Shown here one piece after another: positions 1 through 64,000 of a DNA stretch of 64,000 nt. The stretch is from Rhodobacteraceae bacterium LNNU 3342 (GTDB lineage Bacteria > Pseudomonadota > Alphaproteobacteria > Rhodobacterales > Rhodobacteraceae), in the NCBI GenBank assembly GCA_008711135.1, contig VUAW01000001.1:1-64000 (forward strand). The letters are read 5' to 3'. The translations under genes and the position numbers were made by a program. The notes beneath the pieces were generated by a model, which worked only from the letters and a program-made list of their open reading frames with translations, was not told the DNA's origin and ran no database searches. Numbering within the stretch: the first letter of the stretch is position 1; every line of letters begins with the position of its first letter.

Positions 1-104
1 GCCGCAGCCCTTCCTCCATGCAGGCCAGCACCGCCACATCGTCGCCCGCCTCGACAAAGATCACCCGGTCGGGCGGCAGGCCCGCCTGCTCCAGCCCCGG
101 CGCA
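1..104 (-). pseudogene. imuA-like 3' fragment, cut at the IS110 junction and by the window edge
   Basis: Read on the minus strand from about 104, one frame gives APGLEQAGLPPDRVIFVEAG followed by DDVAVLACMEEGLR and runs off the left edge. This resembles the middle of alphaproteobacterial ImuA, the RecA-like accessory protein of the ImuA-ImuB-DnaE2 mutagenic repair cassette (family knowledge recalled, not searched). The reading frame differs from that of the IS110 recombinase fragment joined to it at about 104/105. No ImuA N-terminal coding is seen to the right of the IS fragment, so the gene appears 5'-truncated rather than simply interrupted. The rest lies outside the window. Confidence 0.5.
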
Positions 105-237
105 ACCGTGCGAAGAACTCCGGGACCTGTCCGCGCCGCAACTTCTTGCGCAGCACCGCGTGTCCAGACGCATCCGCCCCATGCAGCTGAAACACGTTCT
201 TCGCCAGATCGAGTCCAACCATGATAATCTCCGACAT
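105..237 (-). pseudogene. IS110-family transposase (DEDD recombinase), N-terminal fragment
   Basis: The fragment begins at ATG 237, after a GGGAGGGAG ribosome-binding stretch, with MSEIIMVGLDLAKNVFQLHG and then ADASGHAVLRKKLRR. This is the characteristic N-terminus of IS110/IS1111 recombinases, and the Asp in GLDLAKN is the first acidic residue of the RuvC-like DEDD site. After about FFARL the homology stops and the frame runs into unrelated sequence, closing at 61. Full-length family members are about 300-400 aa, so this copy cannot be active. Confidence 0.75.
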
Positions 238-315
238 GACCGCTCCCTCCCGTGGATCGTCGCTGACCCACCTTAGCACAAAAGATGCCGTCGGGGGGGG
301 TCACACCATCAGAGC
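105..315 (-). mobile_element. IS110-family insertion sequence, left-end fragment
   Basis: This stretch holds the first about 45 codons of an IS110-type recombinase (start ATG at 237) plus about 75 bp of upstream non-coding DNA typical of the left end, including a run of eight G at 293-300. The element stops at about 105, where imuA-like sequence begins. The right end of the element and most of the recombinase are missing. In the IS110 group the left-end non-coding region carries the bridge RNA, so part of that locus may survive here. The outer boundary near 315 is approximate. Confidence 0.6.
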
Positions 316-360
316 CGGCCAAGATCGAAGCTGTCGCATGACTTCAGGCGGGTGAGGACC

Positions 361-1461
361 TTACTCACCATGTATTCGGCTTTGTGCAACATCGCCGGCT
401 GGAGCTGCCGCGCCGCCCGGGACGCCCGACACCTCCGCGCCTGCGAGATCTTCCCGGATGTCGTCGAGCAGCTTCTCGCGGTTGATCTCCATGGAGAACT
501 CGACCCGGCGGGACGCCTCGCGGTTCTCGCTCCCGTCCTCGTTCGTCACCAGACGGGCAGAGGAATAACCCGTGGACGAGAGGCGCCCGCGAGCCCAGTC
601 CAAGACCTCCGGATCATTCAGGCCCCTGAGGCAGACCTGCAACGCGTTCTGCGCGCGCCGCTGGGAAAGGTCGAGGTTGTAGAGATAGGCCTGCGAGGTA
701 TCCTGGCCCGGCTGTCCTTCCGAGGACGCATGCCCTTCGATCTTCAGTTCGGCGATATCGAGCTCGGAGGATTTCAATGTCCTGACCCAAGGTGCGCAGA
801 AGTCCCTCAGAAATGTCGGATTACTGATCTGGTCACTGCCGACATCGAAAAGGACGTTCTGGGGCAGGATGATCGTGCCGTCGGCGCGGATTGCGCCCCC
901 GGCTGCCCGGATGCTGTCGCCGAGCTCGCGGTTAAGCATGTCGACGAGTCCCTCCTCGGCCGCGGCCGCCTCGGCGAGGCGCTGGCTGGCGGAAGTGGCG
1001 GCCTCGTTGGGCCGCAGGAGGTCTTCGAGCGCCGCGCGCAGCCGGGTCTCCGGTGTAATCTCGACTGCCTCGCCAAGCTTCAGGAGCGTGCCCGGCGGCA
1101 GCTCCACGGCGCCATTCATCAACCTCTTCAGATCCTCCTCGCGCATGAAGCGGCTGTATCTTTCTGTATCCTCGATCGCCTTCTGGTCCTGAGTGCCGAG
1201 CCCCGCCGCGCGCAGGGCGCGCGCCATGTCGAAGGTCCCGTCGGTCAGCCCCGCCACGATCTCCGCCTTCTGCTCGTCGCTCATTGCGCCAAGGCTGTCA
1301 GCGAGACGCAGGCTGCGCTTCTCGGTATCGACCTGCCACCAGGTAAACAGCAGCAGGAGGATGAAGCTGAGCAGGATGAACACTTCTGCCACCGTGAGCC
1401 CCATGACCGCCCCGCGCTTGTAGTCGCGGCTCGATCCGGGTCCGGAATTGCGCATGGGCAT
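361..1461 (-). CDS. MotB/ZorB-like OmpA-domain stator subunit
   Basis: A 366-aa protein with a short cytoplasmic N-terminus, one TM helix (about 20-40, AEVFILLSFILLLLFTWWQ), a coiled-coil-rich linker (about 45-200) and a C-terminal OmpA/MotB peptidoglycan-binding domain (about 205-345). That domain carries IEGHASSEG, LSQRRAQNAL and a closing RRVEF. The layout is that of MotB, TolR-OmpA and ZorB proteins, which anchor an ion-driven stator to peptidoglycan. At the TM position where these proteins carry the ion-binding Asp, this protein has Glu26. It is the last gene of the four-gene operon, 102 bp after the MotA-like gene. The partner order MotA-MotB fits a stator pair. The assignment to Zorya proper is not supported, because the Zorya effectors are missing. 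Confidence 0.75.
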   Translation of the reverse strand: MPMRNSGPGSSRDYKRGAVMGLTVAEVFILLSFILLLLFTWWQVDTEKRSLRLADSLGAMSDEQKAEIVAGLTDGTFDMARALRAAGLGTQDQKAIEDTERYSRFMREEDLKRLMNGAVELPPGTLLKLGEAVEITPETRLRAALEDLLRPNEAATSASQRLAEAAAAEEGLVDMLNRELGDSIRAAGGAIRADGTIILPQNVLFDVGSDQISNPTFLRDFCAPWVRTLKSSELDIAELKIEGHASSEGQPGQDTSQAYLYNLDLSQRRAQNALQVCLRGLNDPEVLDWARGRLSSTGYSSARLVTNEDGSENREASRRVEFSMEINREKLLDDIREDLAGAEVSGVPGGAAAPAGDVAQSRIHGE

Positions 1462-1563
1462 TGCGAGGCACTCCAGTCGTTAAGGCGCCCATTCGCAGGG
1501 CGAAGGTATCCACCTACGGGATGGTCGGGTATGCGTTATCAGGACGGTCCTCGCGGGGCGGCA

Positions 1564-2823
1564 TTACCGGCGCCCGAGGCCGAAGAAACCGCTGCCGGTC
1601 GAGGGCGCGGTCTCCTCGACGCTCTCCGGTATCGGCGGCGTGGCGGCGGGCGGATCTGCAGGGGCCGAGACGACGGCCGGACGAGGTTGGTCGATGCGGC
1701 GCGCCAGGCGGTCGCCGGCCTCACCCACGCGCGCCGCGGCCGTATCGAAGCTCTGCCCGATCCGGTCGATCCCCTGATCCAGCGCAACCCCGGCGCGGGT
1801 CGTGGCATCCGCAAACCCTTGGGCGCCAGCCTCGAGGCGCGTGCGGGCGTTCTTCATGGCTCGTGTCATGTCGTTGGCGCCTTCGTTCACCTCGCGTGCG
1901 AAGGCCTCGGTCGCCTGGGTCGCTGCCTGCTGGGTCCGACCGACACCTACGATGATCTCGTCGGCGCCAGAGGAGAGCGCCGCGGCCGAGGTCATGAGGG
2001 TCTCGACGCTCTGGCGGATCCGCCCGGCAGCCTCGCTGTTGTGCGAGGCGATCTCGGTCGCAACCAAGGTCATCTCCGACATCGCAGTCCGGATGCTCCG
2101 CGCCGCGAGATCGCTCGACTCGTGCACGGCGGCGGTCACCATGGTGAGCGATGCCTGGGTCTGCAGGCGCACGCTCTCGCGCAATGCGGGGCCGAACTCC
2201 TCGGCCGACTTGAGGAGCTCCCCCTGCATGTCGGCAAGGAGCTTATCGAAGGCCTCGCGCATGCGGCCCTCCCGCTCGGCGCCCTGCTGCAGGCTCTCGA
2301 CGGAGAATGCCTTGATTTGGTCGAGGCTCATGCCGAGTTCGGTGCGGAAGCGGCGCGACGTCTCGTTCAGGTATTGCCGCTCCTGGCGCTCGCGGCTCTC
2401 CATGTCGACCTTGAACTGCAGCATGAGAACCCGCAGGAAGACGCCACCGATCGTCGAGGCAAGCGCCACGCCGAAGCCGGAGATGACCTCCGGGATGACG
2501 TCCGCGCGCTGCGAGGACGGAGCCTGGATGACGAAGTAGAGCGTCAGGGCCAGGGACGTCAGGGTGAAGAGGAACCCAAGATAGTAGCAGTTGTCCCCGA
2601 TCGTCTCCGCGTCGAGCTGCAGCTGGGTCGCCTTATAGGCGTAGAGTGCATAGGCTATCAGGACGACGATCGCCGAAATGGCGCCGGCGAGGGGGTTGAT
2701 CGGCATCAGCTTGAAGACGATGCAGCCTGCTGTTCCGGCTAGGAAGGCGATGATGAGCGGCATGGCCTCGGAGCGTGCGCTGCCATGCGTGCCGTAGATC
2801 CGTTTCGTGCGCCGTGCCATCAA
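1564..2823 (-). CDS. MotA/TolQ/ExbB (ZorA)-like membrane protein with long cytoplasmic helical tail
   Basis: A 419-aa protein with four predicted TM segments in the first about 150 residues. The last two, LGFLFTLTSLALTLYFV and ISGFGVALASTIGGVFLRVL, resemble the two conserved pore helices of MotA/TolQ/ExbB. The remaining about 230 residues are almost all helical and rich in Ala, Glu, Ser and Thr, a long tail of the kind seen in ZorA. The C-terminus is Pro-rich and ends GSGFFGLGRR. ATG at 2823 overlaps the stop of the VWA-like gene (ATGA), and the MotB-like gene follows, so translation is likely coupled. Function is inferred: the proton- or sodium-conducting half of a stator complex. A flagellar motor role is unlikely, as no flagellar gene is nearby. 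Confidence 0.7.
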   Translation of the reverse strand: MMARRTKRIYGTHGSARSEAMPLIIAFLAGTAGCIVFKLMPINPLAGAISAIVVLIAYALYAYKATQLQLDAETIGDNCYYLGFLFTLTSLALTLYFVIQAPSSQRADVIPEVISGFGVALASTIGGVFLRVLMLQFKVDMESRERQERQYLNETSRRFRTELGMSLDQIKAFSVESLQQGAEREGRMREAFDKLLADMQGELLKSAEEFGPALRESVRLQTQASLTMVTAAVHESSDLAARSIRTAMSEMTLVATEIASHNSEAAGRIRQSVETLMTSAAALSSGADEIIVGVGRTQQAATQATEAFAREVNEGANDMTRAMKNARTRLEAGAQGFADATTRAGVALDQGIDRIGQSFDTAAARVGEAGDRLARRIDQPRPAVVSAPADPPAATPPIPESVEETAPSTGSGFFGLGRR

Positions 2824-3671
2824 AGATCTCCTAGCCGTTCCACCGAAGGGATGTGGGCCCCTTGGCGTTCGAAGTATTTCATCCAGAAGTCGTCGAGCAC
2901 CGCCGGGTCCTTGACGCCCTCCGTCGGCCGCGGGACCTGGTAGATCTGCACTTCGGCTCCGTCGAGGGTCGTGCCGATCCGCTGATAATCCGGGGAGGAC
3001 CGGAAGCTCTCCCAGTCACCGCCGCGGTAGAAGCTGAGCACATCGCTGTGCTGCAGTAGGTCCGAAACCACCACGATGCGCCTGCCACCCTCGAAGGTCA
3101 CGAACCCCGCGCTGTCCGACACCAGGGCCTGAAGACTTTCCATGATCGGAGAGCGGTCGGCGCCCGAAGTGCTCACCATGCTCTCGAGACGCGTCTTCAG
3201 CGGATCCAGGAACCGCTCGCGGTAACGCGCATCAATCAGGCGGGCGTTCTGCGTCAGGGTGTTTGCTGACGAGGCATCCTGCGGCTTGCACAGGGGATCT
3301 GTCGCCCCCCAATTCACATGATCCTGACTGACCACGCCCATGGTGAACTGCGTGCCCCGCGGTGCCCGGTCGATCTCGTCCTCGAGCCAGGCCATCAGCT
3401 GGGAGTGCTGGGCGGGCGAGAGCGGGTCCGTCAGGTCCAGCAGGATCGCCGTCATCCCCACGGGCCCCGAGGGCGCAGGGCAAAGAGTTTGCGAATCGAC
3501 GGCATTGGCCGCGGCATCCTTGTTCGACCACCAGAACGCACCGCCGAGAGCCGCCACCACGGCCAAGGCGCCAAGAGCGAGAAGTGGCGTGGATGCACCC
3601 GATCCGCTCGATTTGCCACGGCCACGTGTGCTGCGGGAGGATCCTCTCCGGGATGTCTTGCCGCGGGCCAT
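2820..3671 (-). CDS. Membrane-anchored VWA-like periplasmic protein
   Basis: A 283-aa protein with a basic Ser/Arg/Gly-rich N-terminus (1-27), one TM helix (about 28-50) and an extracytoplasmic domain. The domain starts with TAILLDLTDPLSPAQ, has SPIMESLQALVSD in the middle and RRIVVVSDLLQHSD near the end. The order of an Asp-rich first strand, a Ser/Thr-Pro loop and a VSD strand is that of a von Willebrand A/Rossmann-like fold with an atypical metal site; this is inference from motif order. It overlaps the genes on both sides by 1-4 bp and so belongs to the same translated unit. I do not know a named family for it. It could be the load-bearing or sensing part of the stator complex. Confidence 0.6.
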   Translation of the reverse strand: MARGKTSRRGSSRSTRGRGKSSGSGASTPLLALGALAVVAALGGAFWWSNKDAAANAVDSQTLCPAPSGPVGMTAILLDLTDPLSPAQHSQLMAWLEDEIDRAPRGTQFTMGVVSQDHVNWGATDPLCKPQDASSANTLTQNARLIDARYRERFLDPLKTRLESMVSTSGADRSPIMESLQALVSDSAGFVTFEGGRRIVVVSDLLQHSDVLSFYRGGDWESFRSSPDYQRIGTTLDGAEVQIYQVPRPTEGVKDPAVLDDFWMKYFERQGAHIPSVERLGDL

Positions 3672-5104
3672 CAGGCGACCTCCTCGCCGCGCGGAGCGAT
3701 TGCTGCGGAACCCTGCTGGATCTCCTCGGGAAGCTTGAACTCGCCGATCGCCGTGCGGAAGCTCTCGAAGATCTCGCGGATTGCTATCTCCACGGCCTCG
3801 GTGACCTTCTCGGCTTCTGCCTCGGCGGCCTTGCGTCGACCATCGTCGGCGGGCACGGTGGTCTGGAATGCCGGGAAGGTGTGGCTGTATGCGAAGCTCG
3901 GCGGTGCTGGCTCCTTGCGCGCGGCGAGGTTGGCATCACGGTAGACGGCAAGGAGATGGGCCAACTTCGTGTCGCACTGGTCGAGGAAGCTGCGCAGGTG
4001 CGAGTTTAGCGTTGAATGCCCGTAAAGCGCGTCGATAGCCTGTGAGATGCCATCGCGCACCTGCTGATCGGCGTCGCGAAGATTCTCGATTGCGACCTCC
4101 CGCTTGTCCGTCAGCTCTTCGATGGCCTGATCGAAATGGTCCTGATGCTTCTCCCGGGCCAGCGTGAGGTCGCGCTCGACCTTGCTGTATCCTGGGAAAG
4201 GATCGAAGGTGTTCCAGCCCTTGAGGAAGGCAAAGATCGAGATGATCGTTCCGATTGCGAGGAGGAACCAGCTGTCCATGCTGGTGAGGCCGAACGGATC
4301 CGCCTGAAGCGCGGGAACGGCCATCTGCACCGCCTCGCCCCAGCCGACCTGCGCGTCGATGAGGTCGCGGAAATGCGCCACGGTCAAGTTGAGCGCGAGG
4401 GCGAAGGCGATCCAGACCAGAAGCGACAGGAAGCCGAACAGCTTGCGCATCAGGGTGCTGTGATTCATCCCGCAGCCGGCGATGCCGAGCATGAGGCTGC
4501 CGATCACGTTCACGGCCGAGAAGATAAGCGCTGTCAGGAGTCCCCCCACGAGGCCTCCCTCGTTTCCGCGCGAGAACATGACGGCGTTCAGGGCGGCCTC
4601 GACGCCGATGAAGATGATCGTCACCAGGGCGAACTTGAGCCAGCCCTCGAAGTGCTTCGCCGGCCGGCGCAGGTTGTGGCGCTCACGGAAGTCCTTGCGG
4701 TGCTGGAACGTCTCGAAGAGCCGCTCGGTCGACCCCGTCATGGCCGCCCTCCAGCCGCGAACCGCCGCCAGGTAATCGCTGGACGCGTTTCCGGCAACGA
4801 TCTCGACCTCCTTGCGCAAGGTGCCTGCGCGCGACAGACGCTCGTTATAGACTTGCCGGTTGTTCTCGTAGTTCTCGAGGCCGGCGCGGCGCAGCCCCTC
4901 GATCCGGGCGATGACCGCCGTCTCGATGTTGTCTGGTGTCGTCGCTTCCGGCGCCGGAAGGTCACGTTTGCCGCGCCGTTCACCCTCCCCGTCGAGATCG
5001 AGATCACGACGCAGCTTGTCTTGGTCGATCTCCGGGAACAAGGAAAGCGTCGGGAGGAGCTCGTCCGACTTCAGGAGGGACTTCAGCTTGTCGAGCATTG
5101 GCAT
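3671..5104 (-). CDS. Four-TM coiled-coil membrane protein of the stator-like operon, unknown function
   Basis: A 477-aa protein, first gene of the four-gene operon. ATG 5104 follows a good AAGGTGATCT ribosome-binding stretch. Residues 1-150 are charged and partly helical. TM helices are predicted at about 155-178, 184-210, 221-243 and 275-298, and a coiled coil follows at about 312-400. The C-terminal about 75 residues are Ala/Glu-rich. No enzymatic motif (Walker, nuclease, helicase) was seen. Its stop overlaps the start of the VWA-like gene by one base. I do not recognise the family. A structural or signalling component joining the membrane stator to the cytoplasm is the simplest reading. 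Confidence 0.6.
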   Translation of the reverse strand: MPMLDKLKSLLKSDELLPTLSLFPEIDQDKLRRDLDLDGEGERRGKRDLPAPEATTPDNIETAVIARIEGLRRAGLENYENNRQVYNERLSRAGTLRKEVEIVAGNASSDYLAAVRGWRAAMTGSTERLFETFQHRKDFRERHNLRRPAKHFEGWLKFALVTIIFIGVEAALNAVMFSRGNEGGLVGGLLTALIFSAVNVIGSLMLGIAGCGMNHSTLMRKLFGFLSLLVWIAFALALNLTVAHFRDLIDAQVGWGEAVQMAVPALQADPFGLTSMDSWFLLAIGTIISIFAFLKGWNTFDPFPGYSKVERDLTLAREKHQDHFDQAIEELTDKREVAIENLRDADQQVRDGISQAIDALYGHSTLNSHLRSFLDQCDTKLAHLLAVYRDANLAARKEPAPPSFAYSHTFPAFQTTVPADDGRRKAAEAEAEKVTEAVEIAIREIFESFRTAIGEFKLPEEIQQGSAAIAPRGEEVA

Positions 5105-5419
5105 AGATCACCTTGGTCACGAAAACGGGGTTTGTTCCCATACGGTCCGCGAGGACATCCTGCAGCAGGAATCCCGCGTCATGGTAGAAAAGTTGCCAGT
5201 TCCTTAAGGAGGTGTGGCTTAGCAGTCGCCTGCGCGTTTCAGTAGCGTGACTTAAGCGCGCTGGATGCACGTCGAATATTGGACCTCGGCTTGCGCAGGC
5301 GAGTATCGGACTCCATTACAACGTTTTGCGTTTTCATGCTGAGCCGCAGTAAAGCGTATTTCCGCCTGGAGCAGCCTCGATCACCTCCGATCCACGCGAT
5401 CATTGAGACCACCTGTGCA
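5105..5419. other. Intergenic region upstream of the stator-like operon
   Basis: About 315 bp between the operon start and the end of the DUF4236 gene, both on the minus strand. It should hold the operon promoter, but I see no convincing -35/-10 pair and no strong hairpin. A minus-strand open frame of 88 codons over 5004-5270 has no recognisable content and overlaps the operon gene, so I do not call it. Confidence 0.4.
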
Positions 5420-6583
5420 TCATGTCTCCTGCGTGATCAGTAGAGGTTCGGCGTGCTTCAGCTCCTTCGTAACGCGGCCGAGCTCCGTCACCGCGCCTCC
5501 GTAGGCGCCGCTGATCCCGTGCTTTGACACCTGCAGCAGCCCCTTGAAGCCGCCATCGCTGACCATGCCGATTTCTTCAAAGAGGCAGATCGGCAGCTGC
5601 CGGTTGTTCTTGAAGCGTCGGTCTGGGCCACCCTTCTTGTTTACGTATTTCCACGTCTGTCCGACCACCGTCGCATCTGACGGGGCGGACTCCATAATCA
5701 TGCGCTGATCGCGAACGGCGGTGCGAAGCGTTTCGTAACGAACCGCGCCGAAGCGCTTATTCTCCTCGATCAGGATGCAGTCCGGGAAGAAGTAGCACTT
5801 CTTTCCGTCGATCAGGATCATGGGCGGCGTCACGTTCGATGCGACGCCAGGCGGCAAGGCATAGGATACGGACGTCTCCTTCGTGTCGACAAGGCTTGTT
5901 GCGCCCGAGTTCTTCTTCCAGGCGTGGAGCGTCGTGATATCACCGCTCGCCTTCACGAACCAGAGCTTGCTGGATCCGGCGATCCGGTCGATGGCGCCGA
6001 CGAGCGCCTTGTATCGCTCTTCGGCCGTAGGCTCGAGGTTGTAGGCGAAGACGACGTTGCGCCGCGGGATGTCGAGCATTTCGCCTACCGCATAAGCGAT
6101 ACCCAACAGCACCACGAACGCCATAACCACGGCCGGGTTTTGCGAGATGAGCGAGAAGGCGAGACCCACGGCAGCCGCGCCGCACAGCATGAGCGTATAG
6201 GACGGCTTCTCACGCGCCTGGTTCAGGCTGTTCAGCGCTTCCGAGTGACTTTCCGAAACGAGAACGTCCGCCTCGGCGGAGATGATCCGGCGCATCAACA
6301 CACCGTCCTCGGTCATGTAAGTCGGCAGCTTCTCGTTCGGAGCGATCCGGGCGAGCTCCGACGAGTAATCCATCTGGTCTCCGCGACGCTGTTTCGGCTT
6401 CCGCCCGAGTCCGCCCAGCGTCTTCCGGTAATATACGCCGTTCATCCCGGCGTGGATGTAATGTCCTTTCGGGCCGGTCCCGATCCGGAACCCCTTAACG
6501 CCGGCAGAGAAGCCCGGGCCTGATTTCGAAAGGTTGATCCGGAACGGCCCGAGGGTCACGGAATCCCTGATGTAAAATGGCAT
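5420..6583 (-). CDS. DUF4236 domain membrane protein
   Basis: A 387-aa protein when started at ATG 6583 (MPFYIRDSVTLGPFRINLSK), which is exactly where DUF4236 proteins usually begin. An upstream ATG at 6619 would add 12 unrelated residues. The N-terminal about 55 residues carry the DUF4236 pattern (NLSKSGPGFSAGVKGFRIG, then GHYIHAG). Two hydrophobic segments follow (about 130-148 and 152-172), then a soluble C-terminal domain of about 200 residues. DUF4236 has no assigned biochemical role and is common in mobile and accessory regions. It shares its orientation with the stator-like operon but is 315 bp upstream, so co-transcription is uncertain. Confidence 0.75.
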   Translation of the reverse strand: MPFYIRDSVTLGPFRINLSKSGPGFSAGVKGFRIGTGPKGHYIHAGMNGVYYRKTLGGLGRKPKQRRGDQMDYSSELARIAPNEKLPTYMTEDGVLMRRIISAEADVLVSESHSEALNSLNQAREKPSYTLMLCGAAAVGLAFSLISQNPAVVMAFVVLLGIAYAVGEMLDIPRRNVVFAYNLEPTAEERYKALVGAIDRIAGSSKLWFVKASGDITTLHAWKKNSGATSLVDTKETSVSYALPPGVASNVTPPMILIDGKKCYFFPDCILIEENKRFGAVRYETLRTAVRDQRMIMESAPSDATVVGQTWKYVNKKGGPDRRFKNNRQLPICLFEEIGMVSDGGFKGLLQVSKHGISGAYGGAVTELGRVTKELKHAEPLLITQET

Positions 6584-6606
6584 CGTCGACCTATGAATGA
6601 ACGCTA

Positions 6607-6619
6607 GTGCAGGTTGCAC
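6607..6619. promoter_or_regulatory. Inverted repeat GTGCA-GGT-TGCAC upstream of DUF4236 gene
   Basis: A perfect 5-bp inverted repeat with a 3-bp spacer lies 24 bp upstream of the ATG at 6583. Size and place suit a repressor operator, but no candidate regulator is encoded nearby and a chance occurrence is possible. Confidence 0.25.
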
Positions 6620-6897
6620 AGGTTTTATTGGCCGCGCTAGATTTGATTCAGGTAAGTTGGCCAGTTCATGGATGAGGCGCCTGCCCGCCTAGGCCGTCGG
6701 GCCTGTGGCCGGAATGGCCGGCCCTCCCACGTCAGCTACGGCTGGCACGCCGGCAAGCGGCGAAGCAACTGGACCAAGACAGCCACTGTTGTATCACCGC
6801 AACATCAGCCCCTAAAGATGATGCGCGACCGTGCCAGAAACGGTGCTATCCTCGGTGCCAGAGATACCCGTAACCCGTTGAAATGTATAAAGGCCAC

Positions 6898-6925
6898 TGG
6901 GGTTCGAGTCCCTCCGGGCCTACCA
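6898..6925 (+). repeat. tRNA 3'-end remnant (T arm, acceptor 3' strand, CCA): probable att site
   Basis: The sequence reads as a T arm (loop TTCGAGT inside an imperfect GGGG/CCCT stem), then the acceptor 3' strand CGGGCCT, discriminator A and CCA. No D arm, anticodon arm or 5' acceptor strand precedes it. Tyrosine integrases commonly recombine within tRNA 3' ends and leave such a copy at one edge of an integrated element. The intact tRNA gene and the integrase are not in this window, so the element would extend past the left edge, or the remnant is a relic. Confidence 0.55.
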
Positions 6926-7121
6926 CGTTCCATATCCTTATCTGCTTGTGCTTGCCCGGCTCAGCGCCGGCCACATGCTGCTGGAGTTTCGTGCGATAAG
7001 TTCCCTTAGGGACGCTGTCGCCAGTCGTAGAAGTTATTGCAAGCGCAGCTAGTGAAAACCGGCCCCGCGATCTTTCGTGGGCTGGCCGAACCAGCTTCAT
7101 GAAGCAGATGCAACTGGTAAT

Positions 7122-7158
7122 GTATCTATTGACGAATTGCCCTACAAGTTGCTACGAA
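7122..7158 (+). promoter_or_regulatory. Probable promoter of the sugar-acid dehydratase operon
   Basis: TTGACG at 7129-7134 and TACGAA at 7153-7158 are spaced 18 bp, a plausible sigma70 promoter 43 bp before the start codon. The 12-mer TATCTATTGACG (7123-7134) recurs exactly upstream of kdgD on the opposite strand, which suggests a shared promoter or operator in the regulon of the FadR-type regulator at 17636. Confidence 0.45.
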
Positions 7159-7201
7159 GTGTCCAACAAATCCTTATCCAGTCGCCCACCCGAGAGGCAG
7201 C

Positions 7202-8350
7202 ATGATCATTACTGATGTAGAAGTCAGGGTCTTCCTGACGACGACGCGGCGCCATTCTGACAGCGCCGGGCACGCCCATCCAGGGCCCGCGCATCAGGTT
7301 GAACAGGCCATGCTGACGATCCGGACAGAAGATGGGAACGAAGGTCATTCCTTCACCGCGCCAGAAATCGTGCGGCCTCATGTCATCGACAAGTTCGTCA
7401 AGAAAGTCCTCATCGGGCAGGATCACCGCGATCGCGAACGGCTGTGGCATGACCTTGCCCACTGGCAGCGCGGATCGGCAGCCCAGCTGACGGATCGGAC
7501 GCTTGCCGTGGTGGACTGTGCCCTATGGGATCTGGCTGGACGTAGCCTGAACCAGCCGGTTTACAAGCTGATCGGGGGCTACCGCGACAAGGTTCTGGCC
7601 TATGGCAGCATCATGTGCGGTGATGAAATGGAAGGCGGGCTGGCAACGCCCGAGGATTATGGGCGCTTTGCCGAAACGCTGGTCAAACGCGGCTACAAGG
7701 GCATCAAGCTCCACACCTGGATGCCGCCTGTCAGTTGGGCGCCGGACGTCCGCATGGACATCAAGGCCTGTGCCGCAGTGCGAGAGGCCGTAGGTCCGGA
7801 CATCAGCCTGATGATCGACGCCTTCCACTGGTATTCCCGAACCGAGGCGCTGGAACTTGGGCGCGGCCTTGAGAAGCTCGGCTTCGACTGGATCGAGGAA
7901 CCGATGGATGAGCAGTCGATGTCATCCTACAAGTGGCTTGCCGACAACCTCGACATTCCGGTGGTGGGGCCTGAAAGCGCGGCGGGGAAGCATTGGCACC
8001 GCGCCGAATGGGTCAAGCACGGTGCTTGCGACATTCTGCGGACCGGGGTCAACGATGTGGGCGGCATCACCCCTGCCCTCAAGACCCTGCGCATGGCCGA
8101 ATCCTTTGGCATGATGTGCGAGGTTCACGGCAACACGGCCATGAACCTGCATGTCGTCGCGGCGTCTAAAAACTGCCGCTGGTACGAAAGGGGGCTGCTG
8201 CACCCCTTCCTCGAATACGACGACGGTCACGACTACCTGAAATCCCTGTCCGACCCTATGGATGCTGATGGCTATGTCCACGTGCCCGATCGCCCCGGCC
8301 TGGGAGAGGACATCGACTTCGACTTCATCGAGAACAACCGCGTTAGGTAG
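7202..8350 (+). CDS. Enolase-superfamily (mandelate racemase group) sugar-acid dehydratase
   Basis: A 382-aa protein with the mandelate-racemase/enolase layout: an N-terminal capping domain (about 1-130) and a TIM barrel. Visible site residues are the K-x-H pair Lys169/His171 (IKLHTW), metal ligands Asp206 (MIDAF), Glu232 (WIEEP) and Glu258 (GPES), and His309 (EVHG). Members of this kind dehydrate aldonic or aldaric acids to 2-keto-3-deoxy acids. The same locus encodes KdgD, which consumes 5-dehydro-4-deoxyglucarate, so the substrate is probably a C6 aldarate such as galactarate or glucarate; that is inference. It heads a plus-strand operon with the SGNH hydrolase and the solute-binding protein. 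Confidence 0.8.
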   Translation: MIITDVEVRVFLTTTRRHSDSAGHAHPGPAHQVEQAMLTIRTEDGNEGHSFTAPEIVRPHVIDKFVKKVLIGQDHRDRERLWHDLAHWQRGSAAQLTDRTLAVVDCALWDLAGRSLNQPVYKLIGGYRDKVLAYGSIMCGDEMEGGLATPEDYGRFAETLVKRGYKGIKLHTWMPPVSWAPDVRMDIKACAAVREAVGPDISLMIDAFHWYSRTEALELGRGLEKLGFDWIEEPMDEQSMSSYKWLADNLDIPVVGPESAAGKHWHRAEWVKHGACDILRTGVNDVGGITPALKTLRMAESFGMMCEVHGNTAMNLHVVAASKNCRWYERGLLHPFLEYDDGHDYLKSLSDPMDADGYVHVPDRPGLGEDIDFDFIENNRVR

Positions 8351-8365
8351 GTGGAGGAAGGCGGG

Positions 8366-9007
8366 ATGAAACAGATACTCGCCTTCGGGGACAGCCTGAC
8401 ATGGGGCGCCGACCCGGTAACCGGGTTGCGCCACCCCTACGACACGCAATGGCCGGTCGTGCTGGAGGCGGGTCTTGCGGGACTGGCGCGGGTTCACGCG
8501 GACGGCTTGGGTGGACGCACAACCTGCCGTGACGACCATTCGGGCCCCGCCTGCCGGAACGGGGTTCGGGCGCTGACCGTGGCGCTTGCCGCCCATATGC
8601 CCCTTGATCTGGTCATCCTGATGCTGGGGACCAATGACCTGAAGCCCGTACACGGGGGCATGGCAATTTCTGCTCAGGCAGGGATGCGCCGCTTGGCCGA
8701 AATCGTGATCACCTTCCCGCACAAACCCCGCAGCGCCGTGCCGCAGCTTCTGATCGTGGCCCCGCCGCCCTGCGCGCGCGGACCCGACGGCGCACCCGCC
8801 GGGGGACGCTCAATCGATCAGTCGCGGCTGCTTGCGCCGCTTTACGAAAGCCTTGCGAAAGAACTGGGCTGCAGCTTCCTTGATGCCAGAACGGTGGCCA
8901 CTGCCGATCCTGCCGATGGCGTTCATCTGGATGCAGAAAATACCGCTGCCATCGGTGATGCCCTTGTCGCGCCTGTCAAAAGCCTTCTGGCAGGCGCTTC
9001 TTCGTGA
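8366..9007 (+). CDS. SGNH/GDSL-family hydrolase (esterase)
   Basis: A 213-aa protein with SGNH block I GDSLTWG (nucleophile Ser near residue 10), block III GTND and a C-terminal DGVHLD holding the catalytic Asp-x-x-His. It is close to TesA/arylesterase-type lipases without a signal peptide. I chose ATG 8366 because GGAGGAAGG lies just upstream; the GTG at 8351 would place that Shine-Dalgarno inside the gene. It follows the dehydratase by 15 bp. In this locus it may remove acyl groups from sugar-acid substrates, which is inference. Confidence 0.8.
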   Translation: MKQILAFGDSLTWGADPVTGLRHPYDTQWPVVLEAGLAGLARVHADGLGGRTTCRDDHSGPACRNGVRALTVALAAHMPLDLVILMLGTNDLKPVHGGMAISAQAGMRRLAEIVITFPHKPRSAVPQLLIVAPPPCARGPDGAPAGGRSIDQSRLLAPLYESLAKELGCSFLDARTVATADPADGVHLDAENTAAIGDALVAPVKSLLAGASS

Positions 9008-9070
9008 AAACGGCCTCAAGGCCGCAAAGGCGTGCCGCTCGCCCATAATGCGGCAAACATGGGAGGAAAC

Positions 9071-10663
9071 ATGAAACACTTTCTGCTCTCGGCCGCGCTT
9101 GGGGCGCTTTGCCTTGGGGCGGCCCCGGTCTGGGCCGAAACCCCGGCGAACCAGCTCATCGTTGCGACCACGATGAACAACATCCTGACGCTTGACCCCG
9201 CCGCAATCACTGGGCGCGACACGGTCCAGGTGCTCAATAACATCTATGACACGCTGATCGTCCAGTCGCCTGATGACCGGTCGATCCAGCCGCGAATGGC
9301 CGAAAGCTGGGAGGTGGCTGAGGACCGGATGTCGATCCGCTTCACCCTGCGCGAAGGGGCGACCTTTGCCTCAGGCAACCCGGTCACCGCACAGGATGTT
9401 GCATGGAGCCTGACGCGCCTGATGCAGCTGAACCAGGCGCAGTCCTCGTTCCTGAAATCCCGTGGATTCAGCCTGGAGGAGGCCGACAAGCATTTCGTGG
9501 CCGAGGATGAGCGCACGTTTGTCATCAACCTGCCGCAGCCGGACGACCCGCAGTTGCTGATGATGGTGCTGGGGCAAAACGGGCCGGGCTCGATCCTTGA
9601 CCGTGAAACCGTGATGGCCAATGAACGCGATGGCGACATGGGCGCGGCGTGGCTGACGCTCAACTCCGCCGGATCGGGTCCTTACACGCTGACGCAGTGG
9701 TCCTCGAACGACTTCATCATCCTGACGCGGAACGAAGGGTACTGGGGCGCTGCCCCGGAAATGGCGCGCGTGCTGATGCGTCACCTGCCGGAATCGCAGA
9801 CCCAGCGGCTGATGCTGGAACGCGGCGACATCGACGTGGCCTACACGATGCAGGCGCCTGACCTTGCCGCGCTGGAAGGACACGACGACATCACGCTGGA
9901 GTCCGTGCCCGGGTCCGGCTTCTATTACCTTGCCATGTCGCTGAAGGATGAACGTTTCACCAACAAGAAGGTGCGCGAGGCGCTGCGGCTGCTGATCGAC
10001 TATGAAGGCATCAACAGCGCGATCATGCGCTATTACGGCCAGCCGCATCAGCGCCCTCTGTCCTCGGGCGTCATCGGGGAACTGCCCGATCCGGGTTACA
10101 CGCTCGATGTCGAGGCCGCAAAGGCCCTGCTGGCCGAGGCCGGCTATCCCGACGGGTTCAACGTCAGCCTGCGCGTTCTGTCCGAAGCCCCCTTTGCCAA
10201 CGCGGCGACCGCCATCCAGAACACCTTGGCGCAGGCGGGCATCAACGCCGAAATCATCAGTGGGTCGGGCGACCAGATCTATGGCGCGATGCGCGAACGC
10301 AACTTTGAGCTTCTGGTGGGCCGGGGCGGCGGCGGCCAGCACCCCCACCCCGACAGCAACCTGCGCGCACTCGCCTACAACCCCGACAACAGCGACGAGG
10401 CGCGGCTGACCAACTACCAAGGCTGGCGCACCAGCTTCTATGATCCGCAGTTGAACGAGATGATCGAAACTGCGCTGCTGGAGCGGGATTCCGAACAACA
10501 GGTCGCCCTGTACCAAGAAATCCAGACCTACATGGACGAGATCGTGATGCCGATCCTGCCATTTTCCGAAGTGGTCGATACCGCCGCCTATCGGTCGGAC
10601 GTGGAAGGCATCATCGTCAGCCCCTGGGTTTCCCGGTTCGAGGAAGTGACGAAGAACCGCTAA
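9071..10663 (+). CDS. ABC transporter substrate-binding protein, family 5 (DppA/OppA type)
   Basis: A 530-aa periplasmic binding protein. ATG 9071 follows a strong GGGAGGAAAC site and opens a signal peptide (MKHFLLSAALGALCLGAAPVWA) with likely cleavage after residue 22. The mature protein has the family-5 layout: LTLDPA near the N-terminus, WEVAEDRMSIRFTLREGATF, and a long C-terminal lobe ending near residue 525. Family-5 proteins bind peptides but also nickel, opines and oligosaccharides. The matching permeases and ATPases are encoded convergently at 10784-14304, and the neighbouring enzymes point to a carbohydrate or sugar-acid ligand rather than peptides. Confidence 0.88.
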   Translation: MKHFLLSAALGALCLGAAPVWAETPANQLIVATTMNNILTLDPAAITGRDTVQVLNNIYDTLIVQSPDDRSIQPRMAESWEVAEDRMSIRFTLREGATFASGNPVTAQDVAWSLTRLMQLNQAQSSFLKSRGFSLEEADKHFVAEDERTFVINLPQPDDPQLLMMVLGQNGPGSILDRETVMANERDGDMGAAWLTLNSAGSGPYTLTQWSSNDFIILTRNEGYWGAAPEMARVLMRHLPESQTQRLMLERGDIDVAYTMQAPDLAALEGHDDITLESVPGSGFYYLAMSLKDERFTNKKVREALRLLIDYEGINSAIMRYYGQPHQRPLSSGVIGELPDPGYTLDVEAAKALLAEAGYPDGFNVSLRVLSEAPFANAATAIQNTLAQAGINAEIISGSGDQIYGAMRERNFELLVGRGGGGQHPHPDSNLRALAYNPDNSDEARLTNYQGWRTSFYDPQLNEMIETALLERDSEQQVALYQEIQTYMDEIVMPILPFSEVVDTAAYRSDVEGIIVSPWVSRFEEVTKNR

Positions 10664-10684
10664 ACGCACGGCGCTGAACAGATG

Positions 10685-10714
10685 ACGGGCGCATCCACAG
10701 ATGCGCCCGTTTTT
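10685..10714 (+). terminator. Rho-independent terminator after the substrate-binding protein gene
   Basis: A perfect 10-bp stem (ACGGGCGCAT / ATGCGCCCGT) with a 6-nt loop is followed by a short T run, 21 bp after the stop codon. It sits between two convergent operons. Confidence 0.85.
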
Positions 10715-10783
10715 CATTGGCCATGAAGACCGGCAAAAGAAAAGGCCGCGCAATCTGCGCGGCCCCTTGCGAAGATGGAAAAT

Positions 10784-11545
10784 TCAGAGCTGGCCTTCGT
10801 ATTCCAGCGACGCTGCGATTAGTTCCCGCGCATAGGGATGGGTGGCGCCGTTACCGGGAATGGCCGCACGAGGCAGCACCTCGGTCACCTCTCCGTGCAG
10901 CATGACGGCAAAGCGGTCACACATGTGGTCCACCACCGCCAGATCATGCGTGACCATGATATAGGTAAAGCCGCGCTCCTCACGCAGGCGGTTCAGCAGG
11001 TTCAGGATCTCTGCCTGCACCGAAACATCCAGTGCCGAAGTCGGCTCGTCCAGCAGCAGAAGCGAGGGTTCAAGGATCAGCGCACGCGCGATTGCCACGC
11101 GCTGCCGCTGCCCGCCCGAAAGCTGGTGGGGGAAGCGGTCAAGGAAGCTGACGGGCAGCCCCACGTCGGTCAGTGCCCTGTTCATGCGGGCCTCATGGTT
11201 GTCCATGCCGTGGATGCGTAGCGGCTCTGCCAGAACCGTCCTAACCGATTGACGCGGATGCAGCGACCCATAGGGGTCCTGGAACACCATCTGCATCAGG
11301 CGGCAGCGTTCCTTGAGCGGGATGTCCCGCACGTTCCGGCCGCCGATCCGCACCTCCCCGGTCCAGATGTCGGTCAGCAGCGACATGCAGCGCAGGACCG
11401 TGGACTTGCCCGATCCGCTTTCGCCTACCAGCCCGAAACATTCCCCCGCCGCGACGGAAAAGGACACCCCCGGCAAGACGCGAACCGCGCTGAGCCCCTG
11501 CCCGAAGGTGATGGCGAGATCGCGGATCTCCACGGAAACCGTCAT
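10784..11545 (-). CDS. Dpp/Opp-type ABC transporter ATP-binding protein (DppF-like)
   Basis: A 253-aa ATPase with Walker [10 protein letters not shown] (about 41-49), signature LSGGQRQRVAIARA and Walker [13 protein letters not shown]. The start at 11545 overlaps the stop of the DppD-like gene (ATGA); the frame extends 7 codons upstream, but that would lie inside the previous gene. It is the last gene of the minus-strand operon. It forms the second nucleotide-binding subunit of the importer whose binding protein is encoded at 9071-10663. At 253 aa it is shorter than many DppF proteins (about 320 aa), lacking a long C-terminal extension. Confidence 0.88.
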   Translation of the reverse strand: MTVSVEIRDLAITFGQGLSAVRVLPGVSFSVAAGECFGLVGESGSGKSTVLRCMSLLTDIWTGEVRIGGRNVRDIPLKERCRLMQMVFQDPYGSLHPRQSVRTVLAEPLRIHGMDNHEARMNRALTDVGLPVSFLDRFPHQLSGGQRQRVAIARALILEPSLLLLDEPTSALDVSVQAEILNLLNRLREERGFTYIMVTHDLAVVDHMCDRFAVMLHGEVTEVLPRAAIPGNGATHPYARELIAASLEYEGQL

Positions 11546-12381
11546 TGGGTGAACTCCTCGGTCCATTCAGGGCGACGGTCCAGCACTGCCAGTGGCGCCC
11601 GGGGACCGCCGATGCGCGGCTGCGCGGCAAGCAGGCCGCGGGTATAGGGATGCGTCGCCTGGTCGAGATCCCGCGCCGCGATGGTTTCCACCACCCTGCC
11701 CCCGTACATGATCAGCACCCGGTCGCAGAAATTGCGCACGAGGTTCAGGTCATGGCTGATCATGATCAGCCCGATGCCCCGGTCGCGCACCAGCCCGTCC
11801 AGGATGTTCAGCACCTGAAGCCGCACCGTCACGTCCAGCGCCGAGGTTGGTTCATCTGCGATCACCAGGTCGGGATCGGCAAGTAGCATCATCGCGATCA
11901 TCACCCGCTGCCCCATCCCGCCCGAGATTTCGTGCGGATAAAGGTCATGGACCCGTTCGGGATCCCGGATGCGGACAGCGGCCAGCATCTCCAGCGTCTT
12001 GGCCTTGGCCTCTGCGCGCGACACGGGGAAGTGCCGCAGGTAGGCCTCGGCCACCTGATGACCCACGCGCCGGATCGGGTTCAGGCTGAACTTCGGGTCC
12101 TGCAGGATCATCGACATGCGCCGGCCCCGCAGTTTCAGCATCTGCGCTTCTGACAGGGCCGTCAGGTCCGTTCCTTCGAACCGCATTATGTCCGCGCTGA
12201 CCTTGGCCGAAGGCAACAGCCGCAGAATCGCCCGGCCTACCGTGGATTTTCCCGAACCGCTTTCGCCCACGATGCCCAGCCGTTCACGCCCAAGGGTGAA
12301 TGACACCCCACGTACGGCATCGGCAGGCGCGCCATTGTAGCGGATGGACAGGTTCTTCACCTCAAGGATTGGTTGTTCCAT
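11542..12381 (-). CDS. Dpp/Opp-type ABC transporter ATP-binding protein (DppD-like)
   Basis: A 279-aa ATPase with Walker [10 protein letters not shown] (about 38-46), a Q-loop at ILQDP, the signature [12 protein letters not shown] and Walker [13 protein letters not shown]. The Met-Gly in the signature in place of the usual Gly-Gln is a small departure from the consensus. It pairs with the DppF-like ATPase and overlaps it by 4 bp, and it follows the DppC-like permease by 4 bp, all in one operon. Confidence 0.88.
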
Positions 12382-12385
12382 GCCC

Positions 12386-13285
12386 TCACCTCCGGTTCAT
12401 CTGTTTCGGGTCGAGCGCGTCGCGCAGCCCGTCGCCCAGCAGGTTGAAGGCGAGGCTGACGGACAGGATGGCGATGCCTGGGAAGGTCACCAGCCACCAG
12501 CTGTCGATCATGTAGCGGCGGCCCGTGGCGATCATCGCGCCCCATTCGGGCATGGGCGGCTGTGCGCCAAGGCCAAGGAAACCAAGTCCCGCCGCCGTCA
12601 GGATGACGGTCGCCATGTTCAGCGTCAGCCGGATCATGACGGACGGCAGGCACATCGGCATGATGGACTTGACGATGATCCGCATGGGCGAGGCTCCCTG
12701 AAGCCGCGCTGCGGCGATATAGTCGGCCTTGCGAAAGGTCATCGTCTCGGCCCGCGCCAGGCGCGCAATCGGAGGCCAGGCGGTCAGCGCGATGGCGATG
12801 ATGGCGTTGTTCAGGCTGGGCCCCAGCGCCGCCACGAAGGCCAGCGCAAGGATCAGCGACGGGAACGACAGGAAGATGTCGGTGATCCGCATCATCAACG
12901 TATCGAAGCGCCCGCCGAAATAGCCCGACGTCGTGCCCACGATCAGCCCGATCGGCCCCACCACGATCGACACGAGGAAGATAATCGTCAGGGTGATCCG
13001 CGACCCCCAGACCAGCCGGCTGAAGATGTCGCGCCCCAGTTCATCCGTACCGAAAAGGTGCCCGTTCCCCGGCGGCTGAAGGACATTGGTGAGGTTTTGC
13101 GCGTAGGGGCTGTAGGGTGCGATGAGCGGCGCAAAAACCGCCGTCGCCACAAGTACGGCCACCACGATCAACCCAAAAGCCGAGGGCGGGGACCGCATCA
13201 GGAACACAGCGATGTTGCGCACGGCCCGAAGCGAGGACGGCATACGCGAAACGGGGGCTGGCATGTCGATGTCCTTGGCGGTCAT
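12386..13285 (-). CDS. Dpp/Opp-type ABC transporter permease (DppC-like)
   Basis: A 299-aa membrane protein, start ATG 13285 (MTAKDIDMP) overlapping the stop of the DppB-like gene. It has one N-terminal TM helix (about 35-57), then the DppC hallmark HLFGTDELGRDIFSR before five further TM helices. The cytoplasmic coupling loop ARLQGASPMRIIVKSIMP contains the EAA-type motif, with Gln in place of Glu-Ala. Together with the DppB-like permease it forms the import channel. Confidence 0.88.
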   Translation of the reverse strand: MTAKDIDMPAPVSRMPSSLRAVRNIAVFLMRSPPSAFGLIVVAVLVATAVFAPLIAPYSPYAQNLTNVLQPPGNGHLFGTDELGRDIFSRLVWGSRITLTIIFLVSIVVGPIGLIVGTTSGYFGGRFDTLMMRITDIFLSFPSLILALAFVAALGPSLNNAIIAIALTAWPPIARLARAETMTFRKADYIAAARLQGASPMRIIVKSIMPMCLPSVMIRLTLNMATVILTAAGLGFLGLGAQPPMPEWGAMIATGRRYMIDSWWLVTFPGIAILSVSLAFNLLGDGLRDALDPKQMNRR

Positions 13286-14304
13286 TTTGTCCTCGGGTCG
13301 AACAAGCGATAAAGAACGTCGGACAGAAGGTTCAGCCCGATGAAGATGACGCCAACGATCAGCACGCAGGTCATCACCGCGTTCATGTCGCCAATGATCA
13401 GGTTGCTGGTCAGGTACTGGCCAAAGCCGGGCCATGCAAAGACCGTCTCGATCAGGACCGCGCCTTCCAGCAGGCTGCCATAGGCAAGCGCCACAATCGT
13501 CACCAGCTGCACGCGGATGTTGATGAATGCGTGGCGCCAGATCGTCTGCCGGCGTGACAGGCCCTTGACCCGCGCGGTGGTCATGTATTCCTGGCTCAGC
13601 TGATCCAGCATGAAGCTGCGCGTCATCCGGGTGATATAGGCGGAGGACGAATATCCAAGGAGCGAGGCCGGAAGGATCAGGTGGTTGAGCGCGGACCAGA
13701 ACACCTCTGGCTGGCCGGCAAGCAGGCTGTCAATCAGCAGGAAGCCGGTGCGGGACGGAACCATGCCGATGTAGAACTGGCTCATCCGGCCCGATCCGCC
13801 CACCCAGCCCAGATGCGCGTAAAAGACGATGAGCGCGATCATCCCGGTCCAGAAGATCGGCATCGAGTGGCCGAACAGGCTGAAGACCCGCACAAGATGG
13901 TCCTGCCAGCGATCCTTGTTGACCGCCGCAGCGATGCCAAGGGGGATGCCCAGGCCGGCCCCGATCAGGATGGCAAAGGTCGCAAGTTCGATAGTGGCTG
14001 GCATGACATGTATGATGTCTTCAATGACCGGGCGGCCGGTACGGATGGAATGTCCGAAGTTGCCGGTGAACACATCGCCGAGGTAGTGCAGGAACTGTTG
14101 CCACACCGGCCGGTCAAGCCCGAGATCGCGAACCGCCTGCTCATAAACCTCGCGCGAGGCATCCTCGCCCACCATGGCACGGGCGGGATCTGCCGGCATG
14201 AACCGGCCGATGGCGAAGGTCAGCACCAGAAGCCCAACCAGTGTTGCAGCGATGCTGCCAAGGTGGCTGGACAGGGACCAGACCCGGATCCTGTTTTTCA
14301 GCAT
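13282..14304 (-). CDS. Dpp/Opp-type ABC transporter permease (DppB-like)
   Basis: A 340-aa membrane protein with six predicted TM helices. The start ATG 14304 (MLKNRIRV) follows a GGAAGGGGGG stretch; the reading frame extends upstream to 14376 without support. The N-terminal helix is followed by a periplasmic loop with DPARAMVGEDAS and DLGLDRPVWQQFLHYLGDV, typical of DppB/OppB. The coupling loop near residues 225-245 reads YMTTARVKGLSRRQTIW. It lies 108 bp downstream of the alpha/beta hydrolase gene and may have its own promoter there. Confidence 0.88.
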   Translation of the reverse strand: MLKNRIRVWSLSSHLGSIAATLVGLLVLTFAIGRFMPADPARAMVGEDASREVYEQAVRDLGLDRPVWQQFLHYLGDVFTGNFGHSIRTGRPVIEDIIHVMPATIELATFAILIGAGLGIPLGIAAAVNKDRWQDHLVRVFSLFGHSMPIFWTGMIALIVFYAHLGWVGGSGRMSQFYIGMVPSRTGFLLIDSLLAGQPEVFWSALNHLILPASLLGYSSSAYITRMTRSFMLDQLSQEYMTTARVKGLSRRQTIWRHAFINIRVQLVTIVALAYGSLLEGAVLIETVFAWPGFGQYLTSNLIIGDMNAVMTCVLIVGVIFIGLNLLSDVLYRLFDPRTK

Positions 14305-14412
14305 ATTCCCCCCCTTCCCTGCCTGATGCAGAGGCTCACGCCCAAACATGTATGACAGGTTAGAATAAGTTGTCACGCAGACAGCGACCTGTCAAGCACG
14401 CCGTTCCGCCGC

Positions 14413-15471
14413 TCAGCGCAACTGCCGCTCAAGCCAGTCAAAAGCGGCTGCCTGCTGCGCCGGCAGGAACGCATGGCCGCCGGCGGGCCGGCTCAGGCAC
14501 AGCCGATCCAGCGCGCCCCAAGCCCCCCAAACTTCCGAGAGCTTCGCAAACGCCTCTGAGACTGCGCGCGATGGGAACAGGTGATCCGCCTGCCCTACCT
14601 CGACATACATCGCCCGCGGCGCGACAAGCGCTGCCACGTCCGGCAGATCCAGATGGCGATGCAGAAGCGGATGCGTCATCCAAAAGGCAGACTGGCCCCG
14701 AAGGTGGTTGTTCCCCGGCACCAGCAGTTCGGGCAGGCTTGCCATCCAGCCGCTTGCCACCACCGCGCGAACCTGCGGCGACATGGCTGCCGCCTGCCAT
14801 GCGCGAAAGGCGCCAAGAGAAAAGCCCACCGTCGCGATCCGCTCTTCGTCCACCTTTGGCAAGCTGGTCAGGACCGCCAAGGCGCGCTGATCCTGCAACG
14901 CCAGAACACCTGCCGCGCTGAGGCCCAGATGCATCAGGTTGCAGGCCAGAGCCTGCTGCGCCTCATAGCCGTTCCCCCCCAGCGCACCCCAGCCGAGAAC
15001 GTCGCAGCAAAGCACCAGATGGCCCCGCCGCGCCAGCTCCGGGCCAAAGGGTTGTACGCCAAAGAAGCGGCCATACCAGGCATCAGCCTGGGGGTTCGCC
15101 GGACCGGGCGCCGGAATGCATTTCTCCTTGCCCATGGCGAATTCCGACCCGTGGTCGTGCAGGGCCAGAACAGCCGGAAAAGGCCCCGCCCCTTTCGGCA
15201 CAAGCACAAGTGCCTGCGCCTCTACCCCTTCGATCAGGGTCAGGCGCAGCAGGCGGGCAAGGTGATCGCCCCGATCCTCTTCAGCCAGCACAGCCGTATC
15301 CGCGTCCGGAGTTGGCAGATCAGGCAGCGCGAGATCGCAAAGGATCGTGCGGGCTGCCCCTTGCCACTGCGCGACATCGCCGCCAACCGCCCGCCATCCA
15401 TCCGGAAAGCCCCATGCCTCGCGGGTCAAGGCCATGGGCAGATTGTCTGCGGAAATGGCCGTGCTGGTCAT
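14413..15471 (-). CDS. Alpha/beta hydrolase (dienelactone hydrolase/acetyl-xylan-esterase-like)
   Basis: A 352-aa protein with an alpha/beta hydrolase core: LALHDHGSEFAMGKEK (oxyanion region), CDVLGWGALGG, the nucleophile elbow GFSLGAFRAW and a C-terminal GGHAFLP with the likely catalytic His. The long insert after the first strand resembles acetyl-xylan esterase or peptidase-S15-like members. I chose ATG 15471; an in-frame ATG at 15501 would overlap the end of kdgD by 23 bp. No signal peptide is seen, so it acts in the cytoplasm, perhaps de-esterifying an imported sugar-acid conjugate (inference from neighbours). Confidence 0.7.
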   Translation of the reverse strand: MTSTAISADNLPMALTREAWGFPDGWRAVGGDVAQWQGAARTILCDLALPDLPTPDADTAVLAEEDRGDHLARLLRLTLIEGVEAQALVLVPKGAGPFPAVLALHDHGSEFAMGKEKCIPAPGPANPQADAWYGRFFGVQPFGPELARRGHLVLCCDVLGWGALGGNGYEAQQALACNLMHLGLSAAGVLALQDQRALAVLTSLPKVDEERIATVGFSLGAFRAWQAAAMSPQVRAVVASGWMASLPELLVPGNNHLRGQSAFWMTHPLLHRHLDLPDVAALVAPRAMYVEVGQADHLFPSRAVSEAFAKLSEVWGAWGALDRLCLSRPAGGHAFLPAQQAAAFDWLERQLR

Positions 15472-15478
15472 CGCCCTG

Positions 15479-16465
<987 letters not shown>

Positions 16466-16662
16466 ATACAAGTGATATGATGAATTTGATTCCGCTCCCG
16501 GTTCAGGCGATTTGGCTATGTTTTGGACACGAAAACGCAATACACCTAGTCTCTCACTAATGATAGAAGATGCCGTCGCCGTAACTAGTACGACGACTTG
16601 ACACATCAACGCCGATATGGTCTGACAAGATGATCTGCAATGCTCACATCAGGGGCTGGACC

Positions 16663-17578
16663 ATGACCTTCATCCCAAGGGAAAGCATCTCGTTCTGGGC
16701 GGATGAGTGGATGGGGCTCGACTGTCATAGCACGCCTGACCACAGGCCCACGTGTTCGCCGCTAGCATGACAGCACTTCTAGACTGTGCCGCGCATGACG
16801 CCGAGCAAGCGCACGCCACTTTCGGCAACAACAGGCGCAAACCACGCGTTACATTGCGTGAGACGATCGCAGAGGACATAGAAAAACGCGCAGCGGCCAC
16901 GGGGCTTCCACACGCGCGACATGAAGAGGAAAACGGGCGCACCACCGGACAACTGCACGTTTTCGCAAGCCCTCTGCGGACAGGTGACTATTTCGACCGG
17001 CGGAATGATCCGGCGCTGCCCTGCCGGGTGACGCCCCGTCCCGGCATTCGGATGACGCAACGACCGGGCAGCCCGATGGCAGCATTTGGCGCTTCGAATT
17101 TACTGGCATTTTCTGTCGCGGGCGAGGCCTCGGCCCTGGCCGCTGGCTGCCCCGTTGTCGTCAAGAGCCAGTCTGCACGTCCCGGAACCGGCGAGGTGGT
17201 GGCCCGAGCCATCAAAGCCGCCATTGCCCGGGGACAGATCGCCCCCCGCGCTTTCATCCTGATCCAAGGCGGGAATGGAGAAATCAGCGCACCGCTGGTG
17301 TCACACCGGCATCTTGTCGAAACGGCATCCCATCCACTAGCTTCAGCGGCAGTGCAGGACATGTTGATCGACGCCTATCGCGAGGGCAGCCGTCCTCTGC
17401 CTGCAACGGCGAACGTTCAGCAGCATCTGGCCCTGTCTGCCGGTCCCGGCAGACAGGGCCACATCTTTACGTCACCAGCGGTGAGGTCAGGCTGCAGACG
17501 CACAGCTTGGCACAAGAGATGCGGCCGGCGGCGCATCAGAATCTGCCCGACGCGCTTCTTCACCCGGACCTGCGATGA
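16663..17578 (+). pseudogene. Alpha-ketoglutaric semialdehyde dehydrogenase, degraded
   Basis: The start is recognisable (ATG 16663, MTFIPRESISFWADEWMG), but the frame closes at about 16765. Aldehyde dehydrogenase sequence resumes in another frame with GLPHAR, GRTTGQLHVFASPLR and MAAFGASNLLAFSVAGEASA followed by LAAGCPVVVK. A third frame supplies the C-terminal end RPAAHQNLPDALL, closing with TGA at 17576-17578. The whole remnant is about 0.9 kb against about 1.5 kb for the intact gene. The catalytic Glu and Cys segments are missing, so it is inactive. Family recall assigns it to the KGSADH group (2,5-dioxovalerate to 2-oxoglutarate), the step after KdgD. Confidence 0.8.
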
Positions 17579-17635
17579 GGTGTTCAAACATGCCCGGCGC
17601 CGCAATATATTGACCACAGTTACAAGAGGATGGCC

Positions 17636-18376
17636 ATGATGAACCCCGACAGCACAGCCTCGACCGGGCGCACTCTGGTTCAGCGGGTCCATGAGGTCCT
17701 GCGCGGGCAGATCACCGATGGCAGCTACAAACCCGGCGACCGGCTCCCCTCCGAATTGCAGTTGACCCGTGACTTCGGTGTCAGCCGTACTGTCGTGCGC
17801 GAGGCAATCGCCGCCTTGCGCGCTGATCTTCTGGTCGAGCCGCGGCAGGGTGCCGGCGTCTTTGTCATAGATCCTCCGGCGAACGAGGTCCTGCCCTTTC
17901 GCAACATCGACCTTGCCAAGGTATCTTCGCTGATCGAAATGCTTGAACTGCGTACAGCCGTAGAGGGTGATGCCGCAGGTCTGGCAGCGCTGCGCCGCTC
18001 GCCTGCGCAGGAAGAGAAGATCATCGAGGCCTCGTATCTCTTCCGGTCAAAGGCGATGAACGGCGAACCCACCTCTGATGCGGATTTCGCCTTTCACCTT
18101 GCAATCGCCGAGGCGTCGAATAATCCCCGCTTCAGCGAATTCCTGCGCCTGATCGGGGCCACGGTCATCCCGCGGCGGGCTGTTCGGGACGGCGACGAGC
18201 CAAAGATTTCGCAGGATTACGTGCGGCTTCTGGACGCCGAACATGAGGCCATCCTGACGGCAATTCAGGCCGATGACGAAGAAGGTGCCCGCGCCGCCAT
18301 GCGCCGCCATCTGAAGAACAGCCAATTGCGCTACCGCCAGTTTCTGCGCAACACGCGGACCTTTCCAGAAGCCTGA
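17636..18376 (+). CDS. FadR-subfamily GntR transcriptional regulator
   Basis: A 246-aa regulator with an N-terminal winged helix (about 10-75; YKPGDRLPSELQLTRDFGVS then RTVVREAIAALRADLL) and an all-helical FCD ligand-binding domain (about 90-240). The FCD domain holds DADFAFHLAIAEASNN and a late EHEAILTAIQADD with likely metal-binding His. ATG 17636 suits the AAGAGGA site; ATGs at 17630 and 17639 are alternatives. FCD regulators usually respond to small organic acids, fitting control of the flanking sugar-acid genes. It lies directly after the pseudogene of the same pathway. Confidence 0.85.
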   Translation: MMNPDSTASTGRTLVQRVHEVLRGQITDGSYKPGDRLPSELQLTRDFGVSRTVVREAIAALRADLLVEPRQGAGVFVIDPPANEVLPFRNIDLAKVSSLIEMLELRTAVEGDAAGLAALRRSPAQEEKIIEASYLFRSKAMNGEPTSDADFAFHLAIAEASNNPRFSEFLRLIGATVIPRRAVRDGDEPKISQDYVRLLDAEHEAILTAIQADDEEGARAAMRRHLKNSQLRYRQFLRNTRTFPEA

Positions 18377-18594
18377 TCGAGGGAGAGGAGGCGTCATCCC
18401 GCGACTGCCCTCTCCTACCCGAGCGGGCGCCTGCGCGGCACCCAGCCACGGCCGCAGGTGGCCGGGCTGAAGGGGCCCATGTTGACAGGATAGGAATGCA
18501 AAGCGGCGCGTAGCGTGTGCTGCCGCGACATAGGAGATCCCTGCTGGCGCTCAGCTAACACCCTCATTGGGATGCTTCCTCAAAACACCATAGC

Positions 18595-18625
18595 CAAAAA
18601 AATCAAGGCGCCCGAAGGCGCCTTG
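18595..18625 (-). terminator. Rho-independent terminator of rpoD
   Basis: On the minus strand AAGGCGCC-TTCG-GGCGCCTT forms a perfect 8-bp stem with a UUCG-type tetraloop, followed by GATTTTTTT. It starts 5 bp after the rpoD stop codon. Confidence 0.9.
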
Positions 18626-18629
18626 GTCA

Positions 18630-20618
<1,989 letters not shown>

Positions 20619-20702
20619 GGGTGCTCCTTCGGAAGGGACCGAATCCGAATCGTTCCCCGTGTTTAGCGACTCATTAGGCCGAATCACAGATGCGGAAAGC
20701 CC

Positions 20703-22646
20703 TCACCGGGTTTTCTTTATCCAGATCTGCCCATCTATGAGGCTTTGCAGATGGCGAGAGAGGGCCACGCGGTCCTCCCCGAGGTCGGTTGCATCATCCA
20801 GCGCGGACCGTTCAGCACGGTGCCGGGCCTCTGCCGCCTGCGACAGGCGCCATGTCAGCCCCTCGTCGGCAAGTCCGTCTAGATCCTCGACCGCGTCTTC
20901 AATCTCACGCCGCACGCCCCGTCTCGCCTCGAGTTTCGCGAATTCTTCGGCCAGGCACATCCGGGCCAGTTCTGTGTCGCCAATGTTGCGGACGGGCGGT
21001 GCGATCTGCACATGGCTCAGCGACATGAGCTTTTCAAGGGCGTTGCCCGCAGCGCCGCAGATTTTCTCTCGTGCTGTGGCGGGGTTGTCGACCGGCCCGT
21101 GCGACAGCAGGACATGGCGCAGCGTCTCGTGATCAGGGTCATGCAGCTCGACCAGCTCCAGCGCGCCTTCGAATTCGGCGATAAGCGTGGGGTGGGCGCA
21201 CAGCGTTGCAAGGATGATCGCCTCGCGCAGGATATCCTCGACAGCCTCACCCTGCGCCGCCACCAGAAGCGAACTGCGGGTGCTGGCCAGCGGCTGCGCG
21301 GGCGCGACCCAGCGCTTGCCGGTAAAACGGGCGCCCGCCGGCATACCCGAATCACGCCGCCGGGTGCCGAACAGTTCCCAGCGCAGGCGCTTGAGCTCTT
21401 CGCCGTAATGGGTACGAATCGAAGGGTCGCGGATCTGCGCGATCGCCGCCCGCAGCCGCTTGTCCAAGGCCGCCTTGCGTTCCGGGCTGTCAAAGACCTG
21501 CCCTTCGGTCTCACGCTCCCACAGCAGGCTGACCATGGGCCGCGCTTGGTCCAGCAGGCGCTGCATCGCCCCCGGCCCCTGTGCCTTGATCAGGTCGTCC
21601 GGGTCCATGTCCTGCGGCAGGACACAAAAACGCAGCGACTGCCCCGCCTCCAGCAGCGGCAGCGCAAGGTCCACCAGCCGCATTGCTGCCCGGATGCCCG
21701 CCTTGTCGCCGTCCAGCGTCACGATCGGTTCCGGCGCGATCCGCCAAAGCATCCGAAGCTGATCCTCGGTGATCGCAGTACCAAGGGGCGCCACGGCGCC
21801 GCCAAAGCCCGCCTCGACCAGCGCGATCACGTCCATGTAGCCCTCGGCCACGATCAGCGGTTGCCCCTTGCCCGCAGCCTCTCGGGCGGGGCCGTGGTTG
21901 TAAAGGCTCCGCCCCTTGTCGAAGAGCTCGGTTTCCGGGCTGTTGAGGTACTTCGCCCGCGCGTTGGGGTCCATCGACCGGCCGCCCAGCCCGATGCAAC
22001 GCCCGCGCGCATCCCGAATCGGAAAGATGATTCGCCCCCGGAAGCGGTCATAGGGGGCACCACCGTCATCAGGCCGCGCGGCCAGCCCCGCGTCCACGAT
22101 CAGGTCCGGCGCGACGCCCTTGCCGGTCAGGTGCTGGAACAGGCCCTGCCGTACGTCAGGGGCATAGCCGATTTCGAAACGGTCCCGCGCCGCGACGCTC
22201 AGCCGCCGGCGGTCAAGGTAGTCTCTCGCACCCGTTCCTTGCCCTGTGCCCAGTTGCAGCCGGTAATACCGCACCGCCTGCTCCATCACCTCGGCTAGCT
22301 GGGAACGGCGGTCAGCCTTCTGCGCATCGCGAGGATCGCGGGCGGGCATCTGCATCCCGGCTTCGCGGGCCAGAAGCTCCACCGCCTCCATGAAGCCGAG
22401 GTTTTCGGTCTCCCGCACAAAGGTCAGCGCGTCGCCCTTGGCGTGGCAGCCAAAGCAGTAATAGAATCCTTTGCGGTCATCGACGTGGAAAGAGGCCGAC
22501 TTTTCCTGGTGGAACGGACAGGGCGCCCACATGTCGCCCTTGGCCTGGTTCGACTTGCGCATGTCCCACATGACCTTGCGCCCCACCACCTGGCTCAGGC
22601 TGGTGCGGGTGCGCAGTTCGTCCAGGAAACCGGGTGGCAGACTCAT
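20703..22646 (-). CDS. dnaG: DNA primase DnaG
   Basis: A 647-aa primase. The N-terminal zinc-binding domain has CPFHQEKSASFHV and YYCFGCHAKGD (Cys/His/Cys/Cys ligands). The catalytic core carries YLNSPETELFDKG, and the TOPRIM motifs are LIVAEGYMDVIAL and TLDGDKAGIRAA. The C-terminal about 200 residues would contact the DnaB helicase. It makes RNA primers for replication and is the upstream partner of rpoD. Confidence 0.96.
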   Translation of the reverse strand: MSLPPGFLDELRTRTSLSQVVGRKVMWDMRKSNQAKGDMWAPCPFHQEKSASFHVDDRKGFYYCFGCHAKGDALTFVRETENLGFMEAVELLAREAGMQMPARDPRDAQKADRRSQLAEVMEQAVRYYRLQLGTGQGTGARDYLDRRRLSVAARDRFEIGYAPDVRQGLFQHLTGKGVAPDLIVDAGLAARPDDGGAPYDRFRGRIIFPIRDARGRCIGLGGRSMDPNARAKYLNSPETELFDKGRSLYNHGPAREAAGKGQPLIVAEGYMDVIALVEAGFGGAVAPLGTAITEDQLRMLWRIAPEPIVTLDGDKAGIRAAMRLVDLALPLLEAGQSLRFCVLPQDMDPDDLIKAQGPGAMQRLLDQARPMVSLLWERETEGQVFDSPERKAALDKRLRAAIAQIRDPSIRTHYGEELKRLRWELFGTRRRDSGMPAGARFTGKRWVAPAQPLASTRSSLLVAAQGEAVEDILREAIILATLCAHPTLIAEFEGALELVELHDPDHETLRHVLLSHGPVDNPATAREKICGAAGNALEKLMSLSHVQIAPPVRNIGDTELARMCLAEEFAKLEARRGVRREIEDAVEDLDGLADEGLTWRLSQAAEARHRAERSALDDATDLGEDRVALSRHLQSLIDGQIWIKKTR

Positions 22647-22799
22647 GCCCTCAATATCCGCCCTGCCGGGGGCGAAGTCTAGTCACAGCCGCGCCGCCTG
22701 ATGAAAGGTCGCCACCGACTCACATCCACTGCTGCCCCTGATGCCGTGGCAGGCAATCAATCCGCTTCCGGTACGTCGTTCAATGGTCCGCCGGCAGGA

Positions 22800-23228
22800 T
22801 CACACGATCTCGACCATCCGCACGGCAAAGGTCAGGTCGCGCCCGGCCAACGGGTGGTTTGCGTCAAGAACGACCTCGTCCTCGGACACCTCTGCCACCA
22901 CGACAGGCATCGCCCGACCGTCGGGCAGCGTCAGTTCCAGCGTGGTGCCAAGGTCAAGCGGGATGTCATCCGGCACCTGATCCCGCGGCACCGACTGCCG
23001 TCCATTCGGATCATGCGGGCCGTAGGCCTGATCGGCGGCAACCCTGACCGTCTTTTCCTCGCCCACTTCCATCCCCGGAATGGCCGCGTCGAGGCCGGGG
23101 ATGATATGCCCTGCCCCTACCGTGAATTCGAGCGGATCGCGCCCTTCGGAAGAATCGAATACCGTGCCGTCATCCAGCGTACCCGTATAGTGAATGCGCA
23201 CGGTGTCTCCGGTTTTCACCTCTGTCAT
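22800..23228 (-). CDS. FKBP-type peptidyl-prolyl cis-trans isomerase, SlyD-like
   Basis: A 142-aa protein with an FKBP core (VRIHYTGTLDDGTVFDSS, PLEFTVGAGHIIPG, IPGMEVGEEKTV) split by an insert-in-flap domain (about 65-120; AYGPHDPNGRQSVPRDQVP). This is the SlyD arrangement. The His/Cys-rich metal-binding tail of enterobacterial SlyD is absent. A clear AAGGAG site precedes ATG 23228. It is a cytoplasmic folding helper and stands alone between dnaG and a divergent hydrolase gene. Confidence 0.92.
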   Translation of the reverse strand: MTEVKTGDTVRIHYTGTLDDGTVFDSSEGRDPLEFTVGAGHIIPGLDAAIPGMEVGEEKTVRVAADQAYGPHDPNGRQSVPRDQVPDDIPLDLGTTLELTLPDGRAMPVVVAEVSEDEVVLDANHPLAGRDLTFAVRMVEIV

Positions 23229-23348
23229 GCCCGTGTCTCCTTTTAGCGGGTGCCAGTGACCTTCAGGCTAGGGCAATGGGCGCGGATGTCAAACCGGCTT
23301 CCCCCTGTGGCGGGGCTATGCCAGTCTGCGCCGCGAAAGGAGCCGCCA

Positions 23349-24170
23349 ATGCCCCAGTTCACCGCCGCTGACGGAACCTCCCTGCACTATGACGATGACG
23401 GGACAGGCCTTCCGGTTCTGGCCCTTGCAGGGCTGACCCGCACCGGCGCCGATTTTGACTGGCTGGCCCCGCACCTGCCTCCCTGCCGGCTGATCCGGAT
23501 GGATTATCGCGGGCGCGGCCGGTCGGACCGGTCAGGCGCCGCCACCTATACCATCCCGCAAGAGGCCGCAGACGCGATCGCCCTGCTTGACCATCTGGGG
23601 GTGGATCGCGTGGCGCTGATCGGCACGTCGCGCGGCGGGCTGATCGGGATGTTCCTTGCCGCCACGGCGCGCGACAGGCTGCGCGGCTTGTGCCTGAACG
23701 ACGTGGGTCCGGTGCTGGAACAGGCCGGATTGCGGCAGATCGTGGATTACATCGGCCGCAACCCCAGTGCCCGCACCTATGAAGACGTGGCAGCCGCGCT
23801 GGCGCGCACCATGACCGGCTTTGCCAACATGCCCAACGACCGCTGGCTGGCCGAGGCACGCCGCCATTTCCAAGAAATGCCCGACGGGCTGCGCATCACC
23901 TATGACCCTGGGCTGAGAGAGGCTTTCCTTCAGGCCTTCGACGGCCCCGTGGCCGATGCCTGGCCGCTTTTCGACGCCTGCGCGGGGCTGCCACTAGCCC
24001 TGATCCGGGGCGCGAATTCTGACCTTCTGTCCACGGCCACCGTGGCCGAGATGCGCGCCCGCCGCCCCGACATGCTGTTCGCCGAGGTCCCCGACCGCGG
24101 CCACATCCCGTTTCTGGACGAACCCAAGAGCCTTGACCTGATCCACGCCTTCCTGAGGCAATGCGCATGA
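23349..24170 (+). CDS. Alpha/beta fold hydrolase
   Basis: A 273-aa hydrolase. ATG 23349 (MPQFTAADGTSLHYDDDGTG) follows AAAGGAGCCGCC. The core shows LALAGLTRTGADFDWLAPHL (oxyanion loop), DYRGRGRSD, the nucleophile elbow GTSRGG and a C-terminal DRGHIPFLDEP with the catalytic His. The substrate is not evident. Its stop overlaps the start of the threonine dehydratase-like gene (ATGA), so the two are translationally coupled and may share a pathway. Confidence 0.85.
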   Translation: MPQFTAADGTSLHYDDDGTGLPVLALAGLTRTGADFDWLAPHLPPCRLIRMDYRGRGRSDRSGAATYTIPQEAADAIALLDHLGVDRVALIGTSRGGLIGMFLAATARDRLRGLCLNDVGPVLEQAGLRQIVDYIGRNPSARTYEDVAAALARTMTGFANMPNDRWLAEARRHFQEMPDGLRITYDPGLREAFLQAFDGPVADAWPLFDACAGLPLALIRGANSDLLSTATVAEMRARRPDMLFAEVPDRGHIPFLDEPKSLDLIHAFLRQCA

Positions 24171-25135
24171 CAAGCCTTCCCCTGATCAACGCGGCCGCGG
24201 CACGGCTGAAGGGTCATGCCCGTCGCACCCCGCTGCTTTCATCGCCATTCCTTGACGACATCGCGGGGCGCAGGGTGCTGATCAAGGCGGAATGCCTGCA
24301 GCATACCGGGTCGTTCAAGTTCCGGGGCGCCTGGTCGGCCCTGACGGCGCTGGACCCTGCGGCGCGCCAGCGGGGGGTGCTTGCCTATTCCTCTGGCAAC
24401 CATGCGCAGGGGGTGGCGCTGGCGGCGCGGATGCTGGGCGTACCAGCGGTGGTTGTGATGCCCGCCGATGCGCCACGGCTCAAGATCGACAACACCCGCG
24501 CCCTTGGGGCAGAGGTCGTGCTTTACAACCGCGCGACCGAGGACCGCGATGCGATTGGTACCACTCTGGCCGATGAACGCGGGCTGACGCTGGTGCCCCC
24601 CTTTGACGATCCGCAGGTGATCGCCGGCCAGGGCACCACGGGCTTGGAAATCGCTGAACAGGCCGCGGCCGAGGGCGTGACGGCTGCGGACGTGATCGTT
24701 TGCTGCGGCGGCGGCGGGCTGGCGGCAGGGATCGCGCTTGCGCTTGAAAGAACGGAACTGCGCGTCCGGCCGGCCGAACCTGCCGGGTTCGACGACACTG
24801 CCCGCTCTCTCGCCGCCGGAAGGATCGAGCGGAACGCCACGATGTCAGGGTCGATCTGCGATGCGATCGTGACGCCGCAGCCGGGGCGGCTGACTTTCCC
24901 GGTCCTGCAACGCTTGGCGGGCCCCGGCCTTGTCGTCACGGATGATGAGGCGCTGGAGGCCGTGGCCCTTGCCTTCCAGCGGCTGAAACTGGTGGTGGAG
25001 CCCGGTGGCGCCGTCGCCTTGGCCGCAGCCCTTTTTCACCGTGATCTCATCGAAGGTCCGGCGGTGATCTGCACGGCTACGGGGGGAAATGTGGACGCGG
25101 ATGTGTTTTCACAGGCCATCTCGCGGCTCCGCTGA
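24167..25135 (+). CDS. Threonine/serine dehydratase-like PLP enzyme
   Basis: A 322-aa fold-type II PLP enzyme. The PLP-binding Lys lies in GSFKFRGA (about residue 51). SSGNHAQGVALAA is the substrate loop, and CCGGGGLAAGIA is the phosphate-binding glycine loop. It lacks the C-terminal ACT regulatory domain of biosynthetic IlvA, so a catabolic threonine or serine ammonia-lyase, or a hydroxy-amino-acid lyase, is more likely. ATG 24167 overlaps the preceding stop; an ATG 6 bp earlier is possible. Confidence 0.85.
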   Translation: MTSLPLINAAAARLKGHARRTPLLSSPFLDDIAGRRVLIKAECLQHTGSFKFRGAWSALTALDPAARQRGVLAYSSGNHAQGVALAARMLGVPAVVVMPADAPRLKIDNTRALGAEVVLYNRATEDRDAIGTTLADERGLTLVPPFDDPQVIAGQGTTGLEIAEQAAAEGVTAADVIVCCGGGGLAAGIALALERTELRVRPAEPAGFDDTARSLAAGRIERNATMSGSICDAIVTPQPGRLTFPVLQRLAGPGLVVTDDEALEAVALAFQRLKLVVEPGGAVALAAALFHRDLIEGPAVICTATGGNVDADVFSQAISRLR

Positions 25136-25181
25136 CACAGATAGTTGACGCTGCCAATTATATCCTGCAATCTCTCCATGA

Positions 25182-26366
<1,185 letters not shown>

Positions 26367-26379
26367 CGCCGGAGGAACC

Positions 26380-27168
26380 ATGAACATCTGCGATCTGGGC
26401 GACATCCGCCTGCATTGGCGCGAAGACGGCACCCCCACCGGCGCTCCCGTGGTCTTTGCCAACTCGCTGGGCACCGACCTGCGCGTCTGGGACAAGGTGA
26501 TCCCGCTGCTGCCGCAGGGCCTGCGGCTGATCCGCTATGACAAGCGCGGGCATGGCCTGTCCGACTGCCCGCCCGGCCCCTATTCCATGGGGGCCCTGGT
26601 ACGCGATGCCGAACGGCTGCTGGACGCGCTGAACGTGCGCGACTGCGTTTTCGTTGGCCTGTCGATCGGCGGGATGATCGCGCAGGGCCTGGCCGTCAAG
26701 CGGCTGGACCAGGTGCGCGGCATGGTGCTGTCGAACACCGCGGCCAAGATCGGCACCGCCCAGATGTGGCACGACCGGATAGACGCCATCCGGGCGGGTG
26801 GGATCGAATCTCTGGCCGACAGCGTCATGGAACGCTGGTTTGCCCGCCCCTTCCGTCAAACCGCGGAGCTGGCTGGCTGGCGCAACATGCTGATCCGCAC
26901 GCCCGTCGAAGGGTACACCGGTTGCTGCGCGGCAATCGCCGGCAGTGACTTCATCACGCCCACGTCGGGCCTCACCCTTCCCACGCTCGCCATCGCGGGC
27001 AGCGAGGATGGCGCGACGCCGCCCGACCTCGTGCGCGAAACGGCCGATCTGATCCGCGGCGCGCGCTTCCACCTTATCCGCGGGGCGGGCCATATTCCCA
27101 ACGTGGAAAAGCCCGAGGAATACGCGGCCACCCTGACCCAGTTCCTGAAGGAGATCGGCCATGTCTGA
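26380..27168 (+). CDS. pcaD: 3-oxoadipate enol-lactonase
   Basis: A 262-aa alpha/beta hydrolase beginning at ATG 26380 (MNICDLGDIRLHWRE) after GGAGGAACC. It has NSLGTDLRVWD, the RYDKRGHGLSD strand, the nucleophile elbow GLSIGGMIAQGLA and a C-terminal GAGHIPNVEKPE. It hydrolyses beta-ketoadipate enol-lactone to beta-ketoadipate. The gene sits 13 bp after pobA and overlaps pcaC. Confidence 0.92.
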   Translation: MNICDLGDIRLHWREDGTPTGAPVVFANSLGTDLRVWDKVIPLLPQGLRLIRYDKRGHGLSDCPPGPYSMGALVRDAERLLDALNVRDCVFVGLSIGGMIAQGLAVKRLDQVRGMVLSNTAAKIGTAQMWHDRIDAIRAGGIESLADSVMERWFARPFRQTAELAGWRNMLIRTPVEGYTGCCAAIAGSDFITPTSGLTLPTLAIAGSEDGATPPDLVRETADLIRGARFHLIRGAGHIPNVEKPEEYAATLTQFLKEIGHV

Positions 27169-27541
27169 ACGTCACGACCAAGGGATGAAGACCCGGCGCA
27201 AGGTGCTGGGCGACGCCCATGTCGACCGGGCCGAGGCTGCCAAGACCCCGTTCGACGCCCCCTTCCAGTCCCTCATCACCGAGGCCGCCTGGGGCCACGT
27301 CTGGTCGCGCGACACGATCAGCCACCGGGAACGCTCGATGATGACCATCGCGCTGCTGGCCGGGCTGGGGAACTTCGAGGAACTTGCCATGCACATCCGC
27401 GCCACCGCCAATACCGGCGCCACCAAGGATGACGTGATCGAGGCGCTGATGCATGTGGCGATCTATGCCGGCGTGCCCAAGGCGAACCACGCCTTCAAGA
27501 TCGCCAAGGAAACCTTTGCCGAGATGGAGAAAGCCCGATGA
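27161..27541 (+). CDS. pcaC: 4-carboxymuconolactone decarboxylase
   Basis: A 126-aa AhpD-like protein of the usual PcaC size. Features are [14 protein letters not shown] at the N-terminus, [10 protein letters not shown], the [16 protein letters not shown] helix and [15 protein letters not shown]-type sequence near the end (here [17 protein letters not shown]). It decarboxylates gamma-carboxymuconolactone to the enol-lactone used by PcaD. It overlaps pcaD at its start and pcaH at its end. Confidence 0.94.
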
Positions 27542-28272
27542 CCGAGACGAGCCCCACCACCGGGCCGCTGTTCCCGCGTGACCGCTTCTGGCATCCGCCA
27601 GCCTATACCCCCGGCTACAAGACCTCGATGACGCGCGCGCCGTCGCGCCCGCTGGTCGCCACCTCCTCCACCCTGTCCGAGGAGACGGGCCCCGCCTTTG
27701 GCCGCGACATGCTGGGCGAACGGGACAACAACCTGATCCTCAACTTCACCGGCCAGCCCGCCATTGGGGAACGCATCATTGTCCATGGCCGAGTGCTGGA
27801 CCAGTCCGGCCGCCCAGTACCGAACGTGCTGATCGAGATCTGGCAGGCCAACGCCGGCGGCCGCTATCGCCACCAGAAGGACGGCTACCTTGCCCCGCTC
27901 GATCCGAACTTCGGTGGCTGCGGGCGCACGATCAGCGATGATCAAGGGCGTTATGAATTCCTGACGGTGCGTCCCGGCGCCTACCCCTGGCCCAACGGCA
28001 CCAATGACTGGCGCCCCATGCACATCCACTTCAGCGTCTTCGGGTCCGGTTTTGGCCAGCGGCTCATCACCCAGATGTATTTCGAAGGCGACCCGCTCAT
28101 CCCGCGCTGCCCCATTGTCCGGACGATCCCCAGCCAGGAAGCAATCGACAGCCTGGTGGCACCGCTCGACATGAACGGCGGGATCCCGATGGACGCGCTC
28201 GCCTACAAATTCGACATCGTCCTGCGCGGCCGCCGCCAGACCATGTTCGAAAACCGGCTGGAAGGACTCTGA
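27538..28272 (+). CDS. pcaH: Protocatechuate 3,4-dioxygenase beta subunit
   Basis: A 244-aa intradiol dioxygenase subunit carrying the non-haem Fe(III) site. The likely ligands are Tyr110 (GGRYRHQ), Tyr149 (PGAYPWPN), His162 and His164 (MHIHFSV). [12 protein letters not shown] and [14 protein letters not shown] are typical. With PcaG it opens the protocatechuate ring to 3-carboxy-cis,cis-muconate. The start overlaps pcaC (ATGA), and pcaG begins 2 bp after the stop. Confidence 0.96.
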
Positions 28273-28274
28273 TC

Positions 28275-28889
28275 ATGGTACAGAAGCTCGACAACCTGAT
28301 GGAAAGCCCGTCGCAGACGGCGGGACCCTATGTGCACATCGGCTGCACGCCTAACTTCCTGGGCAACGCGGGGATCTACCCGGTCGATCTTGGCGCCTCT
28401 GCCATCCGCGAAGGTGCAAAGGGCGAAATCATCACCATCACCGGCCATGTCCGTGACGGCTCAGGCATGATCATGCGCGACGCGATGATCGAAAGCTGGC
28501 AGCCGGATGCCGAGGGGCTGTTCCCCTCGGCAAACGAAACGCGGGGCAAGGCCGATCCCAACGTGCTGGGCTGGTGCCGCTTTGCCGCCGATTTCGACAG
28601 CGGGGACTGGACGCTGCGCACGGTGAAGCCTGGCCCGGTCCCGCATATCCAGGGAATGATGGCGCCGCACATCAGCCTCTGGATCGTGGCCCGCGGCATC
28701 AACATCGGCCTGCAGACCCGCATCTATTTTGAGGATGAGGCCGAGGCCAACGCCCGCTGCCCGATCCTGAACCGGATCGAACACCGCGCGCGCGTCAACA
28801 CGCTTCTGGCAAAAAAGACGGGCGACGGCACCTACCGCTTCGACATCGTTCTTCAGGGTGAAGACGAAACGGTGTTCTTCGACCTCTGA
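28275..28889 (+). CDS. pcaG: Protocatechuate 3,4-dioxygenase alpha subunit
   Basis: A 204-aa partner of PcaH with SPSQTAGPYVHIG near the N-terminus, MIESWQPDAEGLF in the core and HISLWIVARGINIGLQTRIY near the C-terminus. As expected for the alpha subunit it lacks the Tyr/Tyr/His/His iron ligands. The stop overlaps the first base of the following hydrolase gene. Confidence 0.95.
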   Translation: MVQKLDNLMESPSQTAGPYVHIGCTPNFLGNAGIYPVDLGASAIREGAKGEIITITGHVRDGSGMIMRDAMIESWQPDAEGLFPSANETRGKADPNVLGWCRFAADFDSGDWTLRTVKPGPVPHIQGMMAPHISLWIVARGINIGLQTRIYFEDEAEANARCPILNRIEHRARVNTLLAKKTGDGTYRFDIVLQGEDETVFFDL

Positions 28890-29599
28890 TGGCGCGGTTC
28901 CTGCTGATCCACGGCTCGTGCCACGGCGCTTGGTGCTGGCGCGACGTGCTGCCCCTGCTGCACGACGCGGGGCACGAGGCGCAGGCGATCGACCTGCCAT
29001 CCCATGGCGAGGACGAGACCCCCGCGGCAGAGGTGACGCTTGATCTTTACGCGAAGGCCATCCTGCGCGTGATCGATGAACCGGTGGTGCTGGTCGGCCA
29101 TTCTATGGCCGGCTATCCCATCTCGCTTGCGGCTGAACTGGCGCCGGAAAAGATCACGAAGCTGGTCTATCTTTGCGCCTATGTTCCCGCCAACGGTATG
29201 TCGCTGGCCGAAATGCGTAGGGCCGGTCCGCGCCAGCCGCTGCTCGATGCGATCATCCGGTCCGAGGACGGGCTGACCTTCACCATCGACCCTGCCAAGG
29301 CTGGCGAGAAGTTCTATCATGATTGCGAGGCTGCCCTGCCCTTCGCCCTGCCCCGGCTCTGCCCTCAGCCGATCCTTCCGCAGGAAACGCCGCTGACGCT
29401 GACCGCCGCCTATGACAGCGTCGAACGGCACTACATCCGCTGCACCGATGACCGCACGATCCCGTCCGAATATCAGGCGAGCATGACCGCAGGCTGGCCG
29501 GAAGGGCGCGTTTCGGCTATGGATACCTCACACTCGCCGTTTTTCACCGCGCCGCAGCGTCTCGCCGCGCAGCTCATCCGGATTGCCGAGGCTCCATGA
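28889..29599 (+). CDS. Alpha/beta hydrolase of the salicylate-esterase/hydroxynitrile-lyase type
   Basis: A 236-aa hydrolase with LLIHGSCHGAWCWRDVLPLL (oxyanion loop), the nucleophile elbow VGHSMAGYPISLAAE and a C-terminal DTSHSPFFTAPQ with the catalytic His. This is the pattern of plant-type methyl esterase and salicylate esterase homologues. It sits between pcaG and the BKACE gene, with overlaps on both sides, so it is co-expressed with protocatechuate degradation. It might hydrolyse an aromatic ester to 4-hydroxybenzoate or protocatechuate (inference). PcaD activity is already covered by the gene at 26380. Confidence 0.8.
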   Translation: MARFLLIHGSCHGAWCWRDVLPLLHDAGHEAQAIDLPSHGEDETPAAEVTLDLYAKAILRVIDEPVVLVGHSMAGYPISLAAELAPEKITKLVYLCAYVPANGMSLAEMRRAGPRQPLLDAIIRSEDGLTFTIDPAKAGEKFYHDCEAALPFALPRLCPQPILPQETPLTLTAAYDSVERHYIRCTDDRTIPSEYQASMTAGWPEGRVSAMDTSHSPFFTAPQRLAAQLIRIAEAP

Positions 29600-30429
29600 C
29601 CAAACCCTGCATCATCTGCGTCGCCATCACCGGGTCCCTGCCCACCAAGCAGAACAACCCCGCCGTCCCCATCACGGTCGAAGAGCAGATCGAGAGCACG
29701 CAGGAAGCCTTTGAGGCCGGCGCCACCATCGCCCATTGCCATGTGCGTAACGATGACCAGACCCCATCCTCGGACCCGGAAAAATTCGCGCGGCTGGTGG
29801 AAGGGTTAAGGAAGCACTGCCCCGGCCTGATCATCCAACTGTCCACCGGCGGCCGATCCGGCGCGGGTCAAGCACGTGGAGGGATGCTGCCGCTGCGGCC
29901 TGACATGGCCTCGCTTTCCGTCGGGTCCAACAACTTCCCCACCCGGGTCTATGAAAACCCGCCTGACCTGGTGGATTGGCTGGCGGCAGAGATGCTGAAA
30001 TACGACGTGAAGCCGGAGATCGAGGCGTTCGACCTGTCGCATATCGTGCAGGCCACGCGGATGGCGGCAGACGGGCGGCTGAAAAGCCCGCTTTATGTGC
30101 AATTCGTCATGGGCGTGAAAAACGCCATGCCGGCGGATCGGGAAATCTTTGACATCTACATCAAGACGCTGCAACGGCTGGCACCCGATGCCGAATGGTG
30201 CGGTGCCGGGATCGGGCCGAACCAGATCGTGCTGAACGAATGGTCGATCGCGGCAGGCGGCCATACCCGGACGGGGATGGAGGATAACGTGCGCCTTGAC
30301 CGCGATACGCTTGCGCCGTCGAACGCGGCGCTCGTCCGCCGGGCGGCGGAACTTTGCGAGAAATACGAACGTCCCGTCGCAACCTGGCAGCAGGCCCGCG
30401 ACATCCTTGGCCTGCAGCAGAGGGCATAA
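29596..30429 (+). CDS. BKACE-family beta-keto acid cleavage enzyme (DUF849)
   Basis: A 277-aa TIM-barrel protein with the BKACE metal motif HCHVRND (His47, His49), LSTGGRSGAG and GIGPNQIVLNEW. Family members condense a beta-keto acid with acetyl-CoA to give acetoacetate and a new CoA thioester. Placed inside a pca operon, the natural candidate substrate is beta-ketoadipate, whose cleavage would give succinyl-CoA and acetoacetate without PcaIJ and PcaF. That is inference, but pcaI, pcaJ and pcaF are absent from the window. It overlaps its neighbours on both sides. Confidence 0.85.
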   Translation: MTKPCIICVAITGSLPTKQNNPAVPITVEEQIESTQEAFEAGATIAHCHVRNDDQTPSSDPEKFARLVEGLRKHCPGLIIQLSTGGRSGAGQARGGMLPLRPDMASLSVGSNNFPTRVYENPPDLVDWLAAEMLKYDVKPEIEAFDLSHIVQATRMAADGRLKSPLYVQFVMGVKNAMPADREIFDIYIKTLQRLAPDAEWCGAGIGPNQIVLNEWSIAAGGHTRTGMEDNVRLDRDTLAPSNAALVRRAAELCEKYERPVATWQQARDILGLQQRA

Positions 30430-31754
30430 TGGCGGCATCGGTTCTGGACAGCGCGATCTACCGCGACTTATTTCATGATGCAGAGGTCGCGAAGCTTTTC
30501 ACCGACACCGCCGAGGTTCGGGCGATGCTGCTTGTCGAAGGGGCCTTGGCCAAGGCGCAGGGCGCCCACGGCCTGATCCCGGAAACCGCCGCCGCCTTCC
30601 TGCACCGCGCCGCGATGGAGGTACAGATTGATCCGGCGGGCTTGGCCGCTGAAACCAGCACCAACGCTGTGCCGGTTCCCGCGCTGGTTTCCGCCTTCCG
30701 CAAGGCGGTAGAGGCCCCGGAACACGCACAGTACCTGCATTGGGGTGCGACCAGCCAGGACATCATGGAAACCGGACAGATGCTGCGCCTGCGGCAGGTG
30801 CTGGCGATCTGCGGAGACCGGCTGGATGCGCTGTTGGCCGCGCTTGCCCGGCTGGCCGAGGATCACGCCGAGCTACCAATGGCCGCCCGCACCTATGCCC
30901 AGGTGGCGACGCCCACCAGCTTCGGCGCCGTGGTCGCCGGCTGGGGCAGCCCGCTTCTGCGGCACCGGGACCGGCTGGCGGAACTGCGGTCCCGCCTGCT
31001 GACGGTCAGCCTGTCGGGCGCGGCAGGGACGCTGTCGGTGATGGGCGACAAGGGACCGGCGGTGCGGGCTGAACTTGCGACCATTCTGGGCCTCTCTGAC
31101 CCCGGCGAAAGCTGGCATTCCGCCCGCGACCGGCTTGCAGAGCTTGCCGCTTGGCTGACCGCGCTGACCACCAGCCTTGCCAAGATGGGCGAGGATCTCA
31201 TCCTGCTGACCCAGACCGGGCTGGCAGAGGTGCGGCTGGGCAAGGGCGGCGCGTCATCAACCATGCCGCAGAAATCGAACCCGGTGGTGCCTTCGGTCCT
31301 TTTGGCGCTGGGCCGGATGATGGTCGGTCTGAACGCCAACATGCAGGGCGCGGCCATTCATCGTCAGCAGCGTGACGGCGCGGCTTGGTTCGTGGAATGG
31401 CTGACCCTGCCGCAGATGTGCATGATCGCGGGACGGGCGCTGGCGCTTGCGACGGAACAGGCGCAGACCATTTCGCCGATCCCCGACCGGATGCTGGCCG
31501 CCATCGACGACGGCACCGGCCTGATCCATGCCGAAGCCTTGACCTTCGCCCTCACCGACCGGATGAGCCGCCCGGACGCCGCCACTGCGGTCAAGGCGCT
31601 CTGCGCCGAAGTGCAGAGGGGCGGCGGCTCGCTCATCGACTTGGCCGAAGCACGCTGGCCGGACGCCGGCCTTGCCGTGCGGCTTAAGCCCGAACGGCAG
31701 ATGGGACAGGCCCCGGCAGAGGCGCGCCGCTTTGCTCTGCTCGCGCGGGCCTAG
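30429..31754 (+). CDS. pcaB: 3-carboxy-cis,cis-muconate cycloisomerase
   Basis: A 441-aa member of the fumarase/aspartase superfamily. It starts at ATG 30429, overlapping the BKACE stop (TAATG), with MAASVLDSAIYRDLF. Superfamily signatures are HWGATSQDIMETG and KGGASSTMPQKSNPV, the latter with the mobile catalytic loop Ser. It cyclises 3-carboxymuconate to gamma-carboxymuconolactone, the substrate of PcaC. It is the last gene of the operon. The upper pathway is thus complete here from 4-hydroxybenzoate to beta-ketoadipate. Confidence 0.94.
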   Translation: MAASVLDSAIYRDLFHDAEVAKLFTDTAEVRAMLLVEGALAKAQGAHGLIPETAAAFLHRAAMEVQIDPAGLAAETSTNAVPVPALVSAFRKAVEAPEHAQYLHWGATSQDIMETGQMLRLRQVLAICGDRLDALLAALARLAEDHAELPMAARTYAQVATPTSFGAVVAGWGSPLLRHRDRLAELRSRLLTVSLSGAAGTLSVMGDKGPAVRAELATILGLSDPGESWHSARDRLAELAAWLTALTTSLAKMGEDLILLTQTGLAEVRLGKGGASSTMPQKSNPVVPSVLLALGRMMVGLNANMQGAAIHRQQRDGAAWFVEWLTLPQMCMIAGRALALATEQAQTISPIPDRMLAAIDDGTGLIHAEALTFALTDRMSRPDAATAVKALCAEVQRGGGSLIDLAEARWPDAGLAVRLKPERQMGQAPAEARRFALLARA

Positions 31755-31836
31755 GCAGATGAACCAGAACGTGAAGCCAAGGCCCTTGTCGCCGCGCGGA
31801 TAATGCTTAGGTTCCCGCCGCAAACGGAAGGGCTCC

Positions 31837-32268
31837 ATGGCAGATCACGTGAATATCCTGAAACTCTGCGTCGGCGCAGAGGGGGTCGAGGACTTGCTCC
31901 ACTGGCAGGCGCAGCGCCGCGCGGAGTCGGGGCGGGCCGAGTCGCTCCACATCACCCGCATGTGGCCCAAGCGCAGCGTCGAGGTTCTCGCGGGAGGTTC
32001 CCTGTTCTGGGTGTTCAAGGGCGTGATCCTGGCCCGCCAGCGCATCGTGGGGCTGGAGGAGGTTATCGGCGGCGACGGCATCGCCCGCTGCGGCATCCTG
32101 CTGGATCCGGCAGTCATCCGTACTGAACCTGTCCCGCGTCGCCCCTTCCAGGGCTGGCGCTATCTTGATCCAGCCGACAGCCCGCGCGACATGACTGCGG
32201 CGCGGGAAAATGATGACGTATTGCCGCCCGCCCTGTTGGCCGCGTTGGCTGAGATCGGCCTGCGCTAG
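31837..32268 (+). CDS. DUF1489 family protein
   Basis: A 143-aa protein (MADHVNILKLCVGAEGVEDL, then HITRMWPKR and LFWVFKGVILARQ) of a family nearly confined to alphaproteobacteria and without known function. No TM or signal peptide is seen. GGAAGGG precedes the start. Its 3' end overlaps the convergent hisG by 4 bp. Confidence 0.88.
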   Translation: MADHVNILKLCVGAEGVEDLLHWQAQRRAESGRAESLHITRMWPKRSVEVLAGGSLFWVFKGVILARQRIVGLEEVIGGDGIARCGILLDPAVIRTEPVPRRPFQGWRYLDPADSPRDMTAARENDDVLPPALLAALAEIGLR

Positions 32269-32975
32269 AATCCGTCGGGACGGGGCAGACCTAACCGATC
32301 CAGCATCGCCTCCAGCGCCACCAGCGGCGCGCCTTCCCAATCGGCGCCGCGTGCCGCGAAGAGCATCGCCTGCGACCGGTGTACCGGCGGGCAGTTCAGG
32401 ATCTTGAGGTGGTTGGCCCGAAGCGTCTCGCCAGTCGAGGTGATATCGGCAATCGCCTCGGCGGTCAGGTTCTTCACTGTGCCCTCGGTCGCGCCCTGAC
32501 TGTCCACAAGCTGATAGTCGGCCACGCCGTTTTCCCGCAGGTATTCCCGCACCAGCCGATGGTATTTCGTCGCGATCCGCAACCGGAACCCGTGCCGCGC
32601 CCGAAAGGCCGAGGCCGCGGCATCCAGATCGTCCAGCGTTTCCACGTCGATCCAGGCAACCGGAACAGCGATGATCAGGTCGGCATGGCCAAAGCCCATC
32701 GGTGTCAGATCTTCGACCTGGTCGGGCCAGTCGGCGAGCTTTTCGCGCACAAGGTCCGACCCCGTCACGCCCATGTGAATGCGCCCGGCCGCCAGTTCGC
32801 GCGGGATCTCCCCCGCTGACAGCAGGACCAGCTCCACCCCGTCCACGCCTTCGACCGCGCCGGAATATTCCCGCTCCGAACCGTTGCGGCGCATGGTGAT
32901 GCCACGCTCGCCGAACCATTCGAAGGTCTTTTCCATCAGCCGCCCCTTGGACGGCACCCCCAGCTTGAGCATCAT
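32265..32975 (-). CDS. hisG: ATP phosphoribosyltransferase, short form
   Basis: A 236-aa catalytic subunit (LKLGVPSKGRLMEKTFEWFG, MGVTGSDLVREK, and the PRPP loop VDSQGATEGTVKNLTAEAIA). It lacks the C-terminal regulatory domain of long HisG, which fits its dependence on HisZ encoded just upstream. It carries out the first step of histidine synthesis, ATP plus PRPP. ATG 32975 overlaps the hisZ stop (ATGA); the adjacent ATG 32972 is also possible. Confidence 0.95.
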   Translation of the reverse strand: MMLKLGVPSKGRLMEKTFEWFGERGITMRRNGSEREYSGAVEGVDGVELVLLSAGEIPRELAAGRIHMGVTGSDLVREKLADWPDQVEDLTPMGFGHADLIIAVPVAWIDVETLDDLDAAASAFRARHGFRLRIATKYHRLVREYLRENGVADYQLVDSQGATEGTVKNLTAEAIADITSTGETLRANHLKILNCPPVHRSQAMLFAARGADWEGAPLVALEAMLDRLGLPRPDGF

Positions 32976-34075
32976 GCCCCCTTCAGCATGGCCACGATCC
33001 CGGGCCGGATGATGCCGCCGACCGCCGGGATCGAACGCCCCTGCCCCAGCACCCGCGTCAGCGCGTCATACCGCCCGCCAGAGGCGACGGGAGGCAGGTC
33101 GGGCCGCGTCTCGCAGTAGAAGCCGAAAACGAAGCCATCGTAGTATTCCAGCGTCGTGCGGCCATAGCTCGCCTCAAAATCGAGGTTGCCGACGTCCACG
33201 CCCCGTTCATCCAGCGCAACAAGCCGCGCGTCGAACCCGTCCACAGCGGGGCCAAGGCTGGGCATGTCCACCGCCAGATCACGCAGGCATTCCAGCGCAG
33301 CCGGGGCCTTGTCCCGCAGCGCCAGCAGGTCGTCTAGCAGGTCAACCTCGCCCGCCGCGATCGGCGGGGTCTTGGCATCCTCAATCAACTGGGCGACGCG
33401 TGCAGCGATCTCATTGGGTCCGCGCAGGCCAGTGAAGGGGCCGGCGCGATCCAGCAACTCCTCGACCGGGGCGGCGGCAAGCTGGGCAAGCATCTGCGCT
33501 CGCGCCTCGGGCACTGGGGACCGGCCGCCAAAGCGGTCCAGCAGGGCGCGAAAGCGGCGCGGCCGCCAGATGTGGCGCATCAGCGCCGCCTTGCGTGGGG
33601 CGGAGGTACCCAAGCCCTGCACGGCAGCCATCAGGATGCCGATGTCACCCGTTGATGCCCGAAGTCCCAGCGGTGCCAGCAGATCGGTGAACAGGGCAAA
33701 GACCTCGGCATCCGCAGCCGAAGCATTGGCGCGGTCAAAGACCTCATACCCCACCTGAAGGAATTCCGAGGGGCGCGTTCCGGCATGCTCCTGCTTGCGG
33801 AACACCTCGCCGCGATAGCAATAGCGTGCCGGGTCCGCGCCTTGCGCCATGTGCATCTGTACTACCGGAACCGTAAAGTCCGGGCGCAGCATCATCTCGC
33901 CGCGCAGCGGGTCGCTGGTGACATAGGCGCGGCCGCGGATATCCTCGCCATACAGATCAAGCAGCGTTTCCGCCGGCTGAAGGATGTCAGCCTCGACCAA
34001 TGTCGCGCCGGCAGCGCGGAACTGGGCCAGAAGCTTTTCCGCCTCGGCCTGGATGGACACCTTGTCGGGCTGCAT
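32972..34075 (-). CDS. hisZ: ATP phosphoribosyltransferase regulatory subunit
   Basis: A 367-aa class II synthetase-like protein without aminoacylation activity. It shows motif 2-like YCYRGEVFRKQE, EFLQVGYEVFDR and a late YYDGFVFGFYCETRPDLPP followed by ASGGRYDALT. HisZ activates short HisG and senses histidine. It is 3 bp after hisS and overlaps hisG, so hisS-hisZ-hisG is one unit. Confidence 0.94.
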   Translation of the reverse strand: MQPDKVSIQAEAEKLLAQFRAAGATLVEADILQPAETLLDLYGEDIRGRAYVTSDPLRGEMMLRPDFTVPVVQMHMAQGADPARYCYRGEVFRKQEHAGTRPSEFLQVGYEVFDRANASAADAEVFALFTDLLAPLGLRASTGDIGILMAAVQGLGTSAPRKAALMRHIWRPRRFRALLDRFGGRSPVPEARAQMLAQLAAAPVEELLDRAGPFTGLRGPNEIAARVAQLIEDAKTPPIAAGEVDLLDDLLALRDKAPAALECLRDLAVDMPSLGPAVDGFDARLVALDERGVDVGNLDFEASYGRTTLEYYDGFVFGFYCETRPDLPPVASGGRYDALTRVLGQGRSIPAVGGIIRPGIVAMLKGA

Positions 34076-34078
34076 GGC

Positions 34079-35566
34079 TCAGCCCTCGTTCAGCAGGCGG
34101 CGAACCTGCGCGACCAGATCGCCGCGCGGCGCCTCGAACTGCGCGGGCTGGGACTTCCATTCCTCAAGGCTCGCCTCGGATGCGATCTTGGCGCCCAGAA
34201 CAAGGTCCTTGATCTGGACAATGCCCTTTGCCGCCTCATCCCCACCCTGAATGATCGCGACAGGTGAATTGCGCTTGTCCGCGTATTTCAGCTGGTTGCC
34301 GAAGTTCTTGGGGTTGCCCAGATAGACTTCGGCCCGGATGCCGGCCGCGCGCAGTTCGCCCACCATGGCCTGATAATCCGCCATGCGGTCGCGGTCCATC
34401 ACGGTCACGATGACCGGGCCGCGCGTTTCCGCGCCCATTCGGCCCTTTTCGCGCAGCGCCGCCAGCAGCCGGTCAACCCCGATGGAGACGCCCGTTGCAG
34501 GCACAGCCTGCCCGGTGAACCGCTTGACCAGATCGTCATAGCGCCCGCCCCCGGAAACCGAGCCGAACTGCCGCTTGCGCCCCTTTTCATCGAGGATCTC
34601 GAAGGTCAGTTCGGCCTCGAACACCGGGCCGGTATAGTAGCCAAGGCCACGCACCACTGAAGGATCGATGTCTACGCGGTCTGGGCCATAGCCCTGCGCC
34701 GCCAGAAGGTCGGCAATCGTTTCTAGCTCCTGCACGCCCTCAAGCCCGATGGCAGAGCCGCCGATCAGTTCGCGCAGCCGCCCCACGGTCGCCGCGCCCG
34801 AGTCGCGTTTAGCGGCCATGAAGCCCATGACGACTTCGGCTTGGTCATCGCTCAGCCCGGCGCCCTTGGTGAAATCGCCACTCTCGTCCTTGCGGCCCGC
34901 ACCCAGCAGCGCGCGCACGCCGGTGTCGCCCAGCCGGTCGATCTTGTCGATGGCGCGCAATACGATGCCGCGCTCGGCCTCCCACCGCGTGGGGTCGGCA
35001 GGGTCCAGAACGCCCGCAGCCTCCATCACGCCGTTCAGCACCTTGCGGTTGTTGACCCGCACGATGTAGTCGCCGCGCGGAATGCCCACCGACTCAAGCG
35101 TGTCAGACAGCATTGCGCAGATTTCCGCATCCGCCGCGACCGAGGGCGCGCCGACGGTATCAGCATCGCATTGATAGAACTGCCGGAACCGACCCGGCCC
35201 CGGCTTTTCGTTCCGCCAGACCGGGCCCATCGCATAGCGGCGATACGGGCTGGGCAGGTCATTGCGATACTGCGCGGCCACCCGTGCCAGTGGCGCTGTC
35301 AGATCATAGCGCAGCGCAAGCCAGTCGTTATCCTCTTCCCAAGCAAAGACACCCTCGTTCGGGCGGTCCACGTCGGGAAGGAACTTGCCCAGCGCCTCGA
35401 CCGTCTCGACCGCCGAGGTTTCCAGCGGATCAAAGCCATACAGATGATAGACTTCGGCGATCCGGTCCAGCATGGCCTTGCGTTCGGTCACTTCTGCGCC
35501 GAAATAGTCGCGGAAGCCCCTGGGCGTTTCCGCCTTGGGCCTACGGGTGGATCTGTCCTTAGCCAT
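34079..35566 (-). CDS. hisS: Histidyl-tRNA synthetase
   Basis: A 495-aa class II synthetase with motif 2 ([20 protein letters not shown]), the histidine A loop [11 protein letters not shown] and motif 3 ([12 protein letters not shown]). The C-terminal anticodon-binding domain begins near residue 395. It charges tRNA-His in the cytoplasm. It heads the hisS-hisZ-hisG operon, tying histidine synthesis and charging together. Confidence 0.96.
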
Positions 35567-35653
35567 CTGCCTTGTCTCTCGGCTGGGTCGGTTGCCGACC
35601 GTCTAGCGGAAGGGCGCCAAAGGGGCAAGGCAGCGCCACAACAGGAGGTGACG

Positions 35654-35860
35654 ATGACGGAACGCTTGACGCAGACCGAAGAGCAGCTTGCCCACCTGAC
35701 CCGCATGGTCGAAGACCTGTCGGACGTGGTGGCCCGGCAGACCCAGGACCTTGAGCGGCTGAACCGCCGCGTTGCGCTGCTGATGGAGCGGGAGGCCGAA
35801 CGCGAACTTGACGCGGGCACCACGATCCCGCTGGCTGACCAGCGCCCGCCGCACTGGTAA
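35654..35860 (+). CDS. slyX: SlyX family protein
   Basis: A 68-aa coiled-coil protein (MTERLTQTEEQLAHLTRMVE) ending in the SlyX hallmark DQRPPHW. ACAGGAGGTG provides a strong ribosome-binding site 5 bp before ATG 35654. The function is unknown. It is transcribed divergently from hisS. Confidence 0.88.
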   Translation: MTERLTQTEEQLAHLTRMVEDLSDVVARQTQDLERLNRRVALLMEREAERELDAGTTIPLADQRPPHW

Positions 35861-35927
35861 GCGCCACGCCTTGCCCCTGCCCGCCCGGGATGACATCAAG
35901 CGGTGACGGCACGGCAAAGGCGAACGC

Positions 35928-37004
35928 ATGACATTCAGGCACATGACCCTGCTGGGGGTTCCGGTTTCCTCCATCCTGGTCACGATGCTGCTGGGGACGG
36001 CGGGGGCGCTTATGGCTTGGGGGCTGCGGCTGCCCCTGCCCTTCCTGCTGGGATCGCTTCTGGCGGTTGGCGGCGTCGCGGTGGCGGGAATACGGCCACT
36101 GGGCCATGTGCCATCGATGCCACAAAAACTTCGGATGGGCTTTGTCCCGATCATCGGCGTGGCGATCGGCGGCGCGTTCACCTCCGGTCTTCTGGCCGAT
36201 GCCGCGAATTGGTGGCCAAGCCTGCTGGGGCTGGCGGCCTTCATCCCGTTGGTGCACTGGACGGGCTTTCAGGTCTTTCAGCGGCTTGGCGGGCTGTCGC
36301 GTCCGACCGCGTTCTATGCCGCCGTTCCGGGCGGGCTGATCGAGGCCATCGCCATGGGCGAGGATGCGGGCGCCGACCTGCAGATGCTGACGATGCTGCA
36401 ATTCCTGCGGCTGATCCTTTCGATCGTGCTGGTGCCGCTGGCGTTCACCATCCTGACGGGGTCGCTGGTAGGCAGCGCCTCTGGCGTGGCAATGACAGGC
36501 GCGGATGTGCCCATCGGGCCCCTGGACGCGTTGCTTCTGTTTGCTGCGGGGGCGGCGGGGCTTTGGCTGGGTCAGCGCCTGCGGCTTCCGGGCGGGGTCA
36601 TCACCGGCCCCATCCTGATCAGCGGCCTTATGCATCTGGGCGGGCTGACCGCTGCGGTGCCGCCGGGCTGGCTGATCGACGTGACGCAACTTGTCGTGGG
36701 CGTGAGCCTTGGGGTCCGCTTTGCAGGCCTACCCCGCGGCACCTTCCGCAGGGCGCTGTCGCTGTCACTGCTGAACGTGGGCCTCACGCTCTTGATCGGA
36801 TTTGTCTTTGCCCTGCTGCTGCATGGCGCGGTGGGCGAAAGAACCGGCACCGTCTTCCTGGCCTTCGCCCCCGGCGGCGTGTCTGAAATGTCGCTGGTCG
36901 CGTTGTCCCTGCAGGTGAGCGTGATCTACGTCACCGCCCATCACGTATTGCGCATCCTGCTGTCGGTGCTGGTGGCGCAGATATTCGCGCACCGGGTGCG
37001 CTAA
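35928..37004 (+). CDS. AbrB family (AbrB duplication domain) membrane protein
   Basis: A 358-aa protein with about ten TM helices in two similar halves. The motif LPLPFLLGSLLAV recurs as LPGGVITGPILISG, and FYAAVPGGLIEAIAMGEDAG and FLAFAPGGVSEMSLVALSLQ are repeat hallmarks. Such proteins are often annotated as ammonia monooxygenase regulators, but this is a historical label; a transporter is more likely. The name has no link to the AbrB DNA-binding protein of Bacillus. The 3' end overlaps the convergent dnaE by 4 bp. Confidence 0.85.
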   Translation: MTFRHMTLLGVPVSSILVTMLLGTAGALMAWGLRLPLPFLLGSLLAVGGVAVAGIRPLGHVPSMPQKLRMGFVPIIGVAIGGAFTSGLLADAANWWPSLLGLAAFIPLVHWTGFQVFQRLGGLSRPTAFYAAVPGGLIEAIAMGEDAGADLQMLTMLQFLRLILSIVLVPLAFTILTGSLVGSASGVAMTGADVPIGPLDALLLFAAGAAGLWLGQRLRLPGGVITGPILISGLMHLGGLTAAVPPGWLIDVTQLVVGVSLGVRFAGLPRGTFRRALSLSLLNVGLTLLIGFVFALLLHGAVGERTGTVFLAFAPGGVSEMSLVALSLQVSVIYVTAHHVLRILLSVLVAQIFAHRVR

Positions 37005-40000
37005 AGCTCCTCGACCATCCCGACGCCGCCCATCGACTTGATGGCGCCCTTGATCTGCGGGTTGACCGGCAGGGGTTCAGGCAGAGTAAGGTCGTATTCG
37101 CGCCCCGTCTCCCGATCCGCGATGCAGAAGGTGATAAGGCCGCGGCTCCTCCCCCCTTCGCCTGCCAGTTTCGAAAGCAGTCCGGCAATGGAGCCAACCG
37201 CGCCTTCGCTTTCGACGTGGATGCGCAGCCCGCTGCTGCCTGCATCCGCGACCACGCCGTCGATCGGCTGCGCGGCCCGGGCAAGCAGCTTGAGTGTGTC
37301 ACCCTCCATCGTCGCCTCGACCGTCAGCACGACGTTTTGGCCGGGTTCAAGATGTTGACGCGCGGCCTCCAGCGTATCGGAAAACACTGTGACCTCATAA
37401 AGGCCTGTCGGATCGGAAAGCTGGACAAAGGCAAAGCGGTTGCCCCGAGCCGATTTTCGTTCCTGCCGGGACGACACCGATCCCGCCAGCTTCGCCACCA
37501 CCGGCCCGCCCTGCGCCTTGTCCGCGATCTCGTCCAGCGTCAGCACGCCTTTGCGTTTCAGCGGCGCGATGTAATCGTCCAGCGGATGGCCCGACAGGTA
37601 GAAACCGATCGCCTGATGTTCCTGCGCCAGCCGTTCCATCGGCAGCCAGTCGTCGCAGTTGGGCAGGCGCGGTTCCGGCAGATCTTCCCCCGCCTCTCCG
37701 AACAGCGATACTTGCGAGGACGCCCGCGCCTCATGCACCGCCGCCGAATAGGCGCACAGGGCATCAAGGCTTTCGAACACCCGCCGGCGGTTACGGTCCA
37801 GCACGTCAAATGCGCCGGCGCGGGCCAGCATCTCCATCGGGCGCTTGCCGACGCGCTTCAGGTCGACCCGGCGCGCCATGTCGAATACCGTCGCAAAGGG
37901 CCTGTCGCCCCGCCCTTCGACGATCAGACGCATCGCATCGATGCCCACGTTCTTGAGCGCGCCCAGCGCATAGACCACCTTGCCCTCGCGCACGCTGAAC
38001 GTCGCCTGCGAACGGTTGACGCAGGGCGGGATGGTCTCGATCCCCAGCCGGTCAACCTCGCGCTTATAGACGTTCAGCTTGTCCGTCAGGTGGATATCGC
38101 AGTTCATGACCGCAGCCATGAATTCCACCGGGTGGTTCGCCTTGAGCCAGGCTGTCTGGTAGCTAACGACGGCATAGGCGGCGGCGTGCGACTTGTTGAA
38201 GCCGTAGTTGGCGAATTTCTCCAGCAGGTCGAAAACCTCACTGGCCTTTTTCGCCTCCACCCCGTTGGCCTTGGCGCCGTTCACGAACTTGGGCCGTTCG
38301 GCGTCCATGGCCTCCTTGATCTTTTTGCCCATGGCGCGGCGCAGAAGGTCGGCGCCGCCAAGGCTGTAGCCCGCCATGACCTGCGCGATCTGCATCACCT
38401 GTTCCTGATAGACGATGATGCCCTGCGTTTCCTCAAGGATATGGTCGATGAGGGGATGCACCGACTCCCGTTCCCGCAACCCGTTTTTGACCTCGCAATA
38501 GGTCGGGATGTTCTCCATCGGGCCGGGACGGTAAAGCGCCACAAGCGCCACGATATCCTCGATGCAGGTAGGCTTCATGCGCCGCAGCGCGTCCATCATG
38601 CCCGAGCTTTCGACCTGGAACACCGCCACCGTCTTGGCGCTGGCGTAAAGTTCATAGGTCGGCTTGTCGTCCAGCGGGATCATGGAGATGTCGACGTCGA
38701 TCCCGCGCAGGCGCAAAAGGTCGATGGCGTTCTGGATCACCGTCAGCGTCTTCAGGCCAAGAAAGTCGAACTTCACCAGCCCTGCGGCCTCTACCCATTT
38801 CATGTTGAACTGGGTGGCGGGCATGTCGGACCGCGGGTCTTGATACAGCGGCACCAGCTCGTCCAGCGGGCGGTCGCCGATCACGACACCCGCGGCATGG
38901 GTAGAGGCGTTGCGTAACAGCCCCTCGATCTGCTGGCCATAGGTGAGCAGCCGGTCCACGACCTCCTCGGCCTTGGCGGCCTCGCGCAGGCGGGGTTCAT
39001 CGGCCAGCGCCTTTTCGATCGAAACCGGTTTCACCCCTTCGACCGGGATCATCTTGGACAGGCGGTCCACCTGCCCATAGGGCATCTGCAGCACGCGGCC
39101 CACGTCGCGCACCGCCGCCTTTGACAGAAGCGCGCCGAAGGTGATGATCTGCCCCACCTTTTCACGCCCATACCGCTGCTGGACGTAGTTGATGACCTCT
39201 TCCCGCCGGTCCATGCAGAAGTCGATGTCGAAGTCCGGCATCGACACCCGCTCCGGATTCAGGAAGCGTTCGAACAGCAGGCTGTAGCGCAGCGGATCAA
39301 GGTCGGTGATTGTCAGTGCATAGGCGACAAGGCTGCCCGCCCCCGACCCCCGCCCCGGCCCCACCGGAATTTCGTGATCCTTGGCCCATTTGATGAAGTC
39401 CGCCACGATCAGGAAGTAGCCGGGAAAGCCCATGCCTTCGATGATGCCAAGCTCGAACTCCAGCCGCTTTTCGTATTCCTCGACCGGGGCCGCGTGGGGG
39501 ATGACGGCCAGCCGCGCGGCGAGGCCCTCCTTGGCCTGACGGCGCAGTTCCTCCACCTCGTCATCGGCGAACTTCGGCAGGATCGGGTCGCGCTTGTAGG
39601 CCTTGAAGGCGCAGCGTCGGGCGATTTCGACCGTGTTCTCGATCGCCTCTGGCAGGTCGGCGAAGAGGGCGATCATTTCCTCGGCCGTCTTGAAGTAGTG
39701 CTGCGGCGTCAGGCGGCGGCGCGGTTCCTGCTGGTCGACATAGGCGCCCTCGGCGATGCAGATCAGCGCGTCATGGGCCTCGTACATCTCGGGCTTGGGG
39801 AAATAAACGTCATTGGTGGCGACCAGCGGCAGGTCCATGGCATAGGCCATTTCCACAAAGCTCTGTTCAGTCGCGCGTTCCCCATTAGTCGTCTGCCCCC
39901 CTTCGCCCGGATGGCGCTGAAGCTCGACATAAAGCCGGTTGGGATAGATGCCTGCCAACCGCTCCATCAGCGCCTGTGCCTTGGCGGTCTGTCCGGCCTG

Positions 40001-40441
40001 CAACTGCCGCCCCACGGGCCCGTCGGGACCGCCGGTCAGGCAGATCAAACCCGCAGAATACTGCGCCAGCTCATCCACCGTCACCGCCGGAAGCTGCCCC
40101 CCCGCATCAAGGTAGAGGCACGAGTTCAGCTTCATCAGGTTCATGTAGCCCTGTTCCGACTGCGCCAGCAGAACCACCGGCGCGGGCGGGCGCGGGCGTT
40201 CGCCGGGCTGGGCCGGATCGTAGTCCACCGCCACCTGGCAACCGATGATGGGTTGCACACCGGCCCCACTGGCGGTGACGGAAAATTCCAATGCCGCGAA
40301 CAGGTTGTTCGTGTCTGTCACCGCGACAGCCGGCATTCCCTGCGCCGCGCAAAGCTTGACAAGCTTCTTGACGGGCACCGCCCCTTCCAGAAGCGAATAT
40401 TCGGTGTGCGTGCGGAGGTGGATGAATCGGGGGCCTGACAT
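37001..40441 (-). CDS. dnaE: DNA polymerase III alpha subunit
   Basis: A 1146-aa replicative polymerase. The N-terminal PHP domain starts FIHLRTHTEYSLLEGAV. The palm carries the catalytic PDFDIDFCMDRREEVI, preceded by GPGRGSGAGSLVAYAL. The C-terminal OB fold is at about 985-1060. ATG 40441 (MSGPRFIHLR) matches the usual DnaE start; the open frame continues 119 codons upstream over the xdhA promoter region without homology. It is DnaE1, not the DnaE2 of the imuAB cassette, given its start and PHP residues. Confidence 0.96.
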   Translation of the reverse strand: MSGPRFIHLRTHTEYSLLEGAVPVKKLVKLCAAQGMPAVAVTDTNNLFAALEFSVTASGAGVQPIIGCQVAVDYDPAQPGERPRPPAPVVLLAQSEQGYMNLMKLNSCLYLDAGGQLPAVTVDELAQYSAGLICLTGGPDGPVGRQLQAGQTAKAQALMERLAGIYPNRLYVELQRHPGEGGQTTNGERATEQSFVEMAYAMDLPLVATNDVYFPKPEMYEAHDALICIAEGAYVDQQEPRRRLTPQHYFKTAEEMIALFADLPEAIENTVEIARRCAFKAYKRDPILPKFADDEVEELRRQAKEGLAARLAVIPHAAPVEEYEKRLEFELGIIEGMGFPGYFLIVADFIKWAKDHEIPVGPGRGSGAGSLVAYALTITDLDPLRYSLLFERFLNPERVSMPDFDIDFCMDRREEVINYVQQRYGREKVGQIITFGALLSKAAVRDVGRVLQMPYGQVDRLSKMIPVEGVKPVSIEKALADEPRLREAAKAEEVVDRLLTYGQQIEGLLRNASTHAAGVVIGDRPLDELVPLYQDPRSDMPATQFNMKWVEAAGLVKFDFLGLKTLTVIQNAIDLLRLRGIDVDISMIPLDDKPTYELYASAKTVAVFQVESSGMMDALRRMKPTCIEDIVALVALYRPGPMENIPTYCEVKNGLRERESVHPLIDHILEETQGIIVYQEQVMQIAQVMAGYSLGGADLLRRAMGKKIKEAMDAERPKFVNGAKANGVEAKKASEVFDLLEKFANYGFNKSHAAAYAVVSYQTAWLKANHPVEFMAAVMNCDIHLTDKLNVYKREVDRLGIETIPPCVNRSQATFSVREGKVVYALGALKNVGIDAMRLIVEGRGDRPFATVFDMARRVDLKRVGKRPMEMLARAGAFDVLDRNRRRVFESLDALCAYSAAVHEARASSQVSLFGEAGEDLPEPRLPNCDDWLPMERLAQEHQAIGFYLSGHPLDDYIAPLKRKGVLTLDEIADKAQGGPVVAKLAGSVSSRQERKSARGNRFAFVQLSDPTGLYEVTVFSDTLEAARQHLEPGQNVVLTVEATMEGDTLKLLARAAQPIDGVVADAGSSGLRIHVESEGAVGSIAGLLSKLAGEGGRSRGLITFCIADRETGREYDLTLPEPLPVNPQIKGAIKSMGGVGMVEEL

Positions 40442-40604
40442 GGGGGCCACGTTACCGGCTGCGGCCTGCTTCTGGAACAGCGAAAAGACTTGCCAAAACC
40501 CATGGGCGCGGCTTTGCTGGCGATAACGGGCGCATCCCCGCTTTACGCCGCATCGGGCGGGGGTGCCGCAGCCCGAATACCACAGAAAGCGGCAGGTTAC
40601 CTTC

Positions 40605-41951
40605 ATGATGGAGATCGCGTTTCTTCTGAACGGCGCGCCCCTGCGGGTGCAGGCCGACCCCACGCGCACGCTGCTTGACTGGCTGCGCGAAGAGCGCCGC
40701 CTGACCGGCACCAAGGAGGGCTGCAACGAAGGCGATTGCGGCGCCTGCACGGTCATGGTGACGGACGAGGATGGACCAAAGACGCTCAACGCTTGCATCC
40801 TGCTGCTGCCACAGCTTCACGGCAAGGCCGTGCGTACGGTGGAAGGCATTGCCGGACCCGGCGGTGAACTCCACCCCGTGCAAGAGGCGATGATCACCCA
40901 TCACGGCAGCCAGTGCGGGTTCTGCACGCCCGGCTTCGTCGTGTCGATGGCGGTGGCGCACAAGCTCGGCCGGCAGGATTTCGATGACCAGCTTGCCGGA
41001 AACCTGTGCCGCTGCACTGGCTATGCGCCCATCATCCGCGCCGCAAAGGCGGCAGCCGATGCGCCTGTGCCCGAATGGCTCGACGATCCGCTGCCAGAGG
41101 TAGCGCACCTGCCCTTCCGCCCCGAAACCGCCGATGAACTTGCCGAATGGTATCTGGCCCACCCGGAGGCGACGCTGATCGCCGGCGCCACCGACGTGGG
41201 CCTTTGGGTGACAAAGGATCTGCGTGATCTTGCGCCGGTGGCCTTCCTGAACGGCGTCCGCGACCTGCGCGGGATCGAAGTGACCGAGAACGCGATCCGC
41301 ATCGGCGCCTGCGTGACGATTTCGGAACTGGGACGGGCGATCGGGCCGCACTACCGCAGCTTTGCGGAACTGATCCGCCGCTATGGGTCGGTCCAGGTGC
41401 GTAATGCGGCGACGATCGGCGGCAACATTGCCAATGGCTCGCCCATTGGGGACAGCCCGCCGGCGCTGATCGCATTGGGGGCGGTGCTGCACCTGCGGCG
41501 GGGAACGGAACGCCGGTCGCTGCCGCTGGAGGAGTTCTTTCTCGACTACCGCAAGCAGGACCGCCAGCCCGGCGAATTCGTGGAGGCCGTGACGATCCCG
41601 CGCCAGCCCGACCGGCTGGCTTGCTACAAGCTTTCCAAGCGGTTCGACCAAGATATCTCTGCTGTCTGCGGCTGTTTCAACGTGACGGTGGCCGATGGTG
41701 TGGTGCAGGACGCCCGGATCGCCTTTGGCGGCATGGCCGGCATTCCAAAACGCGCCCGCGCGGCCGAAGCTGCGCTGATCGGCCAGCCGTGGTCCGAGGC
41801 CACGGTTTCCGCCGCACAGACCGCGCTGGAACGGGACTTCACGCCCCTGTCGGACATGCGCGCCAGCGCCGCCTACCGGATCGAGGCCGCAAAAGGCATG
41901 CTGATGCGCTACTTCCTGCAACCGCAACCGGTGCTGGAGGTGCAGGCATGA
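40605..41951 (+). CDS. xdhA: Xanthine dehydrogenase small subunit (2Fe-2S and FAD)
   Basis: A 448-aa subunit. The N-terminal plant-type 2Fe-2S cluster has Cys40, Cys45 and Cys48 ([15 protein letters not shown]). The second cluster is in [12 protein letters not shown] and [11 protein letters not shown]. The FAD domain follows (about 170-440; [14 protein letters not shown] and [14 protein letters not shown]). It passes electrons from the Mo site to NAD. ATG 40605 or 40608 can serve as start, without a strong ribosome-binding site. The stop overlaps xdhB. Confidence 0.94.
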
Positions 41952-44233
41952 CCGTGGCGAAACCCCTTCCCCATGACGCGGCCCTTTTACACGTGACCGG
42001 GCAGGCGCGTTATGTCGATGACATCCCGGCGCCGGTCGGCACGTTGCATCTGGCCTTCGGGCTGTCGGCCGTCGCCCACGGACGCATTACCGGTATGGAT
42101 CTGGACGCCGTCCGCGCCGCCCCCGGCGTGGTCGCGGTGCTTACGGCGGAGGATCTGCCCTTTGCCAACGACGTGTCCCCCGGTGCGCATGACGAACCCC
42201 TGCTTGCCGACGGTACGGTGCATTATGTGGGCCAGCCGATCTTTCTGGTGGTTGCCGAAACCCATCTGGCGGCCCGCAAGGCGGCGCGCCTGGGCCGGAT
42301 CACCTATGAGGAGCTTCCGGCCCTTCTGACGATCGACCAGGCGCTGGCTGCCGATAGCCGGTTCGAAAGCGGCCCGCGCATCTGGTCCCGTGGGGATGCC
42401 GCCGCCGCCATCGCCATTGCGCCCCGGATGATCGAGGGCACGATGGAGATCGGCGGGCAGGAACATTTCTATCTTGAAGGTCAGGCGGCCTTTGCCCTGC
42501 CGCAGGAAAACGGGGATGTGGTGGTCCAATCCTCGACCCAGCATCCAACTGAGATCCAGCACAAGGTTGCCGAGGCACTGGGCCTGCCGATGTCTGGGGT
42601 CCGGGTCGAGGTTCGGCGGATGGGCGGCGGCTTTGGCGGCAAGGAAAGCCAGGGCAACGCGCTTGCCGTGGCCTGCGCGGTCGCGGCGCGGGCAACTGGG
42701 CGGCCCTGCAAGATGCGCTATGACCGTGACGACGACATGGTCATTACCGGCAAGCGCCATGACTTCCGCATCAGCTACCGCGTGGGATATGACGATCAGG
42801 GCCGCGTACAGGGGATCGAGTTCCTGCACCTTGTTCGCTGCGGCTGGGCGATGGACCTGTCGCTGCCGGTGGCGGATCGGGCGATGCTGCATGCCGACAA
42901 CGCCTACTTCCTGCCCCATGTCCGCATTGAAAGCCACCGCCTGCGCACCAACACCCAAAGCGCCACGGCCTTCCGCGGCTTTGGCGGGCCGCAGGGGATC
43001 GTGGCTGTGGAACGGGTGATGGACCACATCGCCCATACGCTGAACCGCGACCCGCTGGAGGTGCGGCAGGCCAATTTCTACGCCCCCGATGGCAGCCAGA
43101 GCACGCCCTATGGGATGCGCGTCACCGACAGCATCATCGGCGATCTGGCGGCGCGGCTGGCGGAAACATCGGACTACCACGCCCGCCGCAGGGCCGTTGC
43201 CGAATGGAACGCCACGAACCCGGTGCTGAAAAAGGGCATCGCCCTAACGCCGGTGAAGTTCGGGATTTCCTTCACGCTTTCGCATCTCAACCAAGCGGGG
43301 GCGTTGGTGCATGTCTATCAGGACGGGTCGATCCACCTCAACCACGGCGGGACGGAAATGGGCCAAGGCCTGTTCCAGAAGGTCGCGCAGGTGGCGGCGG
43401 CAGGTTTCGGCGTTGACATTTCCCGCGTGCGGATCTCAGCCACGGACACGGGCAAGGTTCCCAACACCTCGGCCACGGCGGCATCCTCTGGTTCCGACCT
43501 GAACGGGATGGCCGTCAAGGCCGCGGTGGACACCATCCGTCAGCGGCTGGCAGAGATGCTGGCCCAGGAACATCAGTGCGCCCCTGCAGACGTCCACTTT
43601 GCCGATGACCGGGTGACGGTCGGCGGCGCGGACTACACGTTCGAGGAGGTCATCCACCGCGCCTATACCCAGCGGATCAGCCTGTCCGCCACCGGCTTCT
43701 ACAAGACCCCGGACCTCAGCTGGGACCGGATCAAGGGACAGGGGCGGCCGTTCTTCTACTTCGCCTATGGCGCGGCGGTGAGCGAGGTGGTGCTGGACAC
43801 CCTGACCGGCGAAAGCCGCATCCTGCGCACCGACATCCTGCATGACGTGGGGGCCAGCCTTAACCCCGCGCTGGACATCGGGCAGGTCGAAGGTGGCTTC
43901 GTTCAGGGCGCAGGCTGGCTTACGACCGAGGAACTGGTCTGGGACGACAAGGGACGGCTGCGGACCCACGCGCCCTCGACCTACAAGATCCCGGCCTGCG
44001 GCGACCGGCCCCGCGTCTTCAACGTGGCGCTTTGGGACGGGCCGAACCGCGCCGACACGATCTACAAGTCCAAGGCCGTGGGTGAGCCGCCCTTCATGCA
44101 CGGGATATCGGTCCTCATGGCGTTGTCGGATGCGGTGGCGGCCTGTGGTCCGGACTATCCGGCGCTGGACGGGCCGGCCACGGCAGAACGGCTGTTGCGC
44201 GCAGTCCGGAGGCAGGTGGGCCATGAGCTTTGA
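41948..44233 (+). CDS. xdhB: Xanthine dehydrogenase large subunit (molybdopterin)
   Basis: A 761-aa Mo subunit. It starts at ATG 41948 ([20 protein letters not shown]) overlapping the xdhA stop. The a/b hammerhead domain holds [19 protein letters not shown]. Mo-binding segments are [24 protein letters not shown] and [13 protein letters not shown], and the likely catalytic Glu lies in the [11 protein letters not shown] stretch. It oxidises hypoxanthine and xanthine. Length and motifs fit bacterial XdhB (about 770-780 aa). Confidence 0.95.
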
Positions 44234-45167
44234 TCTAGAAGCTCTTCGCACCGCAGTAGCCGTCCATGGCCCGGTTGTCCGCGTCGTGGTGGCCGAGATC
44301 GCCGGATCATCCCCACGCGAACCCGGTGCCGCGATGATCGTCTGGGGCGACGGCCAGTCCGGTACCATCGGCGGCGGTGCGCTGGAATATCAGGCCACCG
44401 CCACTGCGCGTGAGATGCTCGCCAATGGCACGCCAATGCGGCTGGACCGGCAGGCGCTGGGCCCGGCGCTGGCGCAATGTTGCGGCGGGTCGGTGACGCT
44501 CCTCTCGGAACGCTGGGATGCAGACGCCCTTGGGACGCTGGAGGGACCCCTGATTGTCCGCCGGGTAAACGGCCCGCAGGATCCGCCATTTGCGGTGCGG
44601 CGGATGATGGCGGCGGCGCGGTCGGGCGCCGCACTTCCCTCGGCGCGGCTGGTGCAAGGCTGGATGATCGAACCGGTGTCTCGTCCTTCCCGTGCCCTCT
44701 GGATCTGGGGGGCGGGGCATGTCGGGCGGGCAATGGTGGGCGTGCTGCATCCCCTGCCCGATTTCGCGTTGACCTGGATCGACACCGACGCCGCGCGTTT
44801 TCCCGAAGTTCCTGCAGGCGTGGCGCAACGCGTCGCGTCCGATCCGGCGACGCTGGTCCCCGATGCCCCGGCAGCGGCTGAGCATCTGATCCTGACTTAT
44901 TCCCACGCGCTGGACCTTGACCTGTGCTATCGCCTGCTGGGGCATGGGTTTTCCTGGTGCGGGCTGATCGGGTCGGCGACAAAATGGGCACGGTTTCGCA
45001 GCCGGCTAGCGGCCCTTGGTCATTCGGATGCACAAATTTCACGCATTGCCTGCCCCATAGGCGATCCAGCCCTTGGAAAGCATCCGCAGGCCATTGCCGT
45101 TGGTGTGGCAGCCGCGCTACTAACACGCGGACGGACCGCCGAATTTGCAAGGGACCGCACCGGGTGA
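44223..45167 (+). CDS. xdhC: Xanthine dehydrogenase accessory protein XdhC
   Basis: A 314-aa protein with the XdhC/CoxI N-terminal domain (SSPREPGAAMIVWGDGQS, then GTIGGGALEYQA) and a C-terminal Rossmann domain (LWIWGAGHVGRAMV). XdhC binds the sulfurated molybdenum cofactor and inserts it into XdhB. It starts at ATG 44223, overlapping the xdhB stop by 11 bp, and ends 2 bp before the transporter ATPase gene. Confidence 0.92.
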   Translation: MSFDLEALRTAVAVHGPVVRVVVAEIAGSSPREPGAAMIVWGDGQSGTIGGGALEYQATATAREMLANGTPMRLDRQALGPALAQCCGGSVTLLSERWDADALGTLEGPLIVRRVNGPQDPPFAVRRMMAAARSGAALPSARLVQGWMIEPVSRPSRALWIWGAGHVGRAMVGVLHPLPDFALTWIDTDAARFPEVPAGVAQRVASDPATLVPDAPAAAEHLILTYSHALDLDLCYRLLGHGFSWCGLIGSATKWARFRSRLAALGHSDAQISRIACPIGDPALGKHPQAIAVGVAAALLTRGRTAEFARDRTG

Positions 45168-45169
45168 CC

Positions 45170-46687
45170 ATGACGGACATGCTTCTGACGATCGAAGGGC
45201 TGACCAAGGCCTATCCTGGTGTCGTGGCCAATGATCACGTGTCCTTTTCGATCGGCAACGGCGAGGTTCATGCCCTGTTGGGCGAAAACGGCGCGGGCAA
45301 GTCGACGCTGGTCAAGATGATCTATGGCCTCGTCCGGCCTGATTCCGGGCGGATGACGCTGCGCGGCGTACCCTATGAACCGGCCAATCCCAATGCCGCC
45401 CGGTCGGCGGGGGTGGCCATGGTCTTTCAGCACTTTTCCCTGTTCGAGGCGCTGAATGTCGCGGAAAACGTGGCGCTTGGCATGGACCACCCGCCGCCGC
45501 AGCGCCAGCTGGCCCGCCGCATCCGCGAGGTTTCGGAAACCTATGGCCTGCCGCTCGACCCGTCGCGTCTGGTGGGCGACCTGTCGGCAGGGGAACGGCA
45601 GCGGGTCGAAATCATCCGCTGCCTGTTGCAGGACCCGAAGCTGCTGATCATGGATGAACCGACCAGCGTGCTGACCCCGCAAGAGGTCGACATCCTGTTC
45701 CAGACGCTGCGCAGACTGGCGGCCGACGGAACATCGATCCTCTATATCTCTCACAAACTTGAAGAAATCCGCAGCCTTTGCGACAGCGCGACGATCCTGC
45801 GGCTGGGCAAGGTGGTGGGCCGCTGCACCCCGCGTGAGGTTTCGGCGCGCGAAATGGCGGAGATGATGGTCGGCACCACCCTGCAAGTGCCCACCCGCGC
45901 CGCGACCGAACCGGGCGAGGTCCTGCTGGAGGTGTCGAACCTGACGCTGCGGCCGGCCTCACCCTTTGGGACGGTGCTGCGCGACGTGTCGTTCAGCGTC
46001 CGGGCCGGTGAGGTTCTAGGCATCGGCGGCGTCGCGGGGAACGGTCAGGACGAACTGCTGTCAGCCCTGTCGGGCGAGGCGCGGGACCTGGACGGTGCCG
46101 TGCGCCTTCGCGGGCGGCCGATCGGCAAGCTGGGCCCCACCGAACGGCGGGGCTTGGCGGTCCTGAGCGCGCCCGAGGAACGGCTGGGCCATGCCGCCGC
46201 CCCGGACATGAGCCTGACGGAAAACGTCCTTTTGACCGCCGCGCGGCGCGAAGGGCTGCAGAGCCACGGCTTCCTGAACTGGGGCAAGAGCCGGGGCTTT
46301 GCGGAAAAGGTCATCCGCGCCTTTGACGTCCGTACGCCGGGGGCCGACGTGGCCGCGCGGGCGCTTTCGGGCGGCAACCTGCAAAAATTCGTCATCGGCC
46401 GCGAGGTGCTTCAGCGCCCAGAGGTGCTGGTCGTGAACCAGCCCACCTGGGGCGTCGATGCGGCGGCGGCGGCGGCGATCCGGCAGGCGCTGCTGGACTT
46501 GGCGCAGGGTGGCGCCGCTGTTGTGGTGATCAGCCAGGACCTGGACGAATTGATGGAAATCGCCGACCGCTTTGCCGCGCTGAACGAGGGGCGCCTGTCC
46601 CCGCCGCGCCCGACCCGTGGCCTGACGATGGAACAGATCGGGCTGATGCTGGGCGGTGCGCATGACATGGATGTGGCGCATGTATAG
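45170..46687 (+). CDS. Purine/nucleoside-type ABC transporter ATP-binding protein (double ATPase)
   Basis: A 505-aa protein with two ABC ATPase halves. The first has Walker A LLGENGAGKSTLVK and signature LSAGERQRVEI. The second has a degenerate Walker A (GVAGNGQDELLS) and LSGGNLQKFVIG, the usual arrangement in sugar and nucleoside (NupO/YufO) ATPases. ATG 45170 (MTDMLLTIEGL) is preferred; a GTG at 45164 is possible. It follows xdhC directly, so purine uptake and xanthine oxidation form one operon. Confidence 0.9.
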   Translation: MTDMLLTIEGLTKAYPGVVANDHVSFSIGNGEVHALLGENGAGKSTLVKMIYGLVRPDSGRMTLRGVPYEPANPNAARSAGVAMVFQHFSLFEALNVAENVALGMDHPPPQRQLARRIREVSETYGLPLDPSRLVGDLSAGERQRVEIIRCLLQDPKLLIMDEPTSVLTPQEVDILFQTLRRLAADGTSILYISHKLEEIRSLCDSATILRLGKVVGRCTPREVSAREMAEMMVGTTLQVPTRAATEPGEVLLEVSNLTLRPASPFGTVLRDVSFSVRAGEVLGIGGVAGNGQDELLSALSGEARDLDGAVRLRGRPIGKLGPTERRGLAVLSAPEERLGHAAAPDMSLTENVLLTAARREGLQSHGFLNWGKSRGFAEKVIRAFDVRTPGADVAARALSGGNLQKFVIGREVLQRPEVLVVNQPTWGVDAAAAAAIRQALLDLAQGGAAVVVISQDLDELMEIADRFAALNEGRLSPPRPTRGLTMEQIGLMLGGAHDMDVAHV

Positions 46688-46696
46688 GGGCCCCAA

Positions 46697-47782
46697 ATGA
46701 TCCGCCTGATAAAGCGCCCTACGCCCTCGCGGTTCTGGACGGCAGCGACCCCGGTTCTTGCCGTGCTGCTGACCATGATCGCCGGCGGGCTGATGTTCGC
46801 GGCGCTGGGCAAGGATCCGGTCGCGGCCATCCGCACGATATTCTACGACCCGCTGTTCGACCCGAATTTCGCCTCCTATTCCCGCCCGCAACTGCTGGTC
46901 AAGGCCGGGCCGCTGATCCTGATCGCGGTCGGACTCTCGCTCGGCTTTCGCGCCGGCATCTGGAACATCGGGGCGGAGGGGCAGTACATCATCGGCGCGC
47001 TTTGCGGGGCGGCGGTGGGTCTGGCGTTTTACCCGGCAGAGGGCTGGTACATCTTTCCGCTGATGGTGATGGCGGGGGCGCTGGGCGGCTGGGCCTGGGC
47101 GATGATCCCCGCGATCCTCAAGACCCGGTTCAACACGAACGAGATCCTCGTGTCCCTGCTGCTGGTCTATGTGGCGCAGCAGCTTCTGGCAGCGATGGCG
47201 CTGGGGCGGATGCGCAACCCGCAGGGCGGCGGGTTCCCCGGATCACGCAACCTGTCGCAATATCCGGCGGCATCCAACCCGGAACTGATCGCCGGGACCG
47301 GGATGCACTGGGGCGTGGTCGCCGCCTTCATCGCGGTGATCGCCGGTTACATCCTGCTGCAACGGCACATGCTTGGCTTCCAGATCCGGCTGTCGGGACA
47401 GGCACCGCGGGCGGCGCGCTTTGCGGGCGTGAACCCGGCGCGACTGGTGGTGTTCTGTCTTGGCGTATCCGGCGCGCTGGCCGGGCTTGCCGGGCTGTTC
47501 GAGGTAACGGGCCCGGCGGGACAGATCACGATCGACTTCAACTCCGGCTATGGCTTCACGGCGATCATCGTGGCCTTCCTGGGGCGGCTGCATCCGGTGG
47601 GCATCCTGCTGGCGGGACTGTTGATGGCGCTGACCTATATCGGCGGTGAACTTGCCCAGTTCATGCTGGGCATCCCTTCGGCGGCGATCCAGGCGTTCCA
47701 AGGAATGCTCTTGTTCTTCCTGCTGGCGGTCGACCTCCTGTCGAACTACCGCATCCAGCTGGGCCGGCCAGAGGTGGCGTGA
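46697..47782 (+). CDS. Purine/nucleoside-type ABC transporter permease 1
   Basis: A 361-aa BPD_transp_2 permease with about nine TM helices. The signature RAGIWNIGAEGQYIIGALCG precedes the second helix group, and TRFNTNEILVSLLLVYVAQ and YGFTAIIVAFLGRLHPVGIL are typical of the NupP/YufP group. It is 9 bp after the ATPase gene and overlaps permease 2. Confidence 0.9.
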   Translation: MIRLIKRPTPSRFWTAATPVLAVLLTMIAGGLMFAALGKDPVAAIRTIFYDPLFDPNFASYSRPQLLVKAGPLILIAVGLSLGFRAGIWNIGAEGQYIIGALCGAAVGLAFYPAEGWYIFPLMVMAGALGGWAWAMIPAILKTRFNTNEILVSLLLVYVAQQLLAAMALGRMRNPQGGGFPGSRNLSQYPAASNPELIAGTGMHWGVVAAFIAVIAGYILLQRHMLGFQIRLSGQAPRAARFAGVNPARLVVFCLGVSGALAGLAGLFEVTGPAGQITIDFNSGYGFTAIIVAFLGRLHPVGILLAGLLMALTYIGGELAQFMLGIPSAAIQAFQGMLLFFLLAVDLLSNYRIQLGRPEVA

Positions 47783-48717
47783 TGGATATCTTTGGCTCGA
47801 TCAATCTTTGGGTGCTGCTTGCCTCGCTCATGGTGGCGGCGACCCCGATCCTGCTGGCCGCAATTGGGGAACTGGTCGTGGAAAAGGCGGGCGTGCTGAA
47901 CCTTGGCGTAGAAGGCATGATGATCACCGGCGCGATCTGCGGCTTTGCCGTGGCCGTCGAAAGCGGCAGCCCCGCGCTGGGTTTTCTGGGCGCGGCGGTG
48001 GGGGGCGCGGTGCTTTCGCTGATCTTTGGCGTGCTTACGCAGGTGCTGCTGGCCAACCAGGTGGCGACGGGGCTGGCGTTGACGCTGTTCGGGCTGGGGT
48101 TTTCTGCGCTAATCGGTCAGGGCTACATCGGCGTACGGCCCCCGGCCATGCCACGCCTGGACATCCCGGTGCTGGCGGAACTTCCGGGCCTTGGCCGCGT
48201 GCTGTTTCGCCATGACGTGATCGTCTACCTGTCGATCGCACTGGTTGCGGGCGTCTGGGCGATGCTGCGCTACAGCCGCATCGGGCTGATCCTGCGGGCG
48301 GTGGGCGAAAACCACGACGCGGCCCATGCTCTGGGCTACAAGGTCGTCCGCATCCGCATCCTTGCGATCATGTTCGGCGGGGCCTGCGCGGGCTTGGGCG
48401 GGGCGTATCTGTCGCTGATCCGGGTGCCGCAATGGACTGAAGGCATGACCGCTGGCGCCGGCTGGATCGCGCTGGCCATCGTCGTCTTTGCCAGCTGGCG
48501 TCCGTGGCGGGCACTGCTGGGCGCCTACCTGTTCGGCGGGATCGCGGTGCTGCAACTGAACCTGCAGGCTGCCGGGGTGCGCATCCCGGTCGAGTATCTG
48601 TCGATGAGCCCGTACCTCATCACCATCCTTGTGCTGGTGATCATGTCCTCTGGCCGGTCGCGGGCGGCGTTGAACGCGCCTGCGTCGCTGGGCAAATCTT
48701 TCCATGCCCAAGGCTGA
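47782..48717 (+). CDS. Purine/nucleoside-type ABC transporter permease 2
   Basis: A 311-aa permease of the NupQ/YufQ group with ELVVEKAGVLNLGVEGMMIT near the N-terminus, IRILAIMFGGACAGLGGAYL and a closing helix before GRSRAALNAPA. ATG 47782 is used; a GTG one codon earlier overlaps the previous stop. It pairs with permease 1. Confidence 0.9.
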   Translation: MDIFGSINLWVLLASLMVAATPILLAAIGELVVEKAGVLNLGVEGMMITGAICGFAVAVESGSPALGFLGAAVGGAVLSLIFGVLTQVLLANQVATGLALTLFGLGFSALIGQGYIGVRPPAMPRLDIPVLAELPGLGRVLFRHDVIVYLSIALVAGVWAMLRYSRIGLILRAVGENHDAAHALGYKVVRIRILAIMFGGACAGLGGAYLSLIRVPQWTEGMTAGAGWIALAIVVFASWRPWRALLGAYLFGGIAVLQLNLQAAGVRIPVEYLSMSPYLITILVLVIMSSGRSRAALNAPASLGKSFHAQG

Positions 48718-48765
48718 CCTCTTTCAACTGTCGGGCCATTGCCCCAATAACCGTGGGAGATTTCC

Positions 48766-49842
48766 ATGAAGGTCACGCAACTTCTTGCCAGCGCCGCGAT
48801 GGCGTTGGGGCTGGCGGCCTCGGCCGCAATGGCGCAGGACGATCCGGTGAAGGTTGGCTTCATCTACGTCGGCCCGATCGGCGATTTCGGCTGGTCGCAT
48901 GAACACAACATCGGCCGTCTTGCGGTCGAGGAGCATTTCGGCGACGCGGTGGAAACCACCTATGTCGAAAGCGTGCCGGAAGGCGCCGATGCCGAACGCG
49001 TGCTGACCCAGATGGCGCTGTCTGGCCATGACCTGATCTTCACCACCTCCTTCGGCTACATGGACCCGACAATCAACGTCGCCCAGCGCTTCCCGAACGT
49101 GAAGTTTGAACATGCCACCGGCTACAAGACCGCCGAAAACGTCGCTGTCTACAACGCGCGCTTCTACGAAGGCCGTGCGGTGATCGGGCACATCGCTGGC
49201 AAGATGACCGAGACGAACAAGATCGGCTACATCGGCTCCTACCCGATCCCGGAGGTCATCCAGGGCATCAACGCGGCCTACATCCACGCGAAAAAGGCAA
49301 ACCCGGACGTGCAGTTCAGCGTGGTCTGGGCCTATAGCTGGTTCGACCCAGCGAAAGAGGCTGACGCCGCGAACGCACTGATCGAACAGGGCGTGGACGT
49401 GATCATGCAGCATACGGATTCGACCGCGCCCATGACCATCGCCGAGGATCGCGGCATCGTCGCCTTTGGCCAGGCGTCTGACATGGCCAACTTCGGTCCC
49501 AATGCGCAGCTGACCGCCATCGTCGACAACTGGGCCCCCTATTACATCGAGCGGGTGCAGGCCGTGATCGACGGCACTTGGGAAAGCCACAGCGTCTGGC
49601 ACGGCATTGCTGAAGGAATGGTGGAAATCACCCCGATCAGCGACCGTGTTCCCGAAGATGTCCGCGCAGAGGCAGAGGCGCTGTCCGCAAGCATCGCCGC
49701 GGGCGAGTACCACCCCTTCACCGGCCCCCTGAACCGTCAGGACGGAACCGAATGGCTGGCCGAGGGCGAGGTCGCGGATGACGAAACGCTTCTTGGCATG
49801 AACTTCTATGTCGAGGGCCTGCAGGGCGAGATCCCGCAATAA
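48766..49842 (+). CDS. BMP-family ABC transporter substrate-binding protein
   Basis: A 358-aa periplasmic protein with a signal peptide (MKVTQLLASAAMALGLAASA AMA, cleavage about residue 23) and the BMP/Med fold (VKVGFIYVGPIGDFGWSHEH, FEHATGYKTAENVAVYNARF, IGYIGSYPIPEVIQGINA). No lipobox Cys is seen. BMP proteins bind purine nucleosides and related ligands; with xdhABC upstream, a purine base or nucleoside is most likely. It is the last intact gene of the operon. Confidence 0.9.
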   Translation: MKVTQLLASAAMALGLAASAAMAQDDPVKVGFIYVGPIGDFGWSHEHNIGRLAVEEHFGDAVETTYVESVPEGADAERVLTQMALSGHDLIFTTSFGYMDPTINVAQRFPNVKFEHATGYKTAENVAVYNARFYEGRAVIGHIAGKMTETNKIGYIGSYPIPEVIQGINAAYIHAKKANPDVQFSVVWAYSWFDPAKEADAANALIEQGVDVIMQHTDSTAPMTIAEDRGIVAFGQASDMANFGPNAQLTAIVDNWAPYYIERVQAVIDGTWESHSVWHGIAEGMVEITPISDRVPEDVRAEAEALSASIAAGEYHPFTGPLNRQDGTEWLAEGEVADDETLLGMNFYVEGLQGEIPQ

Positions 49843-49850
49843 GCCAACAA

Positions 49851-49877
49851 AGGGGCGCGGCCTGTGGCCCCGCCCCT
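49851..49877 (+). terminator. Hairpin after the BMP-protein gene, terminator-like
   Basis: AGGGGCGCGGCC and GGCCCCGCCCCT form a 12-bp stem with one C:C mismatch and a 3-nt loop, 9 bp after the stop codon. No T run follows, so it may act by slowing polymerase or protecting the 3' end of the message. Confidence 0.45.
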
Positions 49878-49896
49878 GCCAACCGGAAGATGACCC

Positions 49897-50954
49897 ATGA
49901 TCCGCGACTTCATCATCATCGGTGGCGGGTCGCAGGTGTCTCTGTCGCGGCGCGGCTGTCACATCTTGGCAGCGTGACCCTGCTCGAAGCGGAACCTGCC
50001 TTCGGATATTATGCCTCTGGCCGGTCCCCTGCCCTATTCGAGGAATTCTACGGACTGCCCCCGACAATCGCGCTGAACCGGGCAAGTCTTGACCGTCACC
50101 GCGATGCTGGCGTCCTGTCGCCGCGGGGCCCGATGCTGGTCGCCCGGGCAGATCATCGGGCCGAATACGATACGGACATTACAACGCTGAGCCTGGACCC
50201 GATCAGCGTGGAAGAGGCTCGATCGGTCGTTCCAATCCTCAACCCGAAGACCATGGCCTTGGCAGCCCGTCGCGAAGGCGCGTGGGATATTAATGCCGAT
50301 CTTCTGCTACAGGGCCTCCTGCGCGAAGCGCGTGCCAACGGCGCCGAGGCTCTGACCGCTGCACCGGTGCAATCCATCCGGCGGGAACGCGACCGGTGGA
50401 TAGTCACAACGCCCAAGGGGGAACACGAGGCCCGGATCCTGGTGAATGCCGCATGCGCTTGGATTGACCGCATCGCCGCATCCGCCCGCTGGGCTTTACG
50501 TCCTATTGACGATCAATTGCGCGGCTTCCGGCGCCGGGGGCATGACCTGCGCGGCTGGGAGATGATTTTTGGCGTCGGGAAAGCTGGTACTGCAAGCTGG
50601 ATGCTGGCAAGCTTTTGATCTGGTCCGCCGACGAGGATCCTGTAAACCATAGATGCCTTTGCCGATAACATGCTTCTGGCCGAAGGGCTTGCTCGCTAAG
50701 AAGAGATGGTCACCGAAACGGTGACGCGGGTTGAACACAACTGGGCAGGGCTGCGCACCCTCGCCCCAGACCGGACGCTCGTGATCGGCTTCGATATCGA
50801 AGAACCGGCCTTCTTCCGGCTGGGCGGCCAAGGCGGCTATGGGATACAAACTTCGCCTGCCGCAAGTGCGCTCGCCGCGGATCTTGTCCCGGGTCGGCCC
50901 AGCGTGCTGGACGCAGATGTCGTGGCGGGCATGGCGCCGGAGCGGCTGCGGTAG
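49897..50954 (+). pseudogene. FAD-dependent D-amino-acid-type oxidoreductase, degraded
   Basis: ATG 49897 opens with MIRDFIIIGGG, the FAD-binding motif, but a small deletion near 49930 shifts the frame. The protein then continues as AGVSVAARLSHLGSVTLLEA up to about residue 200 in another frame. Further shifts and stops occur near 50520-50700, and the C-terminal GGYGIQTSPAASALAADLV appears in a third frame, ending near 50954. Homology is to DadA/DauA-like oxidases (recalled). The full gene length is nearly preserved, so decay is by small indels and looks recent. Confidence 0.8.
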
Positions 50955-51114
50955 CCCCGCCGACGGCGTGTTGCGGTGCCTTGCGCAGGATGCTGTCCGG
51001 CCCATCAACAACCACACCCTATGCAGGGAATGTGATGCGTTCAGCTGTCATCATCCCTAAGCTTCGCGGCCGCACCTGAGGGCCAACGAAGCCTGAAGAA
51101 CGAGTGGCAGCCTG

Positions 51115-53295
51115 TCAGCGCCCGCGGCGTCCGGCCTTGCCGCCCCTTTGGCCGGGGCGGCCGGCAGTCGAACGCCCCTTGGCAGTGGTTGCGGCCTCGA
51201 CCGCGTCTTCGACCGCGGACTGACGGGCCAGCGGATCGTCAGAAACCGCCAGTTCCACCGCTTCCAGCCGGCGCACCTCGTCCCGCAGGCGCGCGGCTTC
51301 CTCGAATTCCAAGTTTTCCGCCGCCTTTCGCATCTGCGTCCGCAGCGCGTCCAGATGGGCCGACAGGTTGGAACCCACCAGCGGCTTGTCCACTGTGGCC
51401 GTGACGCGCGACATGTCAGTGTCGCCCTGCCAAAGGCCGGCAAGCACATCCTCGACGTTCTTCTTGACCGTCTGGGGGGTGATCCCGTGCTCAAGGTTGT
51501 AGGCGACCTGCTTCTCGCGGCGGCGGTTGGTTTCAGCGATGGCGCGTTCCATGCTGCCGGTCAATCGGTCAGCATACATGATCACCTTGCCCTCAGCGTT
51601 CCGCGCGGCCCGCCCTATCGTCTGGATCAGCGAGGTCTCGGAGCGCAGGAAGCCTTCTTTGTCGGCATCGAGAATGGCGACCAGCCCGCATTCAGGGATA
51701 TCCAGCCCCTCGCGCAGCAGGTTGATGCCCACCAGCACGTCAAAGGCGCCAAGCCGCAGGTCGCGCAGGATCTCGATCCGCTCGATCGTGTCGATGTCGC
51801 TGTGCATGTAACGGACGCGGATACCCTGTTCGTGCAGGTATTCGGTCAGATCCTCAGCCATGCGCTTGGTCAGAACGGTGGCAAGCGTCCGCATCCCCTT
51901 GGCGGCCACCTTGCGGATTTCGTCCAGCAGGTCATCGACCTGCATGCGCACGGGCCGGATTTCGACCTCCGGGTCGATGAGGCCGGTGGGACGAATGACC
52001 TGTTCAGTAAAGACGCCGCCGGCCTGTTCCATCTCCCACGCAGATGGAGTGGCGCTGACAAAAACCGACTGCGGGCGCATGGCGTCCCATTCCTCGAACT
52101 TCAGGGGCCGGTTGTCCATGCAGGAAGGCAGGCGGAACCCGTGTTCGGCCAGCGTGAACTTACGGCGATAGTCGCCCCGGTACATGCCGCCGATCTGCGG
52201 CACGGAAACGTGGGATTCATCGGCGAAGACAATGGCGTTGTCCGGGATGAACTCGAACAGTGTCGGCGGCGGTTCACCAGGGGCACGGCCGGTCAGGTAG
52301 CGGGAATAGTTCTCGATCCCGTTGCAGACGCCGGTCGCCTCCAGCATCTCCAGGTCGAAGTTCGTGCGCTGTTCAAGCCGCTGCGCCTCCAGCAGCTTGC
52401 CCTCGGCCACAAGCTGGTCAAGCCGCTGGCGCAGCTCGCGCTTGATGCCCTGAATCGCCTGCTGCATCGTCGGGCGCGGCGTGACGTAGTGGCTGTTGGC
52501 GTAGATGCGGATCTTGTCAAACCGGCCAGTCTTTTGCCCGGTCAGCGGGTCGAATTCGGTGATCGATTCCAGTTCTTCGCCAAAGAAGGAAAACCGCCAC
52601 GCCCGATCCTCAAGGTGGGCGGGCCAGAGTTCGACCACATCGCCCCGCACCCGGAACGAACCACGGGCAAAGCCGACGTCGTTGCGGCGGTATTGCTGCG
52701 CCACCAGTTCCGCGATCACCTGACGCTGGTCATAGATGCCGCCGGTGACCAGGTCCTGGGTCATGGCCGAATAGGTTTCCACCGAGCCGATACCGTAGAT
52801 GCAGGACACCGAGGCCACGATGATCACGTCATCCCGTTCAAGCAGCGCCCGGGTGGCCGAGTGGCGCATCCGGTCGATCTGCTCGTTGATCTGGGATTCT
52901 TTCTCGATATAGGTATCCGACCGCGGCACGTAGGCCTCGGGCTGGTAGTAGTCATAATAGCTGACGAAGTACTCGACCGCGTTGTCCGGAAAGAAGCCCT
53001 TGAACTCTCCATAAAGCTGGGCGGCAAGCGTCTTGTTGGGCGCCAGGATGATGGCCGGGCGCTGCGTCTCCTCGATCACCTTGGCCATGGTGAAGGTCTT
53101 GCCGGTGCCCGTGGCGCCCAGAAGCACCTGGTTCTGTTCCCCGGACAGGATGCCCGCGGAAAGCTCGGCAATGGCCGTGGGCTGGTCGCCCGCCGGCTGA
53201 AATTCAGATTTCATGACAAAGCGGCGCCCCCCTTCCAGCTTGTCGCGGGGGGGACGGGCGGGCGTGTTCAGCAGGGGCAGCGACGAATCTGGCAT
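51115..53295 (-). CDS. uvrB: Excinuclease ABC subunit B
   Basis: A 726-aa DNA repair helicase-like protein. It has Walker [10 protein letters not shown], the beta-hairpin [12 protein letters not shown], motif DESHVSVPQ, motif [11 protein letters not shown] and a C-terminal UVR domain ([15 protein letters not shown]) that binds UvrC. A basic Gly/Arg-rich tail of about 40 residues follows. UvrB verifies damage handed over by UvrA. An SOS-like half-site pair lies just upstream (53307-53321). Confidence 0.96.
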
Positions 53296-53306
53296 GGCCC
53301 TAAGAT

Positions 53307-53321
53307 GATCGCATTTTGTTC
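53307..53321 (-). promoter_or_regulatory. Imperfect LexA/SOS box upstream of uvrB
   Basis: GATC-N7-GTTC differs by one base from the alphaproteobacterial LexA site GTTC-N7-GTTC and lies 12-26 bp before the uvrB start. Position and target fit SOS control, but the mismatch in a core base keeps this tentative. Confidence 0.3.
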
Positions 53322-53433
53322 CAGATCAAGATGTGCGCACATCTCTTTGAAGGTGTCACCCGGCAGGCGTTGATCTTGCTTGAACTGGCCAATCACTTAT
53401 CTGATAAGGGTTCCGCTTGATCGGAGGTCGCAA

Positions 53434-53745
53434 ATGCGTGCACGTATCTACAAACCTGCAAAGACGGCAATGCAGTCGGGCACGGCCAAATCCAAGGGCT
53501 GGGTTCTCCAGTTCTCTCCGGTGACGCCGCGGGGGGTGGATCCGCTCATGGGTTGGACAAGCTCCACCGACACGCAATCGCAGGTCTCCCTGCGTTTTGC
53601 CACCCAGGAAGCCGCCGAAGCCTATGCCAAGGAGCATGGGATCGAGTATACGGTCCTGCCAGTGAAGGAACGCAAGCCGAACGTCCGCCCCGGTGGCTAT
53701 GGCGAAAACTTCGCGCCCGGACGCCGGATGGTCTGGACCCACTAA
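53434..53745 (+). CDS. NDUFS4-like complex I accessory subunit (ETC complex I subunit)
   Basis: A 103-aa protein, ATG 53434 after CGGAGG, reading [20 protein letters not shown], then [30 protein letters not shown] and a basic C-terminus. This is the bacterial counterpart of the mitochondrial 18-kDa NDUFS4 subunit, found in alphaproteobacteria, often far from the nuo operon as here. It binds the peripheral arm of NADH dehydrogenase. Confidence 0.9.
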
Positions 53746-53790
53746 CCTGCGCTTGCAATTGCGGGCCGGTGGCGGCAGAAATGCGCCAGC

Positions 53791-53867
53791 GGTCCCATAG
53801 CTCAACTGGATAGAGCAGCTGACTTCTAATCAGCAGGTTCGGGGTTCGAGTCCTCGTGGGATCGCCA
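53791..53867 (+). tRNA. tRNA-Arg (anticodon UCU)
   Basis: A 77-nt cloverleaf with acceptor GGTCCCA/TGGGATC, discriminator G and an encoded CCA. The anticodon stem GCTGA/TCAGC has the 7-nt loop CTTCTAA, giving anticodon TCT. The T loop is TTCGAGT. It decodes AGA/AGG, rare codons in this GC-rich genome. No integrase or duplicated 3' end is seen beside it. Confidence 0.95.
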
Positions 53868-54020
53868 CACTGCCCGCAGCAGGCCCGTGTGGGTTCATAT
53901 CTCGATCCCGGCGTACGTGACGTTGCTGGGTTCCTCCCAGCTATCAAGCCAATCCCGATATTGCATGACGCGACCGGCTCCCCGGTGTACCGTCGTGCTG
54001 AACTCACCGCACAGGCCGCC

Positions 54021-54206
54021 ATGAAGCTTCTCGACCCTTCGCATCCGTTCTTTCGCCCTGCGTGGCGCCGCTGGGCGACGGTACTGTTTCCCGCTGCCTG
54101 GGCCGGAGTGGAATTTTCGCGGGCCGAGCCGCTTTGGGGCGCCGTCTTTGCGGCGGCTGCGGCCTATGCTTGGTACATGCTGATCCTGACCTTCCCCAAG
54201 GGCTAG
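54021..54206 (+). CDS. Small membrane protein (DUF3329-like)
   Basis: A 61-aa protein (MKLLDPSHPFFRPAWRRWAT) with two hydrophobic segments (about 19-33 and 37-55). It resembles small rhodobacteral proteins annotated with DUF3329 (recalled). The role is unknown. No strong ribosome-binding site is seen. Its end overlaps the convergent ParA-like gene by 4 bp. Confidence 0.6.
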   Translation: MKLLDPSHPFFRPAWRRWATVLFPAAWAGVEFSRAEPLWGAVFAAAAAYAWYMLILTFPKG

Positions 54207-54835
54207 GCTTCCAGAATCGCCAGAACCTCCCGGGTCAGTGCCGCCACCTCATCCCTTGCGGCGCCGGGGCGTGGCGCTTCGGGCGCGCCGAGCCCCTGCC
54301 CCAGTGTTTCCGCAAAGACGATGCGGTTGCCCAAGGTCGCTGCCAGAAGGTCTGCGTCCATTTCGGCCGCCGCGCCGGCGACCTCTGCCCCAAGGCGGGT
54401 GCCGTTCTTGGTCCGGTTCAGGACAACGCTCGCTCGTCGCCGTTCCCGCCGCGCCAGGTCAAGTACGCCTTCCGTCGCCCAAAGATCGACATGGCTCGAC
54501 GCCACGGGGACAAGGATCAGGTCGGCTTCTCGCAACGCGGGGCGCAGATCGGCATCCACCTTGGGTGGGGTGTCCACGATCACGAAATCCACCAGCTTGC
54601 GCAGCTTGGCGCATTCATAGGTGACCCCCCAGGCCGAGGCGGTGGAAAAGTCCAGCCCCGGATCCCCCAGACGGTCAAGCCGCGTCATGAACCAGCGGCC
54701 GAGGCTGCCTTGGGGATCGGTATCCAGCACCGCCACCGTCCGCCCCCTCCGGCACAGTTCCACGGCAAGGTTGACGGCAAGCGTGGTCTTACCCGAGCCG
54801 CCTTTCTGCTGTGCCACTGTAATAACCTGGCCCAT
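54203..54835 (-). CDS. ParA/MinD-family ATPase
   Basis: A 210-aa P-loop ATPase with the deviant Walker A QQKGGSGKTTLAVNLAVEL, the A' motif LDTDPQGSLGRW and Walker B VDFVIVDTPPK. ATG 54835 (MGQVITVAQQK) follows GGAGGAGAATTTC. It is a short, orphan ParA without a ParB or centromere-like repeat beside it, so it more likely positions a cell component, or is a chromosomal relative of plasmid ParA, than segregates a replicon. Confidence 0.88.
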   Translation of the reverse strand: MGQVITVAQQKGGSGKTTLAVNLAVELCRRGRTVAVLDTDPQGSLGRWFMTRLDRLGDPGLDFSTASAWGVTYECAKLRKLVDFVIVDTPPKVDADLRPALREADLILVPVASSHVDLWATEGVLDLARRERRRASVVLNRTKNGTRLGAEVAGAAAEMDADLLAATLGNRIVFAETLGQGLGAPEAPRPGAARDEVAALTREVLAILEA

Positions 54836-55242
54836 GAAATTCTCCTCCCTGCTGCGCCGCAGCATCGCACGGATGCCAGCCCTGTGCATCCATATTCTTG
54901 GGCAGGCAAACGGCTCCGGGGCGGAAGTTTACTGCTCACATTCTTTGCAAGCGCCGCCTCCAATCTGGCCACGGCCCAATTTTCTGCACATATTTTGTTC
55001 ATCGTCTGCTTCCGGCACCCTGCGACCCGCTTCAGCCGCCGGTTCGCTTGCCCACGCCTTCCCATCGCGGCAGCTTCGATCTGCCGCAGGAACTCTGTGG
55101 CAGATCATGCAGCGGCCATCCGGGCATGCCGCATGTCGCACCGTTAACCCCTGCGGGGAGGATCGACCGGTTACCGCCGGGGCGCATGGCGTCCCCTGCG
55201 CGATGCCGCCTGTCCAAGCCGCGGTTCTGGCTGGAGCCTTCG
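54836..55242. other. Intergenic region upstream of the urea transporter operon
   Basis: About 400 bp without a gene. Frames reading through it have no recognisable content. It contains two NtrC-like dyads at 54933-55001, and should hold the urtABCDE promoter and the leader before ATG 55243. Confidence 0.5.
54933..55001 (+). promoter_or_regulatory. Two NtrC-like sites upstream of urtA
   Basis: TGCTC-ACATTCT-TTGCA (54933-54949) and TGCAC-ATATTTT-GTTCA (54985-55001) each approach the NtrC pattern TGCAC-N7-GTGCA with one or two mismatches. They are 52 bp apart, close to five helical turns. Nitrogen control of urea uptake by NtrBC is common. No clear sigma54 -24/-12 element was identified. Confidence 0.4.
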
Positions 55243-56526
55243 ATGACCCTTGTACGCACCCTTCTTGGCGCCTCGACCCTCGCGGCGCTGCTTTCCACCA
55301 CCGCTGCCGCCCAGACCGAGACGATCAAGGTGGGCATCCTCCACTCGCTTTCGGGGACAATGGCGATTTCCGAGACGACGCTGAAAGACGTGATGCTCAT
55401 GCTTATCGAAGAGCAGAACAAGAAGGGCGGCGTTCTGGGCATGCAACTGGAACCCGTCGTGGTCGATCCGGCATCCGACTGGCCGATGTTCGCCGAAAAG
55501 GCGCGCGAACTGATCGAGGTGAACGAGGTTGCCGCCGTGTTCGGTGCCTGGACCAGCGTCAGCCGCAAGTCGGTCCTGCCCGTGTTCGAGGAACTGAACT
55601 CGATCCTCTTCTACCCGGTGCAGTACGAAGGCCAGGAAAGCCAGCGCAACGTCTTCTATACCGGCGCGGCGCCCAACCAGCAGGCGATCCCGGCGGTGGA
55701 CTACCTGATGAACGAGGAAGGCGTCGAACGCTGGTATCTCGCCGGCACCGACTACGTCTATCCGCGCACCACAAACCAGATCCTTGAGGCATACCTGAAA
55801 TCCAAGGGCGTCGCGGACGAGGATATCATCGTCAACTACACCCCCTTCGGCCATTCCGACTGGCAGACGATCGTGAGCGAGATCAACAGCTTCGGTTCCG
55901 CCGGGAAAAAGACCGCCGTGGTGTCCACCATCAACGGCGACGCGAACGTGCCCTTCTACATCGAGCTGGGCAACCAAGGCATTTCCGCCGAAGACATTCC
56001 CGTTGTCGCCTTCTCGGTTGGCGAGGAAGAGCTTGCCGGGCTGGATACCGGGCCGCTGGTCGGGCACCTGGCGGCGTGGAACTACTTCATGTCGATCGAC
56101 ACGCCGGAGAACGAGGAATTCATAACCGCCTGGCATGACTTCATCGGCAACGAGGACCGCGTGACCAATGACCCGATGGAGGCTCATTACATCGGCTTCA
56201 ACATGTGGGTGAAGGCGGTCGAGGCGGCGGGCACCACCGATACCGACCCGGTCATCGACGCGATGATCGGCGTGGCCGTGCCGAACCTCACCGGCGGCAT
56301 CAGCTCCATGGGCGCGAACCACCACATCACCAAGCCGGTGTTCGTGGGGGAAATCCAGGCCGACGGCCAGTTCGAGGTGGTCTGGGAAACCCCCGGCCTC
56401 GTCCTTGGTGACGAATGGTCCGATCACCTGCCGGAATCGGCGGACCTGATCGCCGATTGGCGCGCACCGCTCAGCTGCGGCAACTTCAACGTCGCGACGG
56501 GAAGCTGCGGCGGCGCCATTCAGTAA
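55243..56526 (+). CDS. urtA: Urea ABC transporter substrate-binding protein
   Basis: A 427-aa periplasmic protein. ATG 55243 starts a signal peptide (MTLVRTLLGASTLAALLSTT, cleavage about residue 23). The mature chain has IKVGILHSLSGTMAISETTL, VFGAWTSVSRKSVLPVFEEL and FYPVQYEGQESQRNVFYTGA, the UrtA variant of the family-4 (branched-chain amino acid) binding fold. It captures urea for the UrtBCDE importer. Confidence 0.95.
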   Translation: MTLVRTLLGASTLAALLSTTAAAQTETIKVGILHSLSGTMAISETTLKDVMLMLIEEQNKKGGVLGMQLEPVVVDPASDWPMFAEKARELIEVNEVAAVFGAWTSVSRKSVLPVFEELNSILFYPVQYEGQESQRNVFYTGAAPNQQAIPAVDYLMNEEGVERWYLAGTDYVYPRTTNQILEAYLKSKGVADEDIIVNYTPFGHSDWQTIVSEINSFGSAGKKTAVVSTINGDANVPFYIELGNQGISAEDIPVVAFSVGEEELAGLDTGPLVGHLAAWNYFMSIDTPENEEFITAWHDFIGNEDRVTNDPMEAHYIGFNMWVKAVEAAGTTDTDPVIDAMIGVAVPNLTGGISSMGANHHITKPVFVGEIQADGQFEVVWETPGLVLGDEWSDHLPESADLIADWRAPLSCGNFNVATGSCGGAIQ

Positions 56527-56579
56527 CATCCTGCAGGCGGGCCGCCGAGGCCCGCCACCCCTTCTTCGAAAGCCTGCCC

Positions 56580-58178
56580 ATGTTCCTCCGCGCCCTCACC
56601 TTCATGTTGGGGCTCTGGGTGTCCGCCTTGCCCTTGGCCGCCCAGAGCTTTGACGACCTACTCACCCGCCTGCCCCAGGGCAGTTTCAGCGACCGCGCCA
56701 CCGTGGTCAGCGCCCTTGCCGCGACCGGTGATCTCCGCGCGGCAGCGGTGCTTGACGCGCTTGGCGCGGGTGAACTGCATGTCCGACCTTCTGACGGGGC
56801 GCTACTGCGCGTCACCGGCCGTGGGACGAACCTGCGGGGCACGGATGTCCTGACCGGCGATGCGGTCGAGGTTGCGCCCCGTTCCACGGAAGCGGTGCGC
56901 GTGAACAACAGCCTGCGCCGTACGGTGCGGGCAGCCATGGGCGTGCTGACGCTGCGCGACCCCGACCCAATGCGCCGGCTGAACGCGGCCGAGGCCGCCT
57001 TCCGCGCGCCCGACCCCGAACAGCTTGAGGCGATCGACCTTGCGCTTGACGCCGAGGATGACGCCCGCGTCCGCGCCGCACTGATCCAGGCCCGCGCGAC
57101 CACGATCCTTCGCGGCGATGCGCCTGTGGCGGAGCGGGTCGAAGCAGTTGAAACCATCCGCGAACGCAGCCCGCGGGTGGTGATCGCCGCCCTCGCCCCC
57201 TATCGCGCCGACACCCAGCCAGAGGTCGCCGAAGCCGCCGCCGATGCCGTGGCCACCGCGGAACGGACCCTGCAGCTTTGGTCGCAGGCGCAGAACGTGT
57301 GGTTCGGGCTTTCGCTCGGCTCGGTGCTGCTGCTGGCGGCGGTGGGGCTTGCCATCACCTTCGGGGTCATGGGCGTCATCAACATGGCACATGGCGAGTT
57401 GGTGATGCTGGGCGCCTACACGACCTTTGTGGTGCAGAACGCGATCCGCGTCCATGCCCCGCACCTGTTCGACTGGTCGCTGCTGATTGCCGCGCCGCTG
57501 GCCTTCGGCTTTGCCGGGCTGGTGGGTGTCGCGATTGAACGCGGCATCGTGCGCCACCTTTACGGCCGACCCCTGGAAACGCTTCTGGCGACTTGGGGCG
57601 TCAGTCTCATCCTGCAACAGGCCGTGCGGTCAGCCTTTGGCCCCAACAACCGCGAGGTCGGCAACCCGAGCTGGATGTCCGGCGCGTTCGAGATCGGCCA
57701 GCTGACCATCACCTGGAACCGGCTGTGGATCGTGGTCTTCGCGCTGGTGGTCTTTGCCGTGCTGATGTTCGTCATGCGCCGCACGCCGATCGGCCTGCAG
57801 ATGCGCGCGGTGACCCAGAACCGGGCCATGGCGGGCAACATGGGCATCCGCACCTCGTGGGTGGATGCGATGACCTTTGGCCTTGGCGCAGGGATCGCTG
57901 GCCTTGCAGGCGTCGCGCTCAGCCAGATCGACAACGTCAGCCCGAACCTCGGCCAGAACTACATCGTGGACAGCTTCATGGTGGTGGTCTTTGGCGGCGC
58001 GGGCAACATCTGGGGCACGCTGGCCGCGGCCTTCAGCCTGGGCATCGTGAACAAGTTCCTTGAACCCTATGCCGGCGCCGTGCTGGCCAAGATCGTGATC
58101 CTCGTCGCCATCATCCTGTTCATCCAGAAGCGTCCGCGCGGCCTGTTCGCCGTCAAGGGCCGGGCAGTCGAAGCATGA
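56580..58178 (+). CDS. urtB: Urea ABC transporter permease UrtB
   Basis: A 532-aa protein. A signal-like N-terminus and a soluble extension of about 230 residues (helical, extracytoplasmic) precede the LivH-like permease domain. That domain has MGVINMAHGELVMLGAYTTF, ERGIVRHLYGRPLETLLATW and VFGGAGNIWGTLAAAFSLGI. The long N-terminal extension is typical of UrtB and sets it apart from LivH. It overlaps urtC. Confidence 0.95.
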   Translation: MFLRALTFMLGLWVSALPLAAQSFDDLLTRLPQGSFSDRATVVSALAATGDLRAAAVLDALGAGELHVRPSDGALLRVTGRGTNLRGTDVLTGDAVEVAPRSTEAVRVNNSLRRTVRAAMGVLTLRDPDPMRRLNAAEAAFRAPDPEQLEAIDLALDAEDDARVRAALIQARATTILRGDAPVAERVEAVETIRERSPRVVIAALAPYRADTQPEVAEAAADAVATAERTLQLWSQAQNVWFGLSLGSVLLLAAVGLAITFGVMGVINMAHGELVMLGAYTTFVVQNAIRVHAPHLFDWSLLIAAPLAFGFAGLVGVAIERGIVRHLYGRPLETLLATWGVSLILQQAVRSAFGPNNREVGNPSWMSGAFEIGQLTITWNRLWIVVFALVVFAVLMFVMRRTPIGLQMRAVTQNRAMAGNMGIRTSWVDAMTFGLGAGIAGLAGVALSQIDNVSPNLGQNYIVDSFMVVVFGGAGNIWGTLAAAFSLGIVNKFLEPYAGAVLAKIVILVAIILFIQKRPRGLFAVKGRAVEA

Positions 58179-59323
58179 AGATGACATCCATTCCGCAGAC
58201 GCAGGAGCCTGCCCCAATGACCCGCCTGATAGACCGCCGCATGGGCATCTTCCTGACCGGCCTTTTCATCCTGACCGTGGCCCTGCCCATCGGCAACCTG
58301 TGGATGGAGGGCAAGCCGGTCCCATCCTATGCCGTGTCGCTGATGGGCAAGTACCTGTGCTATGCGCTGCTGGCCGTCGCGCTGGACCTTGTCTGGGGCT
58401 ACTGCGGCATCCTGAGCCTTGGGCACGGCGCCTTCTTCGCGCTGGGCGGCTATGCGATGGGCATGCACCTGATGCGCGAGATCGGCACCCGCGGCAGCTA
58501 TGCCAACGCCACCCTTCCCGACTTCATGGTCTTTCTTGGATGGCAGGAACTGCCGTGGTTCTGGCACGGGTTTGACATGTTCTGGTTCGCCGCGCTGATG
58601 GCGATGGTCGTGCCCGGGCTTCTTGCCTTCGTGTTCGGCTGGTTCGCCTTCCGCAGCCGGGTGACCGGGGTCTACCTGTCGATCATCACGCAGGCGCTGA
58701 CCTATGCCTTGATGCTCGCGTTCTTCCGCAACGAAATGGGCTTTGGCGGCAACAACGGGCTGACCGACTTCAAGGACATCCTTGGCTTCCCGCTGCAATC
58801 GGACCGGACTCGGGTGGGGCTGATGGTGGCCTCGGCCTTGGCGCTGGCGGGAGGGCTGCTGCTCGCCCGCTGGGTGACGCGGTCGCGGCTGGGGCAGGTG
58901 CTGGTTTGCGTCCGTGACGCCGAAAGCCGGACCCGTTTCCTCGGCTACCGGGTTGAACACTATAAACTCTTCATCTTCACACTGTCCGCGATGATGGCGG
59001 GCGTGGCCGGGGCGCTTTACACGCCGCAGGTGGGCATCATCAATCCGGGCGAATTCAGCCCCGCGAACTCGATCGAGATCGTGATCTGGGTGGCGCTGGG
59101 TGGACGTGGCACGCTGGTCGGCGCGGCGCTGGGCGCGATCCTGGTGGCGTTTGCCAAGACGCTCCTTACCGGGTGGATGCCCGAATTCTGGCTGTTCGCG
59201 CTGGGCGCGCTTTTCATCCTTGTCACCATTGCCCTTCCCAAGGGCGCCCTGGGCGCGATCGAGGGCGGTCTTGGCCGCCTGCGCCCCCGCAGCACCACCG
59301 CCACCAAGGAGGCCCGCGCATGA
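58175..59323 (+). CDS. urtC: Urea ABC transporter permease UrtC
   Basis: A 382-aa LivM-like permease with about ten TM helices, CGILSLGHGAFFALGGYAMG, LAFFRNEMGFGGNNGLTDFK and the coupling region FLGYRVEHYKLFIFTLSAMM. ATG 58175 overlaps the urtB stop; an ATG at 58217 is an alternative. It forms the channel with UrtB. Confidence 0.94.
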   Translation: MKMTSIPQTQEPAPMTRLIDRRMGIFLTGLFILTVALPIGNLWMEGKPVPSYAVSLMGKYLCYALLAVALDLVWGYCGILSLGHGAFFALGGYAMGMHLMREIGTRGSYANATLPDFMVFLGWQELPWFWHGFDMFWFAALMAMVVPGLLAFVFGWFAFRSRVTGVYLSIITQALTYALMLAFFRNEMGFGGNNGLTDFKDILGFPLQSDRTRVGLMVASALALAGGLLLARWVTRSRLGQVLVCVRDAESRTRFLGYRVEHYKLFIFTLSAMMAGVAGALYTPQVGIINPGEFSPANSIEIVIWVALGGRGTLVGAALGAILVAFAKTLLTGWMPEFWLFALGALFILVTIALPKGALGAIEGGLGRLRPRSTTATKEARA

Positions 59324-60060
59324 GCCGCCCGCAACTGCTACTGGATGGGGTCAGCCGGTCCTTTGACGGGTTCAAGGCCATCAACAACCTGTCGATCGTC
59401 GTGGAGAAGGGCGAGCTTCGCGCCGTCATCGGCCCGAACGGCGCCGGCAAGACCACGATGATGGACATCATCACAGGCAAGACCCGCCCCGACAGCGGTA
59501 AGGTGATGTGGGACCAGAAGGTGGACCTGACACGGATGGATGAGGCCGATACCGCCCGCCTTGGCATTGGCCGCAAGTTCCAGAAGCCCACCGTCTTCGA
59601 AACCCACTCCGTCGAGGATAACCTGCGCCTTTCGCTCAAGGGGGGCCGGTCCGTCTGGGATACGCTGCTGCACCGCCGCACTCGGGCCGAGGATGCCCGC
59701 GTGGCTGAACTGCTGGACCTCATCCGCCTGTCCGACGCCCGCAACCGCCCCGCCGCCGACCTGAGCCACGGGCAAAAGCAATGGCTGGAAATCGGGATGC
59801 TGCTGGCGCAGGACCCGCAGTTGTTGCTTGTAGACGAACCCGCCGCCGGCATGACCGATGCGGAAACGATGTGGACCGCGGAACTTCTGAAATCCATCGC
59901 GGGGGAGAGGTCGGTGATCGTGGTCGAGCACGACATGAATTTCGTTCGCGAACTCGGCTGCAAGGTAACGGTGCTGCATCAGGGCTCTGTCCTGGCCGAG
60001 GGCAGCCTCGCGCATGTGAGTGCGATGCCCGAAGTGGTCGAAGTATATCTGGGGCGCTGA
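59320..60060 (+). CDS. urtD: Urea ABC transporter ATP-binding protein UrtD
   Basis: A 246-aa ATPase with Walker A IGPNGAGKTTMMD, signature LSHGQKQWLEIGMLLAQDP and Walker B LLLVDEPAAGMTD. Tryptophan in the signature helix (QKQWLEIG) is typical of UrtD. It starts at ATG 59320, overlapping urtC. Confidence 0.94.
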   Translation: MSRPQLLLDGVSRSFDGFKAINNLSIVVEKGELRAVIGPNGAGKTTMMDIITGKTRPDSGKVMWDQKVDLTRMDEADTARLGIGRKFQKPTVFETHSVEDNLRLSLKGGRSVWDTLLHRRTRAEDARVAELLDLIRLSDARNRPAADLSHGQKQWLEIGMLLAQDPQLLLVDEPAAGMTDAETMWTAELLKSIAGERSVIVVEHDMNFVRELGCKVTVLHQGSVLAEGSLAHVSAMPEVVEVYLGR

Positions 60061-60061
60061 G

Positions 60062-60766
60062 ATGCTGGAGATCGACAACATCACCCTTCACTACGGCGCG
60101 GCCCGTGCGCTGCGCGGCGTCAGCTGCACCGCCACCGCGGGCGAGGTCACGACCGTTCTTGGACGGAACGGGGTTGGCAAGACATCACTGTTACGGGCGG
60201 TCGTGGGCCGCCACGGCATCACCGGCGGCACCATCCGGTGGGAGGGCGCGGACATCGCCCGCCTGTCGCCGGTGGAACGCGCCCGCCGCGGCATCGCCTA
60301 TGTCCCCCAAGGACGAGAGATCTTTCCCCTGCTTTCGGTTCGGGAAAATCTCGAAACCGGGTTTGCCACCCTGCCCCGCGGCCAGCGGCGCGTTCCAGAT
60401 GCGGTGTTCGACCTGTTCCCGGTGCTGGGGCAGATGATGAACCGGCGTGGCGGCGACCTGTCAGGCGGGCAGCAGCAGCAGCTTGCCATCGGGCGGGTGA
60501 TCGTCATGAAGCCGCGGCTTCTGGTGCTGGATGAACCGACCGAGGGTATTCAGCCCTCGATCATCAAGGACATCGGACGCGCAATCAGCTGGCTGCGGTC
60601 CGAGGCGGGCATGGCGATCCTGCTGGTCGAACAGTATTTCGACTTTGCCCGCGACCTCGCCGACCGCTTCTGCGTCATGGACCGGGGCGAGATCGTCATG
60701 TCCGGAGGGGGCGACGAAATGTCCGGGCCGCGGGAACAAGAACTGCGTCGCTGGCTTACTGTCTGA
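60062..60766 (+). CDS. urtE: Urea ABC transporter ATP-binding protein UrtE
   Basis: A 234-aa LivF-like ATPase with Walker A LGRNGVGKTSLLR, signature LSGGQQQQLAIGRVIV and Walker B LLVLDEPTEGIQPSI. It begins 1 bp after urtD and closes the operon, followed by a long hairpin. No urease genes are in the window. Confidence 0.94.
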   Translation: MLEIDNITLHYGAARALRGVSCTATAGEVTTVLGRNGVGKTSLLRAVVGRHGITGGTIRWEGADIARLSPVERARRGIAYVPQGREIFPLLSVRENLETGFATLPRGQRRVPDAVFDLFPVLGQMMNRRGGDLSGGQQQQLAIGRVIVMKPRLLVLDEPTEGIQPSIIKDIGRAISWLRSEAGMAILLVEQYFDFARDLADRFCVMDRGEIVMSGGGDEMSGPREQELRRWLTV

Positions 60767-60782
60767 ACATTCCTGCCACTTG

Positions 60783-60828
60783 ACCGGCCGGAAATCGGAC
60801 GCAACCCGTCCGGTTTCCGGCCGGTTTG
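60783..60828 (+). terminator. Long hairpin terminator after urtE
   Basis: A 19-bp stem with a single wobble pair (60783-60801 with 60807-60825) and a 5-nt loop, 16 bp after the urtE stop. The T run after it is short (TTT), but the stem is very stable. It separates urt from mrp transcription. Confidence 0.7.
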
Positions 60829-60934
60829 CCTTGACACTTTGTTGCAAGATCGAAGATCAAGGCCGCCAATTAAGACGATAATCCTACGGGGTTCACCTCC
60901 CGCCGCGCGATAACAACGAACGGAACGTACAGGT

Positions 60935-63769
60935 ATGTCCCTTGTCCTGATCGCAGCGCTGCCATTCATCGGCGCGCTGTTCCCCGGCCTCATGATCCGC
61001 GCAGGCCGCAATGCCTGCGCCATGATGACCGGCTCCTTTACCCTCCTCGCCCTGATCCTGCTGCTGATCGAAGCCCCTGCCGTCCTGCAGGGAGAGGTCA
61101 TCCGCAACCAGATCTCCTGGATCCCCTCACTGGGGCTGCACGCCAATTTCTTCCTTGACGGGCTGGGGCTTCTGTTTGCCGGCATGATCCTGGGGATCGG
61201 GCTTCTGGTGATCCTTTACGCCCGGTTCTACCTTTATAAGACCGACCCGATGGGGCAGTTCTATACCTACCTGATGCTGTTCCAGGGCGCGATGGTCGGG
61301 ATTGTTCTGTCCGACAACATCCTGCTTCTGCTGATCTTCTGGGAACTGACCTCGCTCTCGTCGTTTTTGCTGATCGGCTACTGGAAGCACCTGCCAGAGG
61401 GACGGCAGGGTGCGCGGATGGCACTGGCGGTCACCGGCGGCGGCGGGCTGGCCCTGATCGGGGGGATGCTGCTGCTGGGCGGGATCGTCGGCAGCTACGA
61501 CATGACGGTGATCCTGCAAAGCCGCGACGTGATCCAGGCCTCGCCTTGGTACCTGCCGGCACTGCTGCTGATCCTTCTGGGTTGCTTCACCAAGTCGGCG
61601 CAGTTCCCGTTCCACTTCTGGCTTCCGCACGCGATGGCCGCCCCGACGCCGGTGTCGGCCTACCTGCATTCGGCCACCATGGTGAAGGCCGGGCTGTTCC
61701 TGATGGCGCGGCTTTGGCCGGTGCTGGCGGGGACGGATGCCTGGTTCTACATCGTCGGCATCACCGGGCTGATCACGATGGTGCTGGGCGCGGTGATCGC
61801 GCTCTTCAAGGACGACCTGAAGGCGCTTCTGGCGTTTTCGACCGTGTCGCACCTGGGCCTGATCACCATGCTGCTGGGCTTTGGCACGGCCGAGGCCGCG
61901 GTGGTCGCCGTCTTCCACATCATCAACCACGCGACATTCAAGGCCGCGCTCTTCATGACTGCGGGGATCGTGGACCACGAGGCGCACACGCGCGACATCA
62001 AGCGGCTGGGCGGGCTGCGGCACCTGATGCCGATCACCTTCACCATCGCCACGATCGCGGCGCTGTCGATGGCGGGCATCCCGCTGCTCAACGGCTTCCT
62101 GTCCAAGGAAATGATGCTCGAGGAAGCAGCCCATACCGATATCTGGGTCGGCATCTTCGCCACCCTCGGCGCGCTGTTTTCGGTGGCCTATTCGTTCCGC
62201 TTCATCGCCCACACCTTCCTCGGGCCCAAGCGCGACGACTACCCGGGCCACCCGCATGATCCGGGCTTTGGCCTCTGGGCAGCGCCGGCCTTCCTTGCGG
62301 TGCTGGTCGTCATCATCGGGATCTTGCCGCAGACGGTCGTTGGCGCCTTGGTCGCCGCAACCTCGGGCGCGGTGATCCAGGCGGAATTGCCGTACTACTC
62401 GCTCCAGCTGTGGCATGGCGTAACACCGGCGCTGTTCATGTCGATCATCGCAGTGGTGGGCGGGGTGCTGGTCCTGATGTCCTTCCGGCGGATGGAGGGG
62501 GTCTGGAACGCCCTCCCCCGCCCCGAGGCCAAGACCATCTTTGACTGGATCGTGGAAGGCATCGCTGGCGCTTCGCGCCGCCTGACGGATGCGCTGCATG
62601 ACGGGGCGATCAGCCGCTACCTGATGATCTTTGCCGCCACTGCGGTAATCACGGGCGTCGTTTCGTTCATGGGCGGCACCCATGCAGCCGGGACGCACCA
62701 GTTGCTGCCGGCGGGGCCGATGGCCATCATCGGGCTGCTGCTTCTGACGGTGGCCTCGCTGGGGGTGGTGCTGTTCCACCGCAACCGCCTCTTGTCGCTG
62801 GTGATCATCAGCGTCAACGGGCTCGTGATTTCGTTGGGCTTTGTCTACCTCTCTGCCCCCGACCTTGCGCTGACGCAGCTGACGGTCGAGGTGGTGACCA
62901 TCATCCTGCTGCTGCTGGCCCTGAACTTCCTGCCCAAGGAAACCCCGCGCGAAAGCACCATGGGCCGCAAGTGGCGCGACGGGATCGTGTCGGTCGCAGC
63001 GGGCATCGCAGTTGGCGGGCTGGCCTATGCGCTGATGGCACGGGATCTGGCGTTCCAGTCGATATCGCAGTTCCACCTCGACCAGTCCTATCCAGGCGGC
63101 GGCGGCACCAACGTGGTGAACGTCATCCTCGTGGACTTCCGGGGCTATGACACCTTCGGCGAAATCATCGTGTTGGGTATTGCCGCGCTTGCCATCTATG
63201 CGCTGACGCAGACGCTCCTGCATGGCCGTGCCTCGCGGCGGCTGATGGAAATCGGCAAGGGGATAAAGCGCGACGGCGACCGGCATCCGCTGATGCTGGT
63301 GGTGGCGACGCGGGTGATGATGCCGATCGCGGTCATGGTGGGCGTCTACATCTTCCTGCGCGGCCACAACGAACCCGGCGGCGGCTTTGTGGCGGGGCTT
63401 GTCGTGTCAATCGCGCTGCTGATGCAATACATGGCATCGGGCTTTGCTTGGGCGCAGGCGCGGCAGCGGGCAGATTATCACGCGATCATCGCGTCGGGCG
63501 TGCTGATTGCCGCTGCGACGGGCGTGGGCGCCTGGTTCGCCGACCGGCCGTTCCTCACCTCGGCCTTCGGATACTTCCAGATCCCGCCGATGGACAAGTT
63601 CGAACTGGCCACCGCCATGGCCTTTGACCTTGGCGTATTTCTGGCGGTTGTAGGCTCGGTGATGCTGGCGCTGGCAAGCCTGTCGCGGCTTGCCCGGCGG
63701 GCCGGTGAAACCGTGAACGACACCCCCATGGACATCGACCCGTCCAAGACCACCGAGGAGGCACGCTGA
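60935..63769 (+). CDS. Monovalent cation/H+ antiporter subunit A (MrpA/MnhA with fused MrpB-like domain)
   Basis: A 944-aa membrane protein with about 20 TM helices. The core is the NuoL/MrpA proton-channel fold: FWELTSLSSFLLIGYW, LHSATMVKAGLFLMARLWPV, FKDDLKALLAFSTVSHLGLI and INHATFKAALFMTAGIVDHE. The last about 150 residues (MVGVYIFLRGHNEPGGGFVA) are the MnhB domain, so A and B are fused as in many alphaproteobacterial Mrp systems. It exports Na+ against H+ together with MrpC-G. The stop overlaps mrpC. Confidence 0.94.
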   Translation: MSLVLIAALPFIGALFPGLMIRAGRNACAMMTGSFTLLALILLLIEAPAVLQGEVIRNQISWIPSLGLHANFFLDGLGLLFAGMILGIGLLVILYARFYLYKTDPMGQFYTYLMLFQGAMVGIVLSDNILLLLIFWELTSLSSFLLIGYWKHLPEGRQGARMALAVTGGGGLALIGGMLLLGGIVGSYDMTVILQSRDVIQASPWYLPALLLILLGCFTKSAQFPFHFWLPHAMAAPTPVSAYLHSATMVKAGLFLMARLWPVLAGTDAWFYIVGITGLITMVLGAVIALFKDDLKALLAFSTVSHLGLITMLLGFGTAEAAVVAVFHIINHATFKAALFMTAGIVDHEAHTRDIKRLGGLRHLMPITFTIATIAALSMAGIPLLNGFLSKEMMLEEAAHTDIWVGIFATLGALFSVAYSFRFIAHTFLGPKRDDYPGHPHDPGFGLWAAPAFLAVLVVIIGILPQTVVGALVAATSGAVIQAELPYYSLQLWHGVTPALFMSIIAVVGGVLVLMSFRRMEGVWNALPRPEAKTIFDWIVEGIAGASRRLTDALHDGAISRYLMIFAATAVITGVVSFMGGTHAAGTHQLLPAGPMAIIGLLLLTVASLGVVLFHRNRLLSLVIISVNGLVISLGFVYLSAPDLALTQLTVEVVTIILLLLALNFLPKETPRESTMGRKWRDGIVSVAAGIAVGGLAYALMARDLAFQSISQFHLDQSYPGGGGTNVVNVILVDFRGYDTFGEIIVLGIAALAIYALTQTLLHGRASRRLMEIGKGIKRDGDRHPLMLVVATRVMMPIAVMVGVYIFLRGHNEPGGGFVAGLVVSIALLMQYMASGFAWAQARQRADYHAIIASGVLIAAATGVGAWFADRPFLTSAFGYFQIPPMDKFELATAMAFDLGVFLAVVGSVMLALASLSRLARRAGETVNDTPMDIDPSKTTEEAR

Positions 63770-64000
63770 TGGAACTGATCGTCGCACTGGCCGTGGGCGT
63801 TCTGACCGCGGCTGCTATCTACCTCATCCTGCGGCTTCGCACCTTCCCGGTCGTTCTGGGCACGGCGATGCTGTCCTATGCAGTGAACATCTTCCTGTTC
63901 GCCACCGGGCGGCTGGCCATCAACCAGCCCGCGGTCCTGCTGACGGGCGGCCCCTATGCCGACCCGCTTCCGCAGGCCCTGGTGCTGACGGCGATCGTGA
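63769..64000 (+). CDS. Monovalent cation/H+ antiporter subunit C (MrpC/MnhC), cut by window edge
   Basis: The first 77 codons, starting at ATG 63769 over the MrpA stop (TGATG). It reads MELIVALAVGVLTAAAIYLI, then LRTFPVVLGTAMLSYAVNIF and TGGPYADPLPQALVLTAIV, the NuoK-like MrpC pattern. The gene continues past the right edge, as expected for an mrpA(B)CDEFG operon. Confidence 0.9.
   Translation, partial: MELIVALAVGVLTAAAIYLILRLRTFPVVLGTAMLSYAVNIFLFATGRLAINQPAVLLTGGPYADPLPQALVLTAIV

Follow-up and report, generated by a model that had tools for sequence, protein, structure and literature searches.

A 64,000-nucleotide stretch of Rhodobacteraceae DNA (the window) carries a four-gene operon in which a protein with a von Willebrand A (VWA) fold stands between a multi-pass membrane protein (TM1) and two subunits of a motor resembling that of Zorya, and at roughly half of the related loci a staphylococcal-type nuclease (SNase) is fused to the operon or encoded beside it (Table 1). 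We tentatively read the encoded system, at slightly below an even chance, as a Zorya-related, ion-driven envelope machine that would destroy foreign DNA in the periplasm, with the VWA protein as its periplasmic subunit.

Table 1. Features of the operon in order of position in the window.
Feature	Position	Strand	Observation
ZorB-like subunit, one TM helix and OmpA/peptidoglycan-binding domain, without SNase domain	361..1461	(-)	PADLOC ZorB2 3.4e-28
OmpA domain of ZorB-like protein, residues 204-317	511..852	(-)	PF00691, 5.9e-7
Glu26, only acidic residue in ZorB-like TM helix (residues 18-40)	1384..1386	(-)	E in 44/44 rows
ZorA-like (MotA/TolQ/ExbB-type) subunit, long tail	1564..2820	(-)	PADLOC ZorA2 1.5e-7
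VWA protein, second gene of operon	2820..3671	(-)	ORF of 283 aa, ATG start
Putative metal-site loop 3, S203-D204	3060..3065	(-)	D204 20/20; 16/16 in A1; 35/35 in A4
Putative metal-site loop 2, S174-P175	3147..3152	(-)	S174 in 19/20 (T in L033); 16/16 in A1
Cys128, possible disulfide partner of Cys64	3288..3290	(-)	16/16 in A1; 35/35 in A4
Putative metal-site loop 1, D79-L-T-D-P83 (D-x-[ST]-D)	3423..3437	(-)	D79 and D82 20/20; 16/16 in A1; residue 81 always T/S
Cys64, possible disulfide partner of Cys128	3480..3482	(-)	16/16 in A1; 35/35 in A4
Predicted N-terminal membrane helix of VWA protein, residues 28-55	3507..3590	(-)	AF2 secondary structure; hydropathy peak 30-48
TM1, first gene of operon, 477 aa, 4 predicted TM helices between long coiled coils	3671..5104	(-)	Hydropathy

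The VWA gene is embedded in a conserved operon

The genes follow the order TM1, VWA, ZorA-like and ZorB-like, and all four are present at 44 of 54 distinct places (48 of 59 entries before five repeats were dropped: L055=L023, L056=L022, L060=L025, L062=L024 and L065=L026). Incomplete operons lie near a contig end (L025, L066, L067, L073), five loci consist of TM1 and VWA only (L030, L031, L033, L034, L072) and one entry, L035, has no match to the operon genes. In the window, the TM1 stop codon and the VWA start, and likewise the VWA stop and the ATG of the ZorA-like gene at 2820, overlap by one base (TGATG); the list of open reading frames places the ZorA-like start one codon earlier, at 2823. 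With the start codon set at the closest in-frame position, TM1 and VWA overlap by one base at 22 of 53 loci and by four bases at 9 of 53. Given the one-base overlaps at both of its junctions in the window, the initial annotation reasonably describes the VWA gene as translationally coupled to a stator.

TM1 contains 16 invariant positions in a 33-row alignment, gave an AF2 model with a pLDDT of 86.9 and had no match in the PDB at E 0.001 or better. That TM1 might be a hidden MotA/TolQ protein was rejected on this result and on an hhalign probability of 2.7% against the ZorA-like subunit.

The VWA domain is predicted to be periplasmic and to carry a variant metal site

The AF2 model of the VWA protein (pLDDT 87.1) retrieved integrin I domains, ANTXR, Ku, TFIIH, ITIH1, Sec23/24 and similar proteins as top Foldseek matches. 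The best structural match was VIA, with Z 12.2 and an rmsd of 3.4 Å over 156 aligned residues. As modeled, the product of 2820-3671 is a VWA fold with a central sheet and alternating helices in a Rossmann-like arrangement, so the fold proposed from the letters of the DNA alone is borne out by comparison of the predicted structure with VWA domains. No curated VWA sequence model in Pfam, NCBIfam or PADLOC matched the window protein, none was among the best 25 of 33 Pfam families for a 35-row alignment (A4), and the A4 profile found a single chance-level match among PDB sequences (E 0.27). The fold assignment therefore rests on prediction. In our judgment the fold evidence outweighs the missing library match, and the protein is probably a divergent VWA member.

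Residues 1-29 hold eight Lys/Arg and no Asp/Glu and are followed by a single hydrophobic helix, a pattern which under the positive-inside rule places the N-terminus inside and the VWA domain outside. The domain is thus predicted to be periplasmic and anchored in the inner membrane, in agreement with the tether suggested by the initial annotation. Cys64 and Cys128 may pair; both are absent from the L034 homologue in the 20-row alignment described below.

Canonical metal ion-dependent adhesion sites (MIDAS) follow the pattern DxSxS...T...D. The DxSxS portion also appears in PMC2875224. An unusual metal site had been proposed for the window protein from three motifs, DLTDPL (D79-L84), SPIMESLQ (from S174) and VVVSDLLQHSD (including S203-D204), and its conservation could be assessed in 20 rows, namely the window and 19 homologues obtained by whole-protein search and not chosen by motif (the weakest, L035, excluded; residue counts read by hand). 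The canonical D-x-S-x-S is absent from loop 1, where D79 and [ST]81 are kept, position 83 is mostly Pro (26 of 35 rows) and D82 is additional; the loop 2 hydroxyl and the loop 3 Asp of the canonical site are both present in 20/20. All 20 rows share the variant signature D-x-[ST]-D ... [ST] ... D, with D79, D82 and D204 invariant and Ser (19) or Thr (1) at residue 174, which upholds the proposal; L034 lacks P175. D79, D82, S174, P175 and D204 are invariant in a 16-row alignment (A1) that excludes L025, L029, L033, L034 and L035 as cut short, near-copy or weakest. A4 agrees with both alignments at the metal site; conservation of SPIME itself is built into A4, because its 34 non-window rows were retrieved with that pattern. 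In the AF2 model D79 comes immediately after strand 1 (72-78) and D204 immediately after strand 196-203, and S174 shortly precedes helix 176-186, placements that we take to be the topological positions of the three MIDAS loops. Together these features suggest a MIDAS-like site with putative metal binding.

The motor subunits resemble those of Zorya

The best PADLOC models for the two motor genes are ZorA2 and ZorB2, and the membrane core of the ZorA-like protein is conserved in 47 rows. Searched against the PDB, the ZorB-like profile matched 8vvi_A best (1.7e-30), and flagellar stator proteins at 5e-14 or weaker. The other ZorAB chain in the PDB list, 8qyd_F, scored 3.4e-9, weaker than the flagellar stator proteins, which makes the overall relationship to Zorya a loose one; ZorA and ZorB matches also fall far under the NCBIfam cut-offs (60.9 bits against 400 for ZorB2). 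The operon shares with Zorya these closest matches, a MotA/TolQ-type subunit with a long tail and a single-TM subunit with a peptidoglycan-binding OmpA domain, and thus appears, from its sequences, to encode a related motor. According to PMC11890865, the essential acidic residue of the ZorB membrane helix is an Asp (D24/D21), whereas the present family has Glu26; the equivalence of register with ZorB is not proven by alignment. The operon further differs from Zorya in adding TM1 and VWA, in the predicted periplasmic side of its nuclease and in the lack of visible ZorC/D, ZorE or ZorF/G. PADLOC found no ZorC-G among six ORFs of the window, and none occurred among the best 25 of 77 families (down to 2.9e-15) from 150 of 232 neighbors.

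A system that kills in the cytoplasm like Zorya, with the periplasmic SNase as an accessory and the VWA protein only as an assembly factor, is improbable in our estimate. The closest models, ZorA2 and ZorB2, speak for it, as does the lack of SNase at a good share of loci (see below), but the absence of ZorC-G from the neighbor families just given counts against it, and SNase is the only recurring effector among the neighbors.

SNase domains recur at the operon

In 14 of 53 rows the ZorB-like protein ends in an SNase domain, attached at its C-terminus, which is predicted to be periplasmic; another 12 of the 53 encode the SNase as a protein of its own within 2 kb. Two rows show only an SNase fragment or weak match. 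In the remaining 25, the window included, the operon and its surroundings are free of SNase, although contig ends truncate some of these loci. Matches to PF00565 over the cut-off include the fusions L036 (Falsirhodobacter sp. alg1, 1.7e-15) and L027 (3.4e-13) and the separate protein L058 (2.6e-13); a fused operon also occurs in L046 (Rhodobacter sp. KR11). All 12 separate SNases begin with a hydrophobic stretch and are probably exported. The background, 55 SNase genes in 24 genomes totaling about 105 Mb (both sums made by hand, operon copies included), is about 0.5 per Mb, from which about 0.3 would be expected near 53 operons. This link between SNase and the motor operon is new here, and the literature matches listed included no ZorAB-type motor with a VWA or SNase partner.

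The fused state changes at least eight times on well-supported branches of the tree, and near relatives can differ, with a separate SNase in L037 and a fused one in L041. The tree holds 47 distinct rows, L103 being identical to L057 in TM1; it omits L043 as a near-copy of L016, and L023, L025, L030, L031, L033, L034, L066, L072, L073, L101, L106 and L107 for lack of a ZorA match or incomplete genes. Because the nuclease has been gained, lost and fused several times, naturally occurring variants exist for a plaque-assay comparison. The separate SNase of L072 adjoins a TM1-VWA pair without motor genes, and the SNase of L050 lacks catalytic positions. The sole SNase of the window genome (L091, 209 aa, with an N-terminal hydrophobic helix) is not assignable to the operon and adjoins a gene that we take to be of GGDEF type.

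The predicted location of the nuclease, beyond the inner membrane, suggests a machine for destroying DNA as it enters on that side. A probably exported SNase and a periplasmic motor would suit DNA acquisition, that is, processing or uptake of extracellular DNA for food or transformation; we regard this as very improbable, as genes for uptake do not recur near the operon, where besides SNase only ABC-type ATPases reach three loci (within 3.5 kb).

Distribution and envelope-linked relatives

The operon is patchily distributed, occurring in 15 of 385 genomes of the class and on 24 plasmid records; no homologue was found in phages and viral contigs. The best-listed families of 150 neighbors carry eight labels absent from a control of 135 proteins, which has five labels of its own, a weak defense-island signal in which some of the eight may represent one protein. 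Here the best 25 of 77 neighbor families were compared with all 16 families from 20 control regions with hand-picked coordinates, and families were split into labels by hand; the slight excess is not counted as support. A genomic island beside a tRNA was also rejected: an ORF near 6900 resembled a tRNA shadow, but ARAGORN found no tRNA in 1-20000.

TM1-VWA pairs without ZorA/B adjoin core-type genes, with tat/serS/surE-like neighbors in L030 and an ileS-like one in L034 (names judged from sequence). VWA relatives from other classes (hhalign 97.6%) occur with a TM protein, and L094 also with an OmpA lipoprotein (Pfam); TM1 itself compares with the TM protein of L094-type operons at an hhalign probability of 19% over only 51 columns. 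These arrangements look more like envelope upkeep than immunity. They favor a reading in which VWA and OmpA domains would connect the inner and outer membranes with the peptidoglycan, making a maintenance or force-transducing machine comparable to Tol-Pal or to the vWA force transducers described below, with DNA clearance by the nuclease as a side task. We consider such a machine unlikely, given the patchy, partly plasmid-borne distribution and because a pure tether would not be expected to gain or lose a nuclease time and again.

PMC12204202 proposes two vWA families, tethered to the membrane and acting as 'force transducers', next to TolQ(R)-like motors, a further point for envelope maintenance. 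The suggestion that gating or loading of a stator by a VWA protein would be new to MotAB, TolQR and Zorya is thus partly wrong, a VWA partner of TolQ-type motors having a proposed precedent; the present protein shows the hallmarks of neither family. Both sets share a membrane-tethered periplasmic vWA beside a gene for a 5:2-type motor. The TolA-like type has an SHLS motif with His in its TM helix, and the transpore-helix type has a conserved Asp there and no TolR/MotB-like partner gene (PMC12204202), whereas the present operon has a ZorB-like OmpA partner gene and a nuclease link. Across A4, no residue of helix 28-55 is invariant and Asp is not conserved there, and the window helix contains neither His nor SHLS.

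Proposed mechanism and comparison with other systems

In the Zorya-related DNA-destroying machine that we favor, five ZorA-like and two ZorB-like subunits would form an inner-membrane motor, by analogy with ZorAB, and the ZorB-like OmpA domain would grip peptidoglycan. The VWA domain, anchored through its N-terminal helix and a probable partner of TM1, would serve as the periplasmic docking or sensing part, could bind a partner through its MIDAS-like metal site and might gate the motor. At about half of loci the working end would be a periplasmic staphylococcal-type nuclease, carried on the ZorB-like arm as a fusion or made separately with an export-like N-terminus. Foreign DNA would most likely be cut while crossing the periplasm, as injected phage genomes and perhaps conjugating plasmids. 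The window copy is without a nuclease domain, so that the machine here would borrow a nuclease in trans or be impaired.

A bolder version, which we hold to be possible though doubtful, is a previously undescribed envelope immunity in which a proton- or sodium-driven rotary motor, triggered by the VWA metal sensor, would move a periplasmic nuclease arm on peptidoglycan. Phage or plasmid DNA would then be shredded before reaching the cytoplasm, and the cytoplasmic effector logic of Zorya would be inverted. If true, this would extend bacterial immunity into the periplasm and give 5:2 ion-driven motors a new job, the coupling of membrane energy to extracytoplasmic DNA destruction. It would also place a VWA domain in a motor complex, with metal-site, ion-site and nuclease mutants separable in one plaque assay.

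An FtsZl1 membrane-remodeling system was rejected, as an FtsZl1/Tubulin_2 gene (FtsZl1 being, we assume, PF13809) was found in none of 16 genomes or records, with the control positive in 3 of 14. The FtsZl1-vWA-OmpA operons of PMC2875224 resemble the present one in combining vWA, OmpA and membrane proteins.

A related idea, that of DNA cutting at the inner membrane during entry, is embodied by SNIPE. SNIPE contains a nuclease of the GIY-YIG type. It is described in PMC13190303 as a nuclease of the membrane, which cleaves phage DNA while this is being injected. Its domains (DUF4041 and the nuclease) are unrelated to those of the present system, and it has no motor. A gene of SNIPE-like make-up happens to adjoin the operon in L020.

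Operon organization and spread

The VWA gene named in the initial annotation is a real open reading frame with the reported sequence motifs present, and it overlaps the genes for TM1, a 477-residue coiled-coil protein with four predicted membrane helices, and the ZorA-like protein by one base at each junction (TGATG). The complete set of TM1, VWA, ZorA-like and ZorB-like genes is present at 44 of the 54 distinct places, or at 48 of all 59 entries, window included, if five repeats are kept; with 38 loci coming from a motif scan, this count covers relatives of this VWA rather than VWA proteins in general. The other ten places comprise four near a contig end, five with TM1 and VWA only and one matching nothing. 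Matches are patchy, occurring in 15/385 genomes of the class (counting the window's own and one doubtful match, G359) and in 17/398 of a phylum sample, six of these being genomes of other classes whose match covers just part of the domain. The same gene order is found on annotated plasmids of Paracoccus yeei, P. aminovorans, Microvirga, Rhizobium and Sinorhizobium. A match was present in 24 of 72,556 plasmid records and in none of 50,697 phage records, and no match was confirmed in viral contigs. ArdC-type anti-restriction genes lie within ca. 5 kb of two plasmid-borne operons. Upstream of the window's operon lies a DUF4236 protein (PF14020, 1.3e-13), which is not among the recurring neighbour clusters.

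Coordinates of features in the window and at related loci
Feature	Location	Positions	Strand
ImuA-like fragment, cut by contig start	window	2-322	
ZorB-like	window	361-1461	-
ZorA-like	window	1564-2820	-
VWA	window	2820-3671	-
TM1	window	3671-5104	-
DUF4236 protein	window	5420-6619	same as operon
ORFs resembling protocatechuate 3,4-dioxygenase subunits in sequence, in an aromatic-degradation cluster	window	27538-28889	
ZorB-like, no OmpA match in Pfam	L024	10507-11400	
ArdC-type gene	L019	18306-19439	
ArdC-type gene	L021	7474-8439	
DUF4041 + T5orf172 gene (S. fredii)	L020	16428-18011	
Motor-less TM1-VWA pair	L030	8209-10598	
Motor-less TM1-VWA pair	L034	8845-11310	
Motor-less TM1-VWA pair	L101	7231-9620	

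Predicted fold and metal site of the VWA protein

The AlphaFold2 model (35-row alignment; pLDDT 87.1, pTM 0.79) predicts a membrane helix at residues 28-55 followed by a domain of alternating strands and helices. Foldseek returned 19 PDB matches at E ≤0.001 (best 3.6e-5) and VIA-align gave Z ≥8 for 451/997 chains, led by 8s05_A (Z 12.2, rmsd 3.4, 156 aligned), 6fpz_A (Z 12.1) and 4fx5 (Z 11.7). Both searches match the predicted model to VWA domains, in agreement with the fold initially proposed. Going by their titles, nearly all Foldseek matches are VWA-domain chains, among them integrin I domains, anthrax-toxin receptors, Ku, TFIIH, ITIH1, complement factor B, an ArnB paralogue and TRAP; the title of one, 9c4f, is uninformative in this respect. 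The protein matched no curated VWA sequence model in Pfam, NCBIfam or PADLOC, and none was among the top 25 of 33 Pfam families for the 35-row alignment.

In a 20-row alignment of the window protein and whole-protein homologues picked without regard to motif, read by eye, D79, T/S81, D82 and D204 are kept in every row and position 174 is Ser in 19 and Thr in one. These residues agree in a 16-row subset and in the 35-row alignment, whose rows were selected via the pattern SPIME. In the model D79 follows strand 1, S174 precedes a helix and D204 follows a later strand, where the loops of the canonical metal site (MIDAS) lie. In contrast to the MIDAS motif DxSxS, the second Ser is replaced, position 83 being Pro in 26/35 rows, and D82 is an added residue. 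Distant relatives from other classes (L094-L099, six rows) carry D-Q-T, a loop-2 Ser/Thr and S-D-M and no D82. Cys64 and Cys128, kept in all rows of the 16- and 35-row alignments and absent from L034, are inferred to pair.

Motor subunits

The top-ranked PADLOC models were ZorA2 (1.5e-7) and ZorB2 (3.4e-28). The ZorB-like profile matched PDB 8vvi_A, by its annotation probably a type II ZorB, at 1.7e-30; flagellar stator proteins scored no better than 5e-14. Since the other ZorAB chain among the PDB matches, 8qyd_F (3.4e-9), scores below the flagellar proteins, the kinship is with one branch. The ZorA-like profile matched ZorA entries weakly amid coiled-coil noise; its conserved membrane core (D77-N78, Y80-Y81, T87-L88, S90, G118, S123-T124, G127, R131) is of the MotA/TolQ kind. 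Glu26 is the sole acidic residue at ZorB-like helix positions 18-40 in 44/44 rows, whereas Zorya relies on Asp (D24/D21) according to PMC11890865, which also defines its parts. Eight ZorB-like proteins (L024, L026, L032, L061, L064, L068, L070, L071) did not align to the OmpA domain; they keep the GLTxAE helix, and in place of that domain the C-terminal part of all eight differs and carries a Cys-Arg-[Phe/Tyr] motif.

Force-transducing vWA proteins at TolQ-type motors have been proposed (PMC12204202). Among the titles listed from a library of open-access papers and few preprints, none described a VWA or SNase protein as partner of a ZorAB-type motor; further papers were also compared (PMC12505986, PMC13190303, PMC2875224, PMC7159879).

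Recurrent association with a staphylococcal nuclease

Clustering of 592 neighbour ORFs put the staphylococcal-nuclease domain (SNase) first among recurring families, with members no further than 3.5 kb away at 12 loci; apart from it, only ABC-type ATPases clustered at three or more loci. Profile coordinates also place PF00565 inside long ZorB-like ORFs. Across 53 rows, SNase is fused to the ZorB-like C-terminus in 14, encoded separately within 2 kb in 12 (including L072, a TM1-VWA pair without motor genes), present as a fragment or weak match in two (L032, L044) and absent in 25. Another 14 loci added separate SNases at L100, L104 and L105, with L103 repeating L057. The SNase background is ca. 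0.005 per 10 kb (55 genes in 24 genomes, ca. 105 Mb summed, operon SNases included), which the 26/53 seen at the operons greatly exceeds. Pfam confirmed OmpA and SNase within a single protein at L036; in the L027 fusion OmpA scores under the cut-off. The pattern DGDT...R...GIDAPE...R, whose positions we take to be catalytic, is kept in most SNase rows and broken in L050. All 12 separate SNases checked have a hydrophobic stretch in the first 75 residues. Because of this stretch or fusion at the ZorB-like C-terminus, the nuclease is predicted to lie outside the inner membrane in both forms.

Nuclease turnover

In a TM1 tree built by a quick method from 48 rows, 47 of them distinct, the fused, separate and absent states require 14 changes and the fused state alone nine, at least eight on starred branches; the labels are nonetheless more clustered than in most shuffles. 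The nearest neighbours L037 and L041 differ, with separate and fused SNase, respectively. The window, without SNase, pairs with L036, a fusion, which it matches at 80.8% over positions 418-5220, the homology stopping 57 bases short of the ZorB-like gene's end. Positions 1-103, in the imuA-like fragment, match L036 on the other side of its operon, so both genomes have the same operon neighbour in different arrangement. The simplest reading is that the window's operon lost its SNase domain through rearrangement; the contig starts at base 1, and the far side of the operon lies beyond it. A single SNase is encoded elsewhere in the window's genome, on a different contig. The ImuA-like fragment matches NCBIfam ImuA weakly (E 0.069).

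Function and origin of the module

The combination of a Zorya-type motor, peptidoglycan binding and a nuclease that is probably exported, in operons of patchy and partly plasmid-borne occurrence, is consistent with a barrier to entering DNA, to which genomic context lends weak support. The VWA protein may serve there in partner binding, sensing or gating. In a survey of 150 neighbours (best 25 of 77 families) and 135 control proteins, eight labels were seen in neighbours and not in the control (MTase_II, STK_OB, AbiEii, HNH, GajB, RTasHel, mad2, PycTIR), some of which may be one protein; five were control-specific (BrxL, IetA, phospholipase effector, TRIP13, ZorB3), and mad3, mad8 and AriA matched in both.

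The motor-less pairs at L030 and L034 lie beside core-type genes that we read as tat/serS/surE and ileS, and such pairs are possibly the core form of the module. In the other classes (L094-L099, 6/6), a TM protein of ca. 520-550 residues directly precedes a VWA relative whose N-terminus resembles a signal sequence; at L094 an OmpA lipoprotein precedes both (Pfam), and the sequences at L095 and L096 look similar. Both observations count against the DNA barrier and suggest that the module's root may be envelope work, motor and nuclease having joined later. The S. fredii gene combining DUF4041 and T5orf172 adjoins the operon's SNase gene and has the make-up of SNIPE-type phage defence.
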